From: Arthrobacter antibioticus | GTDB lineage: Bacteria; Actinomycetota; Actinomycetes; Actinomycetales; Micrococcaceae | NCBI RefSeq assembly: GCF_030063205.1 | Contig: NZ_JASISQ010000004.1 | Location: 1 to 64,000 of the forward strand | DNA: 64,000 nucleotides | Reading direction: 5' to 3' | Shown here: piece by piece, positions 1-64,000 of the stretch | How positions within the stretch are numbered: the stretch's first letter is position 1 | Layout: each line of letters begins with the position of its first letter | Program-made: the position numbers and the translations under genes | The notes under the pieces: model-generated | Told to the model about the DNA's origin: nothing | The model's input: only the letters and a program-made list of their open reading frames with translations | The model's database searches: none

Positions 1-90
1 GAGCCCATCGGCCCTGCCCTCTACGACACAGCCTTCAGCCCAGAAGACGGCAACGGAATTCAACAAGGATGGGGCGGAAGAAGCCACTGA
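1..90 (+). CDS. Possible 3' end of an unidentified CDS (partial)
   Basis: Frame 1 is open from the window edge through 29 codons to a TGA at 88-90, and the peptide contains LYDTAFSPEDGNG. About two thirds of third codon positions are G or C. The next frame is also open to a TAA near 121 and encodes a Ser/Thr/Pro-rich peptide, so the true frame cannot be settled here. No family is recognised. If real, the gene converges on the tRNA terminator downstream. Confidence 0.3.
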   Translation, partial: EPIGPALYDTAFSPEDGNGIQQGWGGRSH

Positions 91-249
91 CACGCCCGGG
101 CTGTACACACATTTTGGCCGCTAACCCGCATTTCTGTGCTCCTGGCCAGTTTTTCCGGCGTATTTTCCGCGAGGTTCATCTCGGCGCAAGTATAAATGGG
201 CCGGGATACGAAAAATCCCCGGCCTACATGGCCGAGGATTTTCCTCATC
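91..249. other. Intergenic stretch left of the first tRNA
   Basis: No coding region can be supported between the possible partial CDS and the tRNA. Open frames that run through here cross the tRNA gene itself and have no matching ribosome-binding site. The only recognisable element is the minus-strand terminator hairpin listed separately. Confidence 0.5.
211..238 (-). terminator. Intrinsic terminator after initiator tRNA
   Basis: Read on the minus strand, a GC-rich stem with arms CGGCC/GGCCG extended by imperfect TCCT/GGGGA pairing closes a five-base ATGTA loop. It is followed directly by TTTTT. It lies about 12 bases beyond the encoded CCA of the tRNA, in the expected place for a rho-independent terminator of that transcript. 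Confidence 0.75.
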
Positions 250-326
<77 letters not shown>

Positions 327-412
327 TTGCGTCCTCAACAGTACATGCGATTTCTCCAATCACCAACTCGAGGAGGTACCCGCACCAGAAACGGGACACT
401 TTCTCCCTGACG

Positions 413-1189
413 CTAGCGGTGCTTGAACTCCGCCGGACGCTTTTCAGTGAAAGCTTTCATGCCTTCACTTTGATCTTCCGTAGCAAAGCAGGCGAAAATT
501 GAACGGCGTTCCATGCGAACGCCTTCAGCCAAGGTGGTCTCAAACGCAGCATTAACCGCCTCCTTGGCGATCATGGCCACAGGCTTTGACATCCCCGCAA
601 TCGTCGCGGCGGTGGCCAGCGCATCCTCCATCAGTGAATCCACGGGAACAACGCGGGCAACAAGGCCCGCCTGTTCGGCTTCGTGTGCTCCCATGACCCG
701 TCCGGTCAAGACCATTTCCATGGCTTTGGCCTTACCGATAGCACGAGTCAACCGTTGCGAACCGCCCATACCGGGGATAACGCCAAGCTTAATTTCGGGC
801 TGACCGAATTTGGCGTTATCAGCGGCGATGATGAAGTCCGCGATCATTGCCAGTTCGCAGCCACCACCTAGTGCATGGCCTGCCACTGCAGCGATGATCG
901 GCGTGCGAACCCGTGCCAACTCATCCCACGCTGAGAACCAGTTGGCTTGGTACATCTCCACCGCGGACTTGTTCACCATCTCCTTGATGTCAGCCCCCGC
1001 GGCAAAAGCCTTGGAGGACCCGGTGATAATAATGGCCCCGATACCAATATCGGTATCATACTGCTGCGCTGCCGTAAGGATCTCACGGCCCATGGCATCG
1101 CTGAGTGCGTTCAATGCCTCGGGACGGTTCAGCGTAATAATGCCTACACGGCCACGTTGTTCGGTCAGGATCAGGGAGTTTTCAGTCAT
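413..1189 (-). CDS. Enoyl-CoA hydratase (crotonase family)
   Basis: A 258-residue protein of normal length for a short-chain enoyl-CoA hydratase, which adds water to trans-2-enoyl-CoA in beta-oxidation or branched-chain amino-acid breakdown. The oxyanion-hole segments AAGADIKE (near residue 65) and [11 protein letters not shown] (104-114) are intact. Both catalytic glutamates are present, E112 in GGCEL and E132 in GQPEIKLG. It is the last gene of a minus-strand module with isobutyryl-CoA dehydrogenase, 3-hydroxyisobutyryl-CoA hydrolase and 3-hydroxyisobutyrate dehydrogenase, so methacrylyl-CoA hydration in valine catabolism is the likely job (inference from context). The 90-bp gap from mmsB allows a separate promoter. 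Confidence 0.88.
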
Positions 1190-1279
1190 GGAGAAGTTCC
1201 GTTCGTTTGATCGTGCGCAGGTTAATCGCGAAGAAAATAATTGGTTGAAGCTCTATCGGCTCTGATTCAAACGCGGGGC

Positions 1280-2239
1280 TCAGTCCGCCTCGGTTTTGCT
1301 AGAGGCCGCTCTGATGCTGTTGATGATGGAGGAAAAGTCAGTGCTGGCTCCGCCGTCCAAGGAGAATTCGCGGTAGATTTCTTCAGCAGTACGGCCCATG
1401 ACGGCATCCACCCCGGTGGCATTGAGCGCCTCAACGGCCAGTCCCAGGTCCTTGGCCATCAGTGAGCCGGCAAATCCAGGCTGGTAATCGCGGTTTGCGG
1501 GGCTTGTTGGCACTGGTCCGGGAACGGGACAATTGGTTGTCAGGGACCAGCATTGCCCTGAGGCATTGGCGGCAACATCAAAGAGTGCCTGGTGCGTGAG
1601 CCCAAGCTTTTCGCCCAGCACAAACGCCTCACTGACGGCGATCATGGACACGCCAAGAATCATGTTGTTACACACTTTGGCGGCTTGTCCCGCGCCGGGC
1701 CCGCCGCACAACACAATGCGTTTGCCCATCACCTCAAATAGGTTCTTCGCCGCCGCAAAGTCCTCTTCGGATCCACCCACCATGAACGTCAGCGTTCCGG
1801 CCTGGGCACCCATGACACCGCCAGACACTGGCGCATCAAGTGCCCTGTGGCCACGCCCACTGACCAATTTATGGGTAGCGCGGGCATCTTCCACAGAAAT
1901 GGTTGAGCATTCAAGGAACAGCGCCTCTGGTTTGGCCGCGGCCAGAAGCCCACCGCCTGGCCCTTCGCCTTCCAAGGCAGCAAAGACGTGCTTTCCCGCC
2001 GGCAGCATGGTGATGATGACATCGGCGTCCATGGCCGCTTGCGCTGATGAGTCACAAACCACCACCCCGGCCTCCGCGGCAGCAGCCAGCGCAGCGGGCA
2101 CTACATCGAAGCCGTGCACCTGATACCCGGCAGCCACCAGGTTCGCCGCCATAGGTCCGCCCATATGGCCGAGCCCAATGAAAGCAACTTTCTTACTGGC
2201 GCCTTCAGTGTCATGTGCTGTGATTGATTCTTCGCTCAT
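1280..2239 (-). CDS. mmsB: 3-hydroxyisobutyrate dehydrogenase
   Basis: 319 residues; oxidises 3-hydroxyisobutyrate to methylmalonate semialdehyde with NAD+, the penultimate step of valine breakdown. The N-terminal dinucleotide-binding motif IGLGHMGGPMAAN starts near residue 21. The substrate-binding signature DAPVSGG lies at 135-141, and the catalytic lysine is K188 in GAGQAAKVCNN. A good AGGAG lies seven bases before the ATG. The gene follows the 3-hydroxyisobutyryl-CoA hydrolase after about 170 bp that hold a degenerate 15-bp tandem repeat. The N-terminal extension before the Rossmann fold (about 15 residues) is slightly longer than usual. Confidence 0.92.
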   Translation of the reverse strand: MSEESITAHDTEGASKKVAFIGLGHMGGPMAANLVAAGYQVHGFDVVPAALAAAAEAGVVVCDSSAQAAMDADVIITMLPAGKHVFAALEGEGPGGGLLAAAKPEALFLECSTISVEDARATHKLVSGRGHRALDAPVSGGVMGAQAGTLTFMVGGSEEDFAAAKNLFEVMGKRIVLCGGPGAGQAAKVCNNMILGVSMIAVSEAFVLGEKLGLTHQALFDVAANASGQCWSLTTNCPVPGPVPTSPANRDYQPGFAGSLMAKDLGLAVEALNATGVDAVMGRTAEEIYREFSLDGGASTDFSSIINSIRAASSKTEAD

Positions 2240-2291
2240 GGTCCCGCTCCTTCACCGTTCGCTGACCTACCGTTTACGCAACTGCTCCCTG

Positions 2292-2381
2292 CCACATTTC
2301 CGTGGGCCACATTTCCGTGGACCACATTTTCTTGGCCCGCACTTCTTTGGCCCGCACTCCCGTGCGCCGCATGCCCCTGCT
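2292..2381. repeat. Six degenerate copies of a 15-bp tandem repeat
   Basis: Six head-to-tail 15-bp units start with CCACATTTCCGTGGG. Units 1 and 2 differ at one base, and units 3 to 6 decay progressively toward the hydrolase gene. Each of the first units is itself partly palindromic (CCAC...GTGG). The array lies between the hydrolase stop and the mmsB ribosome-binding site. No long protein is encoded by it that I would trust. Confidence 0.8.
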
Positions 2382-2407
2382 TCAAACTCGCTCCCCTGAA
2401 GAGGGGA

Positions 2408-3472
2408 TTACTGCATGTCAGTGTCCTGATCAGGTGCAGTTAAATTCAGCTCGCGGTCACCCAAATCAGCAAATGCCCCCTCCACTACGTCGTGGGGAAC
2501 TTCTGCAGCAGAGGCAGGGGACCACTGCGGATTTCTGTCCTTGTCCACAAGCTGCGCACGGATTCCTTCGGCAAAGTCGGGCCAGCGCAGGGCACGCAGC
2601 GACACGCGCAGTTCTTGGTTCAATGCCGCCTCCAAAGAAGGCTGTAGCCGTGCCCGCCGCAGTGCGGCCAACGTGACAGCTACCGCAGTTGGTGACTTCG
2701 CCGCTATCTTTTCCGCTGCCGCGGTGGCGGCAGGGTCGCCAACACGGGCCAGGCGCTCAAGGATGGTTTCAACGCAGTCCGGAGCGTACGCCTCATCAAT
2801 CCACCACCGCTGCTTGCCAAGGGCAGACTCGGGTGGGAGCTGGCCATACCGTGCAACTACGGTGCTTGCGTTGCGTTCGGCCAGCTCAGCAACCAGCGTG
2901 GGCAGCAGCCCGGAATCCACATAGTGGCTGGCCATCCCCATGGCGATGGCATCGGCCCCGCTGACCATGGATCCGGTAAGGCCCGCGTGCGTCCCCATCT
3001 CACCTGGGGCTCGAGAAAGCAGGTAGGTGCCGCCCACATCCGGGACAAAGCCGATCCCGGTTTCCGGCATGCCAATTCGGGAGCGCTCGGTGACAATGCG
3101 GTGGGAGGCGTGCGCTGAAATTCCCACCCCACCACCTAAGACAACCCCATCCATCAGTGTCACAATGGGTTTGGGATAGCGTTCGATACGTGCGTTCAGG
3201 TGGTATTCATCGCGCCAGAACTGCTCGCTGGAGTTCCCTCCGGTGCGTGCGTCGTGGTAGATCGAGACAATGTCTCCGCCAGCACACAAGCCGCGCTCAC
3301 CGGCGCCGGAGATGAGCACTGTTGCAACGCCGTCGTCCGTTTCCCACTCATCCAACGCCTGTGCCACAGCCTTGACCATGGCGTGGTTAAGTGCATTCAT
3401 GGCCTGAGGCCGGTTGAGCACCAAGTGCCCCAGCTGGCCGCTGCGCTCTATAAGTACGTCGTTGTGCTCCAC
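2408..3472 (-). CDS. 3-hydroxyisobutyryl-CoA hydrolase
   Basis: A crotonase-fold thioester hydrolase releasing 3-hydroxyisobutyrate from its CoA ester in valine catabolism. The family hallmark MPETGIGFVPDVGG gives E137 and D145, the equivalents of the catalytic pair of human HIBCH. The oxyanion segment is CAGGDI. The C-terminal 3-hydroxyisobutyryl-CoA hydrolase extension is present and the length (about 354 residues) is normal. The start is ambiguous because the 15-bp unit CGTGGAGGATGGAAA is repeated. GTG at 3472 and GTG at 3487 each have GGAGG eight bases upstream, while the ATG at 3502 has GGAGG abutting it. I chose 3472. Confidence 0.9.
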   Translation of the reverse strand: MEHNDVLIERSGQLGHLVLNRPQAMNALNHAMVKAVAQALDEWETDDGVATVLISGAGERGLCAGGDIVSIYHDARTGGNSSEQFWRDEYHLNARIERYPKPIVTLMDGVVLGGGVGISAHASHRIVTERSRIGMPETGIGFVPDVGGTYLLSRAPGEMGTHAGLTGSMVSGADAIAMGMASHYVDSGLLPTLVAELAERNASTVVARYGQLPPESALGKQRWWIDEAYAPDCVETILERLARVGDPAATAAAEKIAAKSPTAVAVTLAALRRARLQPSLEAALNQELRVSLRALRWPDFAEGIRAQLVDKDRNPQWSPASAAEVPHDVVEGAFADLGDRELNLTAPDQDTDMQ

Positions 3473-3505
3473 GTTTCCATCCTCCACGTTTCCATCCTCC
3501 ACGGT

Positions 3506-4642
3506 TCAGCGCTCCACGGCCAGACGGCCCACGATTAAACGCATAATTTCATTGCTGCCTTCAAGAATTTGATGCACCCGCAGGTCCCTGACAAGCTTTT
3601 CCAGCCCATACTCGCTGAGGTACCCATAGCCGCCGTGCAGTTGCAGTGCCTGGTTGGCCACCTGAAACCCTGCATCCGTGGCAACAAGTTTGGCCATGGC
3701 GCATAGTTTCACGGCGTCACCGGCACCAGTATCCAGGGCGTTGGCGGCACGCATCAGCATGGTCCTGGAGACCTCAAGATCGGTGTCCATCTGGGCAATC
3801 TCGAAGAGCAGGTGTTGCTTTTCAATGAGCGGGCCACCAAACGCCTGCCGTTCTTTGAGGTAAGCGATGGACTTTTCCAGCGCAGCCCTGCCCCCGCCCA
3901 ACGAACAAGCGCCAATGTTCACACGCCCACCGTTCAGGCCCTTCATGGCAATACCGAACCCATCGCCTTCTTCACCCAGCCTGTTGGTTACGGGGATGCG
4001 AACATTGTCAAAGACCACCTGGCGGGTGGGCTGAGCTCGCCAACCCATCTTCTTTTCATTGGCACCAAAGCTCAGCCCGGGGGCGTCATGGGGAACTACG
4101 ACGGCGGTGATTCCGCGCCCGCCCAGATCGGCTGTCCTGACCATCACCAAATACCAGGCGGAGGAACCCGCGCCGGAAATAAATTGTTTGGTTCCGTTAA
4201 TCAGGTAATCATCGCCATCAAGCACCGCTTTGGTGGTGATAGCGGCGGCGTCAGAGCCAACACCGGGTTCGGAGAGACAGTAGCTTGTCAGCTCGCTCAT
4301 GGCGGTAATGCCAGGGAGCCATTGCTGGCGCTGAGTATCATTGCCGAAGGCGTCGATCATCCACGCAACCATGTTGTGGATGGAAATATAGGCGGCGATG
4401 GTGGGGTCAACGGCAGCGAGCTCTTCAAAGATCAGAACAGCGTCGGTGCGGCTTAGTCCGGAGCCGCCATGCTCCTCACCCACATAAATACCACCCATGC
4501 CAAGGGCCCCGGCCTGGGCCAGCACATCCACCGGGAAGTGCTTATCCTCATCCCATTGCGCCGTGTGCGGGGCTAGTTCGGTGGCGGCAAAGTCGCGCAC
4601 CATTTCTACCATTGCTTCTTGGTCGGGTGTGAGCTCGTTCAT
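3506..4642 (-). CDS. Acyl-CoA dehydrogenase, probably isobutyryl-CoA dehydrogenase
   Basis: 378 residues, a complete FAD acyl-CoA dehydrogenase. Visible are the substrate/FAD motifs CLSEPGVGSDAAA and NGTKQFISGAG, and the C-terminal catalytic glutamate (about residue 344) in GYGYLSEYGLEKL. It oxidises a short branched acyl-CoA and passes electrons to ETF, encoded 1.2 kb upstream. Its position directly ahead of 3-hydroxyisobutyryl-CoA hydrolase and mmsB points to isobutyryl-CoA as substrate (inference). An AGGAG six bases before the ATG supports the start. It is the first gene of this valine module. Confidence 0.9.
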   Translation of the reverse strand: MNELTPDQEAMVEMVRDFAATELAPHTAQWDEDKHFPVDVLAQAGALGMGGIYVGEEHGGSGLSRTDAVLIFEELAAVDPTIAAYISIHNMVAWMIDAFGNDTQRQQWLPGITAMSELTSYCLSEPGVGSDAAAITTKAVLDGDDYLINGTKQFISGAGSSAWYLVMVRTADLGGRGITAVVVPHDAPGLSFGANEKKMGWRAQPTRQVVFDNVRIPVTNRLGEEGDGFGIAMKGLNGGRVNIGACSLGGGRAALEKSIAYLKERQAFGGPLIEKQHLLFEIAQMDTDLEVSRTMLMRAANALDTGAGDAVKLCAMAKLVATDAGFQVANQALQLHGGYGYLSEYGLEKLVRDLRVHQILEGSNEIMRLIVGRLAVER

Positions 4643-4718
4643 GGCGCCTCCTAGTACCGCATCGTTGCGGCGTCAGTTGTTGGGCTCCCTGTTGGTCACC
4701 CGGATTGTGGGCGGACTA

Positions 4719-4749
4719 TTTTGGCCGCCCAGATCATGGGCGGCCAAAA
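4719..4749. other. Perfect 12-bp stem-loop between cytochrome b gene and acyl-CoA dehydrogenase gene
   Basis: The arms TTTTGGCCGCCC and GGGCGGCCAAAA flank the loop AGATCAT. It sits just beyond the stop of the upstream minus-strand gene and before the start of the next. The T-run is 5' and the A-run is 3' of the GC stem on both strands, so it is not a canonical intrinsic terminator. It could still act as an RNA 3'-end or processing hairpin. Confidence 0.7.
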
Positions 4750-4754
4750 AATAT

Positions 4755-5708
4755 TTACTTGGTGACCTTGCCCATCAGGGATGCAACGGGTCGAAGGAAC
4801 AATGGTTGGGCCAGGAACCAGGCAGCAGCAATAACAACCAGGGATGCCGCAAAGATGCCAAAGCCCCACCAGTTCACAGCGTCACTTGAGGCATACATGT
4901 GGTTGAGGTTGCGCAGGGCGCCGGTGGCCAGGACCAGGGTCACGTGCACCACGATGAATCCTACGAAGTACAGCATCACCGGAAAGTGCAGGGCCCGGGC
5001 GGCTTGGATGGGGTAGATCTTATTCAACGTGGTGGCGTTCTTTGGCCAGGCACCTGACATCCGCAGGCCTGTGGCGATGGCTAGCGGAGCGGCAATGAAG
5101 ACGGTGATGAAGTAGGTCAGCAGCTGTAAGCCGTTGTAATTCACCCAGCCGTTATCAGTTGGCCAGTCAAGGGAGAGATACTGCAGTCCAGCCGAAAGGG
5201 CGTTCGGGAAAACGTCCCAGCTCGTGGGCACAATACGCATCCACTGGCCTGTGAAGAACAGCGCCACAATGAAGATGGCGCCATTGAGCACCCACAGGGC
5301 ATCCAGGGTGAGGTGAAACCACAAATCGAGGCTGATCTTGGTTGGCGAATTCTTTGTTTTGATCAGCCCTTTGTTGTTGCGCACCCAGTGGGCGGACGGG
5401 CGCTTGGTGGTGCGCACCTGCCAGCCCGAGCGGATGATCAAAAGGATCAAGAACGTGTTCACGAAGTGCTGCCAGCCAAGCCAGGCGGGCAACCCAACCG
5501 GAGCTCCGGGCGGTAACTCAGAGGCTCCCGGATAGGTCTGCATGAAAGAGGCAACCGGCGCCAAACCGGTAAGCCAGCGAGCCACAAGAACGGCTATTAG
5601 CAACATAAGCACCAAAATTGCAGCAGAGACAGTAATTTTGGTCCACAGGCCCATGGCCTGCCACCTAGCCTGGATGCCGGCGGCCTGCTTATTTGTGGGG
5701 GTCGACAT
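4755..5708 (-). CDS. Cytochrome b/b6-like integral membrane protein
   Basis: 317 residues with about six hydrophobic spans: near 22-48, 78-96, 135-155, 197-225, 243-272 and 283-305. Histidines lie inside or beside the helices (WQHFVN, WFHLTLD, ALHFPV, VVHVTL), the pattern of b561/Ni-Fe-hydrogenase-type cytochrome b subunits binding two haems. It probably moves electrons between a soluble partner and the quinone pool. No partner hydrogenase or formate dehydrogenase subunit is adjacent; it sits between an acyl-CoA dehydrogenase and etfA. An electron-transfer role with ETF is possible but unproven. The predicted ribosome-binding site (AGAGG) is rather distant. Confidence 0.75.
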   Translation of the reverse strand: MSTPTNKQAAGIQARWQAMGLWTKITVSAAILVLMLLIAVLVARWLTGLAPVASFMQTYPGASELPPGAPVGLPAWLGWQHFVNTFLILLIIRSGWQVRTTKRPSAHWVRNNKGLIKTKNSPTKISLDLWFHLTLDALWVLNGAIFIVALFFTGQWMRIVPTSWDVFPNALSAGLQYLSLDWPTDNGWVNYNGLQLLTYFITVFIAAPLAIATGLRMSGAWPKNATTLNKIYPIQAARALHFPVMLYFVGFIVVHVTLVLATGALRNLNHMYASSDAVNWWGFGIFAASLVVIAAAWFLAQPLFLRPVASLMGKVTK

Positions 5709-5841
5709 GGTCTAAAAAACCTCTTTCAAGAACTTCTAAGGAAGTCACAGCCTCCAGGGCCGTTGCATAATTTCGCTGCGCGATCAGTCTCTATTTGTTA
5801 GAGCCTGTAAATGAGGAACAAGTGATGATCTGCACTACATA

Positions 5842-6822
5842 CTAGGACGGGCGGGCTGCCAGTGCCTCAAGGAATTGCGGCACCACAGTGAACACATCCC
5901 CCACAATACCCAGATCTGCCACATCAAAGATGGGCGAGTCTGCGTCCTTGTTGATAGCCACAATTGTTTTTGCCGTCTGCATACCAGCCCGGTGCTGGAT
6001 GGCCCCGGAAATTCCCAAGGCGATGTACAGCTGAGGGGAGACGCTCACACCGGTCTGTCCAACCTGCGCATGCTCATCAACAAAACCAGCGTCAACAGCG
6101 GCCCGGGAAGCTCCAACGGCTGCCCCCAACGCATCCGCAAGCTGTTCCACCAAAACAAAGTTCTCTTTGGAGCCCAGTCCACGGCCACCTGAGACAACCG
6201 TCTTGGCAACTCGCAGTTCTGGCCTGCTGCTGGTGGCAGGGGCGTCTTTGCGCGAATCGATCTGTGCACCTATACCGGCACCGGTCAGTGCCACTGTTGT
6301 TGTTTCAACAGCGCCGGCGGTGTTGGCGTTCTCCGTCAGACCGTCGATGGCGCCTTGGCGCACTGTGATGATGGGCAAACCACCCTCCACGCCAGACTCA
6401 ACGTCGTATGCCCCACCAAAGATGGAGTGTCCGGCAACAATGCGATCTCCGTCAAGGCGCAATGAAACGGCGTCCACCAACAGTGCCCCGCCAACGCGGA
6501 CAGCTAGACGGGCAGCAATTTCTCGGCCGTCTACTGAGTTTGCTGTGAGGATCGCGGAGGGCGAAAAAGCGGCAACGGCGCCTTCCAAGGCTTCTACGCC
6601 AGGGGCTGTCAGCACGGATCCGGCCAGGGGACCCACTGCTTGATAGATGGCAGCCGCGCCGGATTGGCCCAGCTGCTCCACCACGTCGGCAGCTAGCTCG
6701 TTTTCTACGGCAAGCACGGCAACGGGTGTGCCCAGCGAGCTTGCAGCTCCAAGGAGTCCACGGGCGGATGAAGCAATACCGCCCTGATCGGTGAGTTCAA
6801 TAAGTGTTAGTACATGAGTCAT
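5842..6822 (-). CDS. etfA: Electron transfer flavoprotein subunit alpha
   Basis: 326 residues. The C-terminal FAD domain is complete: [40 protein letters not shown] with GISGAIQH, and [11 protein letters not shown]. It forms a heterodimer with EtfB and accepts electrons from the several acyl-CoA dehydrogenases encoded nearby. AGGAAGGG precedes the ATG at good spacing. It follows etfB after 12 bp and is clearly cotranscribed with it. Confidence 0.96.
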
Positions 6823-6834
6823 GGGATGCCCTTC

Positions 6835-7602
6835 CTAAACCAAGCGATTTTCAATGAGGTATGCAGCGAGCTGTGAACCGGCCGTGCCATCGTCAACAAT
6901 TTTGCGTCCTGCCTCACGTGGTGGCCGCTCGCTGTGTGAAAGTACAACAGCATGTGCCGGCGTTGCCGTTACATCCAGATCCGCCAACGAAAGTGTTGTC
7001 ACAGGCTTGCGTTTGGCTGTCAGGATGCCCTTAAAGTTGGGGAACCGTGCCTCGGCGGACCACTCAGTGACAGTGACAACGGCAGGCAGAGGTGCGCTGA
7101 TGATGAGCGAACCGGTTTCACCCTGTCGCTCCCCGGATACTGTGCCAGAGCTCAAGTCAACTGTGGAGAGCCCACCAACCAGGGGCAGGCCCAAGTGTTC
7201 GGCAACCATCGCGGGAACAACCCCGCCACGACCATCGGTTGATTCTTTGCCTGCAAGGATCACATCTGCGGAAACGGCGCGCAAGGCCGCGGCCAAAACG
7301 GCTGCGGTGCGTGCGGCATCCGCGCCGGCCAACGTATCATCCAGTACGTGAACTCCGGAGTCAGCACCCATTGACAGGGCTTTACGAATCGCCTTGGTGG
7401 CTTCATCCGGGCCCATAGCCAAGGCAATAATCTCGGTGGATTTATCCGCGTCCTTGACGCGTAGAGCCACTTCCAGCGCACGCTCATTGACCTCGTCAAC
7501 GAGGTTATCCGCCGCGTCACGATCCAGCCAACCGGTTTCCGGGACGAGCGTACGCTCATCCGCAGTGTCGGGAACTTGTTTGATAAGTACAACGATCTTC
7601 AT
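6835..7602 (-). CDS. etfB: Electron transfer flavoprotein subunit beta
   Basis: About 255 residues from the ATG giving MKIVVLIKQVPDTADE, a typical EtfB N-terminus, preceded by GGAG at six bases. An in-frame ATG 27 bases upstream is less plausible. The AMP-binding ETF beta signature is visible in GKESTDGRGGVVPAMV. First gene of the etfB-etfA operon. The divergent MarR gene lies 169 bp away with overlapping palindromes between, so MarR control is likely (inference). Confidence 0.95.
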   Translation of the reverse strand: MKIVVLIKQVPDTADERTLVPETGWLDRDAADNLVDEVNERALEVALRVKDADKSTEIIALAMGPDEATKAIRKALSMGADSGVHVLDDTLAGADAARTAAVLAAALRAVSADVILAGKESTDGRGGVVPAMVAEHLGLPLVGGLSTVDLSSGTVSGERQGETGSLIISAPLPAVVTVTEWSAEARFPNFKGILTAKRKPVTTLSLADLDVTATPAHAVVLSHSERPPREAGRKIVDDGTAGSQLAAYLIENRLV

Positions 7603-7651
7603 TGACAGCTCCTTATGAAGTATTTGCATGATGCCTAGCTCTCATTTAGAG

Positions 7652-7679
7652 AATACTAGGTACCACTAGTATTTACTAG
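7652..7679. promoter_or_regulatory. Overlapping palindromes, probable MarR operator
   Basis: Three TACTAG/CTAGTA half-sites alternate in orientation. AATACTAG, six bases, CTAGTATT forms an 8-bp perfect inverted repeat. Its right half is shared with CTAGTA, two bases, TACTAG. The cluster lies midway between the divergent starts of etfB and the MarR gene, where an autoregulatory MarR operator would be expected. The binding assignment is inference. Confidence 0.65.
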
Positions 7680-7771
7680 GGATTCCAAGTAAATTGTTGT
7701 GACGAAGTAATTTTTGTTTCTTTCACAGCTGCGCCGGCCAGGTGCTCACCCACGTAGGAAAGGTGCTTGCA

Positions 7772-8308
7772 ATGGTTCCCGCGTCTCCACTGCCCATAGA
7801 CCCCATTGCCGAGGCCAAACGCCAGTGGATTGCTCACGGCTGGACCGACGCCGCCGACGCCATGGCCGCGTATTCCTCCGTCATGCGCGCCCATCAGTTG
7901 ATGTACAGCAGGGTTGACGCTGCACTTAAACCATTGGGTCTGTCCTACGCTCGCCTTGAACTGCTGCGACTTTTGTCCTTCACCCGCGACGGCGCCCTGC
8001 CGATGACAAGCGCCAGCGCCCGCCTTCAGGTCCATCCCACCTCGGTGACAAGCGTTGTGCACCGACTGGAAAAGGATGCCTTGGTGCGCCGGGAGGCCCA
8101 CCCCACGGATGGCCGTGCCACCTTGGTGATTGTGACCGGTGCCGGGCGGCTCCTTGCCGAAGAGGCGACGGCGGCGCTGAACTCCGGCGTCTTTGCCGAC
8201 CCTGGCATTCCGGCGGCAGATCTGCAGGTCCTGACGCAGATCCTTGCCCGCTTCCGCCGCGCTTCCGGTGACTTCATAGACCCCGTTCAGTACCCGGATC
8301 CGCTCTAA
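7772..8308 (+). CDS. MarR family transcriptional regulator
   Basis: About 178 residues from the ATG at 7772, which has AGGAAAGG at good spacing; an upstream in-frame GTG at 7742 lacks one. The winged helix-turn-helix lies at about residues 58-122. The recognition helix is around HPTSVTSVVHRLEKD, followed by the wing with the family DGR (PTDGRATLVI). It is divergent from etfBA and probably controls it and perhaps neighbouring fatty-acid genes; an acyl-CoA or aromatic-acid ligand is plausible but not visible. The long N-terminal extension before the dimerisation helix is somewhat unusual. Confidence 0.9.
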   Translation: MVPASPLPIDPIAEAKRQWIAHGWTDAADAMAAYSSVMRAHQLMYSRVDAALKPLGLSYARLELLRLLSFTRDGALPMTSASARLQVHPTSVTSVVHRLEKDALVRREAHPTDGRATLVIVTGAGRLLAEEATAALNSGVFADPGIPAADLQVLTQILARFRRASGDFIDPVQYPDPL

Positions 8309-8376
8309 ACCCCTTGGGGCACCGTATTTTAAGGTGTCGTATTTTGGACTATTAGAGGTACATGGGCGCAGCACCA

Positions 8377-9429
8377 TCAGCGTGGGACCGGGGTGCCGCG
8401 TGAAAGATCAATCTCGACAGCCACGCCCTGTCCCTTTACATAGACAAGGTGGCTAGCAGTTTCCGCCAGCGCCAGGCGCAGTGTGAACCCTCGCAAGGAC
8501 GGGAATCCGCGCGACCACGTCAGCTCCCGGGCAACATCCCACACGGTTTTTGCAGAGCCCGCATCCAGCACTGTCATGACTTCGCGGGACCGTTCTAGAG
8601 TATGCTCCTTCAGTTCTCCCACACGGTCAATCAGGCCGCGGAAACGGTATTCATGTGCCGGCAGCACCTCCATCTGCGCACCTGCACCCATAATCTCCAA
8701 GGAACGCAAATAATCGGCCAGTGGGTCCAAGTGGTTTTGTGCTTCGAGGGAGACATGCGGTGTGATCCGGGGCAGCACGTGGTCACCGGTAAGAATGAGT
8801 TCATTCGCCTCATCAACGAGGCAGATATGCCCGGGAGTGTGCCCGGGAGTGGCCATAACACGAACTTTCAACCCTGCGATGGGCACCAGCTCGCCATCAG
8901 CCAAACGATGTTCCGGCTCTTCAACGTTTGTCATTTGCATCCACATGTGAGCGTCAAAAGTCACCTCATCCAAATATTCGGCGGGCACACCCCACTGGGT
9001 AAATTGAATTTTGTCTTCAGCCACAAACCGATCCGAGTCACTACGCCACTGCGAAGGTAGCGGCTCGTTCTCCCCCAATGCCACCCATGCCCCGGAGGCG
9101 GCCCGCAACCGAGCCGCCATGCCGAGATGGTCGGGGTGGAAATGGGTAACAATGATCCCTGTGATGTCAGCTGGCTCCAACCCCGCAACTCTTAGTCCGG
9201 ACTTGAGAACGTCCCAACCCTCCTCAGAGTCCCAGCCCGGATCCACCAACGCCACCTCCCGCACGCCGTTAGATTCCTGGCCCACAAGCACGTAACACAG
9301 CGTGTAACGCATGGGGTTGTTAATAAAAGGAACAGGGATCGACCAGACACCGGCACGCACCTCTTCCACGGCAGGGATCACCTTGTCCTGCCACGCTTGG
9401 AATTGTTCGGTGCCGGTGATGGTGATCAT
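8377..9429 (-). CDS. Metallo-beta-lactamase fold hydrolase
   Basis: 350 residues. The metal-binding motif THFHPDH (H96, H98, D100, H101), the later TPGHTPGH and TGDH motifs, and an alpha-helical C-terminal domain fit the MBL superfamily. The true substrate is unknown. Such genes often accompany fatty-acid degradation genes, and a thioesterase or lactonase role is conceivable (inference). It is the last gene of the minus-strand run starting with the thiolase, 91 bp after the acyl-CoA synthetase, with GGAGG before the ATG. It converges with the MarR gene. Confidence 0.85.
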   Translation of the reverse strand: MITITGTEQFQAWQDKVIPAVEEVRAGVWSIPVPFINNPMRYTLCYVLVGQESNGVREVALVDPGWDSEEGWDVLKSGLRVAGLEPADITGIIVTHFHPDHLGMAARLRAASGAWVALGENEPLPSQWRSDSDRFVAEDKIQFTQWGVPAEYLDEVTFDAHMWMQMTNVEEPEHRLADGELVPIAGLKVRVMATPGHTPGHICLVDEANELILTGDHVLPRITPHVSLEAQNHLDPLADYLRSLEIMGAGAQMEVLPAHEYRFRGLIDRVGELKEHTLERSREVMTVLDAGSAKTVWDVARELTWSRGFPSLRGFTLRLALAETASHLVYVKGQGVAVEIDLSRGTPVPR

Positions 9430-9520
9430 GATGCCCTCCAGGAGCTAAAAATGCTGACAAAAATTTGGTACTGGTGTGAGCCCTTGCCGCTCAGCTACTG
9501 CCAACTCGGGCCCACACTCG

Positions 9521-11053
9521 TTACGCCTGCGATGCGGTGTAGTTATCCCGCAGCTCGCGTTTGAGAATTTTGCCGGCACCGGACATGGGCAGGGCTTCTG
9601 GAAATTCAAAACTCCGCGGCACCTTATATCCTGCGATGTGCTCCCGGCAATGCAGTTGAAGATCCTCGGCTGTGACACCCTGTCCCTGCGCCAGAACCAC
9701 AACAGCATGCACGCGCTCCCCGTATTTTTCATCAGGGACACCAATGATCGCTGAAGACGCCACAGCCGGGTGCTTGCTCAGCGCATTTTCCACCTCTGCC
9801 GAATACACATTTTCACCGCCGGTGACGATCATGTCTTTGAGGCGGTCCACAACGTAAACAAAACCTTCATCATCTAAGTAGCCAAGGTCTCCTGTGTGCA
9901 GCCAGCCGCCGCGCAAGGCTTGTGCAGTTTGTTCCGGGTTATTCCAGTAGCCCCGCATGACGTGGGCACCTTTGGCACAGATCTCGCCAACCTCGCCAAC
10001 GGTGACTTCTTTTCCATCCAGGTCAAGAATGGCGACCTGGCAGTGCGGCGCCGCCCGGCCACCCGAGCGCATCGGCACCCCCTCGTGATCATCTGGCAAC
10101 AGCAAAGTGATAACAGGGGCGGCTTCTGTCTGGCCGTAGGCCTGAGTCAGACGGATACCTGGGAAACGCTGTTTGGTACGCTCCAGCACTCCCTCGGATA
10201 TAGAAGATCCACCGTAGAGCATTCTTTGCATGGAGGACAGATCATAGTTTCCACTATCAGGGTGGTCCACCAGGATTTGGATCATGGTGGGCACCAGCAG
10301 TACATCGGTAGGTTTGTGCTCTTCCATCGCTTTAAACACGCTGGTTGGCTCAAAGTAAGGCACCATGACGTGGGTTCCGCCAAGAATTGTTAGTCCGCAC
10401 CAAGCAGCAAGATCGGCAAGGTGGAACATGGGTGCTGCATGCAGTAGCACCGAACCCGCGCGCAATAACTCGCCCGAGGCTGTTGTGCCCAGCCCGGACG
10501 TGACAAAGTTGGTGTGGCTGAGCATCACGCCCTTGGGGAATCCGGTGGTGCCACCGGTGTAATAAACACCGGCCAAATCATCACCGCTGCGGTAGGCATC
10601 CTCTACCGGCTCACTACCGACCACCAGTTCTTCGTATGAGAGCATGCCTTCCGGTGTGGGCCCGTCACCACAGTGGATGAGCGTTGTCAGCACGGGCGCC
10701 TTCTCACGCAGCAGCGCAGCCATGGGCACAAATGCGTCGTCAATTAATAAGATCCGCGTGTCCGAGTCATTCAAAGAGTACGAAATTTCCGCCGGGCTCC
10801 ACCTGATGTTGACAGGGTTCACCGCCGCGCCTGCCCACGGTACGGCCAGCAGGTACTCAGCATATCTGTCACTATTCATGGATAGGATCGCCACCCTGTC
10901 CCCTGCTTGCACACCCAAGTTCTGGAGTGCTCCAGCAAAGCGAGCTATCCGATCAGCGTGTTGGGCATAAGTGCGAACCCGGTCCTTGAAGATGGTGGCC
11001 ACGCCCTGCGGGTCGCACTGCAGGGAACGGTGTAAACCTTGGGTGAGATACAT
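9521..11053 (-). CDS. Long-chain fatty-acid--CoA ligase (AMP-binding)
   Basis: About 510 residues, an ANL-superfamily acyl-CoA synthetase activating a carboxylic acid through an acyl-AMP. The ATP-binding loop reads YYTGGTTGFPKGVMLSH and is followed by AYGQTEAAP. The hinge region is GDLGYLDDEGFVYVVDRLKD, and the C-terminal lysine region is VPRSFEFPEALPMSGAGKIL. The start MYLTQGLHRS has GGAG at six bases; an upstream in-frame start would add 26 residues without support. It stands 77 bp downstream of a crotonase in the thiolase/FadB operon and likely supplies it with acyl-CoA. Confidence 0.92.
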   Translation of the reverse strand: MYLTQGLHRSLQCDPQGVATIFKDRVRTYAQHADRIARFAGALQNLGVQAGDRVAILSMNSDRYAEYLLAVPWAGAAVNPVNIRWSPAEISYSLNDSDTRILLIDDAFVPMAALLREKAPVLTTLIHCGDGPTPEGMLSYEELVVGSEPVEDAYRSGDDLAGVYYTGGTTGFPKGVMLSHTNFVTSGLGTTASGELLRAGSVLLHAAPMFHLADLAAWCGLTILGGTHVMVPYFEPTSVFKAMEEHKPTDVLLVPTMIQILVDHPDSGNYDLSSMQRMLYGGSSISEGVLERTKQRFPGIRLTQAYGQTEAAPVITLLLPDDHEGVPMRSGGRAAPHCQVAILDLDGKEVTVGEVGEICAKGAHVMRGYWNNPEQTAQALRGGWLHTGDLGYLDDEGFVYVVDRLKDMIVTGGENVYSAEVENALSKHPAVASSAIIGVPDEKYGERVHAVVVLAQGQGVTAEDLQLHCREHIAGYKVPRSFEFPEALPMSGAGKILKRELRDNYTASQA

Positions 11054-11130
11054 GAAAAGCTCCTCGTGATAGAAATCGACATTGACTTGTAATAAGGAAA
11101 TTTCAAACTGATCCTGCGTACTTCCGAGCA

Positions 11131-12027
11131 CTATTTACCGTGAAAAACTCCCTGTCTTCGCTCACCCATGGCGGCCACTGCCTCAAGCAGATCCTCACTA
11201 TGTAAAAAGGATGAGTTCCATAGGGCCACGTGGCGCAGCCCCCGGGCAATGGTTTCTTCGCGGCCCTCATTCAGCACGGCCTTGGTCCCGGCCACCGCCA
11301 ACGGGGAGTTGGCGGCAATCTCCGCAGCCATCGCCAATGCGGCACTCATGAGTGATTCCGGGTCGGCATAGCTCTGGTTGACCAAACCGATACGCTCGGC
11401 CCGCTCGGCGGCAATGTCCTTGGCGGTGAAAGCCAGCTCGCGCAAATGGCCCTCACCAACAATTCCGCGGAGCCTTTGCAGACTGCCCACATCGGCAACG
11501 ATGGCAAGCCGCGCTTCTCTGATGCTGAACTTTGCTTCCGCGGAGGCGAGCCGAATATCTGCGGCGCTGATCAGATCCACGCCCCCACCGATGCACCAGC
11601 CGGAGATTGCTGCAATGACCGGTTTACGGCAACTGGCAACGGCCGTAACACCGTCCTGAAGCGTCCGAATCATCCCGAGCAGCTCGGTGCGCTGCGTTGC
11701 CTGGGCGGTGGCACCGGCACTGAGCCTTCCCAGCCAACCGCCTAACACCTCTTGCACGTCCAGGCCGGTGCTGAAGTGCGCTCCGGAGCCCGTCATGATC
11801 ACTGCTCGCACGCTTTCATCAGCGTCCAAGGCCGCGAAAACCTGAGGTAGCTCCACCCAGAAGGCCAACCCCATCATGTTTCCGCGGCCCGGTCCAAGCA
11901 GACGGACGACGGCGACTGCCGGGGCGGGTGCCGTCGTCACTTCAAAGGCGGTCCAGGCACGGGTAAAAACGGACCCAGCGGTGCCAAAGTCCGCAGCGGC
12001 ACCCACCGCTGGAGCACCTGTTTCCAT
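11131..12027 (-). CDS. Crotonase, delta3,5-delta2,4-dienoyl-CoA isomerase-like
   Basis: 298 residues. The motif GWCIGGGVDLISAADIRLAS, then SIREARLAIVADVGSLQR, closely follows mammalian ECH1. It keeps both acidic residues that serve as catalytic pair there: Glu in REA and Asp in VADVG. This predicts isomerisation of 3,5- to 2,4-dienoyl-CoA during breakdown of odd-position unsaturated fatty acids. An extra N-terminal segment of about 45 Ala/Gly-rich residues precedes the fold. The start ATG overlaps the FadB stop by one base (TGATG), so the two are translationally coupled. Confidence 0.82.
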   Translation of the reverse strand: METGAPAVGAAADFGTAGSVFTRAWTAFEVTTAPAPAVAVVRLLGPGRGNMMGLAFWVELPQVFAALDADESVRAVIMTGSGAHFSTGLDVQEVLGGWLGRLSAGATAQATQRTELLGMIRTLQDGVTAVASCRKPVIAAISGWCIGGGVDLISAADIRLASAEAKFSIREARLAIVADVGSLQRLRGIVGEGHLRELAFTAKDIAAERAERIGLVNQSYADPESLMSAALAMAAEIAANSPLAVAGTKAVLNEGREETIARGLRHVALWNSSFLHSEDLLEAVAAMGERRQGVFHGK

Positions 12028-14237
12028 CAGTACTGCTCGCCCTTTTCAGCCTTGGCAACAAGTGATGCTGGCGGCAGGAAGTGCTCGCCATACTTGGCCG
12101 CGAGCTCACGGGACCTAGCCACAAAACCAGCTAGGCCGCCGTCGTACCCGTTCATGTACTGCAGCACCCCGCCGGTCCAGGCCGGGAACCCAATGCCAAG
12201 GATGGAGCCAATATTGGCATCAGCTGCACTGCGCAGGACTCCCTCGTCAAGGCACCTGACGGTCTCCAATGACTCGGCAAAGAGCATGCGCTCTTTCATG
12301 TCCTCGAACGGAATCTCCGATGTACCGCCAAAGTTCTCCTTCAGGCCTCCCCAGAGGCCGTCACGGTGGCCATCAGCGTAATTGTAGAAGCCCGAACCAC
12401 CCAGTTTGCCCTTACGGCCAAACTCTTCGATCATCCGATCAAGAATCCCATAAGCTGCGTGGTCCTGATACTTCTGCACACCGGATTCGGCCTCCAGACC
12501 GGCCTTGGTCTCCTTCTGGATTTTGGACATGAGCGTCAGATTCAACTCATCAGCCAGCTGCAAGGGCGCGGCAGGATATCCCGCCTGCAAACCGGCCTGC
12601 TCGATGGACGGGGCAGCAATACCTTCACCCAACATGGCGATGGCCTCATTCATGAACGTGCCAATCACCCGGCTGGTGAAGAAACCACGGGAATCATTGA
12701 CCACAATGGGGGTCTTGCGGATTTGCATGGCGATGTCGAAGGCCTTAGCCAGCGTGGCATCGGAGGTGTTTTTACCGGCAATGATCTCCAATAGAGGCAT
12801 CTTATCCACGGGGGAGAAGAAGTGCAGGCCAATGAAATTTTCTGCCTTGTTTACACCTTCTGCAAGCGTAGTGATCGGCAGGGTTGAGGTGTTGGAGCCC
12901 AAAACCGCATCGGGACCAACAATGTTCTGGATGTCCGCGAAGGCTTTTTGCTTGACTTCCACATTTTCAAAAACGGCCTCAATGACAAGATCACATCCAG
13001 CCAAGTCTGCAGCCTCGGTGGTGGGCGTGATCTTTGCCAGCAGGGCATCAGCCTGCTCCTGCGTTGACTGGCCCCTTTTGACTGCCTTGTCGGTGAGCAC
13101 CTTGGAGTAGTTCTTGCCCCGCTGCGCTGACTCGAGGGAGACGTCCTTGAGCACCACGTCCATGCCGCCACGGGCACACACATAGGCGATACCTGCGCCC
13201 ATCATGCCGGCACCAAGCACCGCCACTTTTTTGGCCGTGTACTTCTCGAAACCCGCCGGGCGGCTGCCACCGGAGGTGATATGAGCCATGTCAAAGAAGA
13301 ACGCCTTGATCATGTTCGTTGAGACCTGTCCCGTCACCAGCTCAACGAAGTAGCGTGATTCAATCTCCAGCGCCGTATCAAAGTCCACTTGGGTACTTTC
13401 AACCGCGGCGGCCAGAATGGCGCGCGGCGCCGGGTAGTTTGCACCTTTGAGTTGCTTGCGCAGATTGGCTGGGAACGCCGGCAGGTTAGCGGCAAATGCT
13501 GGAGTGCTCGGTGTGCCTCCGGGGATCTTGTACTTGGGCACGTCCCAGGGCTGTACCGCCTCTGGATTGGCCTGGATCCAGGCCTTTGCGGCGGGGATGA
13601 GTTCTTCCACCGTGTCTACTACGTCATGGACCAGACCAATCTCTTGGGCCTTGCGTGGCTTGTACTTTTGACCTTGAAGCAACACCTTCATGGTGGCATC
13701 AGCAATGCCCATCAAGCGCACAGTGCGGACAATGCCACCGCCGCCGGGAAGCAGACCCAGTGAAACCTCGGGCAGTCCAATGACCGAGCCCCGGGTGTCC
13801 GCTGCAATGCGGTGGTGAGCGGCCAAGGCAATTTCAAGCCCACCGCCCAGTGCCGCACCGTTGATGGCTGCCACAACAGGCTTACCCAGGGTCTCCAAAG
13901 TGCGTAGCTGCGTCTTGATGCTCTTGCCGAGCGAGTAGATTCTCTCTGCATCGGCAGCAGTAGCACCCACCAAGTCCTTCAAGTCGCCACCGGCAAAGAA
14001 TGTCTTCTTAGCTGAGGTTAAAATGATGCCTGTAATGCTGGCCTGGTCGGCTGCAATTTCCGCACTGAGCCGATCTATGACTTTCTGCATGGACGCAATG
14101 TAATTCGCGTTCATGGTGTTAGCTGACTGAGCCGGATCATCCATGGTCAGGATGATGACGCCATCAGCGTCCTTCTCCCAGCGAATGGTGTTTGCCTTCT
14201 GCACTGTTGCCTGATTCATCTGCCCTGTCTCACTCAT
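12027..14237 (-). CDS. fadB: 3-hydroxyacyl-CoA dehydrogenase / enoyl-CoA hydratase (FadB/FadJ-like)
   Basis: About 736 residues with fused domains: an N-terminal crotonase (about 1-200, with GAALGGGLEIALAAHH and GLPEVSLGLLPGGGG carrying both catalytic glutamates), then a 3-hydroxyacyl-CoA dehydrogenase. The latter's NAD motif is AVLGAGMMGAGIAYV and its catalytic histidine is in GLHFFSPVDKMP. A C-terminal dehydrogenase domain ends the protein. It performs hydration and oxidation in beta-oxidation. The ATG at 14237 lies four bases beyond the thiolase stop; an in-frame ATG at 14255 would overlap the thiolase. With the thiolase it makes the FadA/FadB pair. Confidence 0.95.
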   Translation of the reverse strand: MSETGQMNQATVQKANTIRWEKDADGVIILTMDDPAQSANTMNANYIASMQKVIDRLSAEIAADQASITGIILTSAKKTFFAGGDLKDLVGATAADAERIYSLGKSIKTQLRTLETLGKPVVAAINGAALGGGLEIALAAHHRIAADTRGSVIGLPEVSLGLLPGGGGIVRTVRLMGIADATMKVLLQGQKYKPRKAQEIGLVHDVVDTVEELIPAAKAWIQANPEAVQPWDVPKYKIPGGTPSTPAFAANLPAFPANLRKQLKGANYPAPRAILAAAVESTQVDFDTALEIESRYFVELVTGQVSTNMIKAFFFDMAHITSGGSRPAGFEKYTAKKVAVLGAGMMGAGIAYVCARGGMDVVLKDVSLESAQRGKNYSKVLTDKAVKRGQSTQEQADALLAKITPTTEAADLAGCDLVIEAVFENVEVKQKAFADIQNIVGPDAVLGSNTSTLPITTLAEGVNKAENFIGLHFFSPVDKMPLLEIIAGKNTSDATLAKAFDIAMQIRKTPIVVNDSRGFFTSRVIGTFMNEAIAMLGEGIAAPSIEQAGLQAGYPAAPLQLADELNLTLMSKIQKETKAGLEAESGVQKYQDHAAYGILDRMIEEFGRKGKLGGSGFYNYADGHRDGLWGGLKENFGGTSEIPFEDMKERMLFAESLETVRCLDEGVLRSAADANIGSILGIGFPAWTGGVLQYMNGYDGGLAGFVARSRELAAKYGEHFLPPASLVAKAEKGEQY

Positions 14238-14241
14238 CGCC

Positions 14242-15465
14242 CTAGACCCTCTCAATCAATGTAGCCACGCCCATGCCGCCGCCAATGCACAAGGTGATAA
14301 CCGCCCTGCGCTTTTCCGTGCGTTCAAGTTCATCCAGCACGGTGCCCAGAATCATGGCCCCGGTGGCACCGAGCGGGTGCCCCATGGCGATGGCCCCGCC
14401 GTTGACGTTGAGCTTCTCATCCGGGATGCCCAGGTCCTTCTGGTACTTCAACACCACGGAGGCGAAGGCCTCGTTAATTTCAAACAGGTCAATATCTGCA
14501 ACACCCAGGCCGGCCGTTTTCAGCAGCTTCCTGGTGGCAGGGGTGGGGCCTGTGAGCATGATGGTTGGGTCAGCACCAGAGGTTGCTGTAGCCACAATCC
14601 GTGCCCGTGGTTTTAGCCCAAGTTGCTCTCCCACCTCAGCGCTGCCCACAAGGACCAAGGCGGCGCCATCGACAATCCCTGATGAGTTCGCAGCAGTGTG
14701 CACGTGATCAATTTTCTCTACAGCATGGAACTTCTGCAGTGCCACGGCGTCAAAGCCGCCTGCTTCACCCATGGCAGCAAAAGCGGGGCGCAGCCCGGCC
14801 TGGGATTCGGCAGTGGACTCGGGGCGCATGTGTTCATCATGGTCGAGAATGACAAGGCCATTTTGATCCTTGACGGGGATGACGGAGTTGGCGAAGCGCC
14901 CCTCTTTCCATGCCTTAGCTGCCAGCTCCTGCGAGCGCACAGCATAAGCATCCACGTCTACCCGGCTGAAGCCTTCCGTGGTGGCGATGAGGTCCGCACC
15001 AACACCCTGGGGCACAAAGTAGCTGTCATAGTTAGTGGCCGGGTCCATGGCCCAGGCACCACCATCGGAACCGATCGGCACCCGTGACATGGACTCCACG
15101 CCTCCGGCAATGATGAGCTGATCCCAACCGGAGCGCACCTTTGCAGCTGCCATATTCACCGCTTCCAGCCCTGAGGCACAGAAGCGGTTGACTTGAACGC
15201 CACCCACGGTGTCCGGCAACCCTGCAGCGAGGACCGAGGTGCGGGCAATGACAGCGCCTTGATCACCAACAGGTGAGACCACCCCGAGGATGAGATCGTC
15301 AATCAGGGACTCATCGAGTTCAGGATGACGTTCACGCAGTGCCTGGATCAAGCCCACCACTAGGTCGATGGGCTTGGTGCCATGCAAGGCACCCTTTTTT
15401 CCTTTGCCGCGAGGAGTGCGAATGGCGTCGTAGACAAATGCTTCCGGTACAGCGTGTTGGCTCAC
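14242..15465 (-). CDS. fadA: Acetyl-CoA acyltransferase (thiolase)
   Basis: 407 residues, a thiolase cleaving 3-ketoacyl-CoA to acetyl-CoA and a shortened acyl-CoA. The acyl-accepting Cys96 is in [12 protein letters not shown]. The active-site His is in [15 protein letters not shown] and the second Cys in [10 protein letters not shown]. The start is GTG with GGAAGGAAAG upstream. It is the first gene of the minus-strand beta-oxidation operon and faces a divergent crotonase-TetR pair across a 279-bp region with a strong operator palindrome. Confidence 0.95.
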
Positions 15466-15676
15466 GTGAGCTTTCCTTCCATTGTCATCCCAGCCGCACG
15501 GGTGCAGGGCGGGACGGTGGGTAGAACTGTTGGTGGTTACGGTTTTGACGTATGTTGCCGTGACAAATGAGGGCAGACTTACAGCCAGCCGGTGAAGAAT
15601 TCTCCGTGCAACAAGGATTCATCGGGTAGATCCGCATCGATCCCGACGAAGGAAAACCAACTTGTTGACATAACGC

Positions 15677-15710
15677 CAATAGTGCAGGACTATTGACACC
15701 GTGTCAATAG
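15677..15710. promoter_or_regulatory. Near-perfect operator palindrome, probable TetR site
   Basis: CTATTGACAC and GTGTCAATAG form a 10-bp perfect inverted repeat around a single C (15690-15710). Its left arm also pairs with an upstream CAATAGT (15677-15683) as CAATAGT, five bases, ACTATTG, making three half-sites. It lies between the divergent thiolase operon and the crotonase-TetR pair, an ideal place for control of both by that TetR (inference). Confidence 0.75.
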
Positions 15711-15744
15711 TTGATGCAAGTGATTACTTTCCGCACTGAAAGCG

Positions 15745-16605
15745 ATGACCATGCCAGCGCAGCCTTACACCCCCTACTCGGCCATCACCTATGTCGTCAC
15801 CGACCGTATTGCGACGGTTGCGCTGAACCGTCCGGAGGCTCGCAATGGGTACACACTTACCATGGCGGATGAGCTGGAGCACGCCTTCACGGGCGCAGAT
15901 GCTGACCCGGATGTACAGGTTGTGGTCTTCACAAGCGTGGGCAAGAACTTCTCCGTTGGTGCCGAGCTCAGTGGCGGGCGCTTTGTCATGTCAGACTTCT
16001 CCGATGCAGAGCAATGGCAGGAGCCTGCCGGACGCTGTTCAAAAACCATCTATGCCATGAACAAGCCTGTCATTGCGGCCATGCGCGGAGTAGCGGTGGG
16101 TGGCGGGCTAACCATCACGCTCTCCTGTGACTTCCGGCTGGCCGCACACGACTCCCGTTTCTCCTTCCCTTTCAGCCGTCGCGGAATCTTCCCCGAGGGC
16201 GGCTCGGTCTGGTATCTACCTCGTCTTGTGGGCGTTTCAAAAGCAACAGACTGGATGCTCACGGGCAGGCTCTTTGGGGCCGCTGAAGCGCTCGACGCCG
16301 GACTACTCACCTCATTGCACGAACCCGAGGACGTCCTTGAAGCCGCATACACCCTGGCCCGGGACCTCATAGAGAACACCTCCGAGGTCTCTACTGCCGT
16401 CATCAAACAAATGCTCAATAGACTCAGCGGCCTTGACTCCCCTCTTCCCGCCCATGCTATTGATTCGCAACTGATCTCCGGGGTGGGAGAGCATAAAGAC
16501 GCTGCTGAGGGCGTGGAATCGTTCCTTGAAAAGCGTCCTCCTCACTTTCCGTTGAGCGTGCCAAACGACCTGCCACAATGGTTGCCGTGGATAAAGACAG
16601 ATTGA
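15745..16605 (+). CDS. Crotonase family protein (atypical active site)
   Basis: 286 residues with the crotonase core: NRPEARNGYTLTM, the oxyanion segment around NFSVGAELSGG, and RGVAVGGGLTITLSCDFRLA. The position of the first catalytic glutamate of hydratases is Thr (GGGLTIT), and the second segment reads FSRRGIFPEGGSVW. It therefore belongs to the subgroup with an acidic residue only in PEGGS and may be an isomerase or another crotonase rather than a hydratase. It is followed four bases later by a TetR gene and is divergent from the beta-oxidation operon. Confidence 0.85.
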   Translation: MTMPAQPYTPYSAITYVVTDRIATVALNRPEARNGYTLTMADELEHAFTGADADPDVQVVVFTSVGKNFSVGAELSGGRFVMSDFSDAEQWQEPAGRCSKTIYAMNKPVIAAMRGVAVGGGLTITLSCDFRLAAHDSRFSFPFSRRGIFPEGGSVWYLPRLVGVSKATDWMLTGRLFGAAEALDAGLLTSLHEPEDVLEAAYTLARDLIENTSEVSTAVIKQMLNRLSGLDSPLPAHAIDSQLISGVGEHKDAAEGVESFLEKRPPHFPLSVPNDLPQWLPWIKTD

Positions 16606-16609
16606 CACC

Positions 16610-17230
16610 ATGAAACCTTTTGAGAGTGAAATAGTTGAACCGCGCCGGCAACGCCTCAACCCTGACGAGCGACGACAGCAGATCTTTTTATGCGCCCAAA
16701 AACTCTTCAACGCTCGCCCGTATGAGGAAGTTTCGGTCACAGACATTGCCGCGGCTGCCGGTGTTGCCCGCGGATTGATCAACCACTACTTTTCCAACAA
16801 GCGCGGGCTGTATCTAGAAGTCATCAAGGTCAGCTCAACTGTCTCCGAGGTGGCCGTGACACTGCTGCCCGAAGGATCCATCCACGAGCGCATAAATCTT
16901 GCTGTGGTGTGGTTCTTGGATTCATTGGAGCAATCCGGAGCTACCTGGCTGGCTTTAGGCTCGAGCGGTATGGGCCGCGATCCAGATCTTGAGAGAATCC
17001 TCATCGAGGCCGAGAACGATTCCATCGAGTTACTGATCGAGGCGTGCGGGCTGGGCGGGCGCACACAGGACCAAGAGCAAATCAAGGCCATGTTCAGGGT
17101 TTACACCCAACTTGCTCGCAGTGGCGCCCGTGAATGGTTACTGCGCAAGTCACTGACCCGCCCGCAGGTGCACGCCCTGTTGGCAAGCACGCTGCGGGCG
17201 ATCGTCAAGGAAGCAATCCCGGCCATCTGA
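16610..17230 (+). CDS. TetR family transcriptional regulator
   Basis: 206 residues. The N-terminal HTH spans about residues 20-66, with VTDIAAAAGVARGLINHYF as helix-turn-helix and the usual Tyr-Phe before the fourth helix. The ligand domain is not assignable. It sits in an operon with the upstream crotonase. The palindrome at 15690-15710 between this pair and the thiolase operon is the likely operator, so it probably represses fatty-acid genes until an acyl-CoA binds (inference). The ribosome-binding site is weak, suggesting coupling to the crotonase. Confidence 0.9.
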   Translation: MKPFESEIVEPRRQRLNPDERRQQIFLCAQKLFNARPYEEVSVTDIAAAAGVARGLINHYFSNKRGLYLEVIKVSSTVSEVAVTLLPEGSIHERINLAVVWFLDSLEQSGATWLALGSSGMGRDPDLERILIEAENDSIELLIEACGLGGRTQDQEQIKAMFRVYTQLARSGAREWLLRKSLTRPQVHALLASTLRAIVKEAIPAI

Positions 17231-17251
17231 TTCCACATCACCTCTGGGCGG

Positions 17252-18100
17252 TTAGGGGTCCACATAGAGATCGATCATCAGCTCCGCTGACGGGTCAACG
17301 GCGTAGCTCGCGAAATCGCTCACGCCGCGAGCACGCAAGAATTCCTCGTCAATGAGGCTTTGGCCAGTCAGCTCCTTGCTGGGCGTAGTGAGGATTGCAT
17401 GCGCGGCGTCCGCCATGATGGCAGGGTGCCGTGAACGCTGGATCATCCCCTGCCCGCCCAGCAGGTTTGCCACAGCTGCTGTGGCGATGGTGGTGCGCGG
17501 CCACAGGGCATTGGATGCCACACCCTGGCCGACAAATTCTGCTGCGAACCCCAGAGCCGCCAGCGTCATGCCGTACTTGGCCAGCGTGTAGGCCGGGTGC
17601 CCGCCCAGCCACTTCGGGTCTAAATTCAGCGGCGGGCTCAGCGTGAGGATGTGCGGATTAGCTGCCTGCAACAGGTGGGGCAGGGCTGCTTTGCTGAGCA
17701 TGAACGTGCCGCGCACGTTGACATCCTGCATGAGGTCATAGCGTTTGGCCGCCACTTTCAACGTTCCATCCAGGGAAATCACGCTGGCATTGTTAACCAC
17801 GATGTCGATCCCGCCAAAAGTATCCACAGCGTTCTGCACGGCCGAGGCGATGGTCTCGTCGTCGCGGACGTCGCCCACCACCGCGAGCACCTTCCCACCT
17901 GCCGCTTCAATCTCAGCCGCCGCAGTGTGGATGGTTCCTTCCAATCGCGGATCCGGGCTGTCCGTTTTCGCAATTAGCACCACATTCGCGCCGTCGCGGG
18001 CGGCCCGGATGGCAATGGCCAAGCCGATGCCGCGCGAACCTCCTGACATGAGGATTGTCTTTCCCTTCAGTGTTGAAATTTCACTAGATGTTTCGCTCAT
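17252..18100 (-). CDS. SDR family oxidoreductase, HSDL2-like
   Basis: About 282 residues. The cofactor motif is SGGSRGIG (19-26) with NNAS downstream, and the catalytic tyrosine-lysine pair is in AYTLAKYG. The blocks AKTDSPDPRLEGTI, LSPPLNLDPKW and NALWPRTTI follow hydroxysteroid-dehydrogenase-like protein 2. The start ATG with GGAG upstream overlaps the 3' end of the ligase gene by 17 bp; an in-frame ATG 21 bases earlier is weaker. Last gene of the AtuA operon, where it could fill the place of AtuB/AtuG, the SDRs of the Pseudomonas atu cluster (inference). Confidence 0.88.
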   Translation of the reverse strand: MSETSSEISTLKGKTILMSGGSRGIGLAIAIRAARDGANVVLIAKTDSPDPRLEGTIHTAAAEIEAAGGKVLAVVGDVRDDETIASAVQNAVDTFGGIDIVVNNASVISLDGTLKVAAKRYDLMQDVNVRGTFMLSKAALPHLLQAANPHILTLSPPLNLDPKWLGGHPAYTLAKYGMTLAALGFAAEFVGQGVASNALWPRTTIATAAVANLLGGQGMIQRSRHPAIMADAAHAILTTPSKELTGQSLIDEEFLRARGVSDFASYAVDPSAELMIDLYVDP

Positions 18101-19661
18101 GACCACTCCAATACGGTGCACGCAGATCGCGCTTCAGAATTTTTCCTGTCGCATTACGCGGCAGTTCGTCAATAAAATCAACTGAGGTGGGGCACTGGTA
18201 ATGCGCCAAACGTTCACGGCAAAACGCGATGATGTCAGCTTCGCTCACTGTACTGCCCGGAGCGCGGACAACAACAGCTTTGACAGTCTCTACCCATTTG
18301 GGATCTGGGACACCCATGACGATTCCCTCCGCGACTTCGGGGTGGGACATGAGCGCATTCTCCACTTCGGGACAGTAGATGTTTTCGCCACCGGAGATGA
18401 TCATGTCCTTGAGCCTGTCAACCATGTACAGGTAGCCGTCTTGGTCCATGTGCCCGATGTCCCCGGAACAAAGGAAGCCATCCGCGGTGATGGAGTTGGC
18501 TGTTGCCTCCGGCTTATTTAGGTACCCCTTCATATTTTGCCCGCCGCGGATCTGGATCTCGCCATTGACGCCGGTCGGGAGTACCTCGTGTGTAATGGGG
18601 TCCGCGATTCTCATCTCCACACCTGGCAGGACCCTGCCTACTGACTGCAAAACTTCCGGACGTGGAGGGTTTCGGTGATCCGAATCTTGGAGCATTGTGC
18701 CGATTCCGGACATTTCAGTCATCCCAAAGACATGCGCCAGCTCAGTATTGGGCCACGCTGCGAGTGTTCTGGTCAGCAGTGGTAACGGCATGGGTGAGGC
18801 ACCGTAGGCAATCTTTTTCATCGGAGCAAAAGCCGCCGCTGCCTGAGGACCGCCGGCCAGAACAGCATGGATAACAGCCGGGACTATGAAGGAGTGAGTG
18901 GCACCGTCGGCAATAGCTTTCATCATGGCCGGACCTGAGGCATCTCGAAGAAAAATGGTCTTGGCACCGGCATAAACACCCACCTGGAAATAGCATGAGC
19001 CACCCACATGGAACATGGGCATCCCCACCATACTGACATGCTCCGGTGCCATCCCCAATCCGTAGTTGGAGACAACACTGTGCATGTTCACGCTCTTGTG
19101 AGTCAGCTCCACACCCTTGGGGGTTCCCGTTGTTCCGGAGGTGTAAACGACAAGAACTGTGTCATCGGGGTTAACGTCCTGGTCTACTTCTGCCTCAGCT
19201 GCGGTCGCTGCACCGCTAGAGAGGAATGCCTCAAACTCGTCATTGTCTCCACCAATGACAACTGTGCGCGGTAGGGGCGTTTCGGCGTTTGCTGCCTCCA
19301 CAACGCTATGTAACTCCGCTCCATAAAAAACAATCTTCGGCGCGGAGTCCCTCAGAACGTACGCCAGTTGGCTTGGTGCCAGACGGTAGTTGCCCACCAC
19401 AGTGCCTGCACCTAGTGCCGAAGCCGCGTACGTTAGCTCAATAATGGCGAGGTGGTTTAAATCGAAGGTGAGAATGCGCTCGCCACGCTTGATCCCTGCG
19501 GCACGCAAGGCTTCGGTGAGCTGCAGGATCCTTGGACGCCATTGCGCCCATGTGTAGCTGACGTCACCAAAGGTGATTGCTGGAGCATCGGGGCGGTGCT
19601 GCGCCCAATGATCAAGTCGGTCCTGGAGGAATACTGGGGGCGCAAGGGCGTCAAGGGTCAT
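18084..19661 (-). CDS. Acyl-CoA synthetase (AMP-binding)
   Basis: 525 residues with all ANL motifs: VVYTSGTTGTPKGVELTH, then FGMTEMSG, then CSGDIGHMDQDGYLYMVDRL and a terminal lysine in LPRNATGKILKRDL. It activates a carboxylic acid to the CoA thioester. In this operon it most likely feeds the acyl-CoA dehydrogenase and carboxylase, matching AtuH of the atu pathway (inference). AAAGG lies seven bases before the ATG. The 142-bp gap upstream contains no gene and could hold an internal promoter. Confidence 0.92.
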   Translation of the reverse strand: MTLDALAPPVFLQDRLDHWAQHRPDAPAITFGDVSYTWAQWRPRILQLTEALRAAGIKRGERILTFDLNHLAIIELTYAASALGAGTVVGNYRLAPSQLAYVLRDSAPKIVFYGAELHSVVEAANAETPLPRTVVIGGDNDEFEAFLSSGAATAAEAEVDQDVNPDDTVLVVYTSGTTGTPKGVELTHKSVNMHSVVSNYGLGMAPEHVSMVGMPMFHVGGSCYFQVGVYAGAKTIFLRDASGPAMMKAIADGATHSFIVPAVIHAVLAGGPQAAAAFAPMKKIAYGASPMPLPLLTRTLAAWPNTELAHVFGMTEMSGIGTMLQDSDHRNPPRPEVLQSVGRVLPGVEMRIADPITHEVLPTGVNGEIQIRGGQNMKGYLNKPEATANSITADGFLCSGDIGHMDQDGYLYMVDRLKDMIISGGENIYCPEVENALMSHPEVAEGIVMGVPDPKWVETVKAVVVRAPGSTVSEADIIAFCRERLAHYQCPTSVDFIDELPRNATGKILKRDLRAPYWSGHERNI

Positions 19662-19803
19662 GGCAAGCCTTTCTTTGGCGCCGGCATCATTGCCGGCTTC
19701 TGGTCTGCGAGGTTCTATCTTGTGTGGATCGAGTGTTGCGCCAAACCACGGCGTGTTGTGAAGGAGCGTTGGTGCAAAGTGAACGTTGCCTGAAGGAGCG
19801 TCA

Positions 19804-20616
19804 CTAGGAAGTGGGGAGTTGCCAGGACGGTTGACGGCGTTCCAAGAATGCCGCCATGCCTTCCTTAACCTGATCAGTGGTGAAGAGTCTGGTAGAGAGT
19901 GCCGTCATTTCTGCAACCCCCGCATCCAACTGGGCCAGCATGGGTGCCGCCGCCACCTTCTTGCTTTCGGCCAGCCCCTGCGGGGCACCCAGGCGGAGAT
20001 TTTCCAAAATAGGTTCAAGGACGCCATCCACATCCTCCGCAGCGCAGGTGATGAGTCCGCACTCCTGCGCAGCAACAGCATCAAAGCTCTCCCCCGTGAG
20101 GTAATAGCGTGACACCGAACGGCTGCTCATGCGCCCCATGGTGGTCAGGGAGATGATGGCCGGGCCCAGCCCAATCCGCACTTCAGAGAAGGCAAAGGTG
20201 GCAGCCGTATGGGCCACAACTATGTCTGCGGCACCCAAGATGCCCAGCCCCCCTGCCCGGGCCACGCCGTCGACCCGGGCAACCACCGGCACCGGGGCGC
20301 TCAGGATGCTGCGCATAATCTTCGCCAGATTCTGCGCGCCCTCCGCAACTCCTTGCGCACCAGCTTCTTTCAGGTCCGCTCCAGCGCAAAAGACCTTGCC
20401 TGTATGGGCCAGCACAATAACGCGCACACTGCCATCGGCCGCCTCGGCACAGGCCTGTTCCAACCTGGCCAGTAACTGCGCCACTAGCTGTTGTGAGAGC
20501 GCATTGCGGTTGGCCGGTGAGTCCAGGGTGATAGTGGCAATTCCGGCTGCAAGGCCATAATGCACCAGCTCAGCGTCAGCTGACCCACTGCGCCCCGGCT
20601 GGGATTCAGTAGCCAT
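19804..20616 (-). CDS. Enoyl-CoA hydratase, methylglutaconyl/isohexenylglutaconyl-CoA hydratase-like
   Basis: 270 residues. The core GVARAGGLGILGAADIVVA followed by FAFSEVRIGLGPAIIS is typical of the AUH/LiuC/AtuE branch, which hydrates 3-methylglutaconyl-type CoA esters. The glutamate in SEVRIGL is the conserved catalytic one. It follows the acyl-CoA dehydrogenase by three bases. A biotin carboxylase upstream and an AUH-like hydratase downstream make a leucine- or terpene-type route the best reading (inference); isohexenylglutaconyl-CoA is favoured by the AtuA context. Confidence 0.85.
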   Translation of the reverse strand: MATESQPGRSGSADAELVHYGLAAGIATITLDSPANRNALSQQLVAQLLARLEQACAEAADGSVRVIVLAHTGKVFCAGADLKEAGAQGVAEGAQNLAKIMRSILSAPVPVVARVDGVARAGGLGILGAADIVVAHTAATFAFSEVRIGLGPAIISLTTMGRMSSRSVSRYYLTGESFDAVAAQECGLITCAAEDVDGVLEPILENLRLGAPQGLAESKKVAAAPMLAQLDAGVAEMTALSTRLFTTDQVKEGMAAFLERRQPSWQLPTS

Positions 20617-20619
20617 GGA

Positions 20620-21777
20620 TCAGTAGCTCTTGGGCAGACCGAGGGAATGCTGGGCCACAAAGTTCAGCACCATTTCCCTGCTCACCGGGGCCACCCTGCC
20701 GATCCTGGCCAGTCCCAGCATCTGTGCCAGCCCATATTCCTTGCTCAGACCATTCCCGCCCATGGCCTGGATAGCCGTATCCAAGGCATTAATGCTGGCT
20801 TCGGCTGCAGAATATTTGGCCATATTCGCGGCTTCCCCGGCAGCCATATCTTCACCCGCATCGTACAAAGCTGCGGCGCGCAGCATCATGAGCCGGCTCA
20901 GTTCAAGCTCAATATGACTCTTGGCAAGGGGGTGGGCAACACCTTGGTGCGCTCCAATGGGCTGACCCCATACCTCCCGTTCCTTGGCGTACGCAACCGC
21001 CTTGTTGATGGCGTAGCGGCCCGTGCCGACAGCTATGGCCGAAGCCATAATGCGCTCCGGGTTCAGACCGGCAAATAATGCTTCTAAGGGTGCATCCGTC
21101 CCTCCCACCAGAGCCTCGGCTGGCAGGCGAACATCGTCCAGGAAAAGCAGGTACTGTTTCTCGGACTCAATGATGTCCATCTCCACTTCCCTGTATTCAA
21201 AACCCGGTGTTTCCCGAGGCAGCACAAACATGGCTGGACGGAGGCGCCCACTGCGCTCATCCACCGTGCGGGCAACTATCAGAACGTAGTCGGCACTATT
21301 GACGCCTGTCACGTAGACCTTGCGGCCGTTCAGGACCCAATCGTCACCATCGCGGTGGGCCACGGTGGAAATATTGTGCGAGTTAGATCCAGCCTCGGGT
21401 TCGGTAATGCCGAAGGACATGACGATGGAACCGTCGGCAAACCCTGGCAGCCAGCGCTGCTTCTGTTCATCGGTGCCGTATTTGGCGATGATGGTTCCGC
21501 AGATAGCGGGGGAAACCACCATCATCAGCATGGACGCACCCAGTATGGAGGTTTCCTCCAATACGGCCGTCAACTCATAGATTCCTTGCCCACCTCCACC
21601 ATATTCTTCCGGAATTGAGACGCCCAGGAAACCGGACTCACCAAGTTCCTGCCATAGCTCAGTCATGGTTTCGCCTGCACGCGCGTGCTTGTTGGCGTAG
21701 TCAGGACCGTATTTATTGACGATCTCACGCACCGCTGCGCGCAAGGCCTGCTGTTCGTCTGTTTCAACAATGCTCAT
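20620..21777 (-). CDS. Acyl-CoA dehydrogenase
   Basis: 385 residues. It shows FGITEPEAGSNSHNIS and NGRKVYVTGVNSADY, the FAD/substrate core, and the C-terminal MGGNGLSKEYGLAQM with glutamate in the position of the general base. It would desaturate a 3-methyl-branched acyl-CoA before carboxylation, the role of AtuD (citronellyl-CoA dehydrogenase) or isovaleryl-CoA dehydrogenase. Electrons would pass to EtfAB. It lies 53 bp after the carboxylase alpha gene in the same operon. Confidence 0.9.
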   Translation of the reverse strand: MSIVETDEQQALRAAVREIVNKYGPDYANKHARAGETMTELWQELGESGFLGVSIPEEYGGGGQGIYELTAVLEETSILGASMLMMVVSPAICGTIIAKYGTDEQKQRWLPGFADGSIVMSFGITEPEAGSNSHNISTVAHRDGDDWVLNGRKVYVTGVNSADYVLIVARTVDERSGRLRPAMFVLPRETPGFEYREVEMDIIESEKQYLLFLDDVRLPAEALVGGTDAPLEALFAGLNPERIMASAIAVGTGRYAINKAVAYAKEREVWGQPIGAHQGVAHPLAKSHIELELSRLMMLRAAALYDAGEDMAAGEAANMAKYSAAEASINALDTAIQAMGGNGLSKEYGLAQMLGLARIGRVAPVSREMVLNFVAQHSLGLPKSY

Positions 21778-21830
21778 TTATTGCTCCTCATTGAGTTGGA
21801 AAATTTTTTTGGGAAGTGTTCCGGCGGGGC

Positions 21831-23840
21831 TCATTCAGGCTGCACTTCCACGACGGCCAGGACCATGCCCACGTCCACATTTTGTCCCACAGTGACATGC
21901 AGTTCGGAAACGATCCCGTCCGCTGGCGCCCCGATGGTGTGCAGCATCTTCATGGCTTCCAACACCAGAAGCGGCTGCCCCGCCGTCACCTGATCCCCCG
22001 CGGCAACATGCACGTTCACCACAGCGCCCGGCATGGGTGCTGTCAATGAACCTTCTGCCACAGCAAGGCTGGGGTCCGGGAAACGCTCCACCTCCGTAAA
22101 GGTGATGGAGCCGCCGTCACCATCAACCTCAAGAACAGTCCCAGCAGCGGTGGTGTAGTGTGCTACCGACCAGGAGCGCACCAGTCCCTCCAGCTCAAGG
22201 CTCACGTTCTCGGCACTGAGATGGACAATGGCGGCACCGCCGAACCCCTCTGCCATTAGCCCGTCTCGTGTCATCTCATATGAGACGTTGTGTTCCCCGG
22301 CCGGGCCCACCAGCGTGGATTGCTGTGGCATGGAGCGCAAGTTCCGCCAACCGCTGGGTAGTAGCCCCAACGTGGGGGCTTGTGTGCGGCGTAGCGCCGC
22401 TGCCGCAAGGGCTGCTGCGAGCGCCGCAACTTTTTCCTCGTCCGCTCCGGCCACCGGGGCCGCTAATACCTCGAGCCCATGGGTGGGAAGGAATGCTGTA
22501 TCTGTTTCACCGGCCAGAAAGGCCTCGTGCCGCAGGATGTTCACCAGCAAGTCCCGGTTGGTGCGGACACCGTGGATCCGCGCACGGGACAATGCCCGGG
22601 CCAGTGAGCGGGCCGCCTCCACCCGGGTGGGCGCCCAGGCAATAAGCTTGGCCAGCATGGGATCGTAATGGATGGAGACAGTGGAACCAGCTTCAACAGC
22701 CGAGTCCAAACGCACCCCCCGCTCACGGGTGGGCAGCGCGAAGTTCGCCGCCAGCCCATCAAAGTCAAAGCGCTGCACCGTACCGGTCTGCGGGGCCCAG
22801 CCAGCGGCTGGATCCTCAGCATAGAGGCGCACCTCAATGGATGAGCCGTGTGGTGCCGGCGGTTGTTCGGCCAAGGCAGCACCTGCTGCCACATCAAGTT
22901 GCAGCGCCACCAGGTCCAACCCTGTGGTGCACTCGGTGACAGGGTGTTCCACCTGCAGGCGTGTGTTGGTCTCCAAGAAGTAAAAGCGTCCAGAGGCATC
23001 GGCTAAGAATTCCACCGTTCCGGCGCCCACGTAGTTGACGGCCTTGGCCGCTGCAACGGCCGCCGCAAACAACTTCGCACGCATGCCGGGTGTTCGCTCC
23101 ACTAAGGGTGAAGGAGCCTCTTCCACAACTTTTTGGTGCCGCCGCTGGATGGAGCATTCACGCTCCCCTACCGCCCAGACGGTGCCGTGGGTGTCAGCCA
23201 TGACTTGCACTTCAACGTGGTGGCCCGTTTCCAGATACGGCTCACAAAAAACAGTTCCGTCACCGAAAGCGCTCGCCGCTTCTGTTCGGGCAGTCTCAAG
23301 CTCGGCCGGCAAATCTGCCAATGCGCGCACTATGCGCATTCCGCGGCCGCCACCACCGGCGGATGCTTTGATGAGCACGGGCAGCTGCGCCTCGGTGATA
23401 GCGGCCGGGTCCAACTCGCTCAGGACCGGCACTCCGCCTGCTTCCACCAGGAGCTTGGCTGAAATCTTGTCCCCCATGGCATCAATGGCTTCCGGGGAGG
23501 GTCCAATCCAGATCAGCCCGGCAGCCTGAACACTCCTGGCAAAGTCGCCGTTCTCAGACAAGAACCCGTAACCCGGATGGATGGCGTTAGCACCGGCGCG
23601 CAGAGCGGCGGCAATGATGAGCTCACCGCGCAGGTAGGTTTCGGCGGCGCTTGTCCCAGGCAGGTGCACCGCGGTGTCGGCCTCGGCTACGAAGGGGGCT
23701 CCGGCGTCGGCCGTGGAATAAACCGCAACAGTGCCGATGCCGCGTTCGCGGCAGCTGTGGAACACGCGGCGGGCAATTTCGCCACGGTTGGCCACGAGCA
23801 CACGGGTGATGGGTTCAGCGTTGGTGGAGGGTTGGCTCAT
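21831..23840 (-). CDS. Acyl-CoA carboxylase alpha subunit (biotin carboxylase plus BCCP)
   Basis: About 669 residues. An N-terminal biotin carboxylase domain starts VLVANRGEIARRVF; its ATP-grasp centre includes KASAGGGGRGMR and ECSIQRRHQKVVEEAPS. A middle linker follows, and the C-terminal biotinyl domain has the target lysine in LEAMKMLH about 35 residues from the end. It carboxylates its own biotin for the adjacent carboxyltransferase. The start MSQPSTN has AGGA eight bases upstream; earlier in-frame ATGs overlap the preceding gene. It corresponds to AtuF or LiuD by gene order. Confidence 0.93.
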   Translation of the reverse strand: MSQPSTNAEPITRVLVANRGEIARRVFHSCRERGIGTVAVYSTADAGAPFVAEADTAVHLPGTSAAETYLRGELIIAAALRAGANAIHPGYGFLSENGDFARSVQAAGLIWIGPSPEAIDAMGDKISAKLLVEAGGVPVLSELDPAAITEAQLPVLIKASAGGGGRGMRIVRALADLPAELETARTEAASAFGDGTVFCEPYLETGHHVEVQVMADTHGTVWAVGERECSIQRRHQKVVEEAPSPLVERTPGMRAKLFAAAVAAAKAVNYVGAGTVEFLADASGRFYFLETNTRLQVEHPVTECTTGLDLVALQLDVAAGAALAEQPPAPHGSSIEVRLYAEDPAAGWAPQTGTVQRFDFDGLAANFALPTRERGVRLDSAVEAGSTVSIHYDPMLAKLIAWAPTRVEAARSLARALSRARIHGVRTNRDLLVNILRHEAFLAGETDTAFLPTHGLEVLAAPVAGADEEKVAALAAALAAAALRRTQAPTLGLLPSGWRNLRSMPQQSTLVGPAGEHNVSYEMTRDGLMAEGFGGAAIVHLSAENVSLELEGLVRSWSVAHYTTAAGTVLEVDGDGGSITFTEVERFPDPSLAVAEGSLTAPMPGAVVNVHVAAGDQVTAGQPLLVLEAMKMLHTIGAPADGIVSELHVTVGQNVDVGMVLAVVEVQPE

Positions 23841-23856
23841 GAGTGTCATCCTTGAC

Positions 23857-25452
23857 TCACATCCGGAAGACGCCAAAGCCCTCGGCGCCCTTGATGTCGG
23901 TGGTGGCGATGGCAGAAAGTGCCAGACCTATTACGTTGCGGGTGTCGCGGGGGTCGATGATGCCATCGTCGTACAGCTTCCCGGAGAGGAAAGTGGGCAG
24001 CGATTCCGCCTCGATCTGAGCTTCAACGGCTGAGCGCATGGCGGCGTCGGCGTCCTCATCAAAGTCACGTCCGCTGGATGCCGCCGCGGCTCTGCCCACA
24101 ATGGACATGACTCCCGCCAGTTGCGCGGCCCCCATGACGGAGGACCGGGCGCTGGGCCAGGAGAACAGGAATCGCGGATCAAAGGCTCGCCCGCACATGC
24201 CGTAATGTCCTGCCCCGAAGGATGCACCCATCAGAACTGACAGGTGCGGGACGGTGGAGTTGGAGACGGCGTTGATCATCATGGAACCGTGCTTGATGAT
24301 CCCGGCCTGCTCGTACTCTTTGCCCACCATGTAGCCGGTGGTGTTGTGCAGGAACAGCAGCGGGGTGTTGGCGGAGTTGGCAAGCTGGATGAATTGGGCG
24401 GCTTTTTGCGCCTCGGCTGAGAACAGCACGCCGCGGGCGTTGGCCAAAATACCCACCGGGTGTCCGTGGATTCTTGCCCAGCCCGTCACCAAGGACGTGC
24501 CGTACAGGGCCTTGAACTCATCAAAGTCACTGCCATCCACAACCCGGGCAATGACTTCACGGGGATCGAAGGGAACTTTGAGATCTGCGGGGATGATCCC
24601 CAACAGCTCTTCCTCAGCTAGGCGGGGTTCCTTGGAGGCGGCAGGAGTTGCACCCTTTTTAACCCAGTTGAGCCGTGCCACAATCCGACGGCCAATCCGC
24701 AGCGCATCCATCTCATCCAGTGCGTAGTAATCGGCAAGCCCGGAGATCCGGGCGTGCATGTCAGCACCACCAAGGGATTCATCATCTGATTCCTCCCCCG
24801 TGGCCATCTTCACCAGAGGTGGGCCAGCCAAAAAAACCTTGGACCGTTCCTTGATCATGACAATGTGATCACTCATGCCCGGAACGTATGCTCCTCCGGC
24901 TGTGGAGTTGCCAAACACCAGTGCAATGGTGGGGATTCCTGCGGCCGAAAGCCGGGTGAGGTCCCGGAATAGTTTGCCGCCAGGGATGAAGATTTCGCTC
25001 TGGGTGGGCAGATCCGCTCCACCGGATTCAACCAGTGAGATCACCGGCAGCCGATTCTCCCTGGCGATGTCCAAGGCCCGGAAGATCTTCTTGGTGGTGT
25101 ACGGGTTGGAGGTGCCGCCCTTGACGGTGGGCTCGTGCGCCACGATTAAGCACTCCACACCTTCCACCACGCCAATGCCCGTCACAACGCTGGCACCCAC
25201 ATGGAACTTAGTGCCCCACGCTGCCAAAGGAGAGAGCTCAAGGAACGGAGAATCCCTGTCAATGAGCATCTCAGCCCGCTCCCGGGCCAGCAGCTTCCCG
25301 CGTTTGCGGTGCCTTGTGACAGCTTTTTCACCACCACTTTGGCGAACCTTGGCATATTCACCGTCGAGCTCAGTTAACTTCTGAACCATAGCCGCCCTAT
25401 TGGAGGTGAAGTCAGCACTGAGTGGGTCTATAGTTGTGCGCAAAACGCTCAC
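23857..25452 (-). CDS. Acyl-CoA carboxylase beta subunit (carboxyltransferase), MCC/GCC type
   Basis: About 531 residues with both crotonase-like carboxyltransferase halves. GGAYVPGMSDH, FLAGPPLVKMATGEES and LGGADMHARISG match methylcrotonyl-/geranyl-CoA carboxylases rather than acetyl/propionyl enzymes. GTG at 25452 is the best start: GGAGG lies seven bases upstream and it overlaps the AtuA stop as GTGA. An ATG 42 bases earlier would overlap AtuA heavily. By order it matches AtuC or LiuB. Substrate choice between methylcrotonyl- and geranyl-type CoA needs a pocket alignment. Confidence 0.92.
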   Translation of the reverse strand: MSVLRTTIDPLSADFTSNRAAMVQKLTELDGEYAKVRQSGGEKAVTRHRKRGKLLARERAEMLIDRDSPFLELSPLAAWGTKFHVGASVVTGIGVVEGVECLIVAHEPTVKGGTSNPYTTKKIFRALDIARENRLPVISLVESGGADLPTQSEIFIPGGKLFRDLTRLSAAGIPTIALVFGNSTAGGAYVPGMSDHIVMIKERSKVFLAGPPLVKMATGEESDDESLGGADMHARISGLADYYALDEMDALRIGRRIVARLNWVKKGATPAASKEPRLAEEELLGIIPADLKVPFDPREVIARVVDGSDFDEFKALYGTSLVTGWARIHGHPVGILANARGVLFSAEAQKAAQFIQLANSANTPLLFLHNTTGYMVGKEYEQAGIIKHGSMMINAVSNSTVPHLSVLMGASFGAGHYGMCGRAFDPRFLFSWPSARSSVMGAAQLAGVMSIVGRAAAASSGRDFDEDADAAMRSAVEAQIEAESLPTFLSGKLYDDGIIDPRDTRNVIGLALSAIATTDIKGAEGFGVFRM

Positions 25453-27155
25453 AGTAGTTCCTCCGGAATCGATAGGTGGCGGGCTCGAAGCCATTCGCCC
25501 AAAGCCTTGGCCTGCGCGTCAAAGCGAGCATTGGAGGCCACGCCTTCACCGAGCAGTCCACGAATAACAAAGTTCACGGCGTGCAGATTTGGCAGCACAT
25601 GGCGTTGAATTTCCAACGACTGAGTCTCCGGTAACAGCTCCTGGAGCTTTTCCACGCTTAGAGTGTTGACCAGCCAGGGCCACGCCTGTTCGTTCTCCAC
25701 CCATACACCCACGTTGGCGTCCCCGCCCTTATCACCGCTGCGGGCCGCTGCCACGCGTCCTAGTGGGGCACGCGTTGATGTACTTGATTGCTCCAATGGC
25801 GGTAGTTCCGGTTCGGGTACTGGTGCCAGTGCGACGGCGGAAGTGACGGTTTCGCTGGCGGGTGGGAGCAGGATTTCGGTGCCGTCGGGCAGCGCAACCT
25901 TGTGTGGGACCTCGCTCGCGGCAACCCAGCCGGGCCGGTAGATACCGTAGGGTGCGGCATTGCCGGGGGGTGAGGTGAGGTGGAAACCTGGGTAGCTGGC
26001 CAGGCCAATCTGCACGGCGGCGTTGGAGAACGCCCGGCCCACAATCGCAGGGTCGGTTCCGCGAGCTACACAATGGAGCATGGCGCTGGCTTCTTCACAA
26101 TTGTCCGCGTCCGGGTGGTCGGTGCGGGCAAGGCTCCAGCGTGTTCCTTCGGGCACTGCATCTGCGAGCTGGCTTTTGATCAGTGCCGCTTTTTTGTCGA
26201 TATCCAGGCCAGTCAGCACGAACGTGACCTCGTTGCGGTAGCCACCTAATTCGTTGATGGAGACCTTCAGCGTGTCCGGCGGGGCCTCCCCCCGCACGCC
26301 AGCCAGACGCACCCGGTCCGGGCCGTCGTCGTCAATGGCAATGGAGTCAAGACGCAGCACCGCGTCAGGTCCGGCATATCGGGCACCGGTGATCTCGTAG
26401 ACAAGCTGGGCGGTGACGGTTCCTTTTGTAACTGCCCCAGAGGTACCTGGATGCTTGGTGATCACGGAAGATCCATCCGCGGAGATCTCGGCAATGGGGA
26501 AACCGGGGCGGTGCATATCCTTGATGGTGTCAAAGAAGGAGTAGTTCCCACCAGTTGCCTGGGTGCCGCACTCAATCACATGCCCGGCGGCCATGGCCCC
26601 GGCAATTTTGTCATAGTCGGTGGGTTGCCAACCGAAATGGTGTGCGGCGGCGCCCACCACCAGCGAGGCATCGGTGACGCGGCCGGTGACCACAATCTCA
26701 GCCCCTGCCCCCAAGGCTGCGGCGATCCCCCAACCACCCAGGTAGGCATTGGCGGAGAGTGGTTTTCCAGCTGCCGTGCTGAACCCCAACTCTGTGGCAC
26801 GGTCAATGAGATCATCGCCGTACACGTGGGCAATTTTGGCGTCCACACCCAGCGTGACTGTCAGTTCTTGGAGCTTGGCAGCCAATCCTGCGGGGTTGAG
26901 GCCGCCGGCATTGACAACAATCTTCACGCCCTTTTCCATCGCCAGTGCCAGGCTGTCGCGCATCTGTGCCAAGAAAGTCTTCGCGTAACCGGTACTTGGG
27001 TCCTTGGCCCGGTCCCTGGCTAGGATGAGCATTGTCAGCTCGGCAAGGTAGTCCCCGGTAATTACATCTACCGGGCCACCCTCCAGCATCTCTGTGAAGG
27101 CCCCAGCCCTGTCCCCGTAGAATCCGGATGCGTTGGCAACGCGCAGTGCACTCAT
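25449..27155 (-). CDS. atuA: AtuA family protein (DUF1446 plus ferredoxin-like C-terminal domain)
   Basis: 568 residues. The N-terminal DUF1446 domain (about 1-440) begins RVANASGFYGDRAGAF and contains VDVITGDYLAELTM and NAGGLNPAGLA. The C-terminal domain (about 465-568) has ARSGDKGGDANVGVWV. The family is named after AtuA of Pseudomonas acyclic-terpene utilisation; its biochemical role is not established. Translation is coupled at both ends: ATGA overlap with the TIGR03084 gene and GTGA overlap with the carboxyltransferase. Its presence points the operon to terpenoid-like acids rather than plain leucine (inference). Confidence 0.9.
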   Translation of the reverse strand: MSALRVANASGFYGDRAGAFTEMLEGGPVDVITGDYLAELTMLILARDRAKDPSTGYAKTFLAQMRDSLALAMEKGVKIVVNAGGLNPAGLAAKLQELTVTLGVDAKIAHVYGDDLIDRATELGFSTAAGKPLSANAYLGGWGIAAALGAGAEIVVTGRVTDASLVVGAAAHHFGWQPTDYDKIAGAMAAGHVIECGTQATGGNYSFFDTIKDMHRPGFPIAEISADGSSVITKHPGTSGAVTKGTVTAQLVYEITGARYAGPDAVLRLDSIAIDDDGPDRVRLAGVRGEAPPDTLKVSINELGGYRNEVTFVLTGLDIDKKAALIKSQLADAVPEGTRWSLARTDHPDADNCEEASAMLHCVARGTDPAIVGRAFSNAAVQIGLASYPGFHLTSPPGNAAPYGIYRPGWVAASEVPHKVALPDGTEILLPPASETVTSAVALAPVPEPELPPLEQSSTSTRAPLGRVAAARSGDKGGDANVGVWVENEQAWPWLVNTLSVEKLQELLPETQSLEIQRHVLPNLHAVNFVIRGLLGEGVASNARFDAQAKALGEWLRARHLSIPEELL

Positions 27156-27973
27156 GCTTTTTCCTCCTGAGTTTCTGCAGTCGCGGCTGGTTCTCGCCCT
27201 CTACCGGGAGGGCCGGCGAATGCCTGCGCTATGTCAAGCCATTTATCGGCATCTGCGCCCTGGGCTACCAAAGCCAGATCGTCACGGTGCCGGCGCTTAG
27301 CGGCCAGCAAACAAAAGTCAAGAGCTGGGCCACTGACTCGCTGCGCAGCATCTATCGGTCCCCACGTCCACAGTTCTCCTGTGGGACTGTCGAGTTCAAC
27401 CCGGAACTCGTGCTCTGGAGGCGTCAATTCATGCACCGTGAAGGCGAAGTTGCGTGTCCGGACTGCCAGGTGGGCAATGTGTTGGAGCCGATCCGTAGGC
27501 TCGCGTATGAGCGCCAACGCATCGGCAACGTCCTGGCCGTGGGCCCACGTTTCCATGATGCGTGCTGTTGCCATGGACAGGGCGCTCATGGATGGACCAA
27601 ACCAAGGCAGCTTAACACCCGGTGCCACGTTCTCCAGCGCCTGGGCCATCTGCTTCCGGCCCTCACGCCATCTCTGCAATAACTGAGCCGGTGGCATGGC
27701 AGCCCATTCTGCGGCGGCGCTGTCAATCGAGATCTGCCCCGCGCGCAAAGCGGCACCCATGGCAGTAAATGCTGCTGGCTGACCGTTGGCCGCCGCTGCA
27801 GCATCAGTTGCCACTTCATCTGTCCAGGCCAAGTGTCCTATTTGGTGCGCCACACTCCACTCAGGGGCCGGCGTTGCCATGGTCCAACCCGCAGCAGGCA
27901 TGGCCGTGAGCATCTCGTCCAAGACCATCGATTCAGCTTCCAAATCGTTCAGTACGCCTGCCAAATCCACCAT
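27152..27973 (-). CDS. TIGR03084 family metal-binding protein (DinB/maleylpyruvate-isomerase-like fold)
   Basis: About 273 residues from MVDLAGVLNDLEAES, preceded by GGAG at seven bases; upstream in-frame codons are unsupported. The N-terminal half looks like the mycothiol-dependent maleylpyruvate isomerase/DinB four-helix fold, with conserved histidines in SVAHQIGHLAW and ETWAHGQDVADAL. These could bind a metal. Function is unknown. First gene of the AtuA operon and coupled to atuA by ATGA. A thiol- or CoA-linked step is only a guess from the fold. Confidence 0.85.
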   Translation of the reverse strand: MVDLAGVLNDLEAESMVLDEMLTAMPAAGWTMATPAPEWSVAHQIGHLAWTDEVATDAAAAANGQPAAFTAMGAALRAGQISIDSAAAEWAAMPPAQLLQRWREGRKQMAQALENVAPGVKLPWFGPSMSALSMATARIMETWAHGQDVADALALIREPTDRLQHIAHLAVRTRNFAFTVHELTPPEHEFRVELDSPTGELWTWGPIDAAQRVSGPALDFCLLAAKRRHRDDLALVAQGADADKWLDIAQAFAGPPGRGREPAATAETQEEKA

Positions 27974-28103
27974 GTTCCAACTCCGTTCGTTGAGGTTCGC
28001 AGAACTACTTACCCGCTGCCATCTATAGAGGTAAGTCACGCATGTTCCGCAGTGTCAGGACTACTGCCATCATCAAGGTGCGCGGTGCTGATCCGGTCAT
28101 CGC

Positions 28104-28157
28104 ACTTGTTATGCAAGTATGTGACGTAGATCAATAAAAAGCAAGCAAGCTTGCTTG
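28104..28157. promoter_or_regulatory. TetR-type operators between AtuA operon and regulator
   Basis: A perfect 16-bp palindrome, CAAGCAAGCTTGCTTG (28142-28157), lies about 27 bp before the likely TetR start. ACTTG, five bases, CAAGT (28104-28118) is a second inverted repeat nearer the operon. Both are built from CTTG/CAAG half-sites. The position between divergent units suits autoregulation plus operon control. The factor assignment is inference. Confidence 0.7.
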
Positions 28158-28184
28158 TTTTCTTTTCATGCTAACGTCCCTTGT

Positions 28185-28796
28185 ATGAGCAGAATGGCCA
28201 TCGAACCCCGGCAGGACCGTAGTCGCATTACGCGTGAGCGTCTTCTGGAAAGCGCCGTGGCTTTGCTTTCTGAGACGGGATGGACCAATACCACCGTCAC
28301 TACCGTTGCCACTCACGCAGGGGTTTCCCGTGGCGCAACACAGCACCACTTCCCCACTAGAGACGATCTCTTCACAGCAGCAATCGAACACATGACGGTA
28401 GCGCGAGTCCTTGAAGTCCGAGCCGCCCTGGCAGTCCATTCAGAGGGCTCAGCCCCCGTGCGAGAAGTTCTCGATTCCCTCGTGGGCCTGTACACAGGTC
28501 CACTCTTCAAAGCCGCGCTGCAGGTTTGGACGGCAGCCGCCGTGGATCCAGTGGTGCGCGCGCACATCATCCCCTTGGAACAAACTGTGGCTCGAGAAGC
28601 ATTCAGGCTGGCGGCAACGCTACTGAACATCGACAGGGAAAACCCTCGACTTCGTGCCATCGTCGCAGCCACTCTTGACCTGGGGCGCGGACTTGGTCTT
28701 GCCAATATCCTCACCGACGACGCCAATCGGCGGACCTGGGTGCTTGACGCCTGGTGCGCCGAACTAGAGCAGATCATCGCCCAAGAGGCCCACTAA
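28185..28796 (+). CDS. TetR family transcriptional regulator (AtuR-like by context)
   Basis: About 203 residues from the ATG at 28185; a second ATG follows at 28194, and a far-upstream TTG would begin inside the operator. HTH: TVATHAGVSRGATQHHF at about residues 35-55, a typical TetR recognition region. The C-terminal domain resembles TetR_C families, with no ligand motif visible. It is divergent from the AtuA operon, as atuR is from atuA in Pseudomonas. There is no strong Shine-Dalgarno, so leaderless or near-leaderless translation is possible. Confidence 0.88.
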   Translation: MSRMAIEPRQDRSRITRERLLESAVALLSETGWTNTTVTTVATHAGVSRGATQHHFPTRDDLFTAAIEHMTVARVLEVRAALAVHSEGSAPVREVLDSLVGLYTGPLFKAALQVWTAAAVDPVVRAHIIPLEQTVAREAFRLAATLLNIDRENPRLRAIVAATLDLGRGLGLANILTDDANRRTWVLDAWCAELEQIIAQEAH

Positions 28797-28941
28797 AAAG
28801 GCTGAGCGCTCTCGCAGGGCCGCACTTGCCTGCCCTCCTAGCTAAAAAATGAGTGCAAGTATCCCTCTCGACGCACGTATTAGCGTCGTTTACGAAACAT
28901 ATTGCGATAGTTCAAGCAGGCGCTACTGTTGGTTTTATCGC

Positions 28942-28972
28942 TTACGAAACCGTTTACGTAAACCGTTTGCGT
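28942..28972. promoter_or_regulatory. LacI-type operator cluster
   Basis: Two overlapping LacI-like operators. One is a 20-bp near-palindrome (28942-28961) centred on the CG of AAACCGTTT, with two mismatched pairs. The other is ACGTAAACCGTTTGCGT (28956-28972), symmetric but for one pair. The core CGNAAACCGTTT is the classic form for LacI/GalR-family repressors. A further TTTACGAAAC half-site lies near 28890. Located just before the LacI-type gene, suggesting autoregulation. Confidence 0.75.
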
Positions 28973-29028
28973 GATCTCTCCCACAGACGTGAGGGTGATC
29001 AGGACGAAGAAACTATGGAGGAGGAACT

Positions 29029-30009
29029 GTGGTCACTATCCGCGATGTTGCCAAACATGCGGGCGTTTCTCCTGCCACTGTTTCCAGGGTTGTCAATGGG
29101 CTGGTGGGTTACTCAGATGAGACCCGATGCCGTGTAGAAAACGCAGTGAAAACGCTGAACTATGAAACGGACTCTCTCGCCCGAGGCCTCAAGACGCGGC
29201 AAACCTCCGTGATCGGACTACTGGCCCCCATGGTTTCGGATGCTTTAGCCTCGCAGGTCATGTTGGGAGTTGAAGATGAAGCAAGGGAACGAGGCTACGC
29301 TGTGATGCTTGGCCGCACAGGTGCCAAGTCAACATATATAGCAAGTTATCTAAGGACGCTGCGCACTTACCGAGCGGCGGGTGTCATCCTCATTTCCGCT
29401 GTGATCACCTCTGAGACGCGGCAGTTGTTGGGGACTAAGGTACCCTTAATCTCAGTCGCCATCAGCGACAAATCCGGCTCCCCCAGCGTGGCAATTGACG
29501 ATGAACTGGCAGCCTATGAGTCCACCCGTCATTTACTCCGACTCGGCCACCGCCAAATCGGTCTACTAGAGGGGGATCCGGCATCAATATACGTCGCATT
29601 GCCTCGCAAACGCGGTTACCTCCGCGCCATGGCCGAAGCCGGCTGTAGTCCTATTACCGCTGCTGGCAACTTCTTCTACGAAAGTGGTGCAGCAGGGGTT
29701 GAAAAACTACTGCAGCAAGATCCTTCTCTGACCGCCATCTTCGCGTTGAGCGATGAAATGGGCGCAGCAGCCGTCAATGAACTTCAACGCCGTGGGCTGC
29801 GGGTTCCAGAAGATATCTCGGTTCTGGGCTTCGACAATACCGCAACAGCCCTGCATGTGAACCCCCCATTGAGCACCATGTCACAGCCGCTTGAAGAAAT
29901 GGGACGAATGGCAGTGAAAAAACTGCTTCGCTCCCGTGACCTCGGACCAAAGATCATGCCACACAGGTTGATTGAGAGAGGCTCCACGGCAGTCCTTAGC
30001 ACCATATGA
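29029..30009 (+). CDS. LacI family transcriptional regulator
   Basis: 326 residues. The N-terminal HTH is TIRDVAKHAGVSPATVSRVV with the hinge helix following; the rest is a periplasmic-binding-protein-like ligand domain (about 60-326). GTG start with GGAGGAGG-like sequence at ideal spacing. It precedes a sugar ABC importer and a GH13 glycosidase on the same strand and almost certainly controls them. The inducer is probably the imported oligosaccharide (inference). Operator-like sites lie upstream, and a half-site CGTTTACC near 30043 precedes the transporter. Confidence 0.93.
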   Translation: MVTIRDVAKHAGVSPATVSRVVNGLVGYSDETRCRVENAVKTLNYETDSLARGLKTRQTSVIGLLAPMVSDALASQVMLGVEDEARERGYAVMLGRTGAKSTYIASYLRTLRTYRAAGVILISAVITSETRQLLGTKVPLISVAISDKSGSPSVAIDDELAAYESTRHLLRLGHRQIGLLEGDPASIYVALPRKRGYLRAMAEAGCSPITAAGNFFYESGAAGVEKLLQQDPSLTAIFALSDEMGAAAVNELQRRGLRVPEDISVLGFDNTATALHVNPPLSTMSQPLEEMGRMAVKKLLRSRDLGPKIMPHRLIERGSTAVLSTI

Positions 30010-30160
30010 CGCCATCGAAGCCCGCTGCTGAAGATACCAATTCGTTTACCCCACAGTCCCCACTCCGGTGGTAGCTGCCGTGCTCTGTGCCGCCAGCACT
30101 CCAGAAATATTTCCCAACACAACAAACAATCTGCTTTACAAAGAAAATAAGGAGCATCAC

Positions 30161-31480
30161 ATGAGGCAACGCCGCCGCACTTGGCAGACTCTTCTGGCCA
30201 CCAGCGCATCCCTAACCGTCGTCGCCGTCGCCCTTACCGGTTGCGGTGGCACGGCCTCAGAAACACAAGACACTTCCAAAGACACTGCCGTGTCTTTCGA
30301 AGGTAAGGGCCCTATCAACTACGTCTCAAATCGCGACGCTTCCGGTGCTGCAAACAGGAGCATCGACGAGTGGAATACAGCCCACCCGGATGAGAAGGTT
30401 ACTTTCATTGAACTACCAGACTCTGCGGACCAGCAACGTCAGCAGCTGATCCAGAACGCCCAGATCAAATCAGATACTTTCAGCGTATTGAATCTTGATG
30501 TTGTCTGGACCTCAGAGTTCGCCGCTAACAAGTGGATTATGCCGCTGCCCCAGGACGCCGTTCCCACGGCGGATATGATTCCAGCCACCGTCAATGCGGC
30601 GAGCTACCGCGACACTTTGGTTGGTGCTCCCTACTACACCGACGGCGCCCTTTTCTACTTCCGCTCAGATCTCCTCAAAGCCGCTGGAATTGCCAACCCA
30701 CCCAAAACTTGGGATGAGATGAAGAGCGCCTGCGCGTCGATCTTGGCGCTGCCCGAAGCTGCGGGTATGTCCTGTTACACCGGCCAATTCGATAAAAACG
30801 AGGCCCTCACGGTCAACTTCTCCGAGGCCGTAGCCTCCGCAGGTGGCACCGTGGTGGACGCCGACGGCAAACCTACTGTTAATACTGCTGAGGCAAAAGC
30901 CGGACTGAACCTGCTAGTGGATGGTTTCAAGGAGGGAATGTTCCCTTCTGACGCCATCACCTACCTTGAAGAGCAGGGACGGCGCGCCTTCCAAGATGGA
31001 GAACTCGTCTTTATGCGTAACTGGCCCTTCCTGCATGCCTCGCTAAGCGCCACAGACGGCTCAAGTAAGGTGGCCGGAAAGTTTGATATCTCCGCCATTC
31101 CAGGTACGGACGGTCCGGGCGTCTCCACCCTTGGAGGCCGCAGCCTCGCCATCTCTCCTTTCACCGAAAATAAGGCAACAGCCCTGGAATTCTTGAAGTT
31201 CTTCACTAGTGAGGAGCAGTCCAAAAAGCGTCTTGCGCTGTCCTCGCGAGCCCCGGTCTACGCTTCACTGTTCGCCGATCCCGACGTCATTGCCAAGCGA
31301 CCGTTCTTCCCGATCCTTCTGACCTCACTAAATAATGCGCAGCCCCGCCCCAAGGTGGTCCAGTACGGCGCCACCACCAAGGCCATTCAAGAAGAGGCTT
31401 ATGCGGCTATCACTGGCAAGAAGGACACTGACACGGCTCTGAAAGACATGCAAAGCAAACTCGCCGAGTTGGTCAAGTAA
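30161..31480 (+). CDS. Sugar ABC transporter substrate-binding lipoprotein
   Basis: About 439 residues. The start MRQRRRTWQT has GGAG seven bases upstream. The signal peptide ends in the lipobox ALTGC with C28 as the lipidated cysteine. The mature part is a cluster-B binding protein (family 1, MalE/trehalose type) with PYYTDGALFYFRSDLL and ALEFLKFFTSEEQSK. It captures an oligosaccharide outside the cell for the two permeases downstream. Maltose, trehalose or sucrose-like glucosides are likely given the GH13 gene (inference). Confidence 0.92.
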   Translation: MRQRRRTWQTLLATSASLTVVAVALTGCGGTASETQDTSKDTAVSFEGKGPINYVSNRDASGAANRSIDEWNTAHPDEKVTFIELPDSADQQRQQLIQNAQIKSDTFSVLNLDVVWTSEFAANKWIMPLPQDAVPTADMIPATVNAASYRDTLVGAPYYTDGALFYFRSDLLKAAGIANPPKTWDEMKSACASILALPEAAGMSCYTGQFDKNEALTVNFSEAVASAGGTVVDADGKPTVNTAEAKAGLNLLVDGFKEGMFPSDAITYLEEQGRRAFQDGELVFMRNWPFLHASLSATDGSSKVAGKFDISAIPGTDGPGVSTLGGRSLAISPFTENKATALEFLKFFTSEEQSKKRLALSSRAPVYASLFADPDVIAKRPFFPILLTSLNNAQPRPKVVQYGATTKAIQEEAYAAITGKKDTDTALKDMQSKLAELVK

Positions 31481-31523
31481 TTCAGGCATAGCTTTTTATC
31501 CCCGAGAAGCCCAGAGACTACCG

Positions 31524-31555
31524 ATTGGCTGGCCGGACACATCCGGCCAGCCAAT
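31524..31555 (+). other. Strong stem-loop between binding-protein and permease genes
   Basis: Perfect 14-bp arms ATTGGCTGGCCGGA and TCCGGCCAGCCAAT close a CACA loop. It has no U-run after it. Such hairpins between binding protein and permease genes commonly stabilise the upstream mRNA or partly stop transcription, giving more binding protein than permease. That role is inferred here. Confidence 0.8.
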
Positions 31556-31591
31556 TCGCTAGGCTATTGCAACTCCAGTGAGGTACCAACC

Positions 31592-32638
31592 ATGACCACG
31601 ACTGCCCACCCCGCCGGTGCACACAACGGCAACTCCCGCCCTGCCAGATTCCGCAAACGCAACAAACGTTCACAGGGTGAAGGACGCATGGCCGCGATGC
31701 TGCTCTCCCCCACCATTTTGGTACTAGCACTTGTGATTGTGTACCCGCTGCTCTCAGCAATACACCAGTCCATGTTCCGTGCAGAGTCCGGGCTGGATGC
31801 AGATGGTTTCGTCTCCGACACCGAATCCTTCGTGGGTCTTGCCAACTATGTAGATGTATTCGTTGGTGAATCCGGCCGGAGATTTCTCAACGCGTTCGCC
31901 AACACCACGTTCTTCACGCTCACCACGGTGATCTTAGAAACCGTTCTGGGTCTGACCTTGGCTCTTGCCATGAACCGCGCCTTCCGCGGCCGTTCATTCC
32001 TGCGTGCCAGCATCCTCGTGCCATGGGCAGTTCCCACCGCTGTCTCAGGTTTGCTGTGGCGCTGGATTTTCCAGTCTGACGGCATTGCCAACAACCTGCT
32101 GGGTAGCGAAATTCTATGGACGGCTGAAGGAAATTCTTCGAAAATTGCCATCATAGTCGCCGAAGTCTGGAAGACCGCCCCCTTCATTGGTCTCCTTGTT
32201 CTTGCTGGAATGCAGGTTATCCCCGGCGAAATATATGAGGCCGCCAAGATAGACGGGGCCGGCTGGTGGAGGCAGCTTGGAGCCATCACGTTGCCATTGG
32301 TGAAGCCCACACTGTTGGTCGCAGTACTCTTCCGCATGCTGGACGCTCTGCGCATGTTTGACCTACCCTTTGTGTTGATCGGCCCGGGTAAAGAGTCGGT
32401 AGAAACTCTCTCCATGCTGGCTTGGGATGAATCGAATCAGCTACGTTACGGATCTGCCTCCGCGTTCGCCGTCATCCTCTTCCTCTATGTGGCTGTCGTC
32501 GCGATCGTCTTTGTAAAGGTGCTCGGCGCGGATGTTACCGGGGCAAAGGAACTGAAATTACTCTCCAAAAAGAGCCGCAAAAATGCGATTGCAGCACAGC
32601 GGAACTCCGATCCGACGAAGACTGAGGCCACTCTATGA
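31592..32638 (+). CDS. Sugar ABC transporter permease (MalF-like)
   Basis: 348 residues, six main transmembrane spans starting near residue 35 (MLLSPTILVLALVIVYPLL), with a charged cytoplasmic N-terminus of about 30 residues. The EAA loop contacting the ATPase reads EIYEAAKIDGAGWWRQLGAI. It pairs with the next gene to form the membrane channel. It ends in an ATGA overlap with that gene, so the two are translationally coupled. The ribosome-binding site is modest. Confidence 0.93.
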   Translation: MTTTAHPAGAHNGNSRPARFRKRNKRSQGEGRMAAMLLSPTILVLALVIVYPLLSAIHQSMFRAESGLDADGFVSDTESFVGLANYVDVFVGESGRRFLNAFANTTFFTLTTVILETVLGLTLALAMNRAFRGRSFLRASILVPWAVPTAVSGLLWRWIFQSDGIANNLLGSEILWTAEGNSSKIAIIVAEVWKTAPFIGLLVLAGMQVIPGEIYEAAKIDGAGWWRQLGAITLPLVKPTLLVAVLFRMLDALRMFDLPFVLIGPGKESVETLSMLAWDESNQLRYGSASAFAVILFLYVAVVAIVFVKVLGADVTGAKELKLLSKKSRKNAIAAQRNSDPTKTEATL

Positions 32639-33555
32639 CCATCTCCGAGCTCCGCAGCGCAGCCGCGTCCTCCGGCACCGGCACCACTGCCTCAAAGCGT
32701 AAAAGTAACAGCGGGCTTGAGGCGAAGCCTCCCCGCACATGGCGGTCCTATGGCATCTATATCGGTTTGGCGCTGATCTTTGCCTACTGCCTTGCCCCGT
32801 TTTATTGGATGTTGGTCTCTAGTCTGCGCCGTACCTCAGACATTTTCGATAACACACTGCTGCCAGCACCCTTTTCGCTTGAGAACTATTTTAAGGTTTT
32901 TGATGGTTCCACTCTTTTTGGCCAAGCCCTGCTGAACTCCTTGATCGTGGCCACAACCACAACAGTATTGGCACTGATCCTAGGTATTTTTGCCGCCTAC
33001 GCCATTTCTCGACTGAATTTTCCGTTCAAATCTCTGATCCTTGGCGTGATTATTGCTACCTCAATGTTTCCGGGCATCTCTGTCGTTGTACCGCTTTTGC
33101 GTCTGTTCACGGACATCGGCTGGATCAATACTTACCAAGCAATGATTGTCCCGAACCTTTCCTTTGCAATCCCCCTTGCGGTATGGAACCTCACCACTTT
33201 CATGAAATCCCTGCCTTTCGACCTCGAAGAGGCCGCCATGATCGATGGCTGCACAAAATGGCAAGCATTTCGTCGGGTTTTGCTCCCCTTGGCTGCTCCT
33301 GGAGTCTTCACCACAGCGATCCTGACATTCATTCACAGTTGGAATGAATTCATCATTGCACTATCTATGATCAACGATCCAAAAGTTCAGACCGCTACGG
33401 TCGCAATTTCCAAGTTCACCGGCGCCACTGAATTCCAGGCACCCTTCGGCGAGCAAATGGCCGCCGGCGTAATCGTGACAATACCGTTGGTGATTATGGT
33501 GCTGATATTCCAACGCCGCATCGTTGAAGGACTCACCGCAGGTGCCAACAAGTGA
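32635..33555 (+). CDS. Sugar ABC transporter permease (MalG-like)
   Basis: 306 residues; about 40 N-terminal cytoplasmic residues, then six spans beginning IYIGLALIFAYCLAPFYW. The EAA loop is EEAAMIDGCTKWQAF followed by RRVLLPLAAPG. Second half of the importer channel, coupled to the preceding permease by ATGA and to the following glycosidase by GTGA. No ATP-binding subunit is encoded in the cassette, so a shared MsiK/MalK-type ATPase elsewhere must energise it (inference from known actinobacterial importers). Confidence 0.93.
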   Translation: MTISELRSAAASSGTGTTASKRKSNSGLEAKPPRTWRSYGIYIGLALIFAYCLAPFYWMLVSSLRRTSDIFDNTLLPAPFSLENYFKVFDGSTLFGQALLNSLIVATTTTVLALILGIFAAYAISRLNFPFKSLILGVIIATSMFPGISVVVPLLRLFTDIGWINTYQAMIVPNLSFAIPLAVWNLTTFMKSLPFDLEEAAMIDGCTKWQAFRRVLLPLAAPGVFTTAILTFIHSWNEFIIALSMINDPKVQTATVAISKFTGATEFQAPFGEQMAAGVIVTIPLVIMVLIFQRRIVEGLTAGANK

Positions 33556-35213
33556 GCTCACATCCGCTGGCTGTGGGTCAAGAAACCCGCAGCATTCCCA
33601 CCACTGAGTGGTGGGAATCTGCAGTTATTTACCAGGTCTACCCGCGTTCGTTCGCGGATGGCGACGGTGACGGTGTGGGAGATCTTTCAGGGCTCATGGC
33701 CAAGCTGCCCTACATTGCGGAACTGGGCGTGGAGGGTATCTGGATCACCCCATTCCAGCCCTCCCCACAAATAGACCAGGGTTACGACGTCAGCGACTAC
33801 TGCGGGGTGGACCCCCTGTTTGGCACCATGGAAGAATTCGATGAACTCCTGGACCTAGCCCATTCGTTGAAACTTCACATTCTGCTAGATGTTGTACCCA
33901 ACCATTGCTCATCCGAACACCCACTGTTCCAGCAGGCGCTCAGGGCTGCGCCGGGGTCTCCAGAGCGGGACATGTTTCACTTTGTCACCCCGTCGGAAGA
34001 CGCTGACAACCAGGATTCAGAGACCAGCGCACCACCAAACAACTGGCAGAGCGTCTTTGGCGGTCCGGCATGGAGCCGGGCCAACCCAGAATCTACAACA
34101 GATAGAGACTGGTATCTGCATCTTTTTTCGGCCGAGCAGCCGGACTGGAACTGGCGCAACCTAGCTGTGGGTGACTACTTCGAAGCTGTCCTTCGTTTCT
34201 GGTTTGACAAAGGCGTCGATGGTCTACGTATCGACGTCGCGCATGCACTCTTCAAAGCCAAAGGGTTACCTGACTCGGTCTCCGGAAGTGGGGTTGTGGA
34301 CGGTTTGCGATCTAACGCACAGGTTTCGGATCAAGAAGAGGTCCATGAGGTCTACAGGCGCTGGCGCCTGCTTGCGGAGCAATATCAGCCTCATCGTTTA
34401 CTGGTCGGAGAGGTCAACTTAGAACCAGAACGTGCAGCTCGTTATACCAGAGCGGATGAGATGCAGCAGGCTTTCGCCTTTGCGTTCGTTAAACTTGGCT
34501 GGGATCCAAACACCTGGGCAGCAGTGGGAAATGAGCTAGAGGCAGCCCGCCAACTTCATGGTGCCACGCCAACATGGGCACTTGAGAATCACGATATTGT
34601 CCGCACCGTCACCCGCTTTGGTGGCGGAGAGCTGGGTAGTCTCAGGTCCCGTGCAGCCATAGTGGCGCTGCTTGGTTTACCCGGGCCCGCATACCTATAT
34701 CAGGGCCAAGAACTTGGCTTGTCTGAGGTGGATGTCCCGATTCGGGCCCGCGTCGATCCGATGTGGGCTCGCGGCGGTGTTTGTCGTGATGGTGCACGAA
34801 TCCCACTGCCATGGACCCAAAGTCCGGCCCAAAACCACGGTTTCACTTTGAAAGAACAAACAACGGCACAGCCCGCAGAGCCATGGCTGCCAGTCCCGCC
34901 GCACTGGGGTGTGCATGCGGTTGAGCTGCAGCAACAAGATCCCGGATCCACGCTTAACCTCACAAAGAGATGCCTCTCAATACGTCGAAAGCTTTGGGCT
35001 CATGGAGTTTTTACCACAAACGACGGCGGTCATTGGCGGGTAGACCCGGGAAATCTGCTGATCTGCGAACGCAACGATCAGTTCTTGGTGGCTATTGCGA
35101 TGGGCACCGAAGCTGCAAGCCTCCCACCCGGCACTGTCTTATTCAGTGCCGTGCCACTGCTGGATGCCGGTTGGCTGCAACCAAACAATGCAGCGTGGAT
35201 ACTGCGGGAATAA
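33552..35213 (+). CDS. GH13 family glycosidase (alpha-glucosidase-like)
   Basis: 553 residues, a complete GH13 enzyme. Region I is DVVPNHCS (113-120). The nucleophile is D228 in GLRIDVAHA, the acid/base E287 in VGEVNL, and the stabilising D348 in ENHDIV. QPDWNW (197-202) is typical of oligo-1,6-glucosidase/alpha-glucosidase subfamilies. There is no signal peptide, so it acts in the cytoplasm on the imported sugar. The GTG start overlaps the permease stop. The exact linkage cleaved cannot be read from sequence alone; transglycosylating members of the family are an alternative. Confidence 0.9.
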   Translation: MSSHPLAVGQETRSIPTTEWWESAVIYQVYPRSFADGDGDGVGDLSGLMAKLPYIAELGVEGIWITPFQPSPQIDQGYDVSDYCGVDPLFGTMEEFDELLDLAHSLKLHILLDVVPNHCSSEHPLFQQALRAAPGSPERDMFHFVTPSEDADNQDSETSAPPNNWQSVFGGPAWSRANPESTTDRDWYLHLFSAEQPDWNWRNLAVGDYFEAVLRFWFDKGVDGLRIDVAHALFKAKGLPDSVSGSGVVDGLRSNAQVSDQEEVHEVYRRWRLLAEQYQPHRLLVGEVNLEPERAARYTRADEMQQAFAFAFVKLGWDPNTWAAVGNELEAARQLHGATPTWALENHDIVRTVTRFGGGELGSLRSRAAIVALLGLPGPAYLYQGQELGLSEVDVPIRARVDPMWARGGVCRDGARIPLPWTQSPAQNHGFTLKEQTTAQPAEPWLPVPPHWGVHAVELQQQDPGSTLNLTKRCLSIRRKLWAHGVFTTNDGGHWRVDPGNLLICERNDQFLVAIAMGTEAASLPPGTVLFSAVPLLDAGWLQPNNAAWILRE

Positions 35214-35265
35214 GAAGTTTCCAGGGATAGTGATCCAGACGTTCGTCGACTGCACCACCGCCCAG

Positions 35266-35355
35266 CGCTCGCTCACTTTACGCTGCCTTTTTCGGAACGC
35301 TCGCCCACCTTGGTGCGCGAGCGTTCCGAAAAAGTGGACGTAAAGTGAGCGAGCG
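35266..35355. repeat. 90-bp inverted repeat between convergent genes
   Basis: Outer arms of 17 bp (CGCTCGCTCACTTTACG at the left) and inner arms of 18 bp (CTTTTTCGGAACGCTCGC) are both perfect. A 4/4 internal mismatch separates them, and a further CACC/GGTG pairing lies near the tip. It sits between the GH13 stop and the cardiolipin synthase stop. It may be a bidirectional terminator, or a mobile miniature or REP-like element. T-runs occur inside the stem rather than after it. Confidence 0.85.
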
Positions 35356-35361
35356 TTGGGG

Positions 35362-36819
35362 TTACTGGAGGTTGGAGGTTAACCTTGCCGCGCTGTCCCA
35401 AAATTTCTCCATGCCAGGCCGCTTGATCCAATCCTGAAGTTCTAACTCCCGGCTGTTGGCGCGGTACCCGTCCTCAATGACACGCAACCCCTGGACAAAG
35501 GATTCACTGTGGATCAACACGGAGATTTCCATGTTCAAGGAGAACGACCGCACATCCATATTGGAGGAGCCAATGACGGCAACGTCGGAGTCAATGCTGA
35601 AGTGCTTGGAGTGCAGAACTTCCGGCGCCCTGTACAGATAAATTTTAACCCCTGCTCGCAGCAGTGCCTCGTAATAGGAGCGCTGTGCGTGGTAGACCAT
35701 GGCTTGATCTCCAATCTCAGACACAAACAATTCAACCGAGAGCCCGCGCCCGGCGGCTGTAATGATCGCCAGCAGAACTGAATCCTCCGGCACAAAATAG
35801 GGACTGGTAATGCTTACCCGCTCGGTGGCCTGTTGGATCATGGCAACAAAGAGTTTCAGACTATTATCATTTTCAAAGCTGGGACCGCTGGGCACAACCT
35901 GCATATCCACCCTGTGAACGGCAGGATCCAGCACCACAGGTGAGGTGTCAAGGACCAATAAATCATCTGTCTCGCTAAACCAATCGGTGACGAAAACGGC
36001 GTCGAGCTCCCTAACCGCGGGACCGTGAACCCGCATCATCAACTCATGCCATCGCAGCCCGCGGGCAATGTTCTTCTTCTTGTTATAGCTCTGGTGCACA
36101 AGGTTTTGAGAACCGGCGAAACCAACTATGCCGTCAACTACGAGCAGTTTGCGGTGATTACGCAGGTCAATGCGCTGCCAATGACCCTTCCACGGGCGCA
36201 GGGGCAGCATGGCCTGATATTGCGCCCCCATAGCGGACAACCGTGCAAGAGTTTCCCTGCGTCGAGGATTCATCAGCGAGGCCAGATGATCCGAGAGCAC
36301 CCGCACCGTAACCCCACGGCCAATAGCCCGCTCCAACGCTTCAAAGAACGATTCTGTGGCCGAATCAAAAACCAAAATATAGAACTCCACATGAACATAG
36401 CTCTCGGCCTGATCAATCGCCTGCGCCATGGCAGCAATGGAGCCGTGATAATCGGGCAGCAGTTCCACGTCGTTGCCACCAACCATAGGCAACGCGCCAA
36501 GGGTGCTGTTGAGGGTAACGAGCCCCGCCAAACCTTGGGGCCAGTCCTCCCTGTGGCTGAGCTGGTCTAGACCCTCGGTGCGCTCCAAAATGAGCTCGTT
36601 GACAAACTTTTGTTTGTCCCGACGAGACTTGGGCAGGCGCGAAAAGCCCACCAGCATGAACGCCACGATCCCTAGATACGGCACAAAAATGATCATGAGC
36701 ATCCAGGCGATGGCTGTGGCCGGGCGGCGTCGAGCGGAAATATACGCCACAGCGATCGCACCAAGGATGACGTGCCCTGCCAGCAGCAGCCAGGGAAGGG
36801 CCTCCGGATTTATTGACAC
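35362..36819 (-). CDS. cls: Cardiolipin synthase (phospholipase D family)
   Basis: 485 residues. Two N-terminal transmembrane helices (about 8-28 and 36-58) are followed by two PLD domains with HKD motifs: HRKLLVVDG with H222, K224 and D229, and HSKHFSIDSD near residue 405, each followed by GSxN (GSQN, GSSNMD). It joins phosphatidylglycerol units (or CDP-DAG with PG) into cardiolipin at the membrane. GTG start with an imperfectly placed AGGA, so an alternative start is possible. Single gene between the inverted repeat and a tRNA. Confidence 0.93.
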   Translation of the reverse strand: MSINPEALPWLLLAGHVILGAIAVAYISARRRPATAIAWMLMIIFVPYLGIVAFMLVGFSRLPKSRRDKQKFVNELILERTEGLDQLSHREDWPQGLAGLVTLNSTLGALPMVGGNDVELLPDYHGSIAAMAQAIDQAESYVHVEFYILVFDSATESFFEALERAIGRGVTVRVLSDHLASLMNPRRRETLARLSAMGAQYQAMLPLRPWKGHWQRIDLRNHRKLLVVDGIVGFAGSQNLVHQSYNKKKNIARGLRWHELMMRVHGPAVRELDAVFVTDWFSETDDLLVLDTSPVVLDPAVHRVDMQVVPSGPSFENDNSLKLFVAMIQQATERVSITSPYFVPEDSVLLAIITAAGRGLSVELFVSEIGDQAMVYHAQRSYYEALLRAGVKIYLYRAPEVLHSKHFSIDSDVAVIGSSNMDVRSFSLNMEISVLIHSESFVQGLRVIEDGYRANSRELELQDWIKRPGMEKFWDSAARLTSNLQ

Positions 36820-36943
36820 TGTCCTGGTACCGCTTTCTATCCAAGCGCGACGGGCGAAGAGGATGGCGCAGGCAACATGTTATCCGTCGCCGTTCCCGCC
36901 GAGTTTACCGCCCAGACTCAGAAGTGGCAGCTATCAGGGAAAC

Positions 36944-36971
36944 GAAAAACCCCCGACCGTATGGTCGGGGG
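36944..36971 (-). terminator. Intrinsic terminator after second initiator tRNA
   Basis: Perfect 9-bp stem CCCCCGACC/GGTCGGGGG with a four-base loop. On the minus strand it is followed by TTTTTCG. It lies 12 bases beyond the tRNA CCA end, the same arrangement as at the first initiator tRNA, though the stem sequence differs. Confidence 0.92.
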
Positions 36972-36982
36972 TTATTCTCATC

Positions 36983-37059
<77 letters not shown>

Positions 37060-37167
37060 TTGTATTTACTACTTTACTCGGGTCCATCCTGCACACCAAA
37101 CTCGCAGTACGTGACCTTCGTCTCGACGGCGAATTTCCCTCTGCTCACCAGTTCCGCCCCCGTGAGA

Positions 37168-37215
37168 TTGGAGATAATGACGCCACAATTGTTTCGTGGA
37201 CGTCATTATCTCCAA
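37168..37215. other. Stem-loop between UPF0182 gene and tRNA
   Basis: A 15-bp perfect stem (TTGGAGATAATGACG with CGTCATTATCTCCAA) continues as CCAC/GTGG after a one-base bulge and closes a nine-base loop. It lies 49 bases after the UPF0182 stop. No U-run follows on the minus strand, so it is a possible but atypical terminator. Its right arm shares 19 bases with a site inside adnB. Confidence 0.75.
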
Positions 37216-37263
37216 CCTCAACTGGAGCGGTAAGGCCTCAACGCGAGAGGTACGACGGCGGAA

Positions 37264-40200
37264 CTAAGGTGTTGCTTTCGTTGTCGCCTCAGGCGTTGCC
37301 TTGGGGGCAGCAGGCGTGGCTGCTGCGCCTTCGGCAGCGACGGCAGCAGCGATGGCAGCCTCGAGCTCCTTCTGCGCCGCGCCGTAAGCGGCAAAGTCAC
37401 CCTTTGCCAGAGCCGCCTGGCCAGTCTTCAACGCCGTATTGGCGTCGGTGAGGGCCTTGGCCAAAGCAGCATTATTACTTGCCGACGGAGGCAGATTCGG
37501 ATCTGCGGAGCCACCTGTGGTACCCGGGCTCTTATCTACGCCGGCGTCCCCGGCAGCTGCACCAGAGTCACCGCCAAAGAGCTGGTCAAGAGCTTCATCA
37601 AGTGTGGCCGCGTAGCCAATCTTGTTACCGAACGCCACAAGCACACGCTGCAAGGTGGGGTAAGAGGTAGAACCGGTTGACTGCAGGTAAACAGGCTGCA
37701 CGTAGAGCAGACCGCCACCAACAGGCAAGGTCAGAAGGTTACCGTTCTTGACCTCAGATTGTCCCAAGGTCAGGATGTTCAACTGTTCAGAGACAGTGGG
37801 ATCCGTCTGGAACGTGTTTTGCACCTGGCCCGGTCCTGGTACCTGCGTATCTACCGGAAGCTCCAATAGTTGCAGCTTGCCGTAGTCGGGGCTCTTGACA
37901 CCCTTGACATTGCCAGCGTCACCGTTGGCAGCCATGAAGCCGTAGAGCACGTTACGTGAGTCGGTGCCAGCAACCTCTTGGGGAATGAACGAGGTTGTTA
38001 GTGAAAAGGCCGTCTTTTCCTCCCCTGGCATTTTCAAGGACAGGTAATACGGAGGCTGCTTATCCGTACCCGCAGTTGTGGGGTCATCAGGGATGCTCCA
38101 CGCTTCGGTGTTTTTGAAGAATTTATCGGGATCTGTCACGTGGTACTGACCGAGCAGTTCTCGCTGGACCTTGAAGATGTCTTCCGGGTAGCGCACGTGA
38201 GACATGACGTCTGCGGTCATCTCTGTCAGTGGTTTGACGCTGGTGGGGAAGACTTTCTGCCACGCCTGCAGGATCGGGTCCTGTGTGTCCCACGCAAACA
38301 AATCAACCGAACCGTCATAGGCATCCACTGTGGCTTTGACCGAGTTGCGGATGTAATTTATTGACGCGTTGGGCAGTGCTGCCGGCCCGTTGTTGGCCGT
38401 CAGCGAATCCGTGGTGGCTTCCTGTAATTGCTGTTGCTGCGAGTACGGGTAGTAAGAGCTGGTGGTGTATCCATCAACAATCCACTTGACTTTGCCATCC
38501 ACGATGGCCGGGTACGGGTTGCTGTCTATTGTCAGGTACGGAGCAACCTTGGCAACGCGCTCCTCCGGGGTGCGATCGTAAAGGATCTGTGACTTATTGT
38601 TGACACCGTTTGTCAGCAATAGATCGGTTGACTGGAACTTCAAGGCATACATGATGCGGTTGAATAGGTTCCCCACACTGGGGCCACCGTCTCCGGTAAA
38701 CGTTGTCAGTGATTCGGCGCCAACACTGTCATCTTTTTTCGACTCTGTGGTGCCTTGGGGGCGATCCAGCTCAATAGGGTCCGCGCCTTCAGGAGCGCCC
38801 ACAAGGGAATAATCGGTGGTGGACTGGCCAAAGTAAACACGGGGTTGGTAGCTGGTGTCGGTGCCCAACTTACCTTCCGAAGGCACGCCTGACTGCATAA
38901 ATACAGGCTTTCCATCGGCTGTTACCGTGTTGCCATACGCGGCAACCATTCCGTACCCGTGCGTGTATACCAGGTGCTGGTTGTACCAGTTCTGCTGTGC
39001 GGGGTTAAGACCCTTGGGGTTCAACTCGCGCAAAGCGATCACCGCATCTTGGACTTTCCCATCAATCGTGTACCTGTCAACGTTCAGTGTCTTGGGGAAC
39101 TCGTAGTACGGGCGGTACTGCTGCAACTCCCGGAACGTTGCCGAGAGCAGGTTCGGGTCAAGCAGTCGAATGTTGGCGGCTGTGTCGGCATCCTGACGCA
39201 GGGCGCCAGCTTCCGCCGTCGTCGTTGCGTTATAGGGGGTAACCTGTATATCCGCCAGACCATAGGCCTGACGCGTCATCTCAATGTTGCGATCAATAAA
39301 TTGGGCCTCAAGGTTTCCCTGTGACGGCTTCACCTGCCATTCCTGAACAGCCCATGGGTAAAGACCACCAGCAACAATGGCCGTGACCACCAACATGCCT
39401 GTGCCGATCAACGGCAGTTTCCACTTGCCCATGAATGCGGCAATGATGAACAAAATCGCCACAATCACGGCCGCAGCCGCGAGGATGGCCTTCGTTGGAA
39501 TCACTGCATTGACGTCCGTGAACAATGCCCCGGAACGGTACCCGCTGTTGTCCTGCAGGGTTCCGTAGCGCCCCAGCCAGAAGTTCGCAGCAAGCAGGAG
39601 AAGGAACACGCCGGCCAAAATAGCGATGTGAATCTGGGCCGCACGTGAGGTGAAGATCCCACGTTCGGTCAGCCGGATAGCGCCGTACAGGTAGTGAGTG
39701 AGCAACCCGGCAATAAAAGAAATCACCGTGACACTGATCAGCATGCCTGCAAGGAAGCCAAGGAACGGCAGAGTGTTGGTGTAGAAACTGATGTCCAAAC
39801 CAAATTCCGGGTCTTGTGAACCAAAGGGAACCCGGTATACGAACAGCATCACCTTTTCCCACTGGGCCATGGCTGCAGTACCGGCAAACAAACCAAAGAC
39901 AATCGGCACACCCACCATGACAACGCGGCGGATGGGCTCAAGCTGTGCCTGGTACCGCCCCAGGTTGTCCTCACGTGCATTATCCGGGGCGTAAACAGGT
40001 CGCGCCTTGTAGGCGGCACGGATGGAGAAGAAAACTCCAACGGCCATGATCAGGAACCCTGCAATGAAAATCAGCAGTTTTGCGATGCGCTCTGTCCAGA
40101 ACACTTCGGAAAAGCCGATCTGATTAAACCACAGCAGGTCTGTATATATCCCGGAGAAAATCAGCACGGCAACGATCAATACGGCCACCACAATAATGGT

Positions 40201-40269
40201 GGGCATCAATGCGCTGCGACGTTTGGGCCTGACGGGCCTACTCGACGACGGGGATGGTCGGGATGTCAC
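37264..40269 (-). CDS. UPF0182 family membrane protein
   Basis: 1001 residues, the normal size for this actinobacterial and cyanobacterial family. About seven transmembrane helices fill residues 20-320 (for example [19 protein letters not shown]), then a very large extracytoplasmic domain of about 580 residues. The tail ends in Pro/Ala/Thr/Lys-rich repeats ([10 protein letters not shown], then [13 protein letters not shown]). The function is not known. GTG start with AGAGG six bases before. It adjoins the PDZ/Lon-like protease as in mycobacteria (Rv3193c next to Rv3194c), an order I recall from the family. Confidence 0.92.
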
Positions 40270-40406
40270 TCTCTACCTCTTACTCAACTGGTGTAAATGA
40301 ATTAATGCCGTTTGTTTCTATGCTTCTGCCACGAATGGTCCGTGACCATAGTTCCGTGTGATGCTCAATCGTTACGTGCAGAAGTCTCTGAATATCAGTA
40401 CTTGAA

Positions 40407-41501
40407 TTATTTGCACGTTGGCAGAGCGGATCCATCCTGACCGGAGCCAATCACAGAAACAGCATCATAAGCTTCTTTGAGTGTACTGACTTTGATGACC
40501 TGAAGCCCTTTTGGGATGTGCCCTACTACGTCTTCACAGTTTGCGCTGGGCGCCAAGAAGTAATCAGCACCGCTAGTGCGTGCCCCAACCATCTTTTGGG
40601 CGATCCCACCAATGGCACCGACGTCACCCTTTGAGTCGATGGTCCCGGTGCCAGCAAATTGTTTACCGCCCGTGAGTTCACCTGGCGTCAAGTTGTCCAT
40701 AATGCCAAGAGCAAAAATCATGCCAGCGCTAGGGCCACCAATGTTCTCAAGTGAGATCTTTACATCGAAAGGGAACGTGAACTTATTTTGCAGGGCAATC
40801 CCCAGAAGATACTTGCCTGCATCTCCTAGTTTTGGCGTCACTGAAAGCGGCGTCTCAGTCTCACCACGACGGATCACAACCTCCACCGGTGCACCTTTGC
40901 CCTGCGCCAGAACATCTTGGATGACCTTTAGATCCGTCACTTTTTTATCGTTGATCGTCAGGAGAACGTCGTCGGGCTTCAAAATCCCTGCCGCGGCACC
41001 GTCGCCGGGAACGGAGTTAACTGCCAAGCTCGACTCGAAGCCGATGTCCAACGCGTTCAGCGCTGCGGCGGTGGCGTTTTCTTGAGAGCCTGCCATGGCT
41101 GCGGAGTTCTCGTTATTTACTGCTTCTTGACTGATGCCGGGTGCATAAAGCAGTTCAGCTGGATAGAGGGTGTGCGCCGGGGTCAGCCACGCCTGCATAG
41201 CATCAAAGAAGTTGATTTGGCTGTCAGGTAGTCCACCGCTCACGCGCACAGTGGTGAGATCCAGGCTGCCGCTGCTTGCCGGGAAGCTCTCATGACCTGT
41301 GACAGTAATAATCGGCTTCCCGTTCATCTCACCAATGGTGTTGATGGCTGGTCCGGGAGACTCAATCACATAAGGGACAGGAATCGTCATGGCCGCTACA
41401 CCAAGGACTACCGAGAGGACACCTGAAACTACCATCACAGAGAATCGGCGGTCGCGGACAGGGTTTGGCGGCGTCGCCGTTTTTGAATTTTCCTGGCTCA
41501 A
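40407..41501 (-). CDS. PDZ domain plus Lon-like (S16) membrane protease, YlbL family
   Basis: About 364 residues from a TTG preceded by GGAAAGG at eight bases; an ATG 57 bases earlier has no support. One N-terminal transmembrane helix (about 22-45) is followed by an extracytoplasmic PDZ domain around residues 150-230 (ILKPDDVLLTINDKKV). A Lon-type proteolytic domain then has catalytic Ser in GGPSAGMIF and Lys in GGIAQKMVGA. It is likely to cleave an envelope protein. It is divergent from the Zincin_2 gene, separated by 278 bp with no other gene. Confidence 0.88.
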   Translation of the reverse strand: MSQENSKTATPPNPVRDRRFSVMVVSGVLSVVLGVAAMTIPVPYVIESPGPAINTIGEMNGKPIITVTGHESFPASSGSLDLTTVRVSGGLPDSQINFFDAMQAWLTPAHTLYPAELLYAPGISQEAVNNENSAAMAGSQENATAAALNALDIGFESSLAVNSVPGDGAAAGILKPDDVLLTINDKKVTDLKVIQDVLAQGKGAPVEVVIRRGETETPLSVTPKLGDAGKYLLGIALQNKFTFPFDVKISLENIGGPSAGMIFALGIMDNLTPGELTGGKQFAGTGTIDSKGDVGAIGGIAQKMVGARTSGADYFLAPSANCEDVVGHIPKGLQVIKVSTLKEAYDAVSVIGSGQDGSALPTCK

Positions 41502-41779
41502 AGCTATGACCTTTCCAAGCTTTCCTGGGTCGCACCGGTAGACCCACAAAACGAGCACCGACCACCCACCCTACTGTGTTCAGTTGTGCTGTGCTTGTGA
41601 GCACCCTGAAAATTGACACCCAATGACAGCGCTTCTTCCGAACATGATGTGCAAGAAGCCCCAACCCTTTACCTAGAGCCCCTTTGCCTAGAGCGAACAG
41701 TGGGCTGTTATGGGGCGACAACGCAGGACGACGGCGGTAACGTGAAGTATTCAGCGTCCACGCCAACGAACGGGCCATC

Positions 41780-43186
41780 ATGTCTTCCACACCAGCCAAT
41801 AACGACGACGAAACCCCGAAGGATCCCCTTCAGGAAATGCTCGCCAAGCTTTTAGGCGGCGAAGGCATGGAGGGTTTTGATCCTGCAGAGCTGGCCAAGG
41901 CTGCGGGTTTACCCTCAGATCCGAACATGCTGGCCCAAATGTTCTCTCAAGTTCAGAACATGATGAGCGGGTCCTCGGATGCTGCCGTGAACTGGGATCT
42001 TGCCCACGATGCGGCCAGGAAGGCAGCCGCGGGCGACGATCCTTCTGTGACAGAAGCCCAGCAACGCGAAGTGGATTCTGCGCTACGCCTTGCCGAGATG
42101 TGGCTTGATCCGTTCACCGAGCTTGCCGCCACTGGCATTATTGGGCGTGCATGGTCACGTGCAGAATGGGTTGAAGAAACGCTGGGCACCTGGCAACGGT
42201 TGACCGAACCGGTGGCGAACAGCATCGCTTTTGCCATCTCTAAAGCCATGAATGAGCAGCTTCCCGAAGAAATGAAGTCGATGATGGGCGATGCTTCCTC
42301 CATGATGCAAAACATGGGCGGTGCGCTGTTTGGTTTGCAGCTTGGTCAGGCCGTTGGCGCCCTGGCTAAGGAAGTGGTGGGCTCCACCGACATCGGTATC
42401 CCGCTGGCAGACTTGCAGATGGCGCTGCTGCCTGCCAACGTCAAGGCTTTTGGTGAAGGACTTGAAGTACCCGAAGAGGAAATTCGTCTATTCCTTGCCC
42501 TACGGGAGGCAGCACATGCTCGATTGTTCGTTCAGGTTCCGTGGCTGCGGGGACACTTATTAGGCGCTATTGAATCGTATGCCCGCGGTATCCATATTGA
42601 TATGTCACGGATCGAAGATCTAGCTCAGAATCTCGATCCCGCCAACCCGGAAGCCATGCAGGCTGCCCTCTCCGAAGGGGTATTTATGCCTGCGCGCACA
42701 CCGGAGCAGGATACGGCGTTGGCAAAATTGGAAACAGCACTTGCCCTTGTTGAAGGGTGGGTTGACGAGCTGACATTTGATGCGGCGGCCAATTTGCCTT
42801 CCGCTGCCGCAATCCGTGAAACCATCCGCCGCCGCAGGGCAACCGGCGGGCCGGCCGAACACGCCTTTGGCTCACTTGTTGGCTTGGAACTTCGCCCACG
42901 GCGACTCCGGGAAGCAGCTGCCCTGTGGTCCTCGCTGAAGGAACAGCGTGGCATCGCCGGCCGTGACGCCATCTGGGCCCACCCCGATTTGCTCCCGACT
43001 TCCGCTGATCTGGATGACGCAGCGGGTTTTAGTGCCAGACGCGAAGCCGCAGACGCCTCCGAATCTGACGTGGATGCCGCTTTGGCCAAGCTTCTGGACG
43101 GCGGATTTGAGAGCATCGGAACCGACTCCGACGCTCCTGATCCCAAGGACGGCACGGACCCAGAGGATACAGAAACGGACCAGTAG
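41780..43186 (+). CDS. Zincin_2 family (TIGR03624) putative metalloprotease
   Basis: 468 residues, cytoplasmic. The modified zinc helix EAAHARLF (about residues 248-255) and a downstream EGWVDEL are characteristic of the DUF2342/Zincin_2 family, which lacks the exact HExxH. The acidic C-terminal tail of about 50 residues is low complexity (DAPDPKDGTDPEDTETDQ). No substrate is established. Ribosome-binding site weak. It keeps the conserved actinobacterial neighbourhood with UPF0182, YlbL, E1-like, UvrD2 and NudC genes. Confidence 0.88.
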   Translation: MSSTPANNDDETPKDPLQEMLAKLLGGEGMEGFDPAELAKAAGLPSDPNMLAQMFSQVQNMMSGSSDAAVNWDLAHDAARKAAAGDDPSVTEAQQREVDSALRLAEMWLDPFTELAATGIIGRAWSRAEWVEETLGTWQRLTEPVANSIAFAISKAMNEQLPEEMKSMMGDASSMMQNMGGALFGLQLGQAVGALAKEVVGSTDIGIPLADLQMALLPANVKAFGEGLEVPEEEIRLFLALREAAHARLFVQVPWLRGHLLGAIESYARGIHIDMSRIEDLAQNLDPANPEAMQAALSEGVFMPARTPEQDTALAKLETALALVEGWVDELTFDAAANLPSAAAIRETIRRRRATGGPAEHAFGSLVGLELRPRRLREAAALWSSLKEQRGIAGRDAIWAHPDLLPTSADLDDAAGFSARREAADASESDVDAALAKLLDGGFESIGTDSDAPDPKDGTDPEDTETDQ

Positions 43187-43228
43187 CCTGTGGTTCGTGG
43201 CACAACACAAGCACTACTGCTCCAGCCC

Positions 43229-43939
43229 TCAACCCGCGTCTGCCTCACGCTGGTCCTCGGGGCTGGGGTCCTCGGGGCTGGGGTCCATGCTTCTGATGTT
43301 TCTTGCCGCTGAAAAGGACGCACCATCGAGGAATGCTCTGGCCCTCTCAAGTTGGGGGTAGCTGGCCAACTCAGCCCAGAATTCTGCACTGTGATTGGCA
43401 TGAATCAAATGGGCCAGTTCGTGCAGCAGCACGTAATCCAGCACCCATTCAGGCATGCCCTGCACATGGTGGGAAATTCTAATTGATTTGCGGGCAGGCG
43501 TTGCCGAACCCCACCGGTCATTTTGATTGAGCACCCACCGCACGGATTCCGGAACTGCAGCCGAACCCAGATATTTCCCTGACAACATCAGGCTGCGTTC
43601 CATGAGGGCATCATCGTTTGCGGGTGCTCTGCGCTGTCCTGCCTGCAACTGTGCACCACGTTCAAGTTTCGCAACCATATGCGGCACCCAATAATGCTCA
43701 TCTTCCAGAGTTAATCTCGCAGGTACGGCAATCACCGCCTGGCCAGCCTCCCAGAAAGCAGCCAAGCCGTTCTTGCGTCTCGCTGTTCGTCTCACAAGAA
43801 CAGGCTCCCCGTTACTGAGCTTGTAAAGCGAAAATGAGTCACCCATTGGGCCCGGTGTTCCTTTGCCGAGGGACTGGGGTCGATTCGCGCCGCCAGACTT
43901 CCTGCTAGCAAGTGGACGTGGTGTTGATGGTGCTGCCAT
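43229..43939 (-). CDS. YgjP-like metallopeptidase (M48/DUF45)
   Basis: 236 residues. The zincin motif LLHELAHLIHANHSAEFW gives HExxH plus the third histidine seven residues on. NQNDRWGSATPARKSIRIS is the usual DUF45 block before it. Substrate unknown. The C-terminus carries DPSPEDPSPED, a perfect 15-bp duplication (about 43251-43285). It converges with the Zincin_2 gene (42 bp apart) and is divergent from the E1-like gene. Confidence 0.9.
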   Translation of the reverse strand: MAAPSTPRPLASRKSGGANRPQSLGKGTPGPMGDSFSLYKLSNGEPVLVRRTARRKNGLAAFWEAGQAVIAVPARLTLEDEHYWVPHMVAKLERGAQLQAGQRRAPANDDALMERSLMLSGKYLGSAAVPESVRWVLNQNDRWGSATPARKSIRISHHVQGMPEWVLDYVLLHELAHLIHANHSAEFWAELASYPQLERARAFLDGASFSAARNIRSMDPSPEDPSPEDQREADAG

Positions 43940-44104
43940 GCCTCGAGAGTACAGCCAAATTGTTGTGGATTTGAAAATGACGTCGTGGATTGTGGATAAC
44001 TTTCAGCTGTGGAAAACCCCTCCCAGCAGCTGTCTAAAAATGCGATGATCGTAGCCCAAGACCACACCCTAGTGCTCTCCAGAAAAATGTTACGTGAGGC
44101 AGCC

Positions 44105-45199
44105 ATGACACAGCTTAACCCGGGCCTGCGTATGGTCCGTCGCGGACACCACAGCGTTCAGATAGGCCTTAGTGCCGGTGGGTTGATACTTGAAGGGCTG
44201 CAGGACTCTGAACTGGACTTTATTCAGGAACTGCGTCAAGGAATCCCCGATGGCAAAGTCTGGGAGCGGGCACTCTCCTTGGGCGTAGATACTCTGCGAG
44301 CGCAGGAAATTTGCTTGAAACTCGCTGACCTGCTTTTCACCGATGCGCAACTGCACACGCAGGGTTACCGGGCCGAGCGGTTGTCACCTGAGCATTCGGC
44401 GCTGCTGGGCCTATACCAGTCCCCGTGCCGCGACTTCATGGCAAGGCGCGAACACGGAGTCGTCCATCTTATTGGTTTGGGGCGCACCGGGGCCTCATTA
44501 GCCGCCATTCTGGTCAGCGCCGGCGTGGGCACACTCCTTCTTGAGGACGACAGCCCCGTAGCTGCAACTGACGTCAGTCCAGGCTCATTCAGACTCAGCG
44601 ATATTGGCCTGTCACGATCCCTTGCCGTGCGTCGACACCTGCTAAGCATCGACCCAAGTTGCCATGCTCACATAGTGCACGACGGCGGTGCCGGAGGTCC
44701 CAGCCTGCGATGCCTTGATCTTGCCGTTGTGGTGGGCCACGATGCCGTTCCAGCGCAAACAGCTGCGCGCTTTCTTGCCGCTGACCGGCCACACCTCTTT
44801 GTCCTCTTGCGCGAGCAGGACGGTACGGTGGGTCCTTTTGTTCTGCCCGGAGAAACGGCATGCGCTGAATGCGTTGAAAGGCACCGAAACCTCCATGATC
44901 CGCAATGGCTGGATGTTTGCAACCAACTTGCCACAGTTTCGGCACAGTCGGCGGATCGGCGGCCCCGGGCAGAACTGTTAGAGAGTACAGCCCTTGCTGC
45001 AACATTGGCTGGCACTGCAGCCACGCACGTTTTACTGTTTCTCGACGCAGTTAACCGCCCAAGCTCGTGGTCAGCAGTCTTGACGTTTCACCCGGATAAC
45101 GGCAGATGGACGCACCAGGAGTTCTCTACCCATCCTGACTGCGGCTGCCAATGGCAAAGTCAGTCCTTGGCCACAATCTCCAACACTGCTTCTCCGTAA
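44105..45199 (+). CDS. E1-like (ThiF/TOMM cyclodehydratase-related) protein
   Basis: About 364 residues from MTQLNPGLRM, which has GAGG five bases before; in-frame ATGs upstream are less supported. An N-terminal winged-helix-like region (about 1-100) precedes an E1 fold with VHLIGLGRTGASLAAILVSA as the nucleotide loop. A zinc site is suggested by CAEC (in ETACAECVERHR) and C-terminal CGC. Database entries often call such proteins TOMM leader-binding, but no precursor peptide or YcaO gene is present here. The role is unknown. The 3' end overlaps uvrD2 by 40 bp tail to tail. Confidence 0.8.
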   Translation: MTQLNPGLRMVRRGHHSVQIGLSAGGLILEGLQDSELDFIQELRQGIPDGKVWERALSLGVDTLRAQEICLKLADLLFTDAQLHTQGYRAERLSPEHSALLGLYQSPCRDFMARREHGVVHLIGLGRTGASLAAILVSAGVGTLLLEDDSPVAATDVSPGSFRLSDIGLSRSLAVRRHLLSIDPSCHAHIVHDGGAGGPSLRCLDLAVVVGHDAVPAQTAARFLAADRPHLFVLLREQDGTVGPFVLPGETACAECVERHRNLHDPQWLDVCNQLATVSAQSADRRPRAELLESTALAATLAGTAATHVLLFLDAVNRPSSWSAVLTFHPDNGRWTHQEFSTHPDCGCQWQSQSLATISNTASP

Positions 45200-47307
45200 C
45201 GCTCCAGTTTTGCAGGTCCCACCCCGGGCAACCCCGCAAGCGTGTCAAGGTTTTGCGGGGCCGCTTCGGCAATCGCCATCAACGTTGCATCCGTAAAGAC
45301 CACGAACGCCGGCACCGCATTGGTGGTGGACTCAGCTAGCCGCCATTGACGCAGCTGATCAAAAATAGCCTCATCGTAATTTGGCGGACAGTCCGGGCAG
45401 CGTTGCACTTTTCGTTCGGCACCTGTGTTGAGGATCTTCCCACACACCCTGCACACAGAAGGGCCAACAGCAGTCCGTGACTTTCGTACCGTGGGCTGGC
45501 GCGGTCCCGTGGGGGCTCCACCCACTGAGTTGGGCCGCAGCCCGTCAAGGAATCTGGAGGGTTTGCGGTTGGCACGGCCCCCTGGAGTGCGCGCCGTGGA
45601 CCAGGAGAAGTTCAGGAACTCGCGGGCACGGGTGATTCCCACATATAACAACCTGCGCTCTTCATCCACGGTTTCCGGTGTGTCAGCAAAGGAAATTGGC
45701 ATCAACCCTTCGCTCAGGCCAACAAGGAAGACCGCATCCCATTCAAGACCTTTAGCTGAGTGCAACGAGGCCAGTGTGACACCCTGGACAGTGGGTGCGT
45801 GCTGAGCCGAGGCCCTATCTTGAAGTTCCGCCACAAAATCAATCAGCGTAAAGGTGTGCTCGGGGGTGCTTCGGGAGACTGCCAGTTCGTCAGCGAGGGC
45901 AACTATTGCTGACAGCGACTCCCAGCGTTCACGCACTGCCCCTCCAGTTTTAGGCGCTTCGGGCTGGTAACCAAGGTTGTTGAGCACATCACGGACTAGC
46001 TGCCCCAATTGCTCATCCTCGGCCGCACGTGAGGCTGCTCGCAATTGCAGCATGGCATCACGAACCTCTTTGCGGGCAAAGAAACGTTCACCTCCGCGCA
46101 GCTGGTAGCCAACACCGGCAGATGTGAGCGCTTGCTCATAAGCCTCGGACTGCCCATTGGTCCTGAACAGGACGGCGATCTCGCTTGCTTGAGTGCCGTT
46201 GGCGATCAGCGTCTTGATTTTGGCCGCAACGGCAGCCGCTTCAGCCTCGTCGTCGCTGCACTCAAGGAATTCAGGTGCTGGCCCGCCTGGGCGTTGGGCC
46301 ACCAGTTCCAACGGTTTGGACCATAGGGCGTCGGCGCTGAGCCCACCGCTGCGTCGGCTACTTAGTAGAGTGTTGGCCAACCCCACTACTTGGGGTGTGG
46401 ACCTGTAATCGCGCACGAGTTTTACCATGCTGGCTGCTGGAAAACGCTTAGGGAAATCCAAGAGGTGCCGCGGAGTGGCACCCGTGAACGAGTAGATTGT
46501 CTGGCTCGCATCACCAACAACGCATAGCTCGTCACGACCGCCGAGCCACAGATCAAGCATTCTCTGCTGGAGCGGGGACACATCCTGGTATTCGTCAACA
46601 ACAAAATGCCTGTACTGGTCGCGTACGGTGGCAGCCACACGCGGGTCCTCTTGTAAAATGCCTACAGTGATCAGCAGAACATCCTCAAAGTCAATGAGGT
46701 TCCTGTCAGCTTTCACATCCTCGTATGCCTGAAAAAGACGCCCCACAGCAACTTTGTCCAAGCCGCCAGGCTCCCCACGGTCTTCTGCTTTGATCAGGTA
46801 GGTTTCCGGCGTCAGCATCGACACCTTTGCCCACTCAATTTCGGCAGCCAAATCCCTGATGGCTGCCCTGTCTGTGGGCAGGCGCAAACGCCGTGCCGCC
46901 TCAGCGATGATCTGGGCTTTGTGGTCAAGTAAACCAGGCAGCTGGCCTCCAACGGCGTGCGGCCAGAAGTACTGTAGCTGCCGCAACGCGGCAGCGTGAA
47001 AGGTCCGGGCCTGGACCGTGCCAACACCCAAATCACGAAGCCTGGTACGCATTTCCGCTGCTGCTCTGGCGGTGAAAGTCACTGCTAGTAGCCTGTTCGG
47101 GTTGTACACACCCGTGTGCACACCGTAGGCAATGCGGTGTGTGATGGCCCGTGTTTTCCCTGTTCCGGCACCTGCCAAAACACACAAGGGCCCGCTTAGA
47201 GTGGTGGCTACTGTGCGTTGCTCATCATCCAAACCTGCCAAAATTCGTTCTTCAGCCGTGCTTTCATCCATCACCGGCAGCCCCGATTGCTGCGGGTCAA
47301 AACTCAC
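45160..47307 (-). CDS. uvrD2: ATP-dependent DNA helicase UvrD2
   Basis: 715 residues, a superfamily-1A helicase. Walker A AGAGTGKT lies at 45-52, Walker B in VDEYQDVSPLQQR, and motif VI in LLYVGITRAREFL. A four-cysteine motif (CRVCG and CPDC, about 600-625) joins it to a C-terminal HRDC domain ending in LPGVGPAKLERYG. This layout is the actinobacterial UvrD2, a 3'-5' helicase essential in mycobacteria. GTG start overlapping the nudC stop as GTGA, so the two are coupled. Confidence 0.93.
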   Translation of the reverse strand: MSFDPQQSGLPVMDESTAEERILAGLDDEQRTVATTLSGPLCVLAGAGTGKTRAITHRIAYGVHTGVYNPNRLLAVTFTARAAAEMRTRLRDLGVGTVQARTFHAAALRQLQYFWPHAVGGQLPGLLDHKAQIIAEAARRLRLPTDRAAIRDLAAEIEWAKVSMLTPETYLIKAEDRGEPGGLDKVAVGRLFQAYEDVKADRNLIDFEDVLLITVGILQEDPRVAATVRDQYRHFVVDEYQDVSPLQQRMLDLWLGGRDELCVVGDASQTIYSFTGATPRHLLDFPKRFPAASMVKLVRDYRSTPQVVGLANTLLSSRRSGGLSADALWSKPLELVAQRPGGPAPEFLECSDDEAEAAAVAAKIKTLIANGTQASEIAVLFRTNGQSEAYEQALTSAGVGYQLRGGERFFARKEVRDAMLQLRAASRAAEDEQLGQLVRDVLNNLGYQPEAPKTGGAVRERWESLSAIVALADELAVSRSTPEHTFTLIDFVAELQDRASAQHAPTVQGVTLASLHSAKGLEWDAVFLVGLSEGLMPISFADTPETVDEERRLLYVGITRAREFLNFSWSTARTPGGRANRKPSRFLDGLRPNSVGGAPTGPRQPTVRKSRTAVGPSVCRVCGKILNTGAERKVQRCPDCPPNYDEAIFDQLRQWRLAESTTNAVPAFVVFTDATLMAIAEAAPQNLDTLAGLPGVGPAKLERYGEAVLEIVAKD

Positions 47308-48251
47308 TCGCTTTCACCCGGCTCCAAAATACGGCCGCCGTACCAGTGCTCAATCAAGGACCGGGCAATGGAGAGCCTGTGTGAGACCACAGCTTCACCA
47401 TTGGATACGGCGCTCTGCAGTTCTTCCCTGGAGAACCACCTCGCTTCCCTGACCTCAACATTGTCAGGTGTTGCAACAGTGTCATCGGTATAACCAATAA
47501 ATCCAAGCATCAGTGACCGCGGAAACGGCCATGCTTGTGAAGAAATGTAGTCCAAGGAGTGCAAGTGCACGCCCACTTCTTCAGCAATCTCACGTACTGC
47601 TGCCTGTTCGGCGCTCTCGCCAGCCTCAACGAAACCAGCCACGGTCGAGTACCTGTGTTTTGCCCACTGGAAGTTACTTGCCAATAAAATCCTGTCATCG
47701 CTCCCCACAATGGCCACTATGGCAGCCGGGTCAGTACGCGGAAAGTGTACGGATCCATCCTGGGTGCACAAACGCATCCACCCTGCAGACTTGATCTCGG
47801 TGGGGCTGCCACAGCGCGGGCACCGTGTATGGCTTCCATGCCAATTGGCAACCGCTTGAGCCTGCACAAAGACTTCCGCATCAAAGGTGTTTAAACCGTA
47901 GGCCACATCCCGGTATCCCGCGAAGCTGGTTCCCTGCGGCACCCAACTGAAGTCTCCGTCGTCGTTCGCAAGAGCGTGGAGAACAATGTCGGTGCCAACC
48001 GGCAGCTGGTGACTTTGGCCAGCCAGCATTTTGCCCAAGTAAACGGTGTTGGTTCCTGCTGGCGGCGTTGCGGGAAGTTTGGCAGGATCAAAATATCCTA
48101 GTCCGGACCCATCCATCAGAGCCTTACCTTGGTGGAAAAATACCACCCGATAGGTGCCCTCACCAAGCACCGCCGCTAGGTAGCCTGGTTCGCTGCGCTG
48201 CTCGCATTGCCGATCAAGGCCAGTTTCAGGAAACGAATTGGATGTCATCAT
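47304..48251 (-). CDS. nudC: NAD(+) diphosphatase (Nudix)
   Basis: About 315 residues from MMTSNSFPET; the longer reading upstream overlaps the divergent gene and is implausible. The Nudix box GFVEAGESAEQAAVREIAEE is complete. The NudC-specific downstream SQAWPFPRSLMLGF is present. The zinc ribbon shows CPRCGSPTEIKSAGWMRLC, three cysteines with no clear fourth. It hydrolyses NAD(H) to NMN(H) and AMP and can decap NAD-RNA in other species. The weak ribosome-binding site makes the start uncertain by a few codons. Confidence 0.9.
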   Translation of the reverse strand: MMTSNSFPETGLDRQCEQRSEPGYLAAVLGEGTYRVVFFHQGKALMDGSGLGYFDPAKLPATPPAGTNTVYLGKMLAGQSHQLPVGTDIVLHALANDDGDFSWVPQGTSFAGYRDVAYGLNTFDAEVFVQAQAVANWHGSHTRCPRCGSPTEIKSAGWMRLCTQDGSVHFPRTDPAAIVAIVGSDDRILLASNFQWAKHRYSTVAGFVEAGESAEQAAVREIAEEVGVHLHSLDYISSQAWPFPRSLMLGFIGYTDDTVATPDNVEVREARWFSREELQSAVSNGEAVVSHRLSIARSLIEHWYGGRILEPGESE

Positions 48252-48437
48252 GTTTCTACCGTACGCATCCGGTGCCCAAATTTGTATTTGGCCTCTCCTG
48301 AATGTGGATAACCAGGGACCGCGATCCAACGCATAAAAACAAGCAAGAACATGGCTACAGCAAGGAGTTCTCGCGACTCGCCGCCGCAACGGCGCTGCTA
48401 TAGTGCCTTCGCGTTCTACGGTAGAGAGGTGAGAAGA

Positions 48438-49790
48438 ATGACTGCAATCGAATTGGCCGCCATAGCCAGCGCCGCCGTGCCCGGACTCAACGTCACTGCC
48501 TTCGGCCAGGAGCCTGACGATACCGCCGATTTTTGTTCGGCACTACTGGTTGATTCGGAAGAAAGACGCTGGCGAGTTCGCTCCCCCCGCCATGCCGACG
48601 CCAGCACGCGGCTGGAGACCGAGCGCCAGGTTTTGCGCGCCTTCTCCCCAGGCATCCGCGCGGAATTGCCCTTCCTGCTTCCCACCGTAGCCGGTACCGT
48701 ACGCCAAGGTGAGCTCATCACCTTCGTGTACTCGCACATCCCTGGCAAGGCCGAATCTGTTGAGCATCTTGCTTCCGCGAGCGCCGCACTGGCACTGGAA
48801 ATCGGTACCGCAATGGCCGCTATCCACGATCTGCCCCAAGAACTTGTCACCACCTATGACTTGCCCAGCTACACAGCGAACGAGTTTCGTCAGCGCAAAT
48901 TAAACGAACTTGATCAATCAGCCACCACAGGAAAAATTCCTCCCTCGCTCCTGCGTCGCTGGGAGCACGCCATGGAAGACGTGGCGTTGTGGCGTTTCAA
49001 TGCGTGTGTTGTCCACGGCGACCTGCACGAGGACAATATTCTTCTTGCCGGCAACCAAGTCACGGCAGTGATCGGCTGGACCGATTTGAGGATCGGTGAC
49101 CCTGCTGATGATTTCGCGTGGCTGGTGGCCGTGAATGACCCCGAATTCGTTGACACTGTCATGCAGGCGTACTCGGCTGCCCGGAACGAAACACCGGACC
49201 CGCACCTGCTGCGCCGTGCAGCCCTGAGCGCTGAATTTGCGCTGGCCCAATGGCTTGTCAAGGGCTATGCCGCTGACAGTGCGCGCATGGTTGAGGACGC
49301 CGAGCAGATGCTCAAGACCCTGGAAACTGACATTGCCACACACGGTGGACAGCCCATCAGTGTGGAGCCGCCTGCCATCATCGCTGCGGCGCCGGTCAAG
49401 GCCCCAGCTGTCCCTGTTAGCCCGGAACACGTTTCCACTCCGGAACCCGCGTCAAAAACTGTTGTAGATACACCGCTGCCGCAGAAACTGCCGGCAACAA
49501 GCACTGCTTCAGAAAAGAACGACGACGATTCCGACGCCGCTATTGCCCGAGTAGGGGTCACCCCAATTACCCATCCGGATGAACTCCCAAAGCTGGGATC
49601 GGACTCCACAAAGGCGAGCGAACCCTCCGAATCCGACCTTTCTGCTGATGCTGCTGATTCTGCTGATGCTGTTGATTCTGTTACCCAACCCGCACAGAAG
49701 CCAGAGGCTAGTTCTGCCGCGGATTCCGTGCAGCCACTAGCGGAAGACGTGGACACCACAGCCATGAAAGTTATCCCACTAAAAAAGTAG
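48438..49790 (+). CDS. APH-fold phosphotransferase with acidic C-terminal tail
   Basis: About 450 residues from the ATG with GAGG eight bases before. An aminoglycoside-phosphotransferase-like kinase fold (about 1-300) has the catalytic loop VVHGDLHEDNILL. The usual metal-binding IDW is replaced by IGWTDLRIGDPADD, so the normal aspartate is missing although another follows three residues later. The last 130 residues are Ala/Ser/Asp/Pro-rich and probably disordered. Substrate unknown; in Actinobacteria similar genes lie beside adnAB and nudC. Convergent with adnB. Confidence 0.85.
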   Translation: MTAIELAAIASAAVPGLNVTAFGQEPDDTADFCSALLVDSEERRWRVRSPRHADASTRLETERQVLRAFSPGIRAELPFLLPTVAGTVRQGELITFVYSHIPGKAESVEHLASASAALALEIGTAMAAIHDLPQELVTTYDLPSYTANEFRQRKLNELDQSATTGKIPPSLLRRWEHAMEDVALWRFNACVVHGDLHEDNILLAGNQVTAVIGWTDLRIGDPADDFAWLVAVNDPEFVDTVMQAYSAARNETPDPHLLRRAALSAEFALAQWLVKGYAADSARMVEDAEQMLKTLETDIATHGGQPISVEPPAIIAAAPVKAPAVPVSPEHVSTPEPASKTVVDTPLPQKLPATSTASEKNDDDSDAAIARVGVTPITHPDELPKLGSDSTKASEPSESDLSADAADSADAVDSVTQPAQKPEASSAADSVQPLAEDVDTTAMKVIPLKK

Positions 49791-49805
49791 CGCCCTTCCT
49801 CCGTC

Positions 49806-52800
49806 TCAGGCTGAGTAGGCGTTGCGAACGATCGCTTCCAGTTCTTCCTGCCCGGCGAGATCCACGGGACGAATGAGCTTGTCCTGACCCACGTAATAAA
49901 AGGCTGCTCTGACCTGTTCAAGCGGAACGTCCTGCAGTCGCGACCATGCCAGCCTGTACACAGCCAGCTGTACACCACGCACCGCCAGCTGCGGAGCCGA
50001 AGGTACTTTCCCTGTTTTCCAGTCGATCAGGTCCCATCCTCCATCTGCATCGCGGAAGACAGCGTCGATGCGGCCACGGACAACCACGTCTGCCACCCGG
50101 GTTTCGATGGGTACCTCAAGCTCCGCGGGGGTTCTGGCAGCCCATTGGGAACTCTTGAACGTTTCCTGCATGTCAGCCAAGCCGTAGGCTTCATCCACAT
50201 AGGCGTCCGCCCCGATCTCTTCACCCAAGTCGAGTTGGCCGGTCGTTGCAAAAAATTCTTCAATCCAGGTGTGGAACGCCGTTCCTTTGCGGGCAGCCAT
50301 GCCGGGCTTGGAGGGCACTGGGCGGCGCATGGCACGGGTAACTTTTTCGGGGTCCTCCCCCAGCGCCACCAGGCGGGAAGCAGAAATATGTGGGGGTAGT
50401 TCCACTCTCAGCTGGTCTGTTTCCACTTGTTCTTGGGCCAGCAAAACACTCATTTCCTTGCCCCAGCGAGGATTGGCGGCTAAGAATTCTTCACTTCCGT
50501 ACTTAACAGAGGCGTCATTATCTCCAACCTCGGCGAAGGCGGCGGCGGCGAGGGCGGCGGAGACTGCGGCGGCGGATCGTTCCACACCAGTTCGGCGGCC
50601 TACCCGCACAGCCACCCCTGCCCTGCCGACGATCTCGGGCCCGTTGAGCGGATCATAGGGCCATTGGGCGCTTTCCGCGCCCGCACTGACAGGGTTGAGC
50701 GCACCTTCTTCAGGGTCTGGCGCCCACGCTCCGAGACCAGCACTCTGTGTTGCCCCTTCAGTCAGTGGCAACAACTCCATCAGAAAGGGTGAGGGTGCCA
50801 GCGGCTTCTTTCCACTGCCCCACACCGTGGCGGAACACATCAAAAAATCCCGGGCGCGGGTAAAGGCCACGTACGCTAAACGACGTTCCTCTTCCTTTGC
50901 GTGGAGGAGAACATCGTCGGCAAAAAGTTTCTCATTCTCCATCAAGGTCTTCAGGTCCGGCACATTGGTGTCCCATTCGGGCAGATCACCAACGTCCCCA
51001 CGCAAAGGCCACGGCAACGATTTAGCTCCGGTGCTCCAGCGATCAGCGCGTGCGCTGGGGAAGGCGCCTGCATTCATGCCCGGCACAAACACCACGTCCC
51101 ATTCCAGTCCTTTGGAGGCGTGGACAGTCAGTAGCGCCACGGCGTCAGGGTTGCTTTCAACCGGCGTCATTTCCAGCCCGCCCTCTTCCGATTCTGCCGT
51201 TTCAAGCCAAGCGAGGAAGGCATCCAAGTCAACACGTTGTGCGGCCTGCATGAACTGTGCCGCCGCCTCAGCAAAAGCGTCCAGGTGGCGCCGTGCGTGG
51301 TGGATGCTGGAGCCGGGTTTAGCAGCCAGTTCTATGTCCAGCAGCATGGTTTTCTCCACGACACCGAGCAGATCGCCCAGGTCCTCACCCACAAAAGTGC
51401 GCAGCATCCGCAGCTCATCCCGCAGCACTAAAAGTCGGGCTCTTGCTGCTTCGCTCAGCGGCCGTGCCCCCTTGGGCCAGTAATCCTGGCTCAAATAATC
51501 CAGCGCTTCCACCAGCGAGGAAGCATCCACCAAATCAGCACTAACCACTGTTGCATCGGCAGGTTTAGATGATTCAACTGCTACCGGCTGTGCACCTCCG
51601 GCCCGCAAGGTTGACGCGTCAAAATCCACCCTGTTGTGGGCCGCCCATTCCCGTTGTCGTGCCAGATACCGGGCCCAATCAGAGAAAGCCATCAGGTCCG
51701 CAGGACCAATCCGCCACCGCGCCCCCGTCAACAATCGCATGAGTGCATCCGAGCGCCCGGGATCGGCAATCACCCTCAAGGTGGCAACAAGGTCCACTAT
51801 TTCTGGCATGCCCAGCAGCCCGCTCAACCCCACAATTTCGTACGGGATGCCACGTGCTTCGAACACAGATTGGAGCTTTGAAAATTGCGCACGACGCCGG
51901 CATAACACGGCCACTGTCATGGCACCCTGGCTGCCACCACGGTGGGTGAAATCACCTTTGCTCTCCAAAATCTGCGCAGCAACTGCTTGGGCCTCATCTA
52001 GTTCTGTTTCGTAGCGTGCAAGAAGCACCTCCCCCATGGGTGCATTGGGTTTTTCACGTAAGGGCGAGACTACTACTCGCGGCCCGGCCGCTGCCCTTTG
52101 CGCCTCGCTCAGTCCGGCAGCCAGTTTGGTGTTGGCCTTCCGGGTTTGTGCAAGTGTCAGTTCAGCCGACATCACATTTGCGCTCGCCAAAATGTGCGCT
52201 GAGTTACGCCAAGCGATGGTGAGCTCAGCCGTTGCAGCGTAGCTGCCATCGCTTTTGAGAAATATTTCCGGGAAGCGGAAGAGCTGCCCGGCCGAGGCGC
52301 CCCGAAACCCGTAAATTGATTGATGTGGATCCCCCACAGCCGTGACAGGGTGAGCGTCACCGTACAGCTCAGCGAAGAGCTGCAGCTGTGCATGGGAAGT
52401 ATCTTGAAATTCATCCAGCAGCACTACTTTGTGGCGTTGGCGTTCCATGTCTCCTGCATGCGGAACTTCCTGGGCAATCCGGGCGGCCAGAGCTACCAGA
52501 TCACCGTAGTCAAGGACGTTGCGACGGCGCTTGGCCTGAGCATATTTTTGCACCAGCGCGGCCACAGAAGCCCGGGTCCGCAGAACATCCAACTGCTTGT
52601 TCACTATTGCAGTACGGGGTTTGTTGGTTTCGGCAATATAGGGCAAAGAATCGAAGGCTACCAGGTAGTCGTTGATAGTTGCCAGAACTTGCTCGGGATC
52701 CTGGAGATGCTCGGCGCATTCACCGGCAAGGTCCATCACTGATTGGATCAATGTGGATTTTGCCGCTGTGAAGTGTTCGTGGGCTCCGTCGTGCGCTTCA

Positions 52801-53324
52801 ACTACTTCACTGGCCAGCTGCCACGCTTCAGCCGCGCCCAGCACCACGGCATCGCGCTCAATGCCTAATCGCAGACCATAGTCGGTGACAATACCGCTGG
52901 CATAAGAGTGGTAGGTGGAGACGTTAGGCTCCAGTGCATCTCTGGCAGAAGCGGCAGGAGCGAGTTCAATCTCACCCGAGCGAGCCAGCGTGCCCAATCT
53001 ATCCAGCTGCCCGCGAATCCGCGATGCCAGTTCCCCGGCAGCCTTGCGGGTAAAAGTGACTCCGAGGATTTCCTCTGGCAGGACCAACCCGTTGGCAACC
53101 AACCACACCACCCTGTCCGCCATTGTTGTTGTCTTCCCGGAGCCTGCCCCGGCAATCACAAGCAGCGGTTCAAGAGGTGATGAGATAATGGCGGCCTGCT
53201 CCGCCGTAGGAGGACGCTGCTCCAACAACTCCGCCAATTCATAGGGACTCAACAGGGGACGCGCAGGTTGGGACGCCGGGCCCGCCAGCGTCCGGGCTAC
53301 CAAATTATTCGTTCCGTGGCTCAT
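49806..53324 (-). CDS. adnB: AdnB-like ATP-dependent helicase-nuclease subunit
   Basis: 1172 residues. A UvrD-type motor has an intact Walker A AGAGSGKT (58-65) and Walker B VVLLDEFQDTSHAQ; motif VI is RLAYVAFTRARDF. The C-terminal RecB-family nuclease domain carries LIDWKTGKVP near residue 1100. It partners AdnA to resect double-strand breaks, the AdnAB machine replacing RecBCD/AddAB in Actinobacteria. Being the subunit with canonical motor motifs, it is the AdnB equivalent. ATGA overlap with adnA shows coupling. The gene contains 19 bases shared with the hairpin at 37201. Confidence 0.9.
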   Translation of the reverse strand: MSHGTNNLVARTLAGPASQPARPLLSPYELAELLEQRPPTAEQAAIISSPLEPLLVIAGAGSGKTTTMADRVVWLVANGLVLPEEILGVTFTRKAAGELASRIRGQLDRLGTLARSGEIELAPAASARDALEPNVSTYHSYASGIVTDYGLRLGIERDAVVLGAAEAWQLASEVVEAHDGAHEHFTAAKSTLIQSVMDLAGECAEHLQDPEQVLATINDYLVAFDSLPYIAETNKPRTAIVNKQLDVLRTRASVAALVQKYAQAKRRRNVLDYGDLVALAARIAQEVPHAGDMERQRHKVVLLDEFQDTSHAQLQLFAELYGDAHPVTAVGDPHQSIYGFRGASAGQLFRFPEIFLKSDGSYAATAELTIAWRNSAHILASANVMSAELTLAQTRKANTKLAAGLSEAQRAAAGPRVVVSPLREKPNAPMGEVLLARYETELDEAQAVAAQILESKGDFTHRGGSQGAMTVAVLCRRRAQFSKLQSVFEARGIPYEIVGLSGLLGMPEIVDLVATLRVIADPGRSDALMRLLTGARWRIGPADLMAFSDWARYLARQREWAAHNRVDFDASTLRAGGAQPVAVESSKPADATVVSADLVDASSLVEALDYLSQDYWPKGARPLSEAARARLLVLRDELRMLRTFVGEDLGDLLGVVEKTMLLDIELAAKPGSSIHHARRHLDAFAEAAAQFMQAAQRVDLDAFLAWLETAESEEGGLEMTPVESNPDAVALLTVHASKGLEWDVVFVPGMNAGAFPSARADRWSTGAKSLPWPLRGDVGDLPEWDTNVPDLKTLMENEKLFADDVLLHAKEEERRLAYVAFTRARDFLMCSATVWGSGKKPLAPSPFLMELLPLTEGATQSAGLGAWAPDPEEGALNPVSAGAESAQWPYDPLNGPEIVGRAGVAVRVGRRTGVERSAAAVSAALAAAAFAEVGDNDASVKYGSEEFLAANPRWGKEMSVLLAQEQVETDQLRVELPPHISASRLVALGEDPEKVTRAMRRPVPSKPGMAARKGTAFHTWIEEFFATTGQLDLGEEIGADAYVDEAYGLADMQETFKSSQWAARTPAELEVPIETRVADVVVRGRIDAVFRDADGGWDLIDWKTGKVPSAPQLAVRGVQLAVYRLAWSRLQDVPLEQVRAAFYYVGQDKLIRPVDLAGQEELEAIVRNAYSA

Positions 53325-56300
53325 TCGGTGATCTGTTTCCCTTCAGGACACAGCGGACAAATGGTGGGCAGGGGGCAGCCGTTGCGTTCGGACCAGTCTG
53401 CGCCATGGCGGGCGGGGAAGACAGCCTGTGCCATGAGCAGGGCCGCCTCCATAACCTTCCGGGTTGGATCGTTTTCACTGCCTGCCACCATGGCGGGCTG
53501 ATCCTGCGTTTTCACGTTCTTTGTGCCATCACCTAGTGGTAGCAACGCTGCCCCGCCCGAGCTGGCGCCAAAGAGCCCGGCAGCCTCGGCTTGTGCGGAG
53601 AACGCACCAGCCGAGGCTGCCACTTGATAGGCGCCGAGTTGAGGATGTTCAAGAACCTGGTCCTTGGTGGGTTTAGTGCGGCCGGTCTTGATATCAACAA
53701 TTATCAAGTTCCCGTTTGCGTCCGCTTCAAGCCTGTCTACCTGCCCACGCAAGCGCACCACGCGGGCGGGTGGCGGCTCCGCAAGACCACTTGTGTCAGT
53801 GTCTTCTGCTTCAGGTGCGCCACCATCAGCGGAACTCAGTGAGGCGTCCTTTGTATCAGGCACTGCTGTATCAGGCACTGCGCTGCTTGGAACCCCGGTG
53901 CTGGACGAGAAAGTGCCGGGCAAGAAAGTGCTGGGCAAGATGCCGTCAGGTAGTTCGCCTACGTCAACGCTGAAATTTTCTTCAACACCCAAGAGCGTTC
54001 GCCCCTGTTGCCTGGCCTCAATGACATATTGGGCCAGTTTGCCCAGCATTTCTTGGGCGCGTTTGTAATCAAGATCGCTTTCCCACGACTCGGGAAGCCC
54101 CAGAGACGGCCAACGTTTATCCAACTCCGCCAGATATTCGTGGCCGGCACCATTGGGGATGTCCTGCGCAATGCTGTGGATGAGCGTCCCAAGGCTGCGA
54201 GCGAAGTCTGTTGTGGCGTCTCCGCCGGCGGCGCGGATGAACCAATTTAGCGGGGATTTAAGCACCTCCTCGACTTTTGATGGCGAGACGTTCACCGGTT
54301 CTCCGGGTGCCACAATGGGCCCATCGGAGCTCAAGGGCAACAAACCCCACCACTGATGAGGATCCGCCCCGGGCACGTCTTCGCCTGCCAACACCGCCAG
54401 CATCCTGGCAGCCTCAGGGTTGGTGCGCATTTCCGATTCTTGCCGCAGCTCCGCCACCAGCGAGCGCAAGGTCATGGGACGCGGCACTTGTTCTACTGGA
54501 CGCACGGGGTATTGGGACTCACCACCAGAATCAGTGACAGGAACGTAGGGCGCTGCAAGGTCGATGAACTGGGAAGGCTGAAGATCATGACCTGCCGCGG
54601 CTGTGAGGATAAGGATATGGCTGGCTCGTGAAATGGCCGCCGCAAAGCTGCGCAACTCGTCGTAACGGATATCCCTGAGTCTGGCGGCAGGTTCAATTTG
54701 GTGGGCTGCCTGCGCCCCTTTTTCAAGCACGTCCACAAGTAATTGACTGCCGAGCAGTTCCCCGCGCAAGCGGGTATTGGGCCAAACTCCCTCCTGCAGC
54801 CCGGCGACAATGACGATGGGCCATTCCCGCCCAGCAGCACTTGCCGGGGTCACAATCTCAACGGCATCGGTACGTTGGGCCCGCGCTGCCAACGTGTCCA
54901 TCGGCAGTTCTTGACTCATCAGGTAATCCAGGAACTGTTGCGGACTGGATCCTGGCAGCTGGTCAACGTAACGTTCAGCCGTTTGGAATAATGCCATCAC
55001 CGCATCCAAGTCCCTGTCGGCCCGGATGCCTGTGGGACCGCCGCGTAGAGCCTGCGCTTCCCATGTTCCGGAGCTGTCACAGGCCTCCCACAGCGCCCAT
55101 AGGACTGTTTCAGCGTTGGCTCCCGGCTGAGCCACTGCTTCGCGCCCAGCCGCGATCATGGCGGCGATTCTGGCAGCATTGGCAGCCTCCCAACCAAGCG
55201 GAGCCAGCTTTTGCGAGTTCAGCAGCGCTTCAACCAACAGCTCATCGCTAGCTCGGCCACCTCCGGCATGGCGCTCTTGCTGCCGCAGCGCCTGCCGAAG
55301 TCTCCTCAAATGCAATGCCGTTGAACGCCCTAACCGCGAGGTGAGCAGCGCAACGCAAGCCTCGGCGTCTAGGGTTTCCGGCGCCAAGGCAATGCCAAAC
55401 GCCTCAAGCAAAGGACGAACTGCAGGCTCGTCACGCACAGGATTTTCCGCCACAGGCACCTTGACGGCGATACCTTGGGCACTTAGATAACGCTGTAAGG
55501 CAGCCAGTGCCGACCCGGTACGGACAATAACCGCGATCTCGCTCAGGCTGTGACCACCTAAGTGCTGTAAGTGCAGAATCCGTTCGGCAACCAGGCGGAG
55601 TTCGTGAACTTCCGAAGCAACAAAATGCGCACTGACATACGAGACTTTGTCCGGGTCTTTACGCAGCTCTTGGCGCGGCACCGGTCCGGGTTCCCCGCCG
55701 GCCGGTTCAGTCGCGTTGATCGCCTCAGCATGGGGTGCCGCTGCGTGGCCACCATGCCGGCCAGCCAACGCCTCAGGCCAAGCCAGTTCGCGTGCCTTGT
55801 GGCCGCCACGGATCTGAAAAATACGGTCAGCGACCCCGGACCAGGCAGCTGCCAGGGGTTTGCTCATGCGATGCGATGTGGACAACGCAAACTGCTGCAA
55901 AGGATGCTCTGGTGTTGACAGGGAATGGGTCAGCGATGCAACAAGATCCGGCCGGGCGCCGCGGAACCCCTGAACAACAGTGTCTGGCGAGGCTGCCACA
56001 AGCACGTCTTTTCCCTGGCCAACCAAGTGCAGAAGTTCGTGCACGGCTTTGTTGGCTTCCTGAATGTCATCAACAACAATCAACGCCAACCGCTTGCGCT
56101 CCTGGTCCAGGAAATCTGAGTCAAGGCGCAGAAGAGTTGTCGCGGCAGTGATGATCCCCGCAGGGTCAAAGGAACCTGACTTGCCCCAATCCACAACGTC
56201 ACGGTATTCCTTATACAACGACGCCGCCGCAACCCAGTCAGGGCGCCGATTGGCTGCACCCAATTCGGCAAGCTCCTCAGGGACCAACCCGTATTCAATA

Positions 56301-56938
56301 ACCCTGTCAAAAAGCTGGCGGATCTCTTGCCGGAATCCGCGGGTTTCAAGAGCCTGAGTAAGTTCCTTTGGCCACGCCGGCACCGTACCCAGACCCATGG
56401 CGTGCCCCGCCAATAGGTCCCGAATGATCAGATCCTGCTCGGGTCCGCTCATGAGCCGTGGCGCACTCTCAAGGTGTGGCATACGCCCTTCAACTTTAGC
56501 CCTGCGCAACAGATCAAAGGCATAAGATGACCAGGTCCTGGCCGGAGAAGTACTTAAACTCTTGGTGAGCCGGGCACTAAAACCATCACGAAGCCTCGCT
56601 GCAGCCAGCCGAGACGGTGCCAGCAGAAGAGCACCTGCCGGATCAACGCCGTCGTGCTCCATCCGCTTGAGAGCAGCTTCAATAAGCACAGTGGATTTAC
56701 CAGTTCCGGGAGCACCCCACAACAAAACAGGACCCGACCCAGGACCCAGATCAATAACAGCCTGCTGATCCAAACTGAACTGTGGAACACTCTTGGCACT
56801 GTTGACAGGAGCAACAAGGGTCAACTCGGGCAGTTCAAACCGGCCAGGGCGCTCCGGCTGTGCCTTTGTAGACCTACCCTCTTTGGGCGCGTTGGACGCC
56901 GTGTGCCTCTCCTGCGAATGCTGTGCCTCTGTGCTCAT
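53321..56938 (-). CDS. adnA: AdnA-like helicase-nuclease subunit
   Basis: 1205 residues. The Walker A variant GAPGTGKS (75-82) is followed by a Walker B reading LIVVDDIQEANKA, with Asp in place of the catalytic Glu, as expected for the weak motor of AdnA. The C-terminal nuclease domain has IIVDIKTGRTKPTKDQ. Between motor and nuclease elements lies a linker near residues 1000-1060 with 15-bp-period repeats (AVPDTAVPDTKD, LPSTFLPGTF). It is coupled by ATGA overlaps to both the ATL gene upstream and adnB downstream. Confidence 0.9.
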   Translation of the reverse strand: MSTEAQHSQERHTASNAPKEGRSTKAQPERPGRFELPELTLVAPVNSAKSVPQFSLDQQAVIDLGPGSGPVLLWGAPGTGKSTVLIEAALKRMEHDGVDPAGALLLAPSRLAAARLRDGFSARLTKSLSTSPARTWSSYAFDLLRRAKVEGRMPHLESAPRLMSGPEQDLIIRDLLAGHAMGLGTVPAWPKELTQALETRGFRQEIRQLFDRVIEYGLVPEELAELGAANRRPDWVAAASLYKEYRDVVDWGKSGSFDPAGIITAATTLLRLDSDFLDQERKRLALIVVDDIQEANKAVHELLHLVGQGKDVLVAASPDTVVQGFRGARPDLVASLTHSLSTPEHPLQQFALSTSHRMSKPLAAAWSGVADRIFQIRGGHKARELAWPEALAGRHGGHAAAPHAEAINATEPAGGEPGPVPRQELRKDPDKVSYVSAHFVASEVHELRLVAERILHLQHLGGHSLSEIAVIVRTGSALAALQRYLSAQGIAVKVPVAENPVRDEPAVRPLLEAFGIALAPETLDAEACVALLTSRLGRSTALHLRRLRQALRQQERHAGGGRASDELLVEALLNSQKLAPLGWEAANAARIAAMIAAGREAVAQPGANAETVLWALWEACDSSGTWEAQALRGGPTGIRADRDLDAVMALFQTAERYVDQLPGSSPQQFLDYLMSQELPMDTLAARAQRTDAVEIVTPASAAGREWPIVIVAGLQEGVWPNTRLRGELLGSQLLVDVLEKGAQAAHQIEPAARLRDIRYDELRSFAAAISRASHILILTAAAGHDLQPSQFIDLAAPYVPVTDSGGESQYPVRPVEQVPRPMTLRSLVAELRQESEMRTNPEAARMLAVLAGEDVPGADPHQWWGLLPLSSDGPIVAPGEPVNVSPSKVEEVLKSPLNWFIRAAGGDATTDFARSLGTLIHSIAQDIPNGAGHEYLAELDKRWPSLGLPESWESDLDYKRAQEMLGKLAQYVIEARQQGRTLLGVEENFSVDVGELPDGILPSTFLPGTFSSSTGVPSSAVPDTAVPDTKDASLSSADGGAPEAEDTDTSGLAEPPPARVVRLRGQVDRLEADANGNLIIVDIKTGRTKPTKDQVLEHPQLGAYQVAASAGAFSAQAEAAGLFGASSGGAALLPLGDGTKNVKTQDQPAMVAGSENDPTRKVMEAALLMAQAVFPARHGADWSERNGCPLPTICPLCPEGKQITE

Positions 56939-57489
56939 ACTTCTAGTCCATCACGGGGCACTGACATTTTGTCCCCGGCTGAATCCGCCTCGCGCAAGCG
57001 CACTGAATCCGCCTCGCGCAAGCGCACTGAATCCGCCTCGCGCAAGCGCACTGAATCCGCCTCGCGCAAGCGCACTGAATCCGCCTCGCGCAAGCGCACT
57101 GAATCCGCCTCGCGCAAGCGCTCCGCAATGACGTCGATGAAGTCCATTTCGGACGCGGACGGGTTCCATCTGGCAGCCGCCATATCAACCCGCCACGACG
57201 GGGTTCGGCTTGCAGCCGCCAGCGCTTCATCGGAAGTATCCCCGCGAAGAGCAGTGTCTTCGGCACGGTAGTGCACTAACGCCCGGCCACCGTGACACAC
57301 CGGGGCACAACCGCTGGCCCGGATCACCCGCCACCAGGACACCGCGCTGCCGTGAGCGGACATAACAGCCCCCACCTGGCGCGGCCCACCGCTCTCCAAA
57401 AGTGCCGCAATATCCCCATAGGAGAGGACTTGGGCAGGTGGAATCAGCTCCGCCACGGCTAAGACCGCTTCAACATACTCGCCACGCAT
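56935..57489 (-). CDS. Alkyltransferase-like (ATL) protein with octapeptide repeats
   Basis: 184 residues. Residues 1-110 resemble MGMT/ATL DNA-binding domains (LSYGDIAALLESGGPRQVG). The MGMT active-site PCHR is replaced by SWWRVIRASG, so it cannot transfer alkyl groups itself and should act as an ATL that flags alkylated guanines. The C-terminus holds six tandem RLREADSV-type octapeptides encoded by identical 24-bp units, giving a charged, probably helical tail not typical of ATLs. First gene of a coupled operon with adnA and adnB. Confidence 0.88.
   Translation of the reverse strand: MRGEYVEAVLAVAELIPPAQVLSYGDIAALLESGGPRQVGAVMSAHGSAVSWWRVIRASGCAPVCHGGRALVHYRAEDTALRGDTSDEALAAASRTPSWRVDMAAARWNPSASEMDFIDVIAERLREADSVRLREADSVRLREADSVRLREADSVRLREADSVRLREADSAGDKMSVPRDGLEV
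56979..57122. repeat. Six-copy 24-bp tandem repeat inside the ATL gene
   Basis: The unit CTGAATCCGCCTCGCGCAAG plus CGCA is repeated six times with no changes except the last two bases. Because 24 is a multiple of three, copy-number change keeps frame and adds or removes whole octapeptides. The perfect identity indicates recent expansion or active homogenisation. Confidence 0.97.
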
Positions 57490-57557
57490 GACTCAAGACT
57501 AGTTCCTCCCGTGCTCCCCAATGCTTCAATGTCCATGCCAACAGGTAGCGTTGTGCC

Positions 57558-58244
57558 ATGACTAGCTGGAGCATGCACCCCCGTGCCGCATTTGACCTGG
57601 AAACCACGGGCAAGGATCCCCGTACTGCCCGGATCGTGACGGCATCCATTGTGATAGTCGATGAATCCGGCGCTGTGGCGGAAACCCATGAGTGGCTGTG
57701 CAATCCCGGCGTGGAAATTCCCGAAGAGGCGGCCGCCATCCATGGCATCAGTACAGCCCACGCGCAAGCGCACGGGCGCCCCTCGGACGTTGTCACAGCT
57801 GAGGTGGGAGCGGTACTTGCCACACTTTTTGCCAACAACATTCCTGTTATCGCCTTCAACGCCAGCTACGATTTCACTGTCCTGGCTAGCGAGGCCCGCC
57901 GGCACAGTCTAGGGCAGATTACTGCCGCGCCGGTGATTGATCCCTTTATTTGTAATAAGAATGTGGACAAGTTCCGCAAAGGCAGCCGCACGCTTGTGGC
58001 CCTGTGCGAGGAATACGGCATTAAGCTCGACGACGCACACACCTCGGCCGCCGACGCTGAGGCCACGCTGCGGTTGGCTGATGCGTTGGCTGCCAAGTAC
58101 AGCGCCCTGCGAGTCGATGTCATGGAATTACATAACGCACAAATCGGGTGGGCCCGTGAGCAGGCTGCTGACTTTCAGGGCTATTTGCGCCGCGTCAAGG
58201 ATCCCGCCGCAGTCGTTGAGGGTGACTGGCCCGCCCTGCCATAA
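57558..58244 (+). CDS. DEDDh 3'-5' exonuclease (DnaQ-like)
   Basis: 228 residues. Exo I AFDLETTG gives D13 and E15. Exo II is in AFNASYDFTVLA, and Exo III HTSAADAEAT supplies the His and the last Asp with five-residue spacing, so all four catalytic residues plus His are present. It may act in repair, proofreading or RNA trimming; as a stand-alone exonuclease it is not necessarily the replicative epsilon subunit. Divergent from the ATL-adnAB operon with only 68 bp between starts. Confidence 0.9.
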   Translation: MTSWSMHPRAAFDLETTGKDPRTARIVTASIVIVDESGAVAETHEWLCNPGVEIPEEAAAIHGISTAHAQAHGRPSDVVTAEVGAVLATLFANNIPVIAFNASYDFTVLASEARRHSLGQITAAPVIDPFICNKNVDKFRKGSRTLVALCEEYGIKLDDAHTSAADAEATLRLADALAAKYSALRVDVMELHNAQIGWAREQAADFQGYLRRVKDPAAVVEGDWPALP

Positions 58245-58598
58245 ACCCCGTCAGGGCAGGAAGTCCCTGCTACAGAACAGTCATCAGTGACACAACTCAC
58301 AGCCGGGGCGTTCACCAAGAAGGGTGCAGGGCCCCGTCAGTCGTGCGGGACTTTACGCTGCGTGTCCGCTGAAGCATGTCCGACTTAAAGAATATTCGAA
58401 TATTATTTCATTTCTCGTGCCTAATATTCGCAGAAGTTCATATCAGCCACATTTTTGCTCCGGGTGACATAATTTAGTTTCGTTGGTTGAGTTCAGCTAG
58501 GAAAATCCTGTCATTTTCTGCCTACTCCCCACGTCACACTTACGCCCCTTCCCGAGCAGCATTCCGGTCTGGGTCCCTGCAATGAAAGTGAATGTCTG
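58245..58598. other. 354-bp intergenic region before amino-acid importer
   Basis: No credible gene. A small GCAGG/CCTGC hairpin follows the exonuclease stop (about 58256-58270). The central part becomes AT-rich and contains the inverted-repeat cluster listed separately. The remainder probably carries the importer promoter and a long leader; I see no clear riboswitch fold by eye. Confidence 0.6.
58391..58430. promoter_or_regulatory. Inverted-repeat cluster, possible operator of amino-acid importer
   Basis: AATATTCGAATATT (58391-58404) is a perfect 14-bp palindrome. Its right part CGAATATTA also pairs with TAATATTCG at 58422-58430 across 16 bases, giving three AATATTCG half-sites in AT-rich DNA, unlike the GC-rich surroundings. 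It lies about 170 bp before the binding-protein start. The cognate regulator is not encoded in the window. Confidence 0.6.
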
Positions 58599-59534
58599 AT
58601 GAAGAAATCTGCCCTGAAGTGGCTCACGACTGTTCCAGTCGCTGTGGCCCTGGCCTTCTCCCTCGCAGCTTGTGGCGGCAGTACCGGGGCCACAAGCTCC
58701 GATAAACCCACAGATGCCCTTGCCGGCAGCGACCAGGCCTCGCTGGATAAATACACCACAGAGGACGTCACTGCCCTGGATTCCATTGATAAGGCTGCTC
58801 TTGGCCTCGCTACCCCGGGTCTCATCAGTGTGGGTACGCTCTCGGATGCCCCGCCGAACATTTTCTTGAAAGATGGAGTGTTCACCGGTTACGACAACGA
58901 GCTGCTCCGCGCCATGGGCGAAAAGCTGGGCCTAAAGGTCGAGTTCAAGTCAACCGATTTCTCTGCCCTCTTGGCTCAGGTTGAGAACAAACAGTTCGAC
59001 GTCGGTTCCTCCTCAATCTCCACCACGGATGCCCGCCGCAAAAACGTTGGATTCACCAACGGCTACGACTTCGGCTACATGGCAGTAGTGGCAAAAACAG
59101 ATTCACCCATCAAGGGTTTCGCTGATCTCAAGGCAGACACTCGCATTGCTGTTGTCACCGGCACGGTTCAGGATGACTATGTCTCCAACACGTTGAAGGT
59201 TGAGCCAGTGCGCTTCGCCGATTACAACACGGCCTACGCGAACTTGAAAAACGGTCAGGTTGATGCTTGGGTTGCCCCCTCTCAGCAGGCCAGTGGCCAG
59301 GTCAAGGACGGCGACGGAACAGTGATCGCCGAAGAAGTAGTCAATACGCAGAACTTCACCGCATACGCCGTGAACTCATCAAATAAGGCCCTCACTGACG
59401 CTTTGAACTCCGCGTTGGATGCAGTTATCGCTGACGGGACCTGGTCCAAGCTGACCAAGGAATGGTACCCAACCCGCCCCATGCCCGAAGACTGGACACC
59501 GGGCTCCAAGGCAGTAACGGTTCCGAAGGCTTAA
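58599..59534 (+). CDS. Polar amino-acid ABC transporter substrate-binding lipoprotein
   Basis: 311 residues. Lipobox LAAC (Cys near residue 25) follows a hydrophobic signal with MKKSALKW at its start. The mature SBP_bac_3 domain has VGTLSDAPPNIFLKDGVFTGYDNELL and the second-lobe AVVTGTVQDDYV. It binds an amino acid for the permease and ATPase that follow. Ligand identity (for example glutamine, glutamate or cystine) is not readable. The ribosome-binding site is weak. Confidence 0.92.
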   Translation: MKKSALKWLTTVPVAVALAFSLAACGGSTGATSSDKPTDALAGSDQASLDKYTTEDVTALDSIDKAALGLATPGLISVGTLSDAPPNIFLKDGVFTGYDNELLRAMGEKLGLKVEFKSTDFSALLAQVENKQFDVGSSSISTTDARRKNVGFTNGYDFGYMAVVAKTDSPIKGFADLKADTRIAVVTGTVQDDYVSNTLKVEPVRFADYNTAYANLKNGQVDAWVAPSQQASGQVKDGDGTVIAEEVVNTQNFTAYAVNSSNKALTDALNSALDAVIADGTWSKLTKEWYPTRPMPEDWTPGSKAVTVPKA

Positions 59535-59537
59535 TTT

Positions 59538-60296
59538 ATGGATGTTCTCGAGCAGCTGGCAAAAACTTTCCTCGACTGGGATGCTATGGCGGAAGTCATT
59601 CCGAACATGCTGAGCGTTGGTTTGCCTAATACTTTGATTTTGTCCGTTTCCTCGGCCATCATCGGGTGCGTCCTGGGTATGATCCTGGCTGTGATGGGTA
59701 TTTCAAGAAATCCCATCCCCCGCTGGATTGCCAGAATTTATACAGACATTTTCCGTGGTCTTCCAGCAATTTTGACCATTTTGTTGATTGGTCTGGGGCT
59801 CGGTCCTGTAATCCGCATCCTTACTGGCAGCACCAATCCTTATCCGTTGGGAATTTTGGCGCTTTCTTTGATGGCTGCGGCGTACATCGGTGAAATCTTC
59901 CGCTCAGGTATCCAAAGCGTTGAAAGCGGCCAGCTCGAGGCATCACGCGCCCTGGGGTTCAGCTACGGCTCGGCCATGATTCTTGTGGTTATTCCCCAGG
60001 GCATCCGCAGGGTCCTGCCAGCACTGGTTAACCAGCTGATCTCCTTGATTAAGGACTCATCCTTGATCTATATGCTTGGTTTACTTGCCAGCCAACGGGA
60101 GATCTTTCGTGTTGGAAACGACCAAGCCGCAACCACGGGAAACCTCTCTCCACTCGTTGCGGCAGGTCTGCTCTACCTTTGCCTAACCATCCCGCTCACC
60201 CACTTGGTGAACTTCATGGATAAGCGCATGCGTGAGGGAAAAGCCCAAAAGATTGAACCCGATGAAGCCGCGGCACATGTTGGAAAGGGAGCGTAA
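59538..60296 (+). CDS. Amino-acid ABC transporter permease
   Basis: 252 residues, His/Glu/Gln-type permease with about five transmembrane spans beginning near residue 28 (TLILSVSSAIIGCVLGM) and the family segment FRGLPAILTILLIGLGLG. The EAA loop is SGQLEASRALGFSYG. AAGG sits nine bases before the ATG, at the end of the binding-protein gene. It probably forms a homodimeric channel, since no second permease is encoded. Confidence 0.94.
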   Translation: MDVLEQLAKTFLDWDAMAEVIPNMLSVGLPNTLILSVSSAIIGCVLGMILAVMGISRNPIPRWIARIYTDIFRGLPAILTILLIGLGLGPVIRILTGSTNPYPLGILALSLMAAAYIGEIFRSGIQSVESGQLEASRALGFSYGSAMILVVIPQGIRRVLPALVNQLISLIKDSSLIYMLGLLASQREIFRVGNDQAATTGNLSPLVAAGLLYLCLTIPLTHLVNFMDKRMREGKAQKIEPDEAAAHVGKGA

Positions 60297-60299
60297 AGC

Positions 60300-61037
60300 A
60301 TGAGTGATTTTAGTTCAGGATCATTGACCGCCAAAAATATTCATCTCTCCTTCGGCAGCAATCATGTATTGCGGGGCATTGACCTGCATGTTCCCAAAGG
60401 CACCACGGCCTCGGTGATTGGCCCCTCTGGTTCAGGCAAGTCAACGTTGTTGCGGGCTATGAACCGGTTGATTGAACCGGATCAAGGCGACATTCTTCTC
60501 GACGGAAAGTCGGTGCTCAAGGACAACCCGGATGAGCTCCGCCGCCGCATTGGGATGGTCTTCCAACAATTTAATTTATTCCCGCACAAAACGGTGCTGG
60601 AAAATGTGTCGCTGGCCTTGATTAAGATTCGCAAAATGCCCAAGGATCAGGCACGCGCCAAAGCCCTTGAGCAGCTCGAACTTGTGGGATTGAAACATAA
60701 AGCTGACGCTCGGCCAGGAAACCTCTCCGGTGGTCAGCAGCAGCGCGTCGCTATTGCCCGCGCATTGGCCATGGAACCGGAAGTGATGTTCTTTGACGAG
60801 GCAACCTCCGCCCTGGACCCGGAGCTTGTCAAGGGTGTTCTGGCCTTGATGACCGACCTGTCCAAGGGCGGAATGACCATGGTGGTGGTCACCCACGAGA
60901 TGGGTTTCTCGCGCAACGTTTCAGACACTGTGACATTCATGGACGCCGGCGTGGTGGTGGAGACAGGTTCTCCTGAAGAACTCTTCACAGCACCAAGGAC
61001 AGACCGTTTGAGAGGTTTCCTCTCCGACGTGCTGTAA
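60300..61037 (+). CDS. Amino-acid ABC transporter ATP-binding protein
   Basis: 245 residues. Walker A is [10 protein letters not shown]-loop [10 protein letters not shown], signature [15 protein letters not shown], Walker [16 protein letters not shown]-loop VTHEM. It powers the permease of the same operon and matches GlnQ/HisP proteins. GGGAG lies eight bases upstream of the ATG, and the gap to the permease stop is three bases. Last gene of the importer; it converges with hemL. Confidence 0.95.
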
Positions 61038-61094
61038 CCGTGCAGCCACGAAGGCCGCGGGAAAGGGGCAGCTTTTTATCCCGAGGTGAGGACC

Positions 61095-62402
61095 TTACAC
61101 CGTCGCAGCTGCCGCCGCTTTGGCAGCTGCCGGCAGTGCCGCAAAGATACGGTTCATGGCTGAGTCGTCGTGTGCAGCTGAAAGGAACCACGCTTCAAAC
61201 ACGCTCGGCGGCAGGTACACACCGGAATCCAGCATGGAGTGGAAGAACGGTGCGTAGCGGAACACTTCCTGAGCCTGTGCGTCGGCGTAGTTGTGCACCC
61301 CCGAAGCGGAGGTGCCAAAGGCTACAGAGAACAAGTTACCTGCGCGCTGAATCGAGTGGTCTACGCCTTGGGCAGCTAACTCCCCGGTCAAGGCCGCCTG
61401 CAGTTCAAGAGAGCGGGCATCAACACTCTTGTACACCGAAGCCGTGGCTGCGGTCAGTGTCGCCACACCGGCGGCCATTGCCACCGGGTTTCCGGATAAT
61501 GTTCCTGCCTGATATACCGGGCCCAGCGGTGCCAGGTAGTCCATGACCTCGCCGCGGCCGCCCAGGGCTGCTGTTGGAAGTCCCCCACCAATGACCTTGC
61601 CAAAGGTGAATAAATCCGGTGTCCAGCCCTCCAGCGCACCAGTGAGCCCCCAGTATCCGGCCGGGCCCGTGCGGAATCCTGTCAGGACTTCATCCAGGAT
61701 TAGTAGGGCTCCGTGGGCTGAGGTGATCCGGGAAAGGCCTGCGTTGAAACCAGCACCTGGGGTAACAACACCCATGTTGGCGGGCGCCGCTTCTGTGATC
61801 ACTGCAGCGATCCTGTCCCCGTGGGTAGCAAAGGCGGCTTCTACGGCGGCAAGGTCGTTATATGGCAACACGAGCGTTTCCGCGGCGGTTGCTGCTGTGA
61901 CCCCGGCAGATCCCGGCATGGCCAGGGTCGCCAGACCGGAGCCAGCCTCGGCCAGCAAAGAATCGAGGTGCCCGTGGTAACAGCCGGCGAACTTGATGAT
62001 CAACTCACGTCCGGTAAATCCTCGGGCTAGACGCACGGCTGTCATGGTTGCTTCGGTACCTGTGGAGACCATCCGCATCCGTTCAACCCCGGAAACCCTG
62101 CCCGTGACCAGAGCGGCGAGTTCGCTTTCGGCAGGGGTGGAGGCGCCAAAGCTCAAACCGTGATCAACTGCCGTGTGCACGGCAGCGAGAACCTCTGGGT
62201 GGGCGTGACCCAATAGCGCCGGCCCCCAAGAGCAAACAAGGTCAACGTAATCGCGCCCATCTGCGTCAGTGAGGTAGGCGCCCTTGGCGTTGACCATGAA
62301 GCGTGGCGTCCCTCCCACGGAGCCAAAGGCGCGTACAGGCGAGTTCACCCCGCCAGGCATGAGGGTCTTGGCGCGGTCAAAAAGTTCCTGCGAGCTTGTC
62401 AT
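61095..62402 (-). CDS. hemL: Glutamate-1-semialdehyde 2,1-aminomutase
   Basis: 435 residues, class-III PLP aminotransferase fold. The PLP lysine is K269 in [24 protein letters not shown] supplies the pyridine-contacting Asp, and STGTEATM the phosphate site. It makes 5-aminolevulinate from glutamate-1-semialdehyde in the C5 haem pathway. AAGGA precedes the ATG. Last in the order hemD-hemB-hemL, 43 bp after hemB. Confidence 0.97.
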
Positions 62403-62445
62403 GTAAAATCCTTGCCTCAGTAGGTGAACAACAGAAAAAGAAGTG

Positions 62446-63426
62446 TTAGTTCTCGCGCAGCCAGCCGGCCAGTTCGGCAGCCCAGTAAGTGAGAATCATG
62501 TTTGCCCCGGCACGTTTGATACTCAGCACGGATTCCTCTATGGCTCCGCGACGGTTGATCCAGCCATTGGCTGCGGCGGCCTCAATCATGGCGTATTCCC
62601 CCGAGATTTGGTAGGCAGCAACGGGCACCGGGGATATGGCCGCCACATCGGCCAGGATGTCCAAATAGCTCATGGCCGGCTTGACCATGATGATGTCCGC
62701 GCCTTCGGCCAGGTCAAGCTCCACCTCGTGAAGGGCCTCCCGGCGGTTACCTGAATCCATTTGGTAGGTGCGTCGATCCCCCTGCAACTGCGAGTCAACA
62801 GCTTCGCGGAACGGTCCGTAAAAGGCCGAAGCGTATTTGGCGGCGTAGGCCAAAACGGAAACGTCTTCATACCCTGAGGCGTCCAGCGCCTCGCGAATCA
62901 CCGCTACCTGCCCGTCCATCATGCCCGAAGGTGCCACAATATGGGCTCCGGCAGCTGCCTGGGCCACAGCCATCTGAGCGTAAATCTTCAAGGTGGCGTC
63001 ATTGGCAACGTCGCCGTCCTCATCCAAAACCCCGCAGTGCCCATGGTCTGTGAACTCATCCAGGCAAAGATCACTCATAATGACAAGGTCATCTCCCACG
63101 GCCGCCCGTACATCCGCAATGGCCTTGTTCAGCACACCTAAGGGGTCCACCCCGGCTGAGCCATTCGCGTCGCGAACGGCAGGGATGCCAAAAATCATGA
63201 TGCCGCCAAGCCCCAGCGCGACTGCCTGGTGCGCGGCCGCCACCAGCGACGCCGTCGTGTGCTGGAAAACTCCTGGCATGGACGTGATCGCTTTAGGCTC
63301 GATCAGGTCTTCGCGGATGAACACCGGCAGAATCAGGTCCGACGGCGTGAGCGAGTATTCGCTGACAAGACGACGCATGGCTGGGGTTGTGCGCAGGCGG
63401 CGCGGACGGTGCTGGGGAAAGCTCAT
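62446..63426 (-). CDS. hemB: Delta-aminolevulinic acid dehydratase (porphobilinogen synthase)
   Basis: 326 residues. Both Schiff-base lysines are present, K197 in [13 protein letters not shown] and K249 in [12 protein letters not shown]. The metal loop reads [14 protein letters not shown]. It keeps C121 and C131, but the middle position of the zinc-type CxC is Asp, intermediate between zinc-type (three Cys) and Mg-type (Asp) enzymes. It condenses two ALA molecules to porphobilinogen. GGAG lies before the ATG at good spacing. Confidence 0.97.
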
Positions 63427-63440
63427 GGTGACTCCGTAAA

Positions 63441-64000
63441 TTACTGGGTGTGAAAATTAGTGTGGGCTTGGGCCAGTGCGGCCACGATGCCTTCGGGGGT
63501 GGGGTGTTTGGCGGTGGCGGCCACGCGCAGCCCTAACCGATGGGCTTCGAGCTGCGTTGGCTGCCCAATGGCAATAACCAGGCAGTTGTCTGTCAGGGGT
63601 GCCATGGTTTCGGCTACCCTGCGGGCGGCACTTCCGGAGGCAAGTACGACGGCGCCAATGGCTCCCGCCGCAATCTCACCTGCCGCTTGAGCTGGGGTGA
63701 GCACCGGGTAGCCCGCATTGGTGTGCCCCTGTGAGTTATTTAGTGTTGCCTGCAGGCGCAGTTCCGCCTTGGCCGGGAAGTGCACCGTTTGGTAGGCCGT
63801 GACTATTTCGCTGTCCCAGCCCTTCGCGTTCATGCCTGTCACAAGCGTGGCTTCAGCGAGATTCGATTGCGGCAACAGTATCTTGTTGTTGCTGCTTAGT
63901 GAGAGTGTGTTTGGCTCAAATTCAGGCCACAAATCTACCAGTCCGGCGGCCGACTGGATATCCACAGGGGCTAGTTCCGCATGGATTCCTTCGGCCGCCA
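63441..64000 (-). CDS. hemD: Uroporphyrinogen-III synthase, 3' part (partial, runs off window)
   Basis: The reading frame stays open past the apparent GTG at 63965 to the window edge, so the N-terminal part is missing. About 186 residues are visible. [34 protein letters not shown] and [11 protein letters not shown] fit the second half of HemD, which closes and inverts ring D of the tetrapyrrole. The 14-bp gap to hemB and the haem context support the call. A fusion with an upstream methyltransferase cannot be judged from here. Confidence 0.85.

What the first reader, a model, noticed from the sequence alone, without database searches (positions are those of the whole stretch)
17252..28796. Actinobacterial cluster with the full gene set of an acyclic-terpene (atu) pathway
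One minus-strand run encodes AtuA, an MCC/GCC-type carboxylase (both subunits), an acyl-CoA dehydrogenase, an AUH/AtuE-like hydratase, an acyl-CoA ligase and an SDR, with a divergent TetR. These match AtuA, C/F, D, E, H, B/G and AtuR of Pseudomonas in kind. No HMG-CoA lyase is present, which argues against plain leucine breakdown. It also carries a TIGR03084 gene, coupled to atuA, that is not part of the described atu set. The substrate may be a citronellate-like or other 3-methyl-branched acid.
Basis: partly seen in the sequence, partly recalled or inferred. Interest (0 to 1): 0.72.

Follow-up and report, generated by a model that had tools for sequence, protein, structure and literature searches.

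The report
Actinobacterial isoprenoid-acid breakdown gene cluster
An actinobacterium carries, beside its ordinary leucine pathway, a second set of genes that looks built to dismantle bulkier methyl-branched (terpene-like) acids, and the same kind of set recurs across actinobacteria, apparently including the mycobacterial AccA2-AccD2 carboxylase whose job is unknown.

The parts
27152..28039 (-). [not shown]
   Evidence: TIGR03084 338.5 bits, PF11716 94.8 bits; H69/E163/H167 invariant in a 22-row alignment
25449..27155 (-). AtuA: citramalate-lyase-like large domain fused to a small ferredoxin-like domain; candidate acetate-releasing lyase
23857..25494 (-). Carboxyltransferase (beta) subunit with geranyl-CoA-carboxylase-type pocket (Gly172, no 3-residue insertion)
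   Evidence: pocket rule from PMC4673880
21831..23876 (-). Biotin carboxylase / biotin carrier (alpha) subunit with MCC-type BT domain
   Evidence: PF02786, PF00289, PF02785, PF00364, PF21139
20620..21777 (-). Acyl-CoA dehydrogenase (would make the 2-enoyl-CoA)
   Evidence: PF02771, PF02770, PF00441; none of the 22 NCBIfam models listed reaches its cut-off
19804..20616 (-). Enoyl-CoA hydratase family PRK07827 (candidate hydratase of the carboxylated enoyl-CoA)
   Evidence: NF005879 318.3 bits against cut-off 283; nearest solved chains 4knp and 3oc7
18084..19661 (-). AMP-forming acyl-CoA ligase (would activate the free acid)
   Evidence: PF00501 237 bits, PF13193
17252..18121 (-). SDR oxidoreductase of the PRK08278 family
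   Evidence: NF006133 431 bits against cut-off 250
28155..28796 (+). Divergent TetR-family regulator (likely start 28185)
   Evidence: PF00440; start from conservation
28139..28156 (.). Palindrome AAGCAAGCAAGCTTGCTT, candidate operator between the divergent genes
   Evidence: perfect 8+2+8 palindrome in the window, largely conserved in an alignment with 9 same-genus loci

Best explanation
The cluster encodes a catabolic route that removes the beta-methyl branch from an isoprenoid-type acid larger than isovalerate (citronellate-, geranate-, farnesoate- or phytanate-like). Proposed steps: the ligase makes the CoA ester; the acyl-CoA dehydrogenase makes the 3-methyl-2-enoyl-CoA; TIGR03084 sets the double-bond geometry that the carboxylase needs (inferred); the biotin enzyme carboxylates the gamma-methyl group; the hydratase adds water to give a 3-hydroxy-3-alkylglutaryl-CoA; AtuA, built like citramalate lyase and probably using ATP, splits off the carboxymethyl arm as acetate (or acetyl phosphate) and leaves a 3-oxoacyl-CoA for thiolase. 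The TetR probably represses the operon from a conserved palindrome. Shown by sequence or structure prediction: gene content, widened carboxylase pocket, separate leucine operon, AtuA fold, TIGR03084 link to AtuA, conserved palindrome. Inferred: every reaction, the substrate class, ATP use, the isomerase role.
For: Pocket: gap-free match to GCC 5ikl in the pocket segment, GCC ranking first there (105.3 bits against 99.4 for MCC 3u9r). 113 of 113 carboxyltransferases in AtuA-holding loci lack the insertion (Gly in 108, Ala in 4, Thr in 1); both solved chains named MCC (3u9r, 8j4z) and four rows that share their clade have insertion plus Phe. That six-row clade is supported at 98/99 and 100/99. 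Own genome has bkd-MCC-ACAD-CoA transferase-MaoC-CitE genes on C16 at about 320-333 kb and two BT_MCC_alpha genes. AtuA fold: 9evf_A and 9evf_B. AtuA-like ThnQS reported to cleave a 3-hydroxy-3-alkylglutaryl-CoA-type substrate (PMC12016498 passages). TIGR03084 genomes also have AtuA in 114 of 115, against 84 of 120 for a urease control.
Against: Over its whole length the carboxyltransferase scores nearer MCC 3u9r (581 bits) than GCC 5ikl (492), and over the 91-residue segment the GCC piece is 54% identical to the window but 59% to MCC 3u9r. It forms a third clade when the tree is drawn without the distant outgroup; one AtuA-linked row (L028) stays outside the AtuA-linked clade. The hydratase is not an AtuE orthologue. 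Citramalate lyase is 15% identical, a shared fold does not show function, and active-site residues could not be compared. AtuA also occurs without a carboxyltransferase nearby (4 of 38 unnamed-genome loci; plasmid loci L025, L026, L027 by annotation), so its use is wider. No growth, expression or enzyme data.
Confidence: 0.66

Rival explanations
1. It is a second leucine/isovalerate operon with AtuA in place of HMG-CoA lyase.
For: Overall bit score nearest MCC 3u9r; no PF00682-type HMG-CoA lyase found in the genome.
Against: MCC signature (Phe plus 3-residue insertion) absent; a leucine operon with an MCC-type enzyme is present elsewhere; in M. smegmatis deletion of accD2-accA2 leaves isovalerate growth like wild type whereas accD1-accA1 is needed (PMC4347857 passages).
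Confidence: 0.06
2. It acts on a branched or cyclic acid that is not an isoprenoid (for example a 3-alkyl-branched alkanoate or an alicyclic acid), with the same carboxylation-hydration-lyase chemistry.
For: AtuA-like lyase ThnQS serves a cyclic naphthalene-derived acid (PMC12016498); a wide pocket may tolerate many side chains; breadth of distribution.
Against: Gamma-carboxylation by this enzyme lineage needs a 3-methyl-2-enoyl-CoA, and the common natural sources are isoprenoids (established knowledge).
Confidence: 0.22
3. TIGR03084 is not an isomerase but a thiol transferase or thiol-dependent detoxifying protein that protects cells from reactive enals or enoyl-CoAs of the pathway.
For: The superfamily is broad (PF11716, PF12867, TIGR03083 all match); in several genomes of the mycobacterial type it is far from the operon.
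Against: Tight co-occurrence with AtuA and the 4-nt overlap with atuA suggest a step of the pathway.
Confidence: 0.35

Closest known systems
Pseudomonas acyclic terpene utilisation (atu) pathway
   Same: AtuA, two-subunit carboxylase with GCC-type pocket, acyl-CoA dehydrogenase, hydratase, ligase, SDR and TetR regulator with a palindrome in the divergent intergenic region
   Different: Own carboxylase clade; hydratase is not the AtuE orthologue; adds TIGR03084; substrate unproven
Mycobacterial accA2-accD2 operon (Rv0971c-Rv0976c), role unknown
   Same: Same six-gene order in 67 of 80 named loci; AtuA 58-65% and carboxyltransferase mostly 73-77% identical to the window's
   Different: Extra acyl-CoA dehydrogenase; the window's ligase and SDR not detected in those loci; TIGR03084 near AtuA in only 1 of 80; M. 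tuberculosis itself was not among the 80, so identity with the Rv numbers is inferred from gene order
Citramalate lyase (PDB 9evf, ADP-pyruvate complex)
   Same: Both chains' folds match the two domains of AtuA; both substrates carry a carboxymethyl arm on a tertiary carbinol
   Different: 15% identity; two chains rather than one; substrate not a CoA ester
Mycothiol-dependent maleylpyruvate isomerase (MDMPI)
   Same: N-terminal domain PF11716; conserved His/Glu/His as in the MDMPI metal site (site recalled)
   Different: Separate NCBIfam family TIGR03084; substrate unknown

Membership tests
atu pathway | AtuA family protein | tested here: met
   PF07287 502 bits, cut-off 22.8
atu pathway | Geranyl-CoA carboxylase pocket: no 3-residue insertion, Gly in place of MCC Phe | tested here: met
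   rule from PMC4673880
atu pathway | Carboxyltransferase groups with characterised GCC | tested here: inconclusive
   With a distant outgroup it joins proteobacterial GCC-like rows at 100/99, with a long-branch warning; without it there are three well supported clades and the root decides; only a 91-residue piece of 5ikl was available
atu pathway | Hydratase orthologous to AtuE | tested here: not met
   NF004227 133.9 bits against cut-off 426; 4zu2, named isohexenylglutaconyl-CoA hydratase, E 1.2e-22 and 5xzd (AtuE by recall) E 2.5e-17, against 4.1e-68 for the best chain
atu pathway | TetR regulator with inverted-repeat operator next to its promoter | tested here: met
   palindrome 28139-28156, largely conserved in 10 aligned sequences; binding not tested
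atu pathway | Growth on or induction by citronellol or geranate | not testable with these tools
   needs an experiment
leucine/isovalerate (liu) pathway | MCC-type Phe and insertion in the carboxyltransferase | tested here: not met
leucine/isovalerate (liu) pathway | HMG-CoA lyase or CitE-type lyase in the operon | tested here: not met
   none among the eight genes; a CitE-type gene sits in the separate leucine operon
MDMPI superfamily | MDMPI_N domain | tested here: met
   PF11716 9.4e-27
MDMPI superfamily | His/Glu/His metal triad | tested here: met
   H69, E163, H167 invariant in 22 rows; that these are the metal ligands is recalled, not tested
MDMPI superfamily | Mycothiol-dependent cis-trans isomerisation | not testable with these tools
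   MshC is present in the genome; no assay possible
citramalate lyase fold | Fold of large and small subunit | tested here: met
   [not shown]
citramalate lyase fold | Active-site and nucleotide-binding residues conserved | not tested

The most novel reading that the evidence does not exclude
Actinobacteria, mycobacteria included, share a conserved isoprenoid-acid pathway in which a mycothiol-dependent isomerase (TIGR03084) sets the geometry for a geranyl-type carboxylase, and AtuA is a new ATP-dependent, acetate-forming lyase related to citramalate lyase. This would give the first specific role for mycobacterial AccA2-AccD2 and settle what AtuA does.
Probability: 0.3. Interest if true: 0.82.

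Novelty: new variant of a known kind. Interest (0 to 1): 0.62.

Why it matters
Two open questions become directly testable. First, which enzyme performs the lyase step of acyclic terpene breakdown: one source assigns AtuA (PMC4847356), another LiuE (PMC4097962). Here no LiuE-type (PF00682) HMG-CoA lyase was found in the genome, and AtuA has a citramalate-lyase fold. Second, what mycobacterial AccA2-AccD2 does: its role was left open in 2015 (PMC4347857), and a 2022 paper reports its operon 20-300 fold up in hypoxia and stationary phase and repeats that no role had been determined (PMC9283954). The TIGR03084 link gives a family with no hit in the literature searched a concrete proposed reaction.

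Tried and rejected
Plain leucine operon: rejected on the pocket signature and on the separate leucine operon. Absence of HMG-CoA lyase as an argument: given little weight, because the genome's leucine operon carries a CitE-type gene. AUH/AtuE-like hydratase: not supported. Own genome lacking MCC: my first reading, overturned when L003 proved MCC-type.

Searches that gave little: phmmer of AtuA against PDB sequences, 0 hits at E up to 1; TIGR03084 alone, one weak hit to a PPE protein that I take as spurious, and its profile, one weak hit to yfiT, E 0.25; TIGR03084 in the literature, 0 papers; the DUF1446/AtuA whole-word search was swamped by Portuguese text; the phytol/actinobacteria search listed nothing specific; in the listing no paper holds both 'citramalate lyase' and 'AtuA'. 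These statements are limited to the held open-licence library. In one search the second row with E under 0.001 is an aspartate kinase with TM about 0.2, and most rows below 9evf fall on residues 304-405; neither was interpreted.

Limits of the counts: the AtuA match list was cut by the tool (150 rows transcribed, 137 of 151 genomes), so 54 genomes with adjacent TIGR03084-AtuA is a lower bound. If the six genomes with TIGR03084 matches below cut-off are added, AtuA is present in 115 of 121 (only G127 of the six has it). The Fisher value 1e-47 ignores phylogeny; the urease control (84 of 120, odds ratio 3.8) shows how much shared ancestry can give. Among 118 relatives, TIGR03084 without AtuA occurs in G058 and G069, and AtuA without TIGR03084 in G110. 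Before the pocket count I left out L004 (same gene as the window), L002 (distant outgroup) and L003, L190, L192 (no AtuA in the locus), leaving 113 of 118; mycobacterial rows dominate and are not independent. Of the six rows I call MCC, only 3u9r and 8j4z are so named by depositors; 9tps (deposited as propionyl-CoA carboxylase beta), 9yx0, L003 and L192 are so called by me from motif and clade. The tree used 30 rows; L002, L028, L100 and others of the 45 were left out.
Full report
What is there. TIGR03084 and atuA overlap by 4 nt. AtuA occurs in 10 of 21 same-genus genomes searched, and the gene order is kept in all 10, the ligase being detected in 8. The window is the first 64 kb of contig 16 of a 3.79 Mb genome.

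The carboxylase. The Pseudomonas GCC structure paper gives a rule: MCC-beta has a Phe in the acyl pocket preceded by a three-residue insertion; GCC-beta has Gly and no insertion, and swapping the residue shifts substrate preference (PMC4673880, passages read). The window subunit has EIFIPG-GKLF where MCC has EVFPDREHFGRIF. In this segment solved GCC ranks first and aligns without gaps, 105.3 bits against 99.4 for MCC 3u9r. Against this, over full length MCC scores higher (581 against 492 bits), and over the 91 residues the GCC piece is 54% identical to the window and 59% to MCC 3u9r. Of 113 subunits from AtuA-holding loci none has the insertion; the residue is Gly in 108, Ala in 4, Thr in 1. 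The two solved chains named MCC and four rows that share their clade, among them the window genome's second enzyme of this lineage, all have insertion and Phe. In a maximum-likelihood tree those six rows form a clade (98/99) apart from a 37-row clade (100/99) of AtuA-linked rows with proteobacterial GCC-like enzymes; one AtuA-linked row, L028, lies outside both, and the tool warns of long branches. Without the distant outgroup three clades remain (MCC, proteobacterial GCC with the 5ikl piece, actinobacterial AtuA-linked), each well supported, and the root decides which are sisters. So the enzyme has a GCC-type pocket, but I do not file it inside the GCC clade.

Not leucine. The genome has three carboxyltransferase matches and two BT_MCC_alpha genes. 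One carboxyltransferase, at C16:326.7 kb, is MCC-type and sits in a run encoding 2-oxoacid dehydrogenase E1 alpha, E1 beta and E2, both MCC subunits, an acyl-CoA dehydrogenase, a CoA transferase, a MaoC dehydratase and a CitE/HpcH protein. This resembles the mycobacterial leucine operon named in PMC9283954 (passages). PF00682 gave two hits in the genome, with frames of 587 and 1160 aa, read as isopropylmalate synthase and pyruvate carboxylase.

TIGR03084. It belongs to the mycothiol-dependent maleylpyruvate isomerase superfamily, with H69, E163 and H167 invariant in 22 diverse rows. In a class sample of 296 genomes, 114 of 115 with TIGR03084 over cut-off also have AtuA (115 of 121 if sub-cut-off matches are added); AtuA is present in 151. 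The two are adjacent on one strand in at least 54 genomes. In others they lie hundreds of kilobases or more apart on one contig (for example G163, G195, G324, G364, G395). An unrelated family of like frequency, urease alpha, coincides with AtuA in 84 of 120. The 115 genomes span 35 genera, each with at least one genome carrying both. Within the window's genus 10 of 21 relatives have both and 11 have neither, though there the genes are in one operon. The four annotated proteobacterial AtuA loci I read (L026, L027, L189, L191) list no TIGR03084 gene, as expected if it needs mycothiol; the window genome has MshC. GCC acts on cis-geranyl-CoA (PMC4097962), and the known MDMPI reaction is a cis-trans isomerisation (recalled). 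I therefore propose that TIGR03084 sets the double-bond geometry for the carboxylase or its product. This is the boldest and least tested step.

The mycobacterial link. The order AtuA-ACAD-CT-BC-ACAD-ECH is complete in 67 of 80; 75 of 80 keep the carboxyltransferase, and of the five without it four end at a contig edge and one (L166) lacks it. TIGR03084 lies near AtuA in one of the 80 (L186). [quoted passage not shown] PMC4347857 reports that AccD2 diverges from MCC in the pocket motif, that the M. smegmatis accD2-accA2 deletion grows on isovalerate like wild type, and that its role is open (passages). Gene count and order match; that the sixth gene, Rv0976c, is AtuA is my inference by position, since M. 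tuberculosis was not among the 80.

Regulation. The divergent intergenic region holds a perfect 8+2+8 palindrome at 28139-28156, largely conserved in nine aligned same-genus loci and placed between the two divergent starts. This resembles the atu system, where AtuR binds inverted repeats (reference title seen).

Breadth and substrate. AtuA occurs in 151 of 296 class genomes and in none of the tool's 14 control genomes. Such breadth suggests common or internal isoprenoids (phytol- or polyprenol-derived acids, inference) rather than citronellol alone. Annotated plasmid copies in Tsukamurella, Mycolicibacterium, Rhodococcus and Dietzia already carry the name AtuA and, in three of the four, TIGR03084, so the gene set is visible in public annotation; its reading as one pathway was not seen in the listings of the ten paper searches or the passages read.

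Verdict. Observation confirmed, interpretation partly supported. It works like the atu pathway at the carboxylation and, by predicted fold, the lyase step; full membership fails on the AtuE test and is open on substrate.

Noticed in passing
window 11131-15465 (-): Enoyl-CoA hydratase-like, FadB-type and thiolase ORFs lie next to the cluster (read from translations) and could finish beta-oxidation of the 3-oxoacyl-CoA product; a thiolase hit also lies at the edge of L073 and L074.
   Followed up: partly
window 15745-17230 (+): A second hydratase (nearest PRK08260, just under cut-off) and a second TetR gene converge on the end of the cluster; one or both are also seen next to it in several same-genus loci.
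   Followed up: partly
window 29029-35213 (+): LacI-type regulator, sugar ABC transporter parts and an alpha-glucosidase-like enzyme form an apparently separate sugar-use cluster (read from ORF translations only).
   Followed up: no
L025:11977-13767: Pseudonocardia plasmid AtuA sits with TRAP transporter genes and no annotated carboxylase, so AtuA may serve other pathways too.
   Followed up: no
L085 (one of two AtuA loci of G298): A genome of the mycobacterial type holds an AtuA-TIGR03084 pair without carboxylase genes nearby, besides the usual operon (L086).
   Followed up: no
L166: One mycobacterial MAG keeps AtuA, two dehydrogenases and the hydratase but no carboxylase genes were detected within its 21.8 kb.
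   Followed up: no
rows such as G152:C432, G232:C152, G316:C20: Some AtuA matches lie in open frames of only about 455-485 aa, suggesting two-gene versions like the two chains of citramalate lyase 9evf.
   Followed up: no
L191:7488-9611: Achromobacter plasmid atu-like cluster carries an acetate--CoA ligase family gene next to the carboxyltransferase, which may activate the substrate or reclaim acetate.
   Followed up: no
L190:9608-11236: A GCC-like carboxyltransferase on a Pseudoalteromonas plasmid has no annotated AtuA or biotin carboxylase gene in the 20 kb read (the plasmid gene table is incomplete).
   Followed up: no
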